Position numbers and translations under genes: made by a program. From the NCBI GenBank assembly GCA_963402885.1, contig OY727096.1, positions 18,457,820 through 18,521,819 of the forward strand: DNA of 64,000 nucleotides, written 5' to 3'. How positions within the stretch are numbered: position 1 is the first letter of the stretch; every line of letters starts with the position of its first letter. This stretch comes from Antedon bifida (Eukaryota; Echinodermata; Crinoidea; Comatulida; Antedonidae). The notes under the pieces are model-generated. The model was not told the DNA's origin and ran no database searches. It saw nothing but the letters and a program-made list of their open reading frames with translations. Shown piece by piece: positions 1-64,000 of this stretch.

Positions 1-643
1 ACTTTACAATTAAAATATTGATTCATCTAGTACAAATGAGATAACAAGTGGAAAATATATATGATTTTAAATTGTTAATCACTTTAGGCCTTTAAACTTT
101 ACTTAGTTGAGTCTTGTCTATTGCTTTGATAACTTTTTTTAGTTCTTCTCAGGCCTAATGGTTATTCTTTACGTCTAGGATAAACAATATTTTGTTTTCA
201 GTATCATTATTGTTGTGTGCGTACTATAAACCATGAAGTTACCTCCATGTTATAAACGAGTCTTACTTAATCATGACATCCAATTGAGACAAGTAAGGTA
301 TCTCAAGCATGCTTTTACTTTGAAACGTAAAACTCATTTAGCATTAAGAATACTAAATACAATGTGAATTTAAATTTTAAACAGTAAATATAATTTTACT
401 TTACAAACCTGAAGCATCTAAACTTTAAACAAGATATTGCAAAACTAAACATACAATTCAAAGTAGGCCTATGTTAACTTATGAAGAATAATGCTAACAC
501 AAAACAAAAACTTACAAACGCATTTCAGTGCGTTCCCACACGTAGAAAATGCTTAGGCCTACTAATAACGTCAGCTATATCACTCTGACAATGTAAGTAC
601 CCTCTATGCAAAACATGCGCTTGAGAAAACAGGAGCTACTTAC

Positions 644-685
644 CATGAGACCACAAAATAAAATCAAATGTTGCAGATAAGTCAT
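644..685 (-). CDS. possible first coding exon of a secreted or membrane protein, gene continues off the left edge
   Basis: Read leftwards, an ATG at 685 opens 14 codons (MTYLQHLILFCGLM) that end at 644, directly followed by a strong donor GTAAGT. The 14 residues are hydrophobic after the first few and look like the start of a signal peptide. The upstream 760-900 region is locally GC-richer and has an NRF1-like core (CATGCGCA), which fits a promoter firing leftwards. I found no convincing next exon between 1 and 643, so the rest would lie outside the window. Supported only by start codon, donor and hydrophobicity; it may also be a chance match. Confidence 0.35.
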
Positions 686-3600
686 ATCGGCGATGAGATG
701 TCAGTAAACCGAAGAAGAAATAATGGCTTGGATTTGACCAAACTGTACTTATATGTACTGTGCTCAGCTATCGTAACTGTTTGCCCACTGTGCATTTGAC
801 AAACTATCGTCTGTCCCGGGCAGACGTCTCAATCACGCCTTGCACATGCGCAAGTAACATAAGTCTTGCGAAGATGGACCAATCCAATTGCAAAGAAACT
901 AAGTAGGGTGTCTGTCTGTAGAATGCGACAAATATTTAAAGGCCAGGTGCGGGCAAAAAATTTCTATTGATCATACATTTCAATAATTATCGATCTATAG
1001 TTTCCCCTATGTTTCATATTTTTTGAGATTTTATTTGTGTTACACGAGCTTGTTGAAAATAAGCACTTTCTTATCAGTTATCAGTTCAAATTACACAGTA
1101 AAATCTCTATTCTTTTGTACACAAGTTTTGTAAATAGAGAGTCATTTTAAAAAGCTATGAAAAATAAACGGTGTGGTAAAAAATGTTATCAGATGACTAA
1201 ATATAGGTAATATAACTTGAAAATTACATTTCTGGTATTTTTATTCAACTTCAGATTTTTATTTTCATGCTATAGCAAAAATTATCCACCGTATATCCAC
1301 CATCTTTTTTCACCTTCTAGGGAGTCACCAGACATGTTATTACACTAGGTTAACTACCTAACTACTGAAAAAAAGTCTTCCTGGTTTTTATGGAAGAATT
1401 TTGCCAAATTTTGTATTTGACCATATTAAGGGAAATTCATATTTTTTCGTCTTGATTTCTGTTACAAATATTTGATTTATGTACAATTGACCAAATATTA
1501 TATTTAAAATTCATGCCTGTACCTGAGCTTTAAATGATTATTTAAAATATACAAATATTTTCATCATTTTTTTCTTTGCTGTCCTGTCTAGACTTTAACT
1601 CATCAGTTGTTCTTTAAACTAAACTTGTTGGTTAAACGCCTACTCTCAGTCTATGCTAATAATTGAAGAAGATTTTTTTTTATTCTAGCTTTTTTTAGAG
1701 TTTAAGGACAGGAAAATGAAGATACTATTCTTATTCTTATCATTCTAGAATTAAGTTGACAAGGTGACTTTTTAAAATCATTTTAACATTGGTATTGGTA
1801 AAAAAAATAGGCCGAATTTCATCAAAGATCAAAATTCTCCGACGCATAATTTAAAATTGGGAAAAAGTTTGTGGTAACAAAGTTTTAGGCTTAGACAGAA
1901 ATCCTTTCCACACACCTTGTTGGATCAAACAATGGAATAGTTTGTACATATGATAACTGGAACAATATATACATATATCATAATTGATTCCCAGGCCATT
2001 TTAACCAGGTTTGACGTATACAGCTGGTAGGAGCACTATAAGACAACAGGTCCTTTGAAGTCGGCACTTATCGCGTGCTTAAACTCAAGCCCAATACAAT
2101 CGTTTTTTGTTGGTGTTAACACGCCGAGATCCGGGGTTTTAGGCTATCATGTACTGCCGTGCTCAAAGACGTCCTGGTGAGAATGTGGAATCCTACACCT
2201 CGGCTGATTATAAGGCTAATATTAATATTAGAAATGGTAGTGTTATACTAGAGGTGATAGAACTAGGCCACCCTGATATTGTTTTAGGTGAAGATGAGAG
2301 TCAGGGTCTTGGATGGGTCGTGTGACCACAAATGACTGGTGGTGAAGATGTGGTTAGAAAAAAAATTATTGAGGAAAGAGCAAAAAAATGTTTTTACATA
2401 TAGGGTACTGTATACAGTATATGAAAATATTTAAAACGGAAAATAAATCGTAAATGTGGTTTGATACGCTAAAGAAATTGAAAGTGAACTTTGCTGCTAG
2501 TAAGGAATGCAGCAAATTGGACACGAATTGTCTAGATTAGGCCTATTGTCTAACTTAGCAGATGTCGATAGAAAATGAAAACAAAAGCGATGAGGTAAAC
2601 TTAGAATATTGTATACTTTATAAAATGGTTAAAACACGGGTTATGATAGAACAATCATTATACAATTAATGTGTGCTAACAATGAGAAAGAAATATTGAC
2701 GAGCAACGATGGAGATGAAAAATAACAATAGGATGCTCCAATCCACAAATGAAAAGACAAACTTAGACCTAAATACCACTTCGTTTATGACAGAAATGCG
2801 ATACAGGCGTGTTTATCGCTGCTTAATAAACGCCTGGTTGCTGCTGATCTTGTTCTGCTTGTTTGCTGACTGCATTTCTTCCTGCTGCTGATCTCACTGC
2901 TACGGTTATTGCTACTGCAAATCTCACTGCTGTTGAGTCACGCTGCTACCGGTCTTGCTACTGCAAGTCTTGCCACCGAAGGCCTTGTTACTACTGTTGA
3001 TACATGTCTTGCTGATTCTGCTTTAGCGTTACAAGTTTTACTGTCAATATACAACTCTTGATCGACTTATAGTACATTAATATACAGTAACCTTTTTCTG
3101 AAAGGCACGAAGATTGCATGTACATACACTTTTTGGAATTTTAGTCCAATTTCTCCGTCAAAACATGTGGCTTCAAAGATGAATTTGTTGACACCTGGAA
3201 ATTCACAATGAAGAACCGGTATCCTATACAAGGATAATAAGGCAATTGTTCGAACTTCTACGATAATATATGAAGTCATGAATGTCAACAAGTTATCAGA
3301 CGTATGGTGTTCTACTGCTGTGAGGCAGTTAACATAATTAGGGTATAGAAGCACCTCAATAAGGTCTCTGTTTCATTATATTGGGAGACAAATTGTTTCT
3401 TCTTAGCGCAAAATGCTTTTCTTCTTAGATCCATTTTCAATGTCACTGACTACTTTAGTTTAATTGCAATACGTTTGAACATTTCCTTTGATGAAAGTTT
3501 TTTATATTACTCTATTTCTTGCTTTTTGTAGTAAATACTACTTAATATTGTAATTGGAGTTCGAATTTAATCGGACCTTGAGAAAAGACGAAAATCTACA

Positions 3601-4831
3601 TACCGTAAAAACCTGTATCAATTATTTTATTTTATTTATTATGTCAAATATTGAAAAGATTTTCATGGGTTACTGAACTTAGTTGTAAGCCCTAATTATG
3701 ACTCGCAAATAAGTTCAATGACCAGGATGTTTGCAGAAGAAAGACATTTAATCCTACAAATTACTTGAAAAGAAACATATAACCTGAGGGATAATCTCAC
3801 AAATAATCGGAAACGAAACAGTTGGTGAAGATTTTGACAAATGTCAAACGAGTAGAAGAATAGGCCTACTTAAATAATTTGAAATGATTAGTCTAAAGAA
3901 ACTAAAAATAAAGATATGTGGTTAGTAGAAATGACGGAAGAAGAAATTGACGGTAATCGAACGAACGTAAAATCACCAATAATATTAACAATAACAATTC
4001 TTGATTGATAAAGCGCCTTATGTTGTGAATCCTCTAATCGCTGTACAAACATTATTTACCCCAGTCAGAATTGTGTTTTGACCGTACCCATTTGAAGTAA
4101 GAAATACACCTAGTTGAAGACCAAAAAAAGTAAGTGTCTTGCCTAATAAACAATCAATGCGACAAGTGTTGGATTATAAGCCACGATTTTCACAACCAGT
4201 AGTCCAACATCCAACACACAATGCATAAATTCCTTTATAAGCCAAGGAACATTTGTAGGAATAGACACAAACATATACTACGCAGATTTTGGAGTACAAC
4301 GACAATCCTACACAGGGAAACAGATAAAACACAAATGGAAAATACTAAAGGTGAAAAACGGTTCAAACAAGAAAAGATTTGACTCAAATGTCATTGAATT
4401 TAATAAACACCTTTAGCTATTGTTTATTAGGGTTACCTTTACTTTAGGTAAACACATACTAAATATAAACATACATACTAAACATATCAAGTACTTCTGG
4501 TATATCTACCTTGTCCATTTTATCACATACTGTAATGAATCTATGAATTTATTCATTAATAATTCCAAGGTTTGAAGAAACACTATTACATTATTTTAAA
4601 ATGTATTTATTAACTTTACTTATGTACAAATTAAATAACAAGGTGTTCTATATAAACAGTGCTTACTTGAAATACTGTACATCAAGGTGATTGTTTGTCC
4701 TAGCTTCTTCCAAAAGATATCAAAGTTAACTTTGATCTTTTGAATATTGTCTAAAAACACACTACCCTACCCCAACACCCTTCCTTTCCTCAGTTTGAAT
4801 AACTTTGAATAACTATGTGAAACGTTGCCCC

Positions 4832-4958
4832 TAAAGCTATCTCTACACTATCAAATCAAATATAAAAAAAAAGGGTTATGGCAGTGTTATGACATCATCA
4901 TGTCCATATATGGGCACATCACATTTTGTTGTCACATAAAGTTGTAGACAGAGCTTTA
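4832..4958. mobile_element. MITE family 1 copy
   Basis: Starts TAAAGCT and ends with GTAGACAGAGCTTTA. The inside has the family signature of TGACATCATCATGTCCATAT followed by ATGGGCACATCACATTTT. The left arm is degraded. Confidence 0.8.
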
Positions 4959-5288
4959 CAATTAGGTAAGTGCAGTTGATTTGATTTATCTTTTAAGTTA
5001 TAATCTTCAGTACTTTCCTTCATAAATAATTATGATATAATACACATTCTATGCACATTTGTCAAAAAGTTCTCAAAGTTTGGTGCTTCTTTATCTATTT
5101 ATAAAAAGAAGCCATGCTACCAATAAACAACACATTGATTGTCAACACTCATATTCTCTCAGCAAATAGAAAGGTGTTGATGAAATATCATACTACAAAA
5201 TTTAGCAATTGAGTAGTCAAGGGTGCCATCTAACATACAAGATGCTAGGCCGAGCAATTGATCAAACTGATGAAGTTGATAGCCCAAA

Positions 5289-5302
5289 CCAGCAGGGGGG
5301 AG
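5289..5302 (+). promoter_or_regulatory. CTCF-like motif
   Basis: CCAGCAGGGGGGAG differs at one position from the bilaterian CTCF core consensus CCASYAGRKGGCRS. It lies about 1.9 kb beyond the 3' end of KATNIP. A motif match only. Confidence 0.2.
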
Positions 5303-7187
5303 CCATTTGCGGTGTTGCTTAATTACTTATCACCAGGGGCCTATGTTTGGAAATACCGACCGGATTCAAATTTTCAAGCACGTAATTGGAGCCGGTAGCT
5401 CGGTTTTAGTAATTTGAGCACAATTTTGATGCGGAATATCCTCGGGTAAAACAATTGCCGGCTAGTTATCAAAACAGAGTTGCATGATGGGATTAACACT
5501 TGGAACATCCTTATCCAACAGGCAAAAGACATGAAAAATGTTTACTTAACAGGTGACAAGAAGATCTTTGGCTGCCCAACTTAAGTGGTTCTGAAATTGA
5601 TGCATCCAAAATTTGTACAAGTAAAAAAAAATTGCTAACAAATAACTTACACTTAAGAATGTATTGTATATAAATATGTTATGAAATGCAAAGAATACTA
5701 TACTATCAGGTCAACCCTGAATAAAAGTAAAAATTATTGATTAACTGCAGAGGCATTACCAATTGGCTGGTGAAGGCTATATGCTTAAGAATTATTATTA
5801 TTATCTGAAGTTCTTGAAAAGTCAAGCATTTCTTATGCAATATTTTTTTTTAATGGAACAACCATATAGAATGGTCAAAGAATAATAATATATTTTTAAG
5901 CAATACAGTCTATTATCACAAAAATATGGTTTTCAGAATATATTTTATTAGAGGACAAATTAAACTTTAACCATAAAATAAATGGGCAGTTTCCCATAAA
6001 TGTTGGTTTTCAGAAAGTATGGGTTTGGAGCATTAGCTAAATTCTTAATAAATCCTATATTCATACAAGTTTATTTTTATCGACAAATGTCACATTCCTG
6101 AGCAACTAAATTTGTATTGCGAAATTTAGATAATTGCCCGAAGCATTAGTTTCAACTGGGTGGCAAAATCTCTTTGAAACAATAAATCTACAGACTGTGA
6201 AAATGCTACTAGCATGTTTTACACCCAGCACTGTAACACATGTACGCAGGCCTAATCCACCTTGACAGCTAACAGTTAAAATGTATCAGAAATAACTATT
6301 GGAGTAAAATTATGGTAACAGTTACAATGGAGTACTGTATGGATAACTTCTATTTTTAAATGGGTTATTAGAGACCGAGAGTTGTACTGTAGAAGATGGA
6401 ATATAATTCTAAAATGAAGAAATTGTACACTTAATGACAAATCCTTTTTGACTATTTTTTAATTGAATTAAACTTTATCTTTTATTTTTAAAATATTGCA
6501 CTAAAGCAATGAGGTAATGCAGACTATCCAAACATAGTGGTTTGGGTTATTTGTATATATTTGAATGTCTTCTGTGTGCCATATCTGCCTGGAGTATATA
6601 TAACCTAAGCCCTAACAATCTCTAGTGCACATTTCCGTTTAAAAAACTACTTTAAATTGAAGCAAGATGAGAATATTAACTACCTAACCTCGTCTCTTTC
6701 CACTCAACCCAAACCGCCCAAAAGAAAAATATGCCAACTTGTTTGAAAATGTTTACTGGTAGTCATGATGTGAATAGTAAAAATGTTTTAATAAAGATAA
6801 ATTAAAAACTTTGCCCTAAACTTGTTACTAAAGTAAATTGCCAATTTATTGCACTAACTTCCACAGGACATAAAGCATCTAAAAAGTCAAAATTATAAAG
6901 TCAATTCAGCATGCAGTGCTACTGGTGATTCCAGAGAATATGACATGGAACTGGGCTTTTCTTCAAAAAGATATTGGCCTAGCCATACATCCATAATTTA
7001 GAATAAATTTTGAGAGCAAAGGCCAGCAGCATAGGCAACAAGGCTTTTGTCGGCTTAGTCATATATTTCTAGGGTAAAGATTCTGTTTAAAATATTAAAA
7101 TTATATGGGCCTTACTATATATACAATAGCACTTAAGGGTATATTGCTATTCTTGCTTTTCATATCCAGCAGGGTTGATACTCAAGT

Positions 7188-20850
<13,663 letters not shown>

Positions 20851-21716
20851 ACTTCCATTTATACTTTATTAGTGTGTTGTTTTATTTCATTAAAATTCCC
20901 ACGATATAACTATTTATTAACAGAAAATATAACGAAATTTCTTCCCCGAAAGAGGTTCGTTGTTGTTGTCATGATGTGTGAATGTTTGGACGTTGAGGGC
21001 GCAAACACATTATATATGGCTCTGATATTTTATCTTTTACCATCATTTTACACACAACACGTTTTGTGAGGTAATTTAAAGCATTTATTCACAGTCAACA
21101 ACACTCACGACCACGTCGTCCAAAAAAATATGAATTAGGTGACATTTTAATAATAAATATCATTACTTCTTATCACGGTATAAGAATTGTTATATAAATG
21201 CCTGCATCTAATATTACAATACTATTATAATCAAATTCATGTGTTTAAAACATAATTATGACATCAATACACTTGACATTATGTGTGCTCTTCTTTATCC
21301 ATTTTAATCAACCAAATAAACATAGACATACAATTTGACATCAACCATTCTTATTGACTTGTAAACTGATATGAATGTAGAATTCCTCCTTTTTTTGAAT
21401 TTTTAATAAAATCAATATTGCCTGATGGGTAGACTAAATTCAAGTGAAAATGTTGTAGTCTCAACGATAATACATAAAGTCAAAGATACTCTCCAAGTGG
21501 AATACCTGTATCCTGAGATGAGTCTTGTAGTATTAGTCAGTAGAGTTTATTTTTGTTAATTATACGTAATGTTACTTTCATGGACCAGAGTTTCCAAAAT
21601 AAAAGATTGACTTGAAATTGAATATGATAATGTAGTGAGAGGATGGCACATACATACTGTAAGGGGAGAGAAGGCAAACATTGTTGTCTTTTGCTCTGGG
21701 CCTACTCATTATTTTG
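20851..21716. other. KATNIP promoter and TSEN54 3' flank
   Basis: An 866-bp stretch between two same-strand genes. It must hold the KATNIP promoter and 5' UTR as well as the TSEN54 3' UTR. I see no TATA box in good position and no X-box, although KATNIP is a ciliary gene. Several short frames (for example 20872-21069) lack any family resemblance. Confidence 0.4.
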
Positions 21717-24700
21717 TTATTTTGATCCATCACTGAATATTTCTTGAGGTAAGTCTACTTCATGTAAAGTATAGAATGATATGTCACCATTGTCTACAAC
21801 AGCCCACACAAGAGGAGTGGTTCCAGCCTGACGGGCCAACTGAATTTGGCTTAACATATTTGGTGGTTCATCTTCTAGCCTACAAAATTCAAAATCAACA
21901 TAAGTAATGTAGTATTTACAATTTAGTAATTGTAGAAAAAAATTATCTGCATTAATATTTTGTCCATCCAATGCTATTAAATATGTACAGTATCAAGTAC
22001 AGTATCAAATACAGTGGAACCTCTATGGGAACACCAATAAAAAGTGTCCCTTAATGAGGCTGGCCATAGTGTTACAACATACATAACACATCTGAATAAA
22101 ACTATTTATTAGACAAGATAAAGATAAGATAGTTTGTCCATGTTTTTCTAAATTTTAACCACCATTTGACTAAATTGATTAAAACGCATGTACAAGCATG
22201 ACTTACTTTGTTACAATGACAAAAATGATTGGTTTTCCTGGTGCAGACTTCTTGTAATTAGATTCTGGTAGATAGACACTAAAGTGGATGTTCTGATTTG
22301 TTGACTCCTCACAAAATCTATTGGAAAATTATGGCATTAATTTTATTTCAATCTTGTACATTAGTGGTCAGTGGTTACATACATCTGGTGCAGGACTTCT
22401 GAAGTCCTATTCAAAGTATTTATTGGTTACTCAGGGGCGGATCCAGAATTTTTAAATAGGGGGGCCTCTGAAATTAAGTATTTGAGCCACATGGCCCTAC
22501 CGCACTAAGTATTTGAGCCACAGGCTTGCCATGGTGGGGCTTGTGGCGAATATCATTTTTTGGTAAATGACACTTCTAGATGGTCGGAAATGGTACTCTC
22601 GCACATTCGTACCTGCAATATTTTAATACAATGACCTTACTTACTCTGTGCAGTGTGGTATGTTAGCTTTCTTAATAATTTGTAACTTGTCCATGAGAAG
22701 ATCTAATAAAGAAAAGATATAAATTATAACACAGTAGAAATACAGTATTTCTAACAAATAGAAATGAAATACAGTAAAACACCTATAAGATGACGCCAAT
22801 AAGTTGCACTCCTTAATAGGAGGGCTTCTACTGTAACTACATTTGAAATTCTATATGCTTTATAAATCATTTATTGTATTTTAAAATTAAAACATACACA
22901 CATTAATAGAAACTCACCAGTTGATAGAGCATCAGATGGTTTAACAAGAGGGTGCACTTGCCCCTCCCATATGTGTTTCATGGGTGACTCATGAAGGGTA
23001 GAAAGGTCATTGTTTTGCTTCTTTAACTGTTTATATTCGTACCAGTTCCTGGGTGAATCTTCATTTGTTCCTAAATAAAAACAAATTGTTAAAAAGTTAC
23101 TGTATGTAATACCGTTTCTCAACAAGAAATTGAATGATGCAGAACAAAATTATATTCAAAACCATCATGGGCATCTCTAACCCCATCGATAATATTTAGG
23201 GATCCTGCCTTCGTCCTTTTTCTAAATTATCTCTTGTCATTATATTATTGTTTTGATTACTTTTTGTCTTTTTGATGTAAATAAATGTTTTTTTAATTAA
23301 ATTGACAACTAAATGAAAATCAGCGTCACCTTCCCACAAACAATAACATTACAGTAGTACTATACAAATACTGTGCTACCACCAATATTCACACCCAGCA
23401 CCAAACCATTACATCCAGGATGCACCACCACTAATATCAGTACCACTACCACAGCACCACCACCAATATCACCACCACTACATTTTAAAATATCTTACTC
23501 TTTTGTTCATCACTAGAGTCAGACTCAAGATCTTGCAACAATCTTGAAGTCTGTGTTTCTTGTTTACCAGTAACAGGCAACACTTGGCCTTCCCTCTGTA
23601 GTGTTACAATCTGTGGTAGACGAATCTTATCCAGATGCTCTACTGTCAACTCTCTAGGCTCCACATCCTGCTCCATAATGTTTGGAAGGCAAATCTCTTT
23701 AAAGTTCCATGATGTATAATTCAGCTTTACCTTTTTCTCCGGTAGTACATTTTGTTCCTTGGTGTCCACTGACTGATGAAACTTTCGTTTGGACATGTTG
23801 GCCAAAGGTTCACCAACTTTATCTAGAACGTGGCTTGAAGGTTTATCACTACTGCCAGAATGGCTGATAGTATCTATCTTGCATGGTTCACATTCAGCTT
23901 CTGTAGAAGAAGCTGAATAACCAGCTCTTTCACAAGAACCTGAATGACTGGCTCTTTCACAAGAACTCTGTATATCAGATTCTTCAGTTTGAGTGATATT
24001 TAAATGGCATATTTCTTTACAAGAGCTCTTTGGTTCACCAGGAACACCAGTACTTTGATGACATACTTTTTCACTAGGGATTTCTTTTGCAGATTTACTG
24101 GATTCATCCCTAATTTGAGTTGCTGCTGCATTTTCATTTTTGCCTAGTGTGTCTTGGTTATTTTGGCTGTACAACAAATAATATAATCAATAATAATAAT
24201 TCAACATTTATTAGTTTCTATCAATGGTAGCAATACAATAAAAAGAGTGGTAATTTATAATGAGACAATACAAAAATACAATTAATAGAGGATCTTGCAA
24301 TCAATCAACAAACATACAATTATAATATCATAAACATTTTCTGGTATATTAACCTGCCAAAGAATGGGTATATTGCTACAGTAGTAATCATTGTGAATTT
24401 GATCTTACCTCTTATATTCTTCAATGATGTATCCTAGTCTCATTAAATAGGAATATACCTGAAATTATAATCAAAAACTGTAACAAATTCCTGCTTATTT
24501 TAACAACAGATAAACATGCAAGATTTACTTTAATCTGGCTTACCTGATAAAACTCTATGGAGACAATTTTTGGTATAAGAATCTCATAAGCCTCTTGCAC
24601 TGACATAGTGATCCCATGAAAGCGAATATCCAATGAGCACTGAAAATAATAACTAATGAATATTCATATCATAATTCAAAATAGTATCTGATACAGTGAT

Positions 24701-25501
24701 TCCATGAAAGCGAATATCCAATGAGCACTGAAAATAATAACTAATGAATATTCATATATCATAATTCAAAATAGTATCATGTGATAAAAAAAATAGAATA
24801 TGCAGTACTCACAGTTTCCAGTAAATACAAAGCTTCAAAGGGACGTAACCACTTTTTATCTGCTTTATGGTAACCCATTGTATGCCAGAATTTTCCCTAT
24901 ATAAAAAGTAATTCAATACATGTATAAAGCTCTGTCTACACTATAAAACTTGATGTGACAAAAAATGTGAAGTGCCCATATATGGACATGATGATGTCAT
25001 ATTACTACCATATTTGGGCATATCACACTTTTTTTGTAAAACTAGTTTGATAGGTTAGACAGAGCTTTAAAATTATTTTTTTTAAATTATAATCTATTCA
25101 TAGTTTAAAAGTACAGTATTTCTTTCTACCTTTTCAACAATAACTTCAACACTGCCCTCATCTGGAACCCACTCGCCAATAGCAACATGTCCTCTAATCA
25201 TAGAAATACAAGAAATTGAGATAAATGTTATGCTCTACTGATTTTCCTTGAATGTATATCAAAAGCATGATGGAAAAACAATTAAAAAATCACCCCACCC
25301 CAATTTTAGTAACCGAATTTAGAATATTTATATTAAATCAACTAACAGTTTAGCGACACGTTCTTCTTTGAGTAGGACTTCATTTCTGTGACACAAATTT
25401 GACAACTTTTTTTCTTGCCGTTCTGATCCATCAGGAACGTTCTCTTTAGACCCTCTTTTTGGCACACAAGAGTCGCGATTTTTGTACCGTAAAATCTCCA
25501 T
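21717..25501 (-). CDS. TSEN54: tRNA-splicing endonuclease subunit Sen54 (TSEN54)
   Basis: Ten exons join in frame: 25347-25501, 25130-25193, 24813-24896, 24544-24639, 24409-24458, 23499-24166, 22918-23070, 22645-22702, 22207-22317 and 21717-21879, giving 533 residues (human 526). The N-terminal Sen54 domain (about residues 20-150) shows GKFWHTMGY, RPFEALYLLET, GITMSVQEAYEILIP and FYQVYSYLMRLGYIIEEYKR. A long Ser/Glu/Cys-rich low-complexity middle (exon 23499-24166) follows. The C-terminal endonuclease-fold part ends with PLVWAVVDNGDISFYTL. Sen54 is the non-catalytic structural partner of TSEN2 in the nuclear complex that excises tRNA introns. The start lies at the first ATG of an exon that opens with basic residues. 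Immediately upstream of exon 24544-24639 lies a partial duplicate of that exon. Confidence 0.95.
22433..22540. repeat. transposon-end-like fragment
   Basis: CAGGGGCGGATCCAGAATTT followed by a G-run resembles the common hAT-type terminal sequence found across animal genomes. No element body is recognised. It lies in a TSEN54 intron. Confidence 0.35.
24640..24785 (-). repeat. local duplication containing part of TSEN54 exon 4 and its acceptor
   Basis: About 80 bp including the 3' splice site and first 24 or so coding bases of exon 4 occur twice in tandem. The functional copy covers 24612-24695 and a near-identical copy covers 24699-24778. The extra copy lies upstream in transcript order and so offers a decoy acceptor without a following donor. 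Confidence 0.85.
24925..25069. mobile_element. MITE family 1 copy
   Basis: Starts TAAAGCTCTGTCTACACTAT and ends GTTAGACAGAGCTTTA, flanked by TA at both ends. In the TSEN54 intron between exons 2 and 3. Confidence 0.88.
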
Positions 25502-26261
25502 TTATTTTGTAGGAATCAAGTGTTTCATGGATTCTTTAATTTAAGGCTCTGGCTGTAAAATAAATAAATAATTTCCTCCTTAATGGACATACAGTACTGT
25601 ATATTGTATTGTAGGCCTATGTTAAGTTGTATGTAAAGATCAATAATTAGGCCTAAATAATATTATTATTAATAATTATAATATGCATTAGCTCGTCCTC
25701 CTCTTTGGTCATCCTCCTCATCAAAACCTCTATCTAGTCAGCTAGACGTAGAACGTCCTGCGTAGGAGGCCTCTCTACACTCACCCGCCCTTACTCTGCT
25801 ATAAAATGCCTAAAAAACGCATATAGCCTATACCTATATACTAATGGATACCCATACTAATAATAGCGTAGGGCTAGCTAGTTAGCTAGGCTAGCTAGGT
25901 AGGGCTAGCCTTTTTTATATATTAATTTAAAAGCTAGACTACTAGTAATGTCATTTCTGATTTTTTTTTTAGTATAGACAATCAATCAACGAATAAATAT
26001 GAAAGCATACATTGCTTATTTAATATCAGCTCATTTTTTAAACGCGTTTCATTTATATTTTAGTTAAACCTAGGCCTAGCTAGCTTACACCCAGCCACCA
26101 GAGGAACACGTGAATGTTGTGAATGAAATCGTTCATGCGTATCATAAGATCTGCGGCACTGTATTACGTCATTCATCTGGTACTAGAGTACGCCCTCTTT
26201 TTAAGAGGCATTGCACAACTTTTAGCAATGCCAAACGTATCAGAAACGTTCACTGGAAGCC
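25502..26261. other. divergent intergenic region between TSEN54 and the intronless gene
   Basis: The shared upstream region of TSEN54 (leftward) and the TATA-driven gene (rightward). It is dense in CTAG/GCTAGC-type words and TAGGCCTA palindromes at 25,850-26,080. No coding exon seen. Confidence 0.4.
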
Positions 26262-26270
26262 TATATAAAG
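26262..26270 (+). promoter_or_regulatory. TATA box
   Basis: TATATAAAG lies 65 bp before the ATG at 26335, the right distance for a start site about 30 bp downstream and a short leader. Confidence 0.6.
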
Positions 26271-26334
26271 CGTTTTGTTTGCAAATGCAGTACTATTATA
26301 ATTTTCTCAATTGCAGTAGCAGTGCATTACAATC

Positions 26335-26993
26335 ATGTACAGACCGAGTCATGATGTCAATTACGAATCTAACACTAGAACGTTTGATGACAAGGCGCTA
26401 ACAGACGCCATAGAAGCAATGGAAGTTTGTTACTTAGACGAGACAGATGAGGCAAGAAAAGAACCATCTGACAATGACGATTCGAAATCAGTAGATTCTG
26501 GTATTTTGACGGAAGATAATACCATTGACCAATCAGATATTATTGATGGAAGTGAAGGCAATTACAACGAAAGCACGGAAGCCGCACCTGAACCAGACAA
26601 TGTAATAAGGAAGATGAAAATGCTGACGGTGACCATAGCCAGAAGAGTGACGGTATTGGTAAGGATGGGGGGAAAGGCGACAATCACTCATTTGGAGCTT
26701 TCTGGTCAAATTCAGGAGATAACGGTAATAATTTCTGCATGTTTATGTACACGAGCCAAAACAATTTTAGTAATTTACCAATATGGATGACTGGGATGCA
26801 CCAAGACAGCAGAAATTCTGATACACCACCAAGAGACGGTGAAGACCGCTCTTGTGACGACGGTAATAATCAATCTCAACCGCAACCACACCACATGAAC
26901 CCGGATTTTGGTAATATGGGTGGCCCCGGGTTTAACCCAATGCAATTTATGTACCACATGTATAATTGTACAAGGCAGAGTGGTAATAACTGA
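26335..26993 (+). CDS. intronless acidic Asn/Asp-rich protein of unknown function, reading frame changes by -1
   Basis: The first frame (26335-26790, 151 codons) opens with MYRPSHDVNYES and is rich in D, E, S and N. A second frame is open from 26592 to a stop at 26993 and continues the same acidic, Asn/Gly/Gln-rich character (NADGDHSQKSDGIGKDGG, later DGNNQSQPQPHHMN). From about 26601 the second frame has coding-like third positions while the first becomes basic and purine-ended. This suggests a -1 shift close to 26592-26604 from a lesion or sequencing error. An alternative is the slippery heptamer G_GGG_GGA at 26667-26673, which is in the correct zero frame and would give about 219 residues. 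A TATA box upstream and AATAAA at 27207 bracket the gene as a compact single-exon unit. No family recognised; it could be a young pseudogene. Confidence 0.55.
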
Positions 26994-27206
26994 AAACCCC
27001 GATGTTGCGGTGAGTTAGACTTTATAGGGCCCATAGGGTAAGATCGACAAAGGAGAGTAGACATTTTACGATTGGGTAATTTTATATAGGTAACTTCGTT
27101 GAGTGAGTCATTCATATTATCAAGCATTGTAAATAATCATCTATTGTAATTAGTGTTTGTATTGTTCATCAGACCTTATCGTGATACGAATCGATAAAAT
27201 GGAGGA

Positions 27207-27212
27207 AATAAA
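27207..27212 (+). terminator. poly(A) signal of the intronless gene
   Basis: AATAAA lies 214 bp after the stop at 26993 on the same strand, with a T-rich stretch downstream. Confidence 0.5.
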
Positions 27213-27818
27213 ATATGGAACTTTAATATTTAATATCGTATCAATGTTTTATTTGTTGAATACATTGTAAAAGACATAAAATAATTCATTTACAACAAAC
27301 CACAAGAAGTGTACACTATACGCATATTTTTCGTTATGTTTTTGTCACATTTTCATTCATGCACTTTTGTTTTAAAGTCATTATAACAACGTATATATTG
27401 TAACATACATATATTTATAAAGTATACATAATACAAAATATAAGGTTTCTATTTTTCGACGATACGATCCGGACTCTCTTGACTTTTGTGGATAGAAGAC
27501 CATCACTTTACCCGGGTAAAAAACTAGGTCCAGTAACGACCAGTTTCCAATTTTCGCCCTCTCTAATTTATGCAGATCAGGCAAAAAATGTATTTATTGA
27601 ACAAAATGTTCTGAATTCATATATGATTATGGACACACTTTCTCCACATGACGTCACAAATTGAGACATAGTCCAACACTGAATGCTTTCTAACTGACGA
27701 TGACGTGCTGCTGATGATGTTATGAGATAAGTAACGTGGACATAATGATGCACCTTCATTGCGTCTTTTTTTTGGTGTAAATCCTCCATTTCTTGGCAGA
27801 AACTGAAGGACGCAGCTC
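27213..27818. other. convergent 3' flanks
   Basis: A tail-to-tail intergenic stretch. On the minus strand a poly(A) hexamer (TTTATT on plus) at 27593-27598 is the likely end of the neighbouring leftward gene. I see nothing else. Confidence 0.45.
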
Positions 27819-28646
27819 TCACGGCGGGTCTGATTTATATGGACGCGTTAGACAGTTCTGTAGATTTTTAAAACGTCCATCGTATACAGACCTATATGTC
27901 AGATACCTAGGCCTAATAGTTGGAGTTGAAATGCTACATCTACACTGGTGGTCGAACGCCTGGTTTGACTCCTTCACCGACGAAAATGATTTTTCCCGGC
28001 GCATAAAATTTGCCGGTACACTCTGCCGACCTGGAGCATCATTTCCGTGTGATCCGATTGCCGGGAAAAATCCCCGTTTTTTATCCGGACTACGCACATA
28101 TCTGGCTATCGGTTTGCCATGTCCTTTTCCGCAAGAAACGTCACCAAAAACTGGCTCGGTTTTGTAGATACGCTCAATAAAAATTGGTTTCATTTCTAGA
28201 AGTTCGTTACTGTCTTCGTCACGTTCAGGTTTAGCATTCCGCGGGTATGTTTTCTCAACCAGTTCTTTGTATTGTTTTAAGCGGTCTTTTATATTTCCAG
28301 AATGCTGTTTCTTTGTGCTGGAGAGCTCTATCTCAGTCGTGTCGATTCCTGTCAGTAACTTTTTCATAACACCGGTTTTCTGCTTTTGTCGATCGAGGAA
28401 AGCTTTTCGCTGCCAGGCAACCTGGACTATGAATTTATACCTTTCTTTAGATAGATCAAATAACCGACTCTCAAGCATACGTTGTTCTGTGACGTTGTCT
28501 TTGATTTGAGAACCGATGACCAATGTCTGATCGTCGTCGTCATTGCGTCCTGATGAAGGTTTTGCCCAATCACGGATGTCTTTCCAGATGTCGTCACGGC
28601 TTGTTATTCTACCCGGTGCACTTGTTGGTTTGACTCTTGACGTCAT
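27819..28646 (-). CDS. uncharacterised 275-residue protein, possible ciliary link
   Basis: One open coding exon starts with MTSRVKPTSAPGRITSRDDI and ends with a Pro-Pro stop at 27819. The protein is basic, with a DDDD run near residue 36. A Lys/Arg/Gln-rich predicted helical region spans about residues 50-150 (ERYKFIVQVAWQRKAFLDRQ), followed by a Cys/Gly/Arg-containing tail without a domain I recognise. A splice acceptor (TTTATTTATAG) at about 28698 precedes the ATG by about 50 bp, so the leader is spliced. The best upstream exon is 31021-31131, beyond which sits a perfect X-box. RFX factors at X-boxes drive ciliary genes, so a ciliary role is an inference from the promoter, not from the protein. 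The start is the first ATG after the acceptor; all three frames are closed between acceptor and ATG. Confidence 0.75.
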   Translation of the reverse strand: MTSRVKPTSAPGRITSRDDIWKDIRDWAKPSSGRNDDDDQTLVIGSQIKDNVTEQRMLESRLFDLSKERYKFIVQVAWQRKAFLDRQKQKTGVMKKLLTGIDTTEIELSSTKKQHSGNIKDRLKQYKELVEKTYPRNAKPERDEDSNELLEMKPIFIERIYKTEPVFGDVSCGKGHGKPIARYVRSPDKKRGFFPAIGSHGNDAPGRQSVPANFMRREKSFSSVKESNQAFDHQCRCSISTPTIRPRYLTYRSVYDGRFKNLQNCLTRPYKSDPP

Positions 28647-29347
28647 TGCGTCTCACTCTCTCAATTAACGTTTAATTAACTTCAACATCTGAAATTCTAT
28701 AAATAAAAGAATATAATTAGTAATACATAGGCCTATATACCTGTATATGATTTATTAGGTGTATAGGCCTACATGGAAAATACGAAATACTAGTGTGAAT
28801 ATGACAATTTTACGATGCTATGACGTCACAATAATTGGCTCATGACGTATATAAAATGAACGGCACCATATACAGGTGAGTACAATAGTCCGGGTAAATC
28901 GTTGTCAGAAAATGACATGAATGTCAATAGAATGTAAAACACATGATTTTTGAAGGAGAGCTATGTAAACATCGTAAATGTCAGATGAGTGCTTCAGCTA
29001 AGCACGGAAGAGATTTTAAGTAGTTCTGGGCCTAAAGGTCTAGATACACGCCAAAGATTATAAATAAACTCATTGAACTTGAACATAAGAGGTGGACCCC
29101 CAGGATAGGATACACAATAAAAAGCACTCGATCAAAGCAGTGCGTTTTCCTTTGTGTCAGATTAGTGGAGGTAGGCCTAAATAAAATAAGAAATTCATAA
29201 ACAGGAGGAGTAGACCTTACTTTTGTTAGGGGCGCAAGCAGGCCAACGGACACACTTCCCCGTATTAATTTCACGTCCCCTCTCTCATATCAATAATGTG
29301 AACGAGGGTCTGTCTGTTTGGTAATTAAGTATTCACATGTATAGATA

Positions 29348-29506
29348 TAAAGCTCTGTCAAAGTTTATGTGACAACAAATGTGATGTGCCCATATATTAT
29401 GGACATGATGATGTCATTGAGTACCATATTTAAGCATATCACTAACATATTTGGCCAAATCACACTTTTTTTGTCAAACTAGTTTGATAGTGTAGACAGA
29501 GCTTAA
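29348..29506. mobile_element. MITE family 1 copy
   Basis: Starts TAAAGCTCTGTC and ends GATAGTGTAGACAGAGCTTA, with the standard inner blocks. The left arm has lost a few bases. Confidence 0.88.
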
Positions 29507-29936
29507 CGCTGCTCAAATGTAAACGGTAACACGACGTAAAACGAAACCGTGTTTTCAAAGATGCATGATCGCCTTTTAGGTTTTGTCAATTACGTTAGCA
29601 TTTTTTCGTCATTAGACCGTTAAATTCTTATTCGGGGGAATGCGTGTGCACTTTATGACAAAGCAAACAACATAATTGGTATTTCAACTACTTATAGTAT
29701 TAATATGGATTGAATTACAAAGTGTATTTAATCAAATAATTCGTTGCGGTAGTAACGCATTTCTTAGATGAACCTTATACCGGCGGCGAGTTGAATTTAC
29801 AGTATAGAGTTTATATTATAACAGGCCAATTCTTCTAAATAATTAAATAGAATTGATCAATACTGTATTTTTATATATTTGGTCAAACCTAAGTTATATC
29901 ACGAAATAGACACATTTATTTTAACCATACTTAATG

Positions 29937-29999
29937 AGGGTGATCCATCCAGCAATTGCTGATCATTTGGGACCCTCAGAACAGATACAATACACAAAA
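29937..29999 (-). repeat. SINE 3'-tail fragment
   Basis: The inverted copy of the tail found at the end of the SINE at 44761-45000. Shared words include GGGTGATCCATCCAGCAATT and GGGACCCTCAGAA. Two independent copies in opposite orientation support a dispersed element. Confidence 0.65.
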
Positions 30000-31020
30000 T
30001 ACAACAATACAGTAAAGTTAAAGAAAAACAAAGCCTATAAATTAAATAAATTACATATGAGAATCAAAAATCTGAATAAGAAAATTTGGAATATAGTAAA
30101 TAATTGATATGTTAAATTAGATCTAATATTTTACAATTTAAAGTCTGGAAAAGGATTACATAGTTTGGAGAAAAGTTATAAGTCTAGTTTTGAATGAGGG
30201 AAATGATAATGAAATATCGTGATATCCTTTAACTTCTCGTGCGATTTGTCCTATTAATATGGATGACATGTCTCACCTAAGTAGCCTAATGGATTATTAC
30301 AATGCCAGTTAAGTATGGGTACTTTAGTACTGATGACTGATATTTAATACCGTGCCATCGATTTTTTTTATTTTTAGTGAAAACGGTTTTTATCCAATCG
30401 TATTTGAACATTTATGGTCTAGCTAGAGTAGGCCTGATGATTTATATCGGTTTGATTTTCCTTTATGTGTACATAAATATCAAGTAGGCCTATATCACGG
30501 TACACTCTTATCTTTCTGTTAATAGTTTTATTACATATACTTTTTTTACAAGAAACAGCGAATTGAGGCCTCAAAATTTATTTCAATTGAATTGAAAAAA
30601 AAAAAAATTTTTTTTGGTCAGTGTTTTGTGTCGTACTAGTAAGTAGGCCCCACAATGGACGTTTAGAATGGAGAAATTAAGTTAGTATTTCTCCATGGTT
30701 AGATGACGGATGAAGTGACAAGATCATGTGATGGTATGATTATGACGATGAATAATAATTATGTTGGATTCGTTGATAATTGACATTTTGATTAAATGAT
30801 TATGACAACCGGCCAAATGCAAGAATAATGTAAGATGAATTAATTTGCAAAAGAGCCTAATAAAATGATAGGGTCTATACACTTATATCGGTTCTGTAGC
30901 AGAATCATCAGCTAATGGGTAGGCCTGTTCTGACGAAAAAAACCCAAAAAGCAAAACGGAAAAAAAAAACCCATGAAAGAAAGTCATAAAGTCGTTATAA
31001 AAGTCAACATAAATCAACTT

Positions 31021-31131
31021 ACAGAGTCAGAGCCGAGTTCGGAAATAGACCTTCCGTAATACGGATCCATTTTGAAAGTGGCCCAATTTGAAACGCTTTT
31101 TCGAAGCTGATCGTCTGCACCCACAACAACC
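31021..31131 (-). other. probable non-coding or first exon (5' UTR) with donor
   Basis: Bounded by an acceptor-like TATAG before GTTGTTGTGGG at 31131 and a strong donor GTAAGT after TCTGACTCT at 31021. It contains an ATG opening MDPYYGRSISELGSDS up to the donor. Spliced to the next acceptor at about 28698 this frame stops after four codons, so it would be a short upstream ORF before the 28646 start. It may instead belong to a gene with further exons I could not find. Confidence 0.4.
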
Positions 31132-31310
31132 TATAATTGAAATAGTATCGATACAAAAGTAAACAAAACAATTGGACCAGTTACCAACACGAATTTACCC
31201 CTTCGATTTGGTTCGCCTTGTAGACTTGACACCAATGTTGCTAATATCGATCGCTATTGTGGACTCGACAAAACTATCGTGGCTTAAAATACACACATGC
31301 GCAGTGAATA

Positions 31311-31325
31311 GTTGCTAGGAGCAAC
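31311..31325. promoter_or_regulatory. perfect RFX X-box palindrome
   Basis: GTTGCTAGGAGCAAC matches RYYNYY-N3-RRNRAC with fully complementary half sites. It lies about 180 bp upstream of the exon at 31021-31131, in the right orientation-independent position for a ciliary promoter. Confidence 0.6.
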
Positions 31326-32567
31326 GGTAATTACATCCCACTTGGTTTGTCATTTTATTAGCTTCTCTACAATTTACGAGACCTGGGAGATGTATCATAA
31401 GAATTCGGGAGACCTTTTTTAATGTAAAGATAAAAATGTTGTAAACTGCAGGCCTACGTGTAGATAAAATACGCCTACTACTGTACTATATTGTGTCATA
31501 TTAGAGTTTTCTATTGTTACAGTTTTTACAATTAGTGTACATTTAATTGGTTCACATTATCTTCTTGTCCCGCTTCTTGTTTTGTTTTCTTATAAATATC
31601 CACTTGTGACGACGTAGCCTACCGTATTTTAAAACATTGCTTCCTTCATTATGAGTGTATATTTAAATTTGAACATGAACAAAATTATTCGACGGGTCTG
31701 TTCGTCAAACCAACCGCAACATTATATTCATAACCTACCGTAGAAATTACTTACTTTTATTTGCAATCAATTAATTTAGTTACCTTTCCATAAATAAGAA
31801 CCGGTAATTTCATCGTAGCCTATGACATCGCATAAACTGTCACCTTTCCACTATATACTACCATTATTTGCTAAAACGGTAATAGGTGCTGTATTAAAAA
31901 TGTCAAATATCTATTGTTTGGCGTGAAACTTTATCTGTTTGCAAGTACTTAACAAACAATAGGCTATATTTTTTTTAAACCTAATGTCTAACCTTTTGTA
32001 TCGACTAGTATTTGCTATTTGATTAGATCAGGCTAGCGGCACTTCCTGTAATGTCAATCAGTGTCACACGGGGACCAATTCGTCCCCAGAGTGTATTTCA
32101 GCTAGCCCCGGGGGTTGGATTTTGCTTGTTTTTAGGGTTAAATGGACCAGGCCGGGCGGCTGTAACTCTATTACTTTGACACCGTAACAAGGAACGTCAC
32201 ATGACGTAATTAAAATTGAAGTTGAATAAATTGACATTTATTGAAAGAGAATGTATGTATTTATTCTCATATATCGATCGTATACCATAAAAATTCATGC
32301 TTTAATATTGTTAATACATAATAATACTGTATTGTTTTCTATTGTAGTTTACATAAATACATTAGTTATACAACCCCCTCTACAGCTTGAAAAAGTGACG
32401 TAATTAAGACGTTATAAGTCCGTGCAATCAAAGTCTAAAACACTTATCTAAATTAATCGTAAACTTAAGCATTCGGTATTAATTGGTGACGTATTTTGCT
32501 TGCGGTACTACTATACCGCGATATATGTAAAGCTACGAGGCATATACAAATTCAGAAATAAATTCAA
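31326..32567. other. intergenic region before the GPCR
   Basis: It must include the GPCR promoter and may be shared with the leftward X-box promoter. There is no obvious TATA box near 32568 and no coding exon. A slightly GC-richer patch lies at 32,030-32,160. Confidence 0.35.
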
Positions 32568-33713
32568 TTGTTATTCCACATAATGTGCCTTGAAGAAATA
32601 ATAGTAAAATCAGTCAAAGCTACGGATGATGACGACATATTTACGCAAAGTTATACTGATGACGAATCGAACCAAGAACTTTTGTTATGGAAGCAGTGTT
32701 TGATCGCTGTATTTGTATCTTGTACAATCCTCCTGACCGTCTTCAGCAACATTGTGAACCTGCTTATCATCAAGAATAACTCGCAAATCAAAAGCACAAC
32801 TAAAGTATTTTTGACGTCAATAACGGTGGCAGATCTCTGCATTGGTATTGTATGCGAACCTTTTGGACTAGCTTCTGTGATTGCCAACGACTGGCCTGCT
32901 GGTTACCCTCTCTGCACTGTGGTCGCCTGTTTAGTTAATACGCTTTGTGCTGTGTCAATAACCTTTCTACTTTTAATAAGTTTAGACCGATACATTGCCA
33001 TTACAAGACCACTTCGATACCACATGATATTGACGACAAGGCGCGCCAAACAGGTAACTGTCGTCTGTTGGGTGTTTTGTATATTATATATGATTGGATG
33101 TTCTTACATCTGGGGTCCGTACGTTAGCTATAGCGAAGCCGCATTTGGATGTGTTATAAACTGGCATGCACATGGAAATACAACTGTGATTTTAATACAA
33201 AGTATAGGGATTGTTTTACTGCCGTCCTTTCTAATATTCGGCATGTATACCCGTCTTTTCTGGATTGCCTACCGACATTCTAAAGCTATATCAACTTTCA
33301 ACGCTTCGGGTAGGAGTATGTCCGATCACGACCACACAACATTCTTTCAGAATCTCATTTCTATCAAAGATTCCAAAGCACTACGAACGTTCGCGTATGT
33401 TTGGATAGCGTTCAATGTCGCCTGGACTCCTTACGTGAGCTGTATTCTGTACATGTTGATTCAAGGACAGCGTGTGATACCAGCTGTCGAGTTTACAGTC
33501 ACCTGGTTGGCACTATCAAACAGTTGGTGGAATGTATTAATTTATTCCTCAAACGCTAGTTTTCGTCAAACGGCGACAGACATAATTTGCCGAAAGATCA
33601 GACGACAGTCTTCTCGCCATATGCCGAGAAGCAATTGTGTTTCTGCTGGACAGACTACACCAGTCTGTTCTACGACACACAGTTCAGCCTTCCTACCTGA
33701 CATACCGATATAA
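32568..33713 (+). CDS. intronless orphan class A (rhodopsin-like) GPCR
   Basis: A 381-residue seven-transmembrane receptor. The N-terminus of about 40 residues is Asp-rich and has no signal peptide. Visible class A landmarks are N61 in TM1, D89 in TM2 (VADLC), C116 at the top of TM3, DRY at 140-142, C195 in extracellular loop 2, W286 and P288 in TM6 (AWTP in place of CWxP) and N322-Y326 in TM7 (NVLIY in place of NPxxY). An N-glycosylation site (NTT, 204-206) lies in loop 2. The tail is basic and Ser/Thr-rich with CRK/RRQSSR, likely kinase targets. The pattern is closest in feel to amine-like receptors, but D3.32 is not evident, so the ligand is unknown. A second Met at residue 6 could be the true start. 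Confidence 0.93.
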   Translation: MLFHIMCLEEIIVKSVKATDDDDIFTQSYTDDESNQELLLWKQCLIAVFVSCTILLTVFSNIVNLLIIKNNSQIKSTTKVFLTSITVADLCIGIVCEPFGLASVIANDWPAGYPLCTVVACLVNTLCAVSITFLLLISLDRYIAITRPLRYHMILTTRRAKQVTVVCWVFCILYMIGCSYIWGPYVSYSEAAFGCVINWHAHGNTTVILIQSIGIVLLPSFLIFGMYTRLFWIAYRHSKAISTFNASGRSMSDHDHTTFFQNLISIKDSKALRTFAYVWIAFNVAWTPYVSCILYMLIQGQRVIPAVEFTVTWLALSNSWWNVLIYSSNASFRQTATDIICRKIRRQSSRHMPRSNCVSAGQTTPVCSTTHSSAFLPDIPI

Positions 33714-34732
33714 GGCAATTTACCGTGTGCTTTCTGTCGCGGATGACGCATTATGCCTCGCAGTTGTACATTTATTTGCACAAGAAAAACATATTTTAGG
33801 TAGCACTAAGTTCAGCAGCCTATTCAGAAAGGTATAGTCTATGTGGACACAAACTCTCTCTACGACGGAGGTATTCGGATAAATGTGTTAATGGATAAAT
33901 AGGCCTACCAAAGATATGTATTTGGCAAACATTGAATGCGATATAAAGATTTCCAATAGAAAACCGTATCTGGAAATTTCGGCTATAAATAAACCTTACC
34001 AGAATAAATACAGTACCCAAGATATATATCTTTCAAACATTGACTCTCAAAGATAGAAATTTGAAAAGATCTTCCATGGCATTCGGATTTCTGATATCTT
34101 TCCAGTCTTGAAAGATTCGGAATTCCGAGTATTCTGTCGGAATACTTCACCTCGGAATTCCGAATCTTTCTAAACTTGACAGATGAAATAAAAAAATCTC
34201 TTGTTCTCAGTGTAGTATGTACTGTATGCAGGCTTACAATCAATGCAGCCAAAATCGGTGAACAAGACAATTTCTGGGAGTATTGTATGATCAGACTAAA
34301 AAATAGCTTTCATGGTTACTACCAAAAACACAAAACACAAAAGGGAAGTCACACTTGAGCACAAACGATTACAAATTTAAAAGTATTTATATTATCATCA
34401 TAATCATAGTTGTATACCTCAGCAAAATTAATTTATATTTAAGCTATAATTTGTTATATTTCTTAACAAATAGGATTATTCAATACTTTGGTTAACAGCA
34501 GACATCATCAAAATCCAAGTTAAGATAAGAATACAATGCAATAATAATAATATATTATTAAAACTAGTTTGACAAAAAAGTATGGTAGTGATGACATCAT
34601 CATGTATCATATATGGGCAAATCACTTTTTTTTGTCACATAAAGTTGATAGTGTATACAGAGCTTTAGGTTTATGAGTAGAAGAGATTTGTATTGTTGAA
34701 CCATTTAAAAATTTATTTTAAATGTCATAAAT
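33714..34732. other. tail-to-tail intergenic region between GPCR and FDXR
   Basis: No gene seen. It contains a left-truncated MITE (34561-34667) and a patch at 34,090-34,170 rich in repeated GGAATTCCGA words. Confidence 0.45.
34561..34667. mobile_element. left-truncated MITE family 1 copy
   Basis: Begins inside the arm (AAACTAGTTTGACAAAAAAG) and ends with the standard right end GTGTATACAGAGCTTTA. It lies less than 100 bp from the FDXR stop codon, so probably in its 3' UTR or flank. Confidence 0.8.
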
Positions 34733-37700
34733 TTATTTAACAACTCGAAGCATCTCTTGTATACTTGCTATTTTTTCTCTGGGTTTTCCTACAGCATTCC
34801 CTCGCTCCGTTTCTATATTATCTATTTTCTTCCAGTCATCAAAACTAATGCATTGTACTCCTATATAAAATAATGTATTAAACATTTTTTTAAAACATTG
34901 TTTAAAATGTTCTATCAGTTACATAATATTATATATCTGTATTTGAAAATGGAGAATATAATATTCAATTACCTCTTTCTTGTAAAAAGTGTCTTGTACT
35001 TTGTCGTTCTGACCTATGGCGTGGTTTAATGACCTCATTTTTGATATCTTCTAATATAACTTTGCTTGTTTCCATGGCATCATTTAGGGATGATAATATT
35101 ACACCTTGTGGTCCTCTCTTCACCCACCCACTACAATACAAGCCTACGGGTTAAATAAAAAAAAAAAACAATTATACTCTAAAGCTCTGTCTTCAGTATC
35201 AAACTTTATGTGACAAAACAAAATGTGATGTGCCCATTATATGGACATGATGTCATATTATTACCATATTTGAGCATATCACTACCATATTTGGGCACAT
35301 CACACTTTTTTTTTGTCAAACTAGTTTGATAGTGTAGACAGAGCTTAAGCTGTGAATAATAAATGTACTGTGTACTATACAAACATCACTATCACTGAAC
35401 TCATCCTTCGGATGGGTACTCTAGATACATTGCACATGTGCATGATAAAGAACTTGGTACATTATTAAAAAAAAAGTAGGGGATCATCTCCTAGGTGCTG
35501 ATCATATCCTCTATTGAAAAATGAAAAAATTCATTGTAACCGATAGTCTAGGTTTGACCCTGGTTCGAATTAATATTACCAAAAGATAAATACTTTGGCA
35601 CATAAGGCGTTTCATACGTACTTGACAAAAATTCACACCAGACAAAAATTGAAATGTGGACGAGTGGACTAACTAAAACAATATTACAGCACGAACCTAT
35701 AATTCTAATTTATAGGTCCATGATTACAGAGACAGAGTATAAGGAAGAAATAAATAACATTTAAATAAATAAATAAATAAAAATGTAATCTTTAGTCACT
35801 GTAAATATCTTAAATTAGGTTTTCAACTCTAGTACATATTTTACTGTGCAGGCTTATTGAATAGTCTGAGTACAATGTACTGTAGGTATGGTAGACTTAT
35901 GGCACGACATACTTTCACTGTAAATGGTTAGTTATGTAAAAACACTCAACTGAAACTGTCAATTACATGCTGTAAGTACCAATTTAGCTTAATTGCTGCT
36001 AATAATGCCAATGTTTTGCTTTGTAAGTGATTGTCCCAAACGTTTAAGTACACAGCTTTAATGTATGTGATTAGCACATGTACGGTTCACACACAGTAGA
36101 GTTCCCACGCAATTCGCCATGTTTACATTACAATGATAAATTAAAAGATAGCTTGGAAGAAAATGCTAAATTAATTGGTTTGATTATTCATTATTGTCGT
36201 AAGATAATCTTCAAACACAGAACATAGGGGTAAAAAAAAGGTGGGGGGGGGGGGGGGGGGTGGGAGGATGCAGGAGACGTACAAAGGATTCTGAACAGGT
36301 TACAAAAACAAATCTTTGTTTTGGACCACCAAGCTTCCCCTGATGGCTAGGGTTAGATTCTAGCTCAAGGAAGCAGCGGGTACTGCACCAACAGGAGGTA
36401 TCTTAGCTTATGATTTTAATAAAATGATGCCAAGGTTGATAGGCAAATATAATGCTAACATTTTACTCGACTTTCTTTCAAAAGAACTGATCAGTTTTGT
36501 TCTAAAATAATGTACATTAAAAACACTTTTTATTGAACATTAGGAGGCTCTTCACAGCAATAAAATCTTGGAAACAGATAAAGGTCTATGTTTTAAATGA
36601 AGGCTATGATTTAAATCAAGACCATTGTATAGTATTCAGCAATAATGTAGATATATGAATTGTATACTAAGGCACTTTCTTATAGTGCATATTTGTATTT
36701 TCAGAAATAATTTAAATGTCTTAAAGAGCACCTTTAATCTTGATTTAACATCAACAATTCCATAAGACCAGATAAGACCGAATAAAGTGATTAAATAGAA
36801 ATTGTAGCTTTGTTTTATTATCTCTATCTTTTATATTGTTTCGTTAATGTAATTTTTTTCCGACTTATCTGCTCTCCCCCCACATGACTGAACTACTTTT
36901 TTTATATTATATTTATATCCAAGTTTATCTATTAAATCATTATGTTATTGTATATTATATGTTGTTATATTATGGAAATAAATAGAAATTGTAATGATAA
37001 TTGTGTAGATTACTTAATTAAAAGTCCTCCACAGTTTAATGGGAATTATTACCTTTTATGTTTGTGACTCGTCCCTTATCATTAATTACAATGCCTTTCT
37101 TTGTATCAAATGGAACTGTCGTATCGATGCATGTGCTTTTGTATCCAATACTTCTCAGAACTAGACCACATGGTATATCTTCAAAGTTGCCAGTTGCGAC
37201 GGCATATTCCTGCCCAATTTCACCCTTCAAATAAAAAATGTATATAGCAGTCACACACTTTTAACTTTTCAATTGCTTGTACAAACAAAACTAACAAATA
37301 AAACTAAACTGTATCACTAAATATTTTTCTATGAAAATTATGAATATGATACAAGGTACCCACAGAAAATATGAATATATTAATATATATTAAATGAAAT
37401 AGACATCCTGTACTCTACTAGAATCCAGGATGGTGCTTCTTAATTCATCAAAGTGAATTCAGACCGAGAAATACAGTACAAGTAACCCTTAATCAAAGCA
37501 AGCAAAATTGTCTGCCTTAAGCTTGGTTCACACTAGGACACAAGGTTGTAAGCCGCAACACAATGGATTATTTTGAACTGTCGCTTGTGAGTGATCAATT
37601 TGATTACATTGCAGCTTACATCCTTGCTTTGCGTCCAAGTTTGAACCAAGATTTATCTAGGTAAACTAAAAATCAAAATGATTTACTATAGTACAGAATT

Positions 37701-40700
37701 ACTTGTAGTTTGTTCATTTCCAGCCTAATTCCTGCAACCTTTGTACCATCTTGTGTGGGTAGCACTTCTGTTGGACTTCGAAAAAACTCCATCCTCCAGT
37801 TTTTACTAGAACCTGTCTTATCTTCCTTGGGTGTAAATGCTGTGTCCACCATTAATTGAGTAAGCCGTTTTTTTGCTCGGGGGAGGTCTGAAAAAAACAT
37901 TATATGTGTTATGAGCCCTCTATCGAGTGCTAGCTACCTCTTTAAGAATTTTTCCAACAACCTGCGTTTACTATGAGGATTATGTAATTGTTATAAAAAG
38001 TGTAAGATAAATATATATACCTGCAACGATGTCTTTTATATGCTCAAAATCTTTTTGATGTAGTATCCCATTACATTCAGGCAGCTTCACCATCTCGCGT
38101 AATTCTTTAATTGTACAAGCTATTTGTAGAGGTCCTCGTCGACCAATCAAATACACATGTTTTATTTTACTCTCTGCAATTCGTTCTAATGAATATTGCG
38201 TAATGTCAGTTTTCTGTGGAATATAATAGACTATGATGATACTGCCTGTATATGGCATTAATTCTATAGTGGACACTTCCAGAAAAATGGACAAGTCCAG
38301 ACATTGTACTGCACTGGTGTATGAAAAGAGTAAAGTAAGAAAAAAAGTAAAGCGTGGTTCCCACTAGAATGCAACGCAACTATGTACCGACGCAAAGTGC
38401 TATATTGCGTAATCACAAGTGGGAATCGACAACACAACAGTCAGTACAGGAAATCAAATCAGTTTGATTTCATGCAATGATGCAAGGCAATGACACTGGA
38501 AAACACACCAAATATGCAGGGTGAACCAGGCCGAGTCTACGGCAACTAACATTGCACTCAATAAGCAGGTTTTATTTCACAAAGGCGGGGACAAACACAA
38601 TTATTGGAAGGGCATTTTCTTATGTTGCGAACCACGCCTAAAATTAAGCTCAGAAAATTGCAGTAGAAAATTGTGTAGCACAGAAAATTGGTGAGAATAA
38701 TGATTTGTTGATGAGTGAAACCTACCTTTAGTATATCTATGGGGGTTAATAGCATCCTGGCAACATCTAATGCTACGTTTCCTTGACCAATTATTACAGC
38801 TGTATCACAATCAAGACTTGGATTGACCTAAAAGATAAAGTATCACTGTAGCATACTATTCGATTGTGAATCGACTTAATATTACAAATATTTTGGCACA
38901 CATGGCATGTCAAACCTATACTGAAAAAAATCACTGCTAGTGGTGCTTGTAAAGGAAATACCAACAAACGTAAAAATAAGCAATCAATACTATTGTTATA
39001 TACTATTTTCATTAAAGATGTATTGTCCCTTTGACTAATTCCAAAAAAATAAAAAATAACAGATTTCGAAAAAAGGTGGGTCATTTTGAAGTATCATAAT
39101 AGTTATTAACTATCACCAAAAATTGGTCGGAAAAAAAATCATTTAACTGAAATACAGACGTTTTTTTGTTAAAAAAATAACTTTGACTTCCAGTCAAAGT
39201 TTTCGATCAAAACATATCCCATAATGAAACGCACTTGTTTAGCTACTCTCTGTATGCATAATCATAAAACTTCCTCACGATCTGTGTGAAAATACCTTCT
39301 CAACCGTGACGAGTTGTAAACAATCCTAATTAGCATATGCATAATGCGTACTCATGGTTTGAAATCTTTGTTTACTTTCGCTCACGGCGATTTTCCAGAC
39401 GAAATGTAATCCAACTAATTTACCTGTTAATTACGTAAACTTGTTGCTTTTGGCTCAAATTTTCGACTTAAAGTGAATAACTTTAATATTACTTTGATAT
39501 GGCCAATTTAAATTTAGAATATTTTGACCTTCATTTTTTTGTGTTTCAAGTGACAATACATCTTTAAAGTTTGGTACTTATTCAAGTGGGGCACCTATTT
39601 GATTAGTATTGTCTAAAGTTCTGTCTGCACTATCAAACTAGTTAGCTCAAATATGGTAGTGATATGATGGCATCATCATGTCTATATATGGGCACATCAC
39701 ATTTTGTTGTCACATAAAATTTGATAGTGGAGACAGAGCTTTAGAGGGTGAACAATGCAATATCAGCAATACCTGTCTGTCTTCTGGTAAACCATTGTAC
39801 CAGCCTACAAAAGCGCGAGCAGACAACACACCATCAAGATGCTCTCCTGGTATTCCTAACTCCTTATCATCTTCAGCTCCGTAGCTCTATTAAAATAGAA
39901 AAATTTTGTTAGATATAAAATTAATTCCTTTATTCATCTCACTTTCATTAAAAAATCCTGGGTTCTCACAAATTTAGAATTAGATAATAACACAACTGGT
40001 GCTCTAAAACTCTGTCTACACTATTAAAAAAAGTGTGATGTGCCCAAATATGGTAGTAATATTCAGCAAATATGGTAGTGATATGACATCATCATGTCAT
40101 CACATTTTTTTGTCATATAAAATGTGATAGTGTAGACAGAGCTTAATGAGTCTCTGATACATACCAGGACAACAACATCATACATTTGTCGCAGCTCCTC
40201 CACAGTTACATCTTTCCCAACATTTACATTGCCATGAAAGTGTAAACGACCTCCTTCTGCTAAAGTGCTAAACTGGTTAATCACATTCTGAAATTATGGA
40301 TCAAATATAAAATTTGTTAACAAAGTTGGAGATACACAGTACTGGTAACAAATTTGTATAGATTAAAAAAATGTGTGAATTTGCATGGGATAATGAAATA
40401 CACAGTAATACGGTAAATTAAAGAAAGAGTAAAAGTAGTAGATTGAAATTGCTATAGAAGCTGTTTACCAACAAAATATTGAAAATTGTTGTTGTGTATG
40501 AGGCTTTTAAATGTAAACTTTGCAAGGTGGATGTTTCTAATAATTGTACCCATTTTATGATGTACAGTATATAATACTGTCAGTTTTTTTAAAACCAATT
40601 TTATGTTTATAATTGATATATGTGCATTTGTGTTTCTCTAATAAATCACATTTCCTTCAGTTATACCTTAACTTCAGGATGATCTGGAGCCACTCCGTAC

Positions 40701-41441
40701 CTCACAAGACCAAATGGAACTGGAAGGCGCTCAAGCATGTCTATTGTCAAATCCTTGTGGCCCTGAAATACAAATATAATAATTTATAATTGATACAGCG
40801 CATTATAATAAAGTGAAAACATAGAAGAAATTAAACTAAATAATTCAAAGGCTTTAACAATGAATTATAGAATTACTTTAATTAGGCTCTGGGCTGTGTA
40901 GAATCCTGCTGGACCACTGCCAACGACGCATATCTTTGGCTTACTGTTACTACTACACAAAGCTCTCTGAAAAGTTCCCAAGATATCTGAAAGTATAAAT
41001 ATTACAATTACAAACATAATTAATGCTAAATCATTGGGACTTTGTAGTCAGGTGTGAGGTAATTACATATCACATCAGTATGGACCAATTGCTTATGTTC
41101 CATCTGAAGGGCAACTAAATGTGAGTAAAGCTCTGTCTACACTATCAAACTTTATGTGAAAAAAAAATGTGATGTGCCCATACATGGAAATGATGATGTC
41201 ATATCACTACCATATTTGGGCATATCACTACCATATTTGGACACATCACAATTTTTTTTCAACTAAGTTTGATGTGTAGACAAAGAGCTTTATTTAGAGC
41301 AAGATGGCAATTTCATATGTAATTTTATCTCACTCTTACATAGCAATATTTTTAATTTTATGAAAACTCACATCGATTAGATGTTGAATTCTGCAAACAC
41401 GCTGATTTTTTTAACATTCGCAAAACCAACAATTTTGACAT
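34733..41441 (-). CDS. FDXR: NADPH:adrenodoxin (ferredoxin) oxidoreductase, mitochondrial
   Basis: Eleven exons join in frame: 41372-41441, 40877-40986, 40667-40762, 40165-40287, 39773-39886, 38726-38827, 38021-38213, 37703-37887, 37053-37224, 34973-35143 and 34733-34860, giving 487 residues (human about 491). The N-terminal 40 residues are basic and lack acidic residues, fitting a mitochondrial presequence. The FAD dinucleotide fold shows GSGPAG at 46-51, followed by [14 protein letters not shown]. The NADP fold shows GQGNVALD at 185-192 and GRRGPLQ at 229-235, whose arginines hold the NADP phosphate in the family. The C-terminal FAD region has [11 protein letters not shown]. The enzyme passes electrons from NADPH to ferredoxin for steroid hydroxylation and Fe-S cluster assembly. 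An acceptor just upstream of the ATG implies a non-coding first exon, probably ending at the donor near 41,776. Confidence 0.97.
35180..35348. mobile_element. MITE family 1 copy
   Basis: A full-length copy with both ends and two inner CATATTTG-GGCA blocks, lying in the last large FDXR intron beside exon 34973-35143. Confidence 0.9.
36241..36260. repeat. poly-G tract
   Basis: A run of about 18 G interrupted only at its edges (GTGGGGGGG to GGGTGGGAGG) in an FDXR intron. Such tracts can form G-quadruplexes and are prone to length error. Confidence 0.8.
37519..37651. mobile_element. foldback/MITE with GCTTGGTTCACACTAGG ends
   Basis: The left end AAGCTTGGTTCACACTAGG and the right end CCAAGTTTGAACCAAGAT are imperfect inverted repeats of roughly 26 bp. 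In an FDXR intron. A related word (GGTTCCCACTAG) near 38352 may be the start of a degraded relative. Confidence 0.6.
39013..39566. mobile_element. MITE family 2, long form
   Basis: Flanked by TA, with ends AAGATGTATTGTCCC and its inverse. About 550 bp, shared in inverted orientation with the copies at 46371-47143 and 59001-59504 (common words TTTGACTTCCAGTCAAAG and CATTTAACTGAAATACAG). In an FDXR intron. Confidence 0.85.
39614..39743. mobile_element. MITE family 1 copy
   Basis: Starts TAAAGTTCTGTCTGCACTAT and ends GGAGACAGAGCTTTA, directly beside FDXR exon 39773-39886. Confidence 0.87.
40005..40146. mobile_element. MITE family 1 copy
   Basis: Starts TAAAACTCTGTCTACACTAT and ends GATAGTGTAGACAGAGCTTA. 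It ends 19 bp from FDXR exon 40165-40287, so the family crowds this gene's splice donors. Confidence 0.88.
41126..41292. mobile_element. MITE family 1 copy
   Basis: Full length, flanked by TA on both sides, in the first coding intron of FDXR. Confidence 0.9.
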
Positions 41442-43274
41442 TATTTGAAACTGTTCGATAACTGCAAAATAAAAGAATCACATAAAAAATCCCTAATTTA
41501 TAGGAGGCGTAGTACTAGTAGTAGGCCTACCTATAAAATATGTAAAATAAATACAACTACTACTACAACTAAAAACCCTAATCAATCATCTATATTAATA
41601 CCTGCTAGGCCTAGTATTTAGGCTAGAGGGCAGCAGGCACTAAGTTAGGCCAGAAAAAGCAGTACGGCCGCCGACAGAGAGAGGAGAGACAGATTAAAAA
41701 TGGCCTAGCTTTTTTTATATGGCTCTCCCTTACAATAATGAGGGTAAAAACATTTCAACGCAATGGGTGTACTTACGAAATTAATAAGAGGTATATTTAT
41801 TGTATCTAGACTAGGCCTAATCTAACTTTTGAGGAATTGCGACCCTCATTTCAGAAAAAATATAAAAACGACGGAAGCGGTGTGGTGGTGGAAAAACTGG
41901 AAATACATTGGATGGATCCGTTTCAAAGTTTGGCAGTTTCAAATAAGAAATCTGATTGGTCAAAAAGATTTTACTTACCTCCAATAGATCTTTTTTTCGT
42001 GATTATTCAACCGCATCGCTCATAACAAACAACAAACCAGCAATGTGATTCAGGTAACAAAAAAGTTTTAGGCATACCACTTTTAGCTTTTTTCATTTTA
42101 AAAATAAAATAGTCTTTTATTTAAAAAAAAGCATTTGATCTTTACTGGTTTTTAAAAACAAAATACAAATCATGGAATAGAATAAAATTAATCTACATTA
42201 TGTTAATGCTATGTTGTTTTCCCCATCTAGTTTTGTGTATATTTTTACCTTGTCCTGCCATCGCTGTTCAGATAGAAGCATGCTTCTTCAACACTTTTCT
42301 TTTGCTTTCTATTAAAGTCTAATCAACAGTGTGAATACATTTTTTCATTGAATAAATTGATATTGGAATGCATATTTTCAATTGCTGATTAACAATTCTG
42401 TGTAAAAATGTCACAGAAATATCAAAGAAATAATATTAATTTGGTAATGTTATATACATAAAATATTTGTTTTAAATTACTGATTATATATAATAATATA
42501 TATAACTATATACTTTTCCATATTTATATATACAAATAGTTAGGCCTATAAACTATGAATATATGGTTTAACATTTCTATTGTTAATATTCAATATAACA
42601 ATACTGTATAATATAACATTTGCAACCAAGATAACAAAACAAAAATTGAAATTTGAAAACATTAATTCTTTTCCGAAACTATTCCTATCGCATAGCAAAA
42701 CACTAGTACAAAAATTATACAATTATAATGGACTCCTGTCTATACCCAGTAATACTGTACTGTAGAGTATTCTACACACTTTAAATACTCAGTATTCTAC
42801 ACACTTTAAATACTCAGTATTTACATAATATGTTAGGCAGAACGTATGTTTTACATACAGTATGGCGGCTAAGATAAAACAAAAGTCAAACTCTGTGTAC
42901 ATGAATGCAAAATTATTAATAAGCTGCATAAGCATAAACTGTTTACAACAATAAATAAAATTTGGTACTTGAATGTGGAATGCAAACAAGGTCAAATTAC
43001 ATAAAATGAAAAAAAAAACAAACAAAAAAAACCTATTTAAAAATACTTGAAATATCTGTGTGTTGTGTGTGCTTTTGTCAAATGGAATGGCAATGTATAT
43101 TTTCAAGCTGATTTAATACCAATTGCATCGTTTTACTTGCAGATGGGCTTCATTAACATTTATATACAGTAGGTAATTACACCACCTGTTTTTACAGATT
43201 CTAAGCTAGTGTGAACTAAGCCAAGATGTACTGTAGAGAAGTCTACCACCAGGCTAGTGCTACTAGTGTTTCCA
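41442..43274. other. FDXR 5' region and 3' flank of the first adaptor gene
   Basis: Probable non-coding FDXR exon ending at the minus-strand donor GTAAGT near 41,776, with a start site likely in 41,800-42,000. The rest (42,060-43,270) is very AT-rich; it includes a directly repeated CTACACACTTTAAATACTCA at about 42,772-42,820. No gene seen. Confidence 0.4.
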
Positions 43275-46200
43275 TTATTCCTTGGTTAAAATGGTCAGAA
43301 TATCTACCCGGCCTGTTTCTCGAGCAATGTTCTCAAGTTCCTGAATGTTACAGATCCGTTGTGGAGAACGAGTGCATTCCCAGTGGTAGATCACGATTTC
43401 TGTCCATGACTTGGAAAGGCTAGGTGCCAGATTATCTACCACATCTATGTCCGTAACATTGAACCCTTAAATTAAACAAGAAACATTTAATGACCAAAAA
43501 ATATACAGCTGCAATGTTCTCATTTTGCTCAGCTAAATTTGGTTTGTATTTTACATTAAAAAATTAATAGATAATAAATCGTCAATCTGACAATGCATAA
43601 ATACACATTTAATAGCCTTTTTAAGAGCACTCCAAATAAAGACCACTCAAAATATTTTAACCACGAAAAAGAGATTCAAAGTGACATACCAATAGAATCA
43701 GCTAAGGACTTCCACCATTTAGTAGCATCACTTAAAGCATTTAAATTTGCACGTTTACCCGGGGACATACCTAGCGAATCCCTGAAACAATGTTTCTTTG
43801 CACGAATTGCGTCTATAGTTTCTCCAATCTAAAATAAAGAAGAGAAAGTTTAGTATGCATGATGGGATGCATGACTGGTAATCTAGTAAAATTTAATACC
43901 AGATTCAAATGATTAAACATAAGTTTAAAGATGTAATGTCCCCCAAAAACATGAAAAATGAAGATTAATTAAATCAGACTTTGAATATGTTATTTTGTAG
44001 TTTTGGTAAGTTAATCACTTCCATAGAAAAAAAAAAGAAAACAAATTATGTTTTCACTTGTAAAATGACAAAATAAATGGTTAAATTCTACCAAAAATCC
44101 ATTGGCTGGCAGTCAATTTGACCAGGTAAATACATTTTTTTCAATCCAATTTTTGGTCAAAGTGGATAACTATTATGTTACTTAATTATTTTTTCAGGGG
44201 GACAATACACCTTTAAGAAATGTATGTGGCCTACACGTGACTGGCAGGAATTCTTTTTAAACATGCATACTCATGTTACCAGGAATGGCTAAGTCATGTA
44301 AAGAGTATGGACTTATTCCAAAATACAACATATTAGATATAGTAAAATCCAGCGGAGAGGGGAACTTTGTTAGGTTTCGAAAGTTTCCATTAATCCTCTA
44401 CTGTACTGGGAAAGTGTACTGTACAAAAACTAAGAATTATGAAATCAAAACTCACCGTCTCGGATTTGAAATGTCGAATATGATCTCTGTTGAAAAAATA
44501 ATTGAAACAAGATAATTATTATTCAGTATCTTTATGTACCTGTTTATCTTCCATCAAGGTATTTAGTTGATCATCTGCTGTTATTTGTAGAGGTTATGTT
44601 TGCATCATCCGATACCGTAAGTTCTCCCAAACCCTCTGAAAACCACAGTTTAGGAAAACCAGACCAAGCCATCTGATTCAATGTACTATATTGGTATTTT
44701 ATGTTCAGTTTCATAGGTTGCGTTTGGGCTTATGACATCACATGTGATACATATTGAGTGGAGTTGTGGCTTGGTGGTTATGATGCTTGGCTACCACTCC
44801 AAGGGTTCTGGGTTGAAGTCCCATCACATGTCAGGATTTTTTCTAAGGACAAAATTACAACTCCACTCCCAAAGACTTGTAATAAGACTTTGTTTATGTA
44901 GAGCATCTTGTGTATATGTTTGTCTTGTGAACCTCTGAGGGTCCCTAATTATCAGCAATTGCTGGATGGATCACCCTCATTAAATATGGTAAAAAAATAT
45001 GTTACACAACTGTATTACAGTATTTGTCTATGGTACTCGGCAACTTATAGACACAAGAATCAGCTAGCCCTATGCATATATAATAAAACGCATTCTGAAA
45101 ACCAAAATACTTAGTCTTGCTCAAAAGTTTTCTATTTATAGACTTAATTACTTCAATGGTAGGGCAGGTGGCCTTTGCTTGCGAGGTGAAAGCTTAGCAG
45201 CTTGTAGAGCGTTTTGATAGCTGGCTTGTTCAGCGTTTTGATAGCTGTCTTGTTCCTCACTTTCTGCATCTACTCCATCTCGAATGAATTCAGCTTTTGT
45301 CTCATCTAATTTCACCATTTCATTATATTCATTTGGTTTGCTTTCAGTATCTAACAGCAAATATAAAAGAACACAAACATTTTGTGGTATTACATCAAAC
45401 TCTACAGAAACATATCTAACATGCCATCATAACATTAGTGAAACCAGGGAGGTAAAATACCTCCCTGGTGAAACTGGGGAGAATATGGCACACTCTATAG
45501 TTATAGTGAACAGGATTTATTTATATTTTACCTATTATTACATCAGGATATCTTGTGTGAGGGCTTGATGATACAGACTTAGAGCTGGTCGGAAATTCAT
45601 CCTCACCATCAACTATGCATTAAAAAGAACAAATGTTAGCCTATGAATTGATAAACAAATAATTCTACTGCACGTCCAGTTAGCCACATACTGTAAGAGA
45701 TAACATTACATCCTTACCTTCAGCAGCTACATCTGGAATCATGGTACCTGATGATACCTCTTTCCCTTATGAAATTAAAAATAATATATTAAATCTTAAC
45801 AATTGTTAAAAAATGAATTTTTAAAAAATCCATACCATTATTTAACTATATATATATGTCTCCCTGAAAATTAAAAAAAAAAAATGTTTTTGTTGAATAT
45901 GCCATTTTAATTTCACATAATATTTATTTGACAAAAAATTTGATCAAAAACAAAAATTATTTACCTGAAAAAACTGTAATTTAAAGCAAAAAATAGTAAA
46001 ATTTACTGGAAGTCTATAGGTTTTTTGCCTTTTTAATAGTGAAAACATTATTTTTTAAAGTTTTTTTTTATACGGAAGTGATTAACTTTATTTAAACTGC
46101 ACAGTCTTTTTTGTTATTAATCTTAATTTTTCAGATGAGGACAATACATATTTAAGTTTTCGTTACAAATTAATGTGTGGGTATTGGCATGATCACTAAT

Positions 46201-49200
46201 AGCAATTAAGTGTCAACTTTGTCTTAAAGAGCCCATAAGGTATATGCATGGAGTCTGCTGAGAGAGGGGAGGCAAGGTTTAAAGTTCTATAATTTATATT
46301 GTTATGGGCTAGTTAGTCATCAATGTTGATGCAAATATTTATATTTGCATGAATTATAAATTATAAATTTTAAAGATTTATTGTCCCTTGAAACACAAAA
46401 AATGAAGGTCAAAATATTCTAAATTTAAATTGGCCATATCAAAGTAATATTAAAGTTATTCACTTAAAGTCGAAAATTTGAGCCAAAAATAACAAGTAAA
46501 AGGTAAATTAGTTTGATTACATTTCGTCTAGAAAATCATCGCGAGAGAAAGTAAACAAAGATTTCAAACCATGAGTATGCATTGTGCATGATGCTAATTA
46601 GGATTGTTTACAACTCGTCACGGTTGAGAAGGTGTTTTCACACAGATCGCGAGGAAGTTTTATGATTATGCATACAGAGTAGACAAACAAGCGCGTTGCA
46701 TTATGAGATATGTCTTGATTGAAAACTTTGACTGGAAGTCAAAGTTATTATTTGAACAAAAAAACGTCTGTATTTCAGTTAAATGAAATACACTCACCCG
46801 CTGTCCCCACAAAGACAAGCGTCTCGTTCAATGATGATGGTGGTATGTTGGGATGTTCCCACTTGAGGGCAGGGTTCATGGAATGTACCATTATTATTTT
46901 TATACATTCAAGTTTTAGCTCTCTTCTCGGAGAGAATAGGCCAATGTCGGTTTATCCAGGTAAGCTAGCACTTATAGACTACCAACACCACTTTTGGTTT
47001 GTGTAATTTCAGTTAAATGATTTTTTTTCCGACTAATTGTTGGTGAAAGTTAACTATTATAATACTTCAAAATGACCCACTTTTTTTCGAAATCTTTTTT
47101 TAAAAATTTGTTTGCAATTAGTCAAAGGGACAATACATCCTTAAACCCAGAGCTACCCTTTAAAGTGAAGGCATGTTACCTGGTGTGTGTTTCCAATCTT
47201 GATCTTTCTCAACATCTTCAGTTTCTTTTATGACTTTTCTTTGGCGATCAATTGCCTCTTTAATATGACTCAGGTGATTTGAACTGCTGGGTTTTATTTG
47301 GTAGTAACCTAAAATAAAAATAGACAATTTATCATTGTATTTGTAAATTAAGAATAAACTATAAATAATGTTTTAATTATAGCAAGTGTAAGATAAATTG
47401 TAATTTTTAACTTTTTTCTGTACTGTAGTTTAGGATATTTTTATGCTGCAAGTAGATTTTGTAGCTTGATATGTATTTTTTATCAGTTCTTTGTTATAGA
47501 ACCCAATTGAAAATAAGTATTTTTCTTGGCATTCCTTGTAATCACGGCCTGTTTATCTGTGCAATTGTTTTTCTATTTCTATGTCGTATTTGTTTTTTAA
47601 CCTTGATTCCCAAATAAAGAAATTCTAATTGTTACACTATTTTAAAAAAAAACAAAAAACAATCATTACATTGCACACACAAACCAAAGAAAGTTTAAAT
47701 AATATAGACTTATTTCCATTTGACAATTAGGAACAAGACAATATAACTATTTATAAACATTTAAAAACTGCAAGATCATTGTCAAACATGAGAATAATAA
47801 CAACAAAATAACACAAATACATCAAATGTTGTTAGTACTAAGATGAACTTTCAATTTGGTTTTAATTGTGTGTCTTTGGTTTTAAATTTGTGTACACTAA
47901 ACAAGTTACATAAAATATTTTATGCTGGTATATTTACAGTGCACTCTATAATAATATGGAGAAATCTTAACTTATTTCTCCATGAGATAACCAACTCTGG
48001 TCAATAAACAATTATTGTGTCAAATTTGTAATGAATATAACAATATAAGTAATAATGATATAAAAAATGTTCTAAATTATGTTTTATATTCTTTTGTAAT
48101 TCTTTGTAATTAATATTCAAGTGTGATGATAAGAATTATTTTTTGAAGAGCATGTATTTATATTAATTCAAAACATTACATTTACTACAGCAGGTACCAT
48201 CTTTTGAATGACATGTATGTCTCTATTCACGTCATGAGGTAATTTCCCGCATGATCGCAATAAAAAACGGTACTGGGTTTGGTCTACTAGCGTTCCTGCT
48301 CCCACGACCTCACAACCATGACTCAACAAAGTTCAGATTTTGATATATTAAACTCTAGACACACCCTGGTTGATAACTACTACTGTGTCGAATTTGTAAT
48401 AACTAAATAATATAAGTAATAATGATATCAAGAATGTTCCAAATTATGTTTTATATTTTTGTGTAATTCTTTTGTAATTAATATTCAAGTGTGACGATAG
48501 GATTATTTTGAAGGGCATGCACTTATAACTCTTTAGAAGCTTAACCATGCTTATCTCTGATGTTATTTTAAACCATGTGAAGATTACAGAACACTATACT
48601 GTACAGAACATTTTCTTCAAATTGTAAAATTATATTTGAACATGTATGGTTTTTAAAATTCTTATATTACTGTATATCCTCTGGTATAATGCCACCCTTC
48701 TAGAACACGAAATTGGGCCGACTTTGGGGTGGGACTATACCCGGGGAAAGTCTGGTTCAGGAAAAAAGTGATTAGTAAGCTTTTCTTTTAAAAACTCATT
48801 TAACTGGCTAGAGAGAGACCTACATCCAGACCAAAAGTCAATACTGGGACTACACCCAGGGATATGCCTGTTTATGAAATGAGACATAAAGTACAGGTGG
48901 GATTAGACCCGAAGTGGGATTATACCTGAGGATATAAATTATTTACTTGTGTATTTTTATTATATGGATTTATTTTTATTTTGCATCTTACTGGTAGTGT
49001 TTAGATTTAGTATTGGTTTTGACTGGACTATAAAAAATCGCCTAATTTTTTACTGAACTATAAAAATAATACTTTAAAACAAACAATTTGCTAGAAAGAA
49101 ACAGTAAATTTAAGCCAGGGGGTGGGATTAAACTTGAGCATGAGATTATACTTATTCATAATGGTAATGAGATCTATACTAAGACATAAACAATTGACTT

Positions 49201-52200
49201 CACTTTGGCATAAATGCTTTTCTATTTTAAGAGACAGTACCTGTACAATTATGTTATATAACGTCACTTCACTTTCAACTAGTTGTGTTTATTGTTAAAC
49301 AATTTGTTTTTATGACGTCAAATGAATTAAGTTACTAATCTGTCTGCTTGATGTAGTTCCATATGGAAGTACTTCAGTTTGATGTTTCCTGTTTTTTTGT
49401 ATGTAAATAAACTGTGGTGTTTATTGGTTTTCAAAAATGCCTTATCACAGCTAAGATCTTTCAAATCATCATTATGTAAAAGTTCAAATAAAGCAAGAAT
49501 AAAATGCTATTATTAATTTTCTTTTATCAAATTTTAAACCAAAGAAGGGAATTTTACCTTATTACATATTTCACCTTTGCCAAAATGCGACCCGATAAAT
49601 TACCAAATCACCATTACCAAAATGATAATCTTACTTTACACTACACATACCTGAGTCGGACGCTGCACCCATCACTCCAATATTCAAAAACTCCTGGTCA
49701 TTTTCGGCGCATTTTATGTGTCGTATACTCCACAGTTTATACAGCTCTGATGGGTTGAACTTTGTAAGCGAGACAGCCGATGGTGTAACATGAAGAAGAT
49801 AAGGGGTCATTTTAGGAGATGACTCCTCAGCATCCTCTGAATCCATTAAATGTACATTCCATCTTTCTGCAATCAAAATTACATATTTTGTTATATTCTA
49901 AAAACATTACAGCAGGTAACATCTTTTGAATGGCATGAGTTTCTCCAATCACAACCATGACTCAACAAGTTGAGATTTTGTTATTTTACTGTCACTCAAA
50001 GAAAGGCATATACTAATCATTCGTCTTTTCCATACTTAAATGTAGTACAAATGTACAAAATAACATTTTAAAATTTAATATAACACTATTGTCTTACCAC
50101 ATTTAAAATGTTTCTTAAACATTTCGCACCAACTATGTGCTTCTTCTCTATTTTTCGTCTGGAAAATTACATTTTTTTCCTTGGAGAATACAGTAAAATA
50201 GCGTGTTTCTCCATTGCCAATATTTCCTTCCTCGATTCCGATGAAACTTTCCGCGTGAATCACGTATTGCTTTCTCTTTTTCTCTTTTCTGTTAGGATAG
50301 ATATTCAGTAGATATTCTGAAGAACCTAAAACAAATGGTATAACAATCAAAACAATGAGTTATTACATTAATTGTAAAAAGAGAATATTATAGCCATTAT
50401 TATAAATATTTATTGTGATCATGATTGTGTATAAAAAAAAACAATGGTCCGTTTAATATTTATATGATTCCAATTCATATAAAAAGGCAAAGTAACATTG
50501 TAAAGTTGAAAAGGGATGGCAATCACAGAGCAATAAACTAAACTTTTACAATAGTAGTGCCCTAAAAATACAGTATTATAAAATAATGAAACATGAAATG
50601 CTATTCATTATTTATACAACCTCAAGCATTTTATTTTTATTCCTCAAAAAGATTTGTACATGCCGATTGTCTGCAGTTTCAGAGCAGAAGTGAATTCATA
50701 AAACCGTACATATATTGTAGGCCTATGACTTGTATATTATATTTACTATATTAATTGTTATATATACATTATTGATTTATTTTATGGTGGAAACAAAAGA
50801 AAGAAGAAAGATGTTTTATAAAATTTTTGATTGTAATCAAGTTCAAATCAATTTACCTTCATATCGTCTTTGAAAAGTAACCCATTTCTCCTGTTAAAAA
50901 TACAGTAAAAATTTAAACATCTTTTATCTTATTGTAAAAAGTACAGCCACTACTGTTTGCGAACAGTTACTATAGCGTATTAATCTCTATGGATCTAATG
51001 AGGCAATATTGATATATTTATATAAAACGTTTAAGGCCTTTAATTTAAATAAACTAACAAACAGGATATGAAGTGCTGTAACAAAAAAGGTTTTGTTGTA
51101 CATTATATTTAAATGTTATTTTCTTTACAAATAGTAACAATCCTTTAGGTAGCAACAGGATCTACCCATCAATTTTGAACAACAGGAAATAGGGCATTGG
51201 AATTTAAAATGAAAACACCCACACGAAAAAAGGTAATAATACCCGGCACCATGGAGATGTAGAATAATCATTGTATCTATTTGAATTTCTGGTTCAGTCC
51301 GGTTTCAAGAATACTATATTAAAAGGCATATGTTTTTCCTTGTTCATTGCATTCATATTTTCATTTCATTTATTTATTTATTTGACCAACAAACCATAAT
51401 ATAAAACATACAGAAATGAATTGGTGAGGGACTGCTAAAGCAAATAAAATTACTATACAAGAGTCAGCAGGCCCATTCTAAACTAAAATATACATTTATA
51501 ATAAACAATATATTAAAGATGTATTGTTATTGTCCCCAAAACCATGAACAGGTTATTTTGTAGTTTTACTAAAGTTATTCACTTCCATAGAAAAATAAAT
51601 GGTTGAATTTAAAGATGTATTGTCCCCCTGAAAAAATAATTCTTAAACTTTTTTTTAATATTCCAGATTAATGTAACACAATAGTTATCCACTTTGACCA
51701 AAAATTGGATCGAAAAAAAAAATGTATTTACCTTGAAAAAATGTGATTTAAAGCAAAAAATGGTCAAATTGGCTGCCAGCCAATGGATTTTTGGTTGAAT
51801 TTAACCATTTATTTTGTCATTTTATAAGTGAAAACATTATTTTTTTTCGTTTTTTTTTCATTGGAAGTGATTAACTTTATTAAAACTACAAAATAACATA
51901 TTCAAAGTCTGATTTAATTAATTTTCATTTTTCATGTTTTTGGGGGACAATACATCTTTAACCAAAAACCAATTATTGGCTGACAGCCAATTTGACTATT
52001 TTTTCCTCTAAATCAAATTTGTTTCAGGTAAATAAATTTATTTTTTCGATCCAATTTTTGGTCAAAGTGGATAACTATTATGTGACATTAAAATGGCATA
52101 TTCAACAAAAACATTTTAAGAATTATTTTTTCAGGGGGACAGGATATGAAGTGCTGTAACAAAAATGGTTTACTATACTTGGCATTTTGTTGTATAGTTA

Positions 52201-54178
52201 TTTTCTTTACAAATAGTAACAATCCTTTAGGTAGCAACAGGATCTACACATCAATGAATACTTTGAACAATGAACAGGAAATAGGGCATTGGAATTTAAA
52301 ATGAAAACACCCACACGAAAAAAGGTAATAATAAATGTCTTTTTCCCCTCATCCAAGAGCAGGTGAGGATCCTGGGTAGCGCTAGGAGCGTGCCCTCTCC
52401 TCTCCCCCTTTGACAGTTAAAATGGATTTTTTATAACTATTTGACAGATTATTAAAATTATAAGCACTGCCCCATTAAAAAAATCCTGGATCCGCTCTTG
52501 CCAGAGTATGCCTATGCTTAACACCCGCCTGGATCCGTTCTTGCCAGAGTATGCCTATGCTTAACACCCGCCTGGATCCGTTCTTGCCAGAGTATGCCTA
52601 TGCTTAACACCCGCCTGGATCCGTTCTTGCCAGAGTATGCCTATGCTTAACACCCGCCTGGATCCGTTCTTGCCAGAGTATGCCTATGCTTAACACCCGC
52701 CTGGATCCGTTCTTGCCAGAGTATGCCTATGCTTAACACCCGCCTGGATCCGCTCTTGCCAGAGTATGCCTATGCTTAACACCCGCCTGGATCCGTTCTT
52801 GCCAGAGTATGCCTATGCTTAACACCCGCCTGGATCCGTTCTTGCCAGAGTATGCCTATGCTTAACACCCGCCTGGATCCGTTCTTGCCAGAGTATGCCT
52901 ATGCTTAACACCCGCCTGGATCCGTTCTTGCCAGAGTATGCCTATGCTTAACACCCGCCTGGATCCGTTCTTGCCAGAGTATGCCTATGCTTAACACCCG
53001 CCTGGATCCGTTCTTGCCAGAGTATGCCTATGCTTAACACCCGCCTGGATCCGCTCTTGCCAGAGTATGCCTATGCTTAACACCCGCCTGGATCCGTTCT
53101 TGCCAGAGTATGCCTATGCTTAACACCCGCCTGGATCCGCTCTTGCCAGAGTATGCCTATGCTTAACACCCGCCTGGATCCGCTCTTGCCAGAGTATGCC
53201 TATGCTTAACACCCGCCTGGATCCGTTCTTGCCAGAGTATGCCTATGCTTAACACCCGCCTGGATCCGCTCTTGCCAGAGTATGCCTATGCTTAACACCC
53301 GCCTGGATCCGTTCTTGCCAGAGTATGCCTATGCTTAACACCCGCCTGGATCCGTTCTTGCCAGAGTATGCCTATGCTTAACACCCGCCTGGATCCGTTC
53401 TTGCCAGAGTATGCCTATGCTTAACACCCGCCTGGATCCGTTCTTGCCAGAGTATGCCTATGCTTAACACCCGCCTGGATCCGTTCTTGCCAGAGTATGC
53501 CTATGCTTAACACCCGCCTGGATCCGTTCTTGCCAGAGTATGCCTATGCTTAACACCCGCAATGGCTTTTTTTTATCTTGCCAGAGTATGCCTATGCTTA
53601 ACACCCGCAATGGCTTTTTTTTATCTTGCCAGAGTATGCCTATGCTTAACACCCGCAATGGCTTTTTTTTATCTTGCCAGAGTATGCCTATGCTTAACAC
53701 CCGCAATGGCTTTTTTTTATCTTGCCAGAGTATGCCTATGCTTAACACCCGCAATGGCTTTTTTTTATCTTGCCAGAGTATGCCTATGCTTAACACCCGC
53801 AATGGCTTTTTTTTTATTATGGCTTTTTATTTCGTACTCTTTGCAATAAAAATTGAATTGTGAGTAGATTAAATAGATAAAGAATCAATATAAATATAAA
53901 ATTTTAAAACTTTCTAGCAGAAAACCATAAAGATATAAAAAAAACCCTGCTGTTATTATTATTATATAGACTAAAAAAAGAAAACATCCTTTTTTGAGAG
54001 AGCTCAACCAGGCACATTGGCATTACGTAAAAAAAAAAAAACAAAAAAAACCCGTAGCCTATGGAATACTTACTTGTACAGTTTTATGACTATTACTGTA
54101 AATCTGCAAGAAACCAGACTTTATTGGTGGCACTGAAGACATAGCCTCTGTACTAGGTATTGACGCTGTGCTTCCCAT
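43275..54178 (-). CDS. PH-PTB-Death domain adaptor, paralogue B (complete)
   Basis: Eleven exons join with consistent phases: 54074-54178, 50857-50890, 50098-50325, 49651-49866, 47180-47308, 45718-45765, 45532-45612, 45152-45350, 44456-44486, 43690-43828 and 43275-43465, giving 466 residues. PH domain about 19-120, from SGFLQIYSNSHKTVQEKWV to the closing helix HSWCEMFKKHF. IRS/Dok-type PTB about 122-222 (PYLLHVTPSAVSLTKF, LWSIRHIK, then GYYQIKPSSSNHLSHIKEAI). Linker about 235-357 with NEYNEM (YxxM), two copies of SYQNA (YxN) and PPALPLK (PxxPxK). Death domain about 375-460 (KWWKSLADSIG, EIVIYHWEC, ELENIARETGRVDILTIL). The N-terminus MGSTAS fits N-myristoylation. PH plus PTB is the Dok layout, but the C-terminal Death domain is not known in Dok. 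It probably scaffolds kinase and Death-domain partners at the membrane. The start is the only ATG after an acceptor; a 5' UTR exon probably ends near 54,583. Confidence 0.85.
43926..44215. mobile_element. MITE family 2, short form
   Basis: Flanked by TA. Ends AAGATGTAATGTCCCCC and GGGGGACAATACACCTT. About 290 bp, related to the element at 51610-51960. Intron between exons 9 and 10 of paralogue B. Confidence 0.8.
44761..45000 (+). mobile_element. tRNA-derived SINE
   Basis: A-box TGGCTTGGTGG at 44767 and B-box GGTTGAAGTCC at 44811 have tRNA-like spacing, followed by about 170 bp of body. The tail (GCAATTGCTGGATGGATCAC) recurs inverted at 29937. It lies in an intron of paralogue B, opposite to its transcription. 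Confidence 0.75.
45443..45469. repeat. perfect short hairpin
   Basis: ACCAGGGAGGTA, three A, then TACCTCCCTGGT: a perfect 12-bp stem with a 3-nt loop in the intron between exons 7 and 8 of paralogue B. No elements flank it that would explain it. Confidence 0.8.
45845..46154. mobile_element. MITE family 2, degraded short form
   Basis: The left end is eroded (TGTCTCCCTGAAAATT) and the right end is GAGGACAATACATATTTA. The inside shares GATTAACTTTATT-AAACT and GTGAAAACATTATTTTTT with 51610-51960. Paralogue B intron. Confidence 0.6.
46371..47143. mobile_element. MITE family 2, long form with a nested insertion
   Basis: Ends TAAAGATTTATTGTCCC and GGGACAATACATCCTTA. It matches 59001-59504 except for a 219-bp block at 46787-47005. 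The block is bounded by a direct repeat ATTTCAGTTAAATGA (46772-46786 and 47006-47020), which occurs once in the empty copy. Confidence 0.85.
46787..47005. mobile_element. 219-bp insertion with 15-bp target-site duplication
   Basis: The empty allele exists in the sister element at 59001-59504, so the borders are exact. A target duplication of about 15 bp is typical of LINE-mobilised retroposons. The insert is less AT-rich than its host and has no poly(A) or tRNA boxes that I can see. Family unknown. Confidence 0.7.
48000..48520. repeat. two diverged direct repeats of about 150 bp
   Basis: 48000-48160 and 48365-48520 share CAAATTATGTTTTATATT/CTAAATTATGTTTTATATT, AATATTCAAGTGTGA and TATAAGTAATAATGATAT. 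A third related word, CACAACCATGACTCAACAA, occurs at about 48310 and again at about 49953. All in a paralogue B intron. Confidence 0.65.
51061..52330. repeat. local duplication of about 190 bp flanking nested MITEs
   Basis: 51061-51240 and 52138-52330 share ACAGGATATGAAGTGCTGTA, TAGTAACAATCCTTTAGGTA and a TAAAATGAAAACACCCACAC block ending in AAAAAAGGTAATAAT. Family 2 elements lie between them, so the unit is about 1.08 kb. In intron 1 of paralogue B. Confidence 0.8.
51514..52138. mobile_element. MITE family 2 short form interrupted by another copy
   Basis: An outer copy starts at 51514 (TAAAGATGTATTGTTATTGT), is interrupted at 51610 by a complete copy (51610-51960, AAGATGTATTGTCCCCCTG to GGGGGACAATACATCTT), and resumes to GTCAAAGTGGATAACTATTA and TTTTCAGGGGGACA. 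Its last bases are missing at the duplication border. Confidence 0.7.
52484..53532. repeat. 43-bp minisatellite, about 24 units
   Basis: Units start every 43 bp from 52501 to 53490. Each has CTTGCCAGAGTATGCCTATG, then CTTAACACCCGCC and TGGATCCG(T/C)T. Units are near identical; C and T alternate at one site after GGATCCG. The upstream border (AAAATCCTGGATCCGCTCTTG) resembles a hAT-like transposon end, probably the seed. Not a coding repeat, since 43 is not a multiple of three. Intron 1 of paralogue B. Confidence 0.97.
53533..53815. repeat. 48-bp minisatellite, about 6 units, continuous with the 43-bp array
   Basis: The same 28-bp core (CCAGAGTATGCCTATGCTTA plus ACACCCGC) is followed by AATGGC(T)8ATCTTG instead of the GGATCCG part, giving 48 bp (starts at 53533, 53581, 53629, 53677, 53725, 53773). 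Because 48 is a multiple of three, several periodic open frames appear on both strands, but they are by-products. Confidence 0.97.
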
Positions 54179-55059
54179 ATCCTGCAATAAAAAAAATTAT
54201 TTGCTAATTGTGGTTTAACATTTTCAGTCAGTGGACATGACCTTTATACATAACCAATACAAATATTCATTTTTACTGTCAATAACCTTTGTTTTAAATA
54301 AATAATTGCTTTTGACAGAACGAAATCAAAAAATTATCAGCGACTTAAAACAAAAGTTAACTATTTCTTTGCTAGCATATTTTATACCATAGACCACTTG
54401 TCCACAAAGGTAATATACAGAAATGAGAAAAAAAACCAAATATAATATCTACCAATAGTACAGGTTTTAGCTTGTTCAGAGGGATTGAATAATGATGCAC
54501 TAACCTCAGTAACACTTAAGTTTTAAGTGAAGAATTTGAGAGCATAGGTATATAGTTAATAAAACAAGTTTACTTACTGAAGACCTGCTTCTCTTGATAG
54601 TAATAGAGAGATTATCGTTGACTATTGTCTTTCTCTTTAAAAAGCTATTCACACAGGATATGCAGCTCCAATATGTCAGCCGTTTCCAGATAAATAAACA
54701 AAGTACATCATAAACTTCCTCATATCAATAAAATGGTTGAGTGGGTAATATTATGGTCCAGTGACTTTAAAAAATACCTGCTCAGATGACTCACAAAACT
54801 AAATAAGTTTCCAAATTACAGAGGGCACTGTTGTTGAAGTGACATTTAATAAAACAACTGGAAAAATAATAGATGTATAGTTTGCAATGTTCTTGCAGAT
54901 ATTTATTTACTTACAATGTACATTTTAATAAAAATTGCTGAGACTTGTTCATACACTGACAATTTTGATAATAAAAAAAACTAAGCCAACAAACGAACAA
55001 AGCTATCATAATGGAGATTTGTTTACATGTGTATTTTTGTTCAAACCAATTAAAGACTG

Positions 55060-55214
55060 CCAATCGACATAAAGACATCTGAAAACATCAACATTTTCAA
55101 AACACGACTAAAAACCCATTTTTACACAGAGGCATTTCCTGCTTAACTTTGTCAAGCGCCTTTGAACATTATTATGGATACTGGCGCTATATAAATCTGA
55201 TTGATTGATTGATT
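55060..55214 (+). mobile_element. 5'-truncated non-LTR retrotransposon (L2/CR1-like) 3' end
   Basis: Codons 55069-55146 read IKTSENINIFKTRLKTHFYT then EAFPA and stop, the usual C-terminus of such reverse-transcriptase ORFs. A short 3' UTR with TGGCGCTATATAAAT and a (GATT)n tail follows. Only this end is present. Confidence 0.75.
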
Positions 55215-56300
55215 AAAGACCATATTATACTATAATACACGTTTCCTGAATAAACTTTTGCCGGATCCAAAAAGAGAAAAATGAAGTGATGAACCAAACT
55301 TAATGTCCTGTATATTGCAATGTATTTTTTTAGGACACCTATGATATTAAACTAGCTATATTATACTATTTATAAATTATAAAAATTAGATATTTCATAT
55401 AAATCTTAAGTCTAATTTATGCCTGGCAATAAATAATTTGTAAAAAAGTAATGACAGGTATAAATATATATATCTCTGGTTATTTCAAAATGGATCAAAT
55501 TGTAGAATTCACACTTGAAAATAAAATGGTCTTAAACCTTAGAATGTAGCTCGTTGTACTATTTATGAACAATGAAGAAGAATTAAATAATTGTCAAGCC
55601 AGCAGTTTCATAATCTTTATCTCAAGTTTTGAAGCATGAAGCAGATTCCACTGTACTGTTTAGTATGGAATGATTTAAATAGAATCAAGAAATGCGACAA
55701 GTCTTGCTAAATTCAAAGAGAATATTTTAATTTAAATACACAAGACATGTATGCAGTTTATTTTCTATGTTTTATAACATATTTTTTTGATAATATTTTG
55801 AGTACTTGAATTTGCATCTTTTAATTTTAAATTGTTTTTCTTTTTTATTTATTCTGTTCATTCATTAATCCTTTTTAATTTTAAATCAGATTATTATTCT
55901 TTGCTTGTTATTATATGTAATTTTAATATACCATAGTTAATTTCTGATAATCGGAATGTATAGTGTAGCTTACAGTATGAAATGATATGTTTTAATGTTA
56001 CATCTTAGAGAAATTTTCTCTATGGTTCTTATATCACACTGTATACCTTGTTGTTAATTATAAGAATAATTTATGGCCTTGCACGGCCTTGAAGAAAAAC
56101 ACCTTTGGGTTCTTCCTGTTTAAATAAAGTATTTATTATTATAGTACTGTTATGTACAGTAGGTTAAACATGGAGTTATAAAATTAATTAAATTTTATAA
56201 CTATGTACTGTTCCCAGTAAGTGGGATGAACTGCATGTACAGTATGAATGTACTGTTCATAGATGGAAGCACAATGTACAGTACTATAGGAAGCCATTAA

Positions 56301-56577
56301 GGCCATAATAGTAACAAATTAAAACAAAGAACAATGTCAAAAAAGTCCTTTAATTGTTCGACTTGTCCTTTGATTTGCCAAATTGTCCGTTGTTTTCTGC
56401 TTATTCTTTGTTGTTTAACTTGACTATTATGAGAATATATTTTAGTTCTTTGTTTTCTATATTTCTTTGTTGATTTTTATTTTCTTTTGTAGTTTTTTTA
56501 GTTTGCTCATTGATTTTTCAAAACGTTTTGTTGTTTTTTGACATTGTTCTTTGTTTTAATGTTTTACTATTATGGCC
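56301..56577. mobile_element. foldback element with GGCCATAATAGTAA ends
   Basis: The left end GGCCATAATAGTAACAAATT and following AAACAAAGAACAATGTCAAA match the inverse of the right end (TTTGACATTGTTCTTTGTTT, TACTATTATGGCC) over about 45 bp. It lies about 250 bp past the paralogue A stop, so possibly in its 3' UTR. Confidence 0.8.
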
Positions 56578-56822
56578 GCCCATACAGTACTGTTGGTGTT
56601 TTTGCAAGAAAATTGGTAGAGAGAATAAATGCCTGGCCGCAAGACATGTAAGCTGTGGGTCATTGTGGGATACAAACTAGGAACCAACTGACCAATTGCA
56701 GGCACTAACTTCCACAATGTTAGTCTGTATACTTTATATCTATCAGATCCAGCTGAAAGACTTTGAAAGACATTGATAACAAGTTTTTTTTTCATAAATT
56801 ATTTTCTAGGTGTTTTGCAAGA

Positions 56823-59800
56823 TCATCCTTTGTTTTCGAGAATGCTCAGTAAATCTGGACGCTGTAATTCCATTGTTATTTTTTTCAATTCTTCAATGCT
56901 GCATTCCCGTACAGGACTCGGCATGCATTCCCAATGATAAAATAAAATTTCTGTGCAGAATTTGTTCAATCGTGGCGCAAGTGATTTTACAATGTCAATT
57001 TCAGAACAATTTAAACCTAAAATGAAAAAAAAAATGTCATTTTTATATGAAAACCTGCTCGCTAGATAAAACTTAAATTTTACTGAAGTTACATTTCATA
57101 TTAAACAATACTGAATGTTTATAAGTTGAATGTGGAGAATAAGATGGGAGGACCTATGAAGCAGAGCCGAGTCCTGAGTTCCCAATCAATTAATACAAAA
57201 CATTCATTATTTATTCAAATACACAACTACTGTTCCTTTTATTCAATACCGCTTTCATCTTGAATAAAATGTCGAAGGATAGGCACATTGAAGAATTTAG
57301 AACTTGTTATTTAAAAATATATTATGTGTAATAAAGCTGATTGTATCTTTATTATTAACAACGTTTGAACACAATCTTTATGACGATATGATATAATCAA
57401 TGACGTTGACATTATATAAGCCAATGTTTCACTTTCAGTCGTTTACAAATATCTTTAAAACATGTTGTATTATAAAGATTTACAATTACATGCTACATTC
57501 TTCCAATCATGTAGCTGTTTTAGGATGTGCGAAGAATTTGTTTTGTATTTTTAAACAATAATACTGAATTTATCAATTCTAATAGTATAACAATGTGAAA
57601 ATACCACCGATGCACATAATACGTAAAAATATCATAGTATAAAACTGATTCTAAATAACGAGAGGGAAGACATGATTTGAAGTTTCAATCTTTATTCGAT
57701 CATCATTCCTGATGATAGAAACGTCAAATCACCTGACGATGATCAAATATAGATCCAAACGTCAAATTGTGGCTTCCCTCTCGTTATTTGGAGTTAGTTT
57801 TATACTATATTAATTATATATATCTATTGGTTTTTACAAATAAATAGTACATACCAATTACGTCGGCCAAGTTTGTCCACCATTCATGAACGTCCATGTA
57901 CACGTATAAGGAATGTCGTTGTGATGGCGATATTTGTAAAGAGTCTCGATAGCACACTTTGCTAGAACGAATTGCATAAACAGTTTCTTCTATCTGTAAC
58001 AAAAACAATTAAAATCATTATATTTAACATAACATCTATCATAATTTGACTCTGCAGGCCAATTTACACAGACGAGCGGTAACGGTAATAAAAATGTTAT
58101 TCATTATGGAGTAAGAGCAGTTTTCTGTTTGAGCTCATGCCTATTACTTGCTCCTGGCAAGATGAAATGTAAAACATACTTTTAAGAACTTTTGCCGAAT
58201 AAATATTATAATATTATTATTATGACCATTTACAGACAATGCGGAGCGGGCCGGCGGTTTCTGCTCAGAATAGATCCAGATTCTATAGTGGGACAAGCTA
58301 TGCGGTTTTCCGCTTACCGTCACCGCTCGTCTGTTTAAATTGGCCTTTACACGGTAATGAGAACATTCAATATCATCTTTTACAAAGTCCACATCGGTAA
58401 TATAAACCCAATCTGACGAGGTGGAAAGGTGGGAAGCTGGTATTCAGGGTATTTACCTTTTCACACATGGATGAAAACAGTGAGAATAGAGCGAAAGGTA
58501 AAATAAAATGTCATTAATTCCAGGGGTATGTTTTTTATTCTTTTTTTTTTATTTACAGAGATAGTTTTTACACAATACAGCAAAATTGAAACTGATTCTT
58601 GAAAGTGGGATGACTAAAAGAATTGATTTGATACATTTCCTACTTACTGAATTTGAACGAAAGTGTCTAAAGTAATCTCTGAAATCAAGAAATAGAACAT
58701 ATGACAATGATGATGTAGAGAGGTGAAAAACATATAAAAACAGTTAAAAAGGTAAAGAAAAGCAATATAACAGAAATGTTGCATAATGCTAGTGTAATAA
58801 AAGCACTCAGAAACTGAGTGGAGAACTTGGCAAAATATTGCGCATATTGGCGCATGTTGATATTTCAGTCCATGTTAAAAGAATACAAATTTATGTTGAT
58901 TAATTAATTAGTTATTAATGAACCGATTTTCTTGATAGGCATTTCAATAGGCATGTTCTTTAAGTACAAACCTATTTACACCGAAAAATTCATAATACTT
59001 TAAAGATGTATTGTCCCTTGAAACACAAAAAATGAAGGTCAAAATTTTCTAAATTTAAATTGGCCATATCAAAGTAATATTAAAGTTATTCACTTTAAGT
59101 CGAAAATTCAAGTTTACGTAATTAACAGGTAAATTAATTTGATTATATTTCGTCTGGAAAATCGTTGCGAGCAAAGATTTCAAACCACGAGTATGCATTA
59201 TGCATGATGCTAATTAGGTTGAGAAGGTGTTTTCACAAAGATCGCGAGGAAGTTTTATGATACAGAGTAGCCAAACAAGCGCGTTGCATTATGAGATAGT
59301 TTTAATCGAAAACTTTGACTGGAAGTCAAAATTATTTTTTGAAGAAAAAAAATGTCTGTATTTCAGTTAAATGATTTTTTTTGTGACTAATTTTTGGTGA
59401 AAGTTAATAACTATTATGATACTTCAAAATGACCCACTTTTTTCTAAAATCTTTTTTTAAATTTTTTTTAGAATTACTGTAGTCAAAGGGACAATACATC
59501 TTTAACTTCAAAATTGTAGACGCTATCGTGCTAACCAACAAACAAACAAAGCAAGTAGTATACTTGGAAAAATTCTATCTATATTCTATATAAATTAATA
59601 ATATATAAATGTATACTCACTTGATTGGTCTAGCTGGGGGTACTGGCTTTGGGGGTAGGGATACATTCTTGTAGTCGTCTTCATTGCATATATTAACATA
59701 CGAATTTGGTCCATAGCTCTCACCTTCATTTATAGTAAATAAAAAAATATAAATGTAAAAAGATGGTGACTTCATACCACTGACCAGATATTGTCATGTT

Positions 59801-62800
59801 GTAGCATTGGTGAAGGTTGGTGGCTGAAATGTGTGCTTGCCAATCCCAGGGTCCTAAAGTTCAAATCCTACATACAGTAGCTCCAATTGTAATAGCATTT
59901 TGCTTACTGACAGTGCCACTAATATTACACTTATCAACACACAAACCTTTTACTTATTTCTCATGATTTTGAGAATTAGTTTAGCAATCGCCATTTTATT
60001 CACTATTCAGTTTATATTTTAAGCACCACTTAAAGATTGTAAGTACTTTCACATGTAATATTGAAGTGTATTGGCCCTCTTATTTATTATTAATATTACT
60101 GAATGGTTCTGAATAGATCTTTATAAGTTGTCAACTCATTTATAGTACCTTTACTATAAAATTATGTAGCTTGAGATAACAGTACAGTAGCATAGTGCTA
60201 TGTCATATAACTCTAGGCTGGTTGACATTAAGGCACAACAATAAAGTTTAGGGAAGTAGCTCCCAATGGTGTAATAAAATCAAAATATTACCTAATGGAG
60301 TAGACAAAGGTGGTTTGTAATCATTATTAATTGCACTAGCTTTCATGCTATAAATTGCTTCCTTTATTCTTCGAAGGTAGTGTAACTTTTCCGCAGAAAA
60401 CGAGAAAAAACCTAATTAAAAAAAAGACGATTTAGTTTTACACTGGCTCAATACAGTAATCAATCATTTTTTTTTACAGCAAATTAAGAGGTGCTAAATT
60501 CCAGAAAATCTTGTGAATGGCTGCTCAGAAACAGATCGTACTTAAATACTTAATATGATCATTCTCCATAAAACACACAAATGAGTATAGTTTCTTATTT
60601 ATTTAAGCACTAACATGTAATCTTTTAAGAAGATCTGATTGGTTATAATAGAACGATTTAATAACCATGAAAAATAACTGAATGACCCAATATGAATATC
60701 TGACCACAATTTATATCCATAATCAAACAGTATAAAATTATATTTAGTAATAAATATTATTATATTTAACTATCACAACTAATACTACATTAAGAACTTT
60801 TCTTCTATTATTATAAACTAACCTGTTCCCAGTTTTTCATCTATAAATTCTAAAGTGATAACATCATTGTCATATTGAACTTTTTTAATGCTGTTGAGAC
60901 TCCAACGTTTGTAGAATCTTGGCGGATTGAGGTGCGCTAAGCAAACCGATGACTGGGTCACATGAAGCGTCTTCTTCTTGATGTCTGCGGCGCCCTCTTT
61001 TGGGTATATCAACCAACTTTCTATAAATATAATTTATTGGTAATTGTTGATAAAACATATTTACAGAGTTCTCAACCAGCTTCAGCTAATTAAAAAAATC
61101 ACATCAAACAGTTCGCCCACATATGAGCATGATTTTTTTTACTCCACAGCTATGATGTAGTGGCGCGGCACGTTATTATCACTGCCTGTTAGTTATCAGT
61201 TGGCTTCGATTTGGTTAGTCTGTGTTGACACATGTTTGGGAAAACCCAGAACTACATATTTTTGTGGGACACTGATTTTACCATAAGTTTGGGAAAACCC
61301 GCAACCACATGTCTTTTTGTGTGACGTTGAATTAACCATAACTATAGGTTTTACCATGGGTTTCCCTTAAATAATTAATATAATAATATTTTTGCTTAGT
61401 TTTATATGTATTTTCTGTACACCCACATATTGTCTTGCTTGTGAAATATACAGCATTTTCAATTGAATTGCATTATGAATAATGTCAAAAGAAATCAATA
61501 AAAATTGAGCCTGATTTGAAATATACCACAAAGTTGTTGCAAACGTCATCAAAGGGATTTATCTTTAATCTTGATCATTATTCTTAATTCTCAGTATGTG
61601 TGGTGATAAAAGGAATAAAGTTATAATTACAAATTCAAGGTTAAAAACAGATTATCAACAGTAAGCTAAAGCCAACCTTTTGTTATTGTACAATCTCATT
61701 TTTTCTGTAAAGCTCTGTCTACACTATCAAAATAGTGTGACAAAAAAAGTGTGATGTGCCCAAATATGGTAGTGATATGCCCAAATATGGTAGTGATATG
61801 ACATCATCATGTCCATATATGGGCACATCACATATTTGTGTCACATAAAGTTTGATAGCGCATGTAGACAGACTTTTAATAAAGCTCATACATTTTTATG
61901 TTATTAACTAATAAAGGCCATATCTTCATACTTGGCACACAAATTTGGGTAGCAAAACATATCATGAACAAGTGTAGTGGATATTCTCACATAAAATTTG
62001 ATGTGTAGACAGAGCTTAACTTGAAAATGTTATGAAAGTTGGGCTTTAATGACAAATTGACAAGGTTGTGGTGAATATTTGACTCATGATTTTGTCCTCT
62101 TTAACAATTATAATCATTTTAGTTACTGTATCATCTGTTTAGATATTATATTAAAATTTGTCTGGCTGTTTTTTTCGATCCACAGCATTGTCATTTTTTC
62201 AGTAATTTGCCTTTGAATTTATATTATATTAAAGTAACTTCTAGTACTGTATATATCAATGGCTGGTTTGGAGTTTCTTTGTTGCCTGTAAATTGATATT
62301 AAAATTATTAAGTATATCATCTTATTTGAGATTCAGCCACTGATAACCACAGCTGTGTCAATTTTTCAATAATTTACCTTTTGATTTATATATAAAATTG
62401 TTATGGAAATTAATTAAATAACTTATAAATGGTGAAGTTGAGGAAATCTGTGAGAATGAGAAAAAGCTGACCTAACTAGAGATTCAAACCCAAACTTGTT
62501 GACTAATACTGTACTTACTGTGGCAAAGATTATCCTTAAATTTGCGTTGCCAGACGTTAAGTTCATCAATAGTGGACGACTGGAACATAATGGTCTCATC
62601 CACCAGAATGACAGCAAAATATACAATACTTTCACTCTTGGTTGTTTTCACATGGCCCTGCTCAGTACCAATAAATTCTTGCGAGTTTATATATAATATT
62701 TTGCTCTTTTTATCATGCTTTTCAGTGTCATCTTTGTATAAACATAATTGGTACATGTTGTTAGAACCTAAAATTAGAAAATGAAACTAATGTAAATTGT

Positions 62801-63477
62801 TGATCAAGCACCATTTACTGTTTCAGTTATGTTTGTAATATTTAAATTCATTTTGGTTGTAATATCCTGTGTTGGCCCAATGATAGTCCAGGGGCCTGTG
62901 TACGATATTTGGTGAAAATAAAGGGGTGGGATAACTAAATGAAGGGGTGGGACTACTAAATGAAAGGGTGGGACTACTAAATGAAGGGGTGGGACTACTA
63001 AATGAAGGGTGGGACTACTAAATGAAGGGATGGCACTACTAAATGAAGGGGGTGACTACTAAATGAAGGGGTGGGACTACTAAATGAAGGGTGGGACTAC
63101 TAAATGAAGGGGTGGGACTACTAAATGAAGGGTGGGACTACTAAATGAAGGGGTGGGACTACTAAATGAAGGGATGGCACTACTAAATGAAGGGGTGGGA
63201 CTACTAAATGAAGGGGTGGGACTACTAAATGAAGGGTGGGACTACTAAATGAAGGGGTGGGACTACTAAATGAAGGGGAGGACTATTAAATGAAGGAGTG
63301 GGACAAGTAAATAAGGACTATACTCGGATTGCATGAATGGAATTACTAATGTCTTGCGTTCAAATTATGGCTAAACAATTGAGAAAATTGGGATTTGGTA
63401 AATTTTTTATTGAAAGTCATTTACAGAAACATATATGGAAACTCACCATTTAATATTTTTTCCAGGATAACCCATCT
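56823..63477 (-). CDS. PH-PTB-Death domain adaptor, paralogue A (5' exon outside window)
   Basis: Eight exons are visible: 63447-63477, 62519-62767, 60823-61020, 60292-60411, 59621-59723, 58648-58678, 57855-57993 and 56823-57016, giving 354 residues plus stop. They correspond one to one with exons 2-5 and 8-11 of paralogue B with the same phases (last three 31, 139, 194 nt against 31, 139, 191). The first PH exon must lie beyond 64000. PH part RWVILEKILNG to DELNVWQRKFKDNL. PTB part KTLHVTQSSVCLAHLN, RWSLNSIKKV, then GFFSFSAEKLHYLRRIKEAI. The short linker has SYVNI and DYKNV (YxN) and PPKPVPPARP (PxxPxR). Death domain from EWWTNLADVIG through EILFYHWEC to DLLSILENKG. It lacks two linker exons of B. 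Probable role: signalling adaptor at the membrane; partners unknown. Confidence 0.83.
57636..57807. mobile_element. foldback element in the last intron of paralogue A
   Basis: About 60-bp near-perfect inverted arms: AGTATAAAACTGATTCTAAA with AACGAGAGGGAAG on the left, and CTTCCCTCTCGTTATTTGGA with GTTAGTTTTATACT on the right. Capable of a long hairpin in the pre-mRNA. Confidence 0.85.
58056..58346. mobile_element. MITE with AGGCCAATTTACACAGACGA ends
   Basis: Left AGGCCAATTTACACAGACGA plus GCGGTAACGGTAA mirrors right TTACCGTCACCGC plus TCGTCTGTTTAAATTGGCCT over about 33 bp with two mismatches. In the paralogue A intron between exons 58648-58678 and 57855-57993. A short open frame inside is not a gene. 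Confidence 0.88.
59001..59504. mobile_element. MITE family 2, long form
   Basis: Flanked by TA, ends AAGATGTATTGTCCC and GGGACAATACATCTT. About 500 bp, the uninterrupted sister of 46371-47143. In a paralogue A intron. Confidence 0.87.
59815..59880 (+). repeat. possible tRNA-derived SINE head
   Basis: TGGCTGAAATG (A-box-like) and AGTTCAAATCC (B-box-like) are about 38 bp apart. No recognisable body. Paralogue A intron. Confidence 0.3.
61708..61878. mobile_element. MITE family 1 copy
   Basis: Starts TAAAGCTCTGTCTACACTAT and ends TGTAGACAGACTTTTA. It carries two tandem CCCAAATATGGTAGTGATAT blocks. In a paralogue A intron. Confidence 0.88.
61988..62018. mobile_element. right-end fragment of MITE family 1
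   Basis: Only CACATAAAATTTGATGTGTA and GACAGAGCTTA remain, 110 bp from a full copy; perhaps an aborted or deleted neighbour. Confidence 0.65.
62918..63312. repeat. 21-bp minisatellite, about 18 units
   Basis: The unit is GGGGTGGGACTACTAAATGA plus A, varying by loss of one G or small changes (GGATGGCACT, GGGGAGGACTAT). In the paralogue A intron between exons 63447-63477 and 62519-62767. Related GTGGGACTATACCC words occur at 48,730-49,140 in paralogue B. Confidence 0.95.
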
Positions 63478-64000
63478 CTAAAAAAGTAACATCAAACAAT
63501 ATTTAAAAACAAAAATACACAAAATCTTATCACAATATTGTCTTCTACTTCCTTATGTAGACAATCTTATGTGCTTGTTTGTGAATGAATGGCCACATAC
63601 ATGTACTGTAGTAGAAAAATGTAATACAATAATATTAATAATGATTGGTCACATGTTTTGCCCTTATTCGGTCATAAAGAATGGAACCATGCTTGTGGTG
63701 ATTGCTAGAGGTTAGATTCAAGCCCAAGGAAGCAGATGATAATCTAAAAACCGTATTTATTCGAATAAGTTTAATGTTCATGAGGGTTGTTCAGGAGGGC
63801 ATTTATTTGAGAGGCTTTTATTTTTTTGGGTGTAATATGGTAACACATGTATAATCAAATAAATACCCACTACAGCAGATATGAAAAAATGCAACATAAT
63901 TAATATCGAGACATGATAAAGTACGTTTATTCCAAATGATGTTTTAAGGGGCGTTTATTTAAAGTGGGGGGTTTATTCAAATAAATATGGTATTCACATT
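63478..64000. other. intron of paralogue A at the window edge
   Basis: Because the first PH exon is absent, this stretch is read as intron. AT-rich, with a patch (GAGGTTAGATTCAAGCCCAA then GGAAGCAG) related to 36,345-36,375, so probably a dispersed repeat. No exon seen. Confidence 0.4.

Follow-up and report, generated by a model that had tools for sequence, protein, structure and literature searches.

Two tandem genes on the minus strand

In the 64,000-nucleotide stretch of Antedon bifida DNA analysed here (the window), two adjoining genes on the minus strand can be joined from their exons by splice sites and intron phase, as had been proposed from inspection of the letters alone (the sequence-only reading; Table 1). 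Gene A (54181..43275) comprises 11 exons, which together read as a single open frame between ATG and stop codon and encode 466 aa, and gene B (63477..56823) has 8 exons inside the window, encoding 354 aa. All splice sites used in the introns of both genes are GT-AG, and the intron phases of the two genes agree throughout, being 0, then 1 (PH, PTB, and linker), and then 2, 0, and 1. The claim of equal exon lengths and phases therefore holds fully for the phases but, as regards lengths, for only two of the eight exons common to both genes (31/31 and 139/139 nt); the other six are unequal in A and B (34/31, 228/249, 216/198, 129/120, 199/103, and 191/194 nt). Gene A has two additional linker exons relative to gene B. 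Its exons 6 and 7 are weakly supported by Anneissia japonica LOC117100626, and a candidate open reading frame near 46790-46890, which ends in a donor-like sequence, was left out of the model. The 25 N-terminal residues of the Antedon mediterranea protein described below are not encoded in 63478-64000 (best ungapped match, 7/25), and their absence from these last 523 bases places the first exon of gene B beyond the window. Two tandem arrays lie among the exons, one with a 43-bp unit (about 30 copies, 98% match; 52485-53800) within gene A intron 1 and the other with a 21-bp unit (about 19 copies; 62916-63316) between gene B exons 2 and 3.

Table 1 Exons of genes A and B in the window
Feature	Position	Strand	Basis
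Gene A exon 1 (start codon, PH start)	54074..54181	-	acceptor tgcag, donor gtaagt, phase 0 out
Gene A exon 2 (PH)	50857..50890	-	phase 0 in, 1 out
Gene A exon 3 (remainder of PH)	50098..50325	-	splice sites and phase; Pfam PH residues 19-118
Gene A exon 4 (IRS-type PTB)	49651..49866	-	splice sites and phase; aligned with gene B and A. japonica LOC117100626
Gene A exon 5 (PTB end, linker start)	47180..47308	-	splice sites and phase; IK[E/D]AI helix in 5/5 proteins
Gene A exon 6 (linker, 48 nt; weaker support)	45718..45765	-	splice sites and phase only
Gene A exon 7 (linker, 81 nt; weaker support)	45532..45612	-	splice sites and phase; short RYPDVI/RVPDLV match to A. japonica LOC117100626
Gene A exon 8 (linker: YNEM, YQNA, YQNA, PALPLK)	45152..45350	-	splice sites and phase; motifs
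Gene A exon 9 (conserved DxxRHF)	44456..44486	-	splice sites and phase; 31 nt in both genes
Gene A exon 10 (probable Death domain, first half)	43690..43828	-	splice sites and phase; 139 nt in both genes
Gene A exon 11 (probable Death domain, second half, stop)	43275..43465	-	splice sites and phase; Death by Pfam, PDB profile, and profile-profile comparison
Gene B exon 2 (PH)	63447..63477	-	splice sites and phase; 25 residues precede in A. mediterranea protein
Gene B exon 3 (PH)	62519..62767	-	splice sites and phase; confirmed by A. mediterranea protein
Gene B exon 4 (PTB)	60823..61020	-	splice sites and phase; Pfam IRS E 2.8e-5, residues 109-168
Gene B exon 5 (PTB end, linker start)	60292..60411	-	splice sites and phase; A. 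mediterranea protein
Gene B linker exon (YVNI, YKNV, PARPIK)	59621..59723	-	splice sites and phase; A. mediterranea protein; motifs
Gene B DxxRHF exon	58648..58678	-	splice sites and phase; A. mediterranea protein
Gene B Death exon, first	57855..57993	-	splice sites and phase; A. mediterranea protein
Gene B Death exon, last, with stop	56823..57016	-	splice sites and phase; A. mediterranea protein

Crinoid relatives and age of the duplication

Three public crinoid proteins, all labelled 'uncharacterized' in the database, have the same domain order, which had been suggested as something to look for in related species. Thus, A. japonica LOC117100626 (P0001; 474 aa) is the counterpart of gene A and A. 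japonica LOC117100625 (P0003; 402 aa) that of gene B, the third being the A. mediterranea protein (P0002; 379 aa). Gene B and the A. mediterranea protein are identical at 344/354 residues with no gaps, which shows that the gene B join is right; eight of the 10 differences fall in the linker and two in the PTB domain. Gene A is identical to LOC117100626 at 192/441 residues (44%), supporting the gene A join as well, while the identity is 71% between gene B and LOC117100625 and 36% between genes A and B. Gene B, the A. mediterranea protein, and LOC117100625 are orthologues. The two A. japonica genes probably adjoin each other, as their LOC numbers are consecutive and the longest contig is given the same length for both (475,706). 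Because both paralogues are present in Anneissia too, the pair was probably duplicated before the Antedonidae/Comatulidae (Antedon-Anneissia) split, and the duplication is old and retained rather than an accident of annotation, in agreement with the earlier description of the genes as tandem paralogues. Three protein searches returned crinoid proteins only; the query with the Death region (LOC117100626 residues 352-474) matched itself alone and missed both known relatives, and the crinoid-only matches are therefore no proof that the family is confined to this group.

The N-terminal PH-PTB tandem

The N-terminal half of the proteins is a Dok/IRS-type PH-PTB tandem, with the IRS-type PTB domain directly after the PH domain. 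Pfam matched the PH domain of gene A at residues 19-118 with E 4.6e-5 (24.3 bits, 0.8 bits under the cut-off of 25.1) and the IRS-type PTB domain of gene B above the cut-off and that of gene A at E 0.13. In the three full-length public proteins, PH was matched in 0/3, IRS in 1/3 (E 3.1e-5), and Death in 1/3 (E 0.029); for LOC117100626 by itself, Pfam listed two weak unrelated matches and none to PH, PTB, or Death, and NCBIfam yielded two weak bacterial matches for this protein and none for the other two. In the predicted structure of LOC117100626, the PH domain appears as seven strands and a helix (residues 20-122) with mostly high pLDDT, within the Dok-7 PH-PTB match. Indeed, Dok-7 was the best PDB match of both the PH-PTB profile and the predicted structure, and talin F3 came next after Dok-7 when the PH-PTB profile was searched and headed the matches of the full-length profile. 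In the structure comparison (Foldseek; 995 of the top 1000 chains), the PTB part dominated the matches, so that the absence of Death folds from the 50 rows listed carries no weight for the Death part.

The phosphotyrosine pocket was aligned with reference sequences, in which we take IRS1 R212 and R227 to be the phosphotyrosine-binding arginine pair. The R212 position is occupied by K, K, G, K, and K in gene A, gene B, LOC117100626, the A. mediterranea protein, and LOC117100625, respectively, and the R227 position holds no arginine in any of the five; an arginine stands one place after the R212 position in both A. japonica proteins. With the canonical pair absent in 5/5, the PTB domain was rejected as an obvious phosphotyrosine reader, and classical phosphotyrosine reading appears unlikely from the sequences. 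Talin and FERM F3 domains bind without phosphotyrosine arginines. These share the PTB fold with the crinoid domain and are close to it by sequence and structure, differing in that no FERM F1/F2 lobes were found in the crinoid proteins; by analogy, the crinoid PTB domain probably binds unphosphorylated peptide or lipid. The absence of the arginine pair makes it more likely that a link to tyrosine kinases runs through the YxN motifs of the linker.

The putative docking linker

The linker, delimited from IK[E/D]AI to RHF, was compared in five proteins (genes A and B and the three public ones). It contains exactly two YxN motifs, the Grb2-SH2 binding type, in each of the five, with total tyrosines of 4, 6, 4, 6, and 3. 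Moreover, a PxxPx[K/R] site immediately precedes the conserved DxxRHF in every case (PALPLK, PARPIK, PPLPIR, PARPIK, and PARPIK), and a tail with tyrosine docking motifs, as candidate sites, is thereby present in 5/5. Against over-reading of these motifs stand the two YQN copies of gene A, which fall within a 24-bp coding tandem repeat (45200-45255), the occurrence of YxN outside the linker in 3/5 proteins, and the orthology of three of the five sequences. The linker is probably unstructured.

The C-terminal domain

The C-terminus is, very probably, a Death domain. Pfam searches up to E 10 gave no Death match in the full-length gene A or gene B model, and on the C-terminal pieces alone Death was matched in 2/4 (best E 0.0021), with no other family for any piece. 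A PDB profile search with the C-terminus placed the ankyrin-3 Death domain at the top (E 0.031; next match, E 0.69), and when the C-terminus of gene A was searched against the PDB as a single sequence, two chance matches and no Death domain came back. Profile-profile comparison (hhalign) with a set of eight human Death domains gave a probability of 93.8 and a score of 42.9 over 82 columns, as compared with a top score of 21.3 among 200 column-shuffled controls, a lenient null that breaks local order. The DED, CARD, and PYD sets, consisting of 1-2 sequences against the eight of the Death set, scored 13.1, 10.8, and 9.3, respectively, and the lowest score among 28 two-sequence Death sets was 18.05. 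Single Death domains matched best for RIPK1, ankyrin-1, and p75NTR and most weakly for UNC5B (14.97), near the value of the DED set. DED, CARD, or PYRIN in place of Death was rejected on these profile scores.

Six helices were predicted in the C-terminal stretch of LOC117100626 (residues 388-400, 404-410, 415-424, 430-442, 452-461, and 465-472) with pLDDT of 37-57 from a three-sequence alignment. Between gene A and LOC117100626, the C-terminal piece is 60% identical, versus 43% for the PH-PTB part and 44% for the whole. The two checks proposed with the sequence-only reading thus came out in part: domain searches recovered PH, IRS, and Death incompletely, Death being clearer by profile-profile comparison, and structure prediction placed the helices in the right stretch but at low pLDDT. 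The proposed order of PH, Dok/IRS-type PTB, motif-bearing linker, and Death in two tandem genes is upheld, the Death assignment being likely.

Comparison with known proteins

Receptor-tyrosine-kinase docking and Death-domain assembly usually belong to separate toolkits, linked via several proteins. Dok (Dok-7 especially; Dok1-6) and IRS proteins resemble the crinoid proteins in having a PH domain directly followed by an IRS-type PTB domain and then a tyrosine/proline tail, whereas the crinoid proteins end in a Death-like domain and lack the phosphotyrosine arginine pair; a C-terminal Death domain is not known to us from any Dok or IRS protein. The remark in the sequence-only reading that no described family with this combination is known agrees with the literature matches listed, among which no description of PH-PTB-Death proteins was found by titles and abstract starts; in the available part of PMC2394772, the one paper that names both domains in a table or list, they are not joined. 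The parts are known, and the PH-PTB-Death order is apparently new.

BCAP, BANK1, and Dof likewise combine, in one chain, a domain for immune assembly with tyrosine/proline motifs, but with TIR, DBB, and ankyrin repeats where the crinoid proteins have PH, PTB, and Death; Pfam up to E 10 listed no TIR, DBB, or ankyrin match for genes A and B and the three public proteins. The nearest working analogue is BCAP, which, according to the available text of PMC6937578, has TIR and tyrosine/SH3-binding motifs in one chain, ties TLR complexes to SH2/SH3 proteins including GRB2, binds GRB2 through SH3 rather than by way of its YPNT site, and acts as a restraint on Toll-like receptor signalling. DOK3 also damps Toll-like receptor signalling in mammals, as stated in the accessible part of PMC3384629. 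The DED-PTB and DED-SH2 chimeras of Howard, Pawson and colleagues, which redirect tyrosine-kinase signalling to apoptosis as recounted in the portion of PMC2575513 available, are similar in combining a phosphotyrosine-signalling module with a death-fold domain; they differ in being artificial, with a DED and a functional PTB or SH2 domain, whereas the crinoid proteins have a Death-like domain and a PTB domain that is probably no phosphotyrosine reader. The same portion of PMC2575513 describes amphioxus 'direct connector' proteins (death-NACHT, death-caspase, DED-NACHT, and TNFR-caspase among the examples), also lineage-specific deuterostome fusions of death-fold to other signalling domains, but with no PH-PTB among the examples in that text.

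Proposed function and alternative explanations

Genes A and B, whose exon structure, domain order, and motifs have been shown and of which both paralogues occur in two comatulid families, are best explained, with moderate confidence, as a tandem crinoid scaffold pair in which a Dok/IRS-type PH-PTB, a docking linker, and a Death domain bridge Grb2-type SH2/SH3 proteins and Death-domain assembly. Presumably functioning as a membrane-docked scaffold, the protein would be brought to the membrane by its PH-PTB block, which would sit on the tail of a receptor or adhesion receptor, with PTB binding that is mostly phosphotyrosine-free. The YxN tyrosines of the linker, once phosphorylated by a tyrosine kinase, would recruit Grb2-like SH2/SH3 adaptors together with the PxxPx[K/R] site, and the Death domain would pair with that of a MyD88/IRAK-, RIPK-, p75NTR-, or ankyrin-like partner, bringing the tyrosine-kinase side into a Death-domain signalling complex or keeping it out. 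If BCAP and DOK3 are a guide, the proteins would somewhat more probably dampen Toll/NF-kB-type signalling than set off cell death. As for the suggestion in the sequence-only reading that the proteins couple tyrosine-kinase or SH2/SH3 signalling to Death assembly, the former side would rest on the linker YxN motifs found in all five proteins more likely than on the PTB domain, which lacks the arginine pair, and the coupling to Death assembly is one that we infer.

It is highly improbable that the models arose by annotation, with a Dok-like gene wrongly fused to an adjoining Death-domain gene. Such joining of neighbours was rejected, the order being common to both paralogues of the two genera (two joins and three public proteins); moreover, the phases are the same, the exon ahead of the Death part (31 nt) and the first one within it (139 nt) have identical lengths in the two genes, and one public protein (A. 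mediterranea) repeats the gene B join. A reading to be taken more seriously, albeit still unlikely, is that the Death-like part at the C-terminus represents a divergent helical domain whose only role is homotypic dimerisation of a Dok-like adaptor, with no link to cell death or immunity. The remoteness of the Death match and the low fold confidence are compatible with this, as are the presence of ankyrin-1 beside RIPK1 and p75NTR among the best single matches, ankyrin Death domains not being known to us for apoptosis, and the nearness of the PH-PTB half to Dok-7, which acts as a dimer; on the other hand, the C-terminus is better kept between gene A and LOC117100626 than the PH-PTB part or the whole protein, which suggests a fixed partner, though possibly itself.

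Alternatively, the protein might be a direct tyrosine-kinase-to-caspase switch, in which receptor phosphorylation clusters the protein, a FADD/caspase-type complex assembles on the Death domain, and the cell dies. The artificial chimeras, which do redirect tyrosine-kinase signals to apoptosis in the account available from PMC2575513, make such a design conceivable, but we consider it improbable for the crinoid proteins, whose PTB domain is without the phosphotyrosine-binding arginines and whose C-terminus is Death-like, not DED or CARD, so that a FADD-like bridge would be needed; the dampening of TLR signalling by DOK3 and BCAP (available parts of PMC3384629 and PMC6937578) also points the other way.

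Beyond the scaffold pair itself, we entertain, tentatively, that a natural family, so far seen in crinoids only, joins tyrosine-kinase docking to Death assembly in one chain, as evolution's equivalent of the synthetic PTB-death-fold chimeras. The two members, which go back to an ancient duplication and have fast-changing linkers and better-kept Death domains, may then be opposite-acting or differently addressed scaffolds. The apparent retention of the pair in two feather-star families makes a case for asking whether tyrosine phosphorylation directly gates a Death-domain complex; a family of this kind would illustrate how an echinoderm lineage that branched early rearranged its immune wiring, and engineered death-fold adaptors could be compared with it as a natural example.

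Other features of the window

Elsewhere in the window, an exon on the minus strand (40865-41047), with no Pfam match, resembles the start of a ferredoxin-NADP reductase. Two further minus-strand exons (8859-9140 and 12457-12756) match DUF4457 in Pfam with E 8.9e-15 and 3.1e-12, respectively, a domain present in the katanin-interacting protein KATNIP. A single-exon rhodopsin-type GPCR (Pfam 7tm_1, E 4.4e-40) is encoded on the plus strand at 32562-33713.
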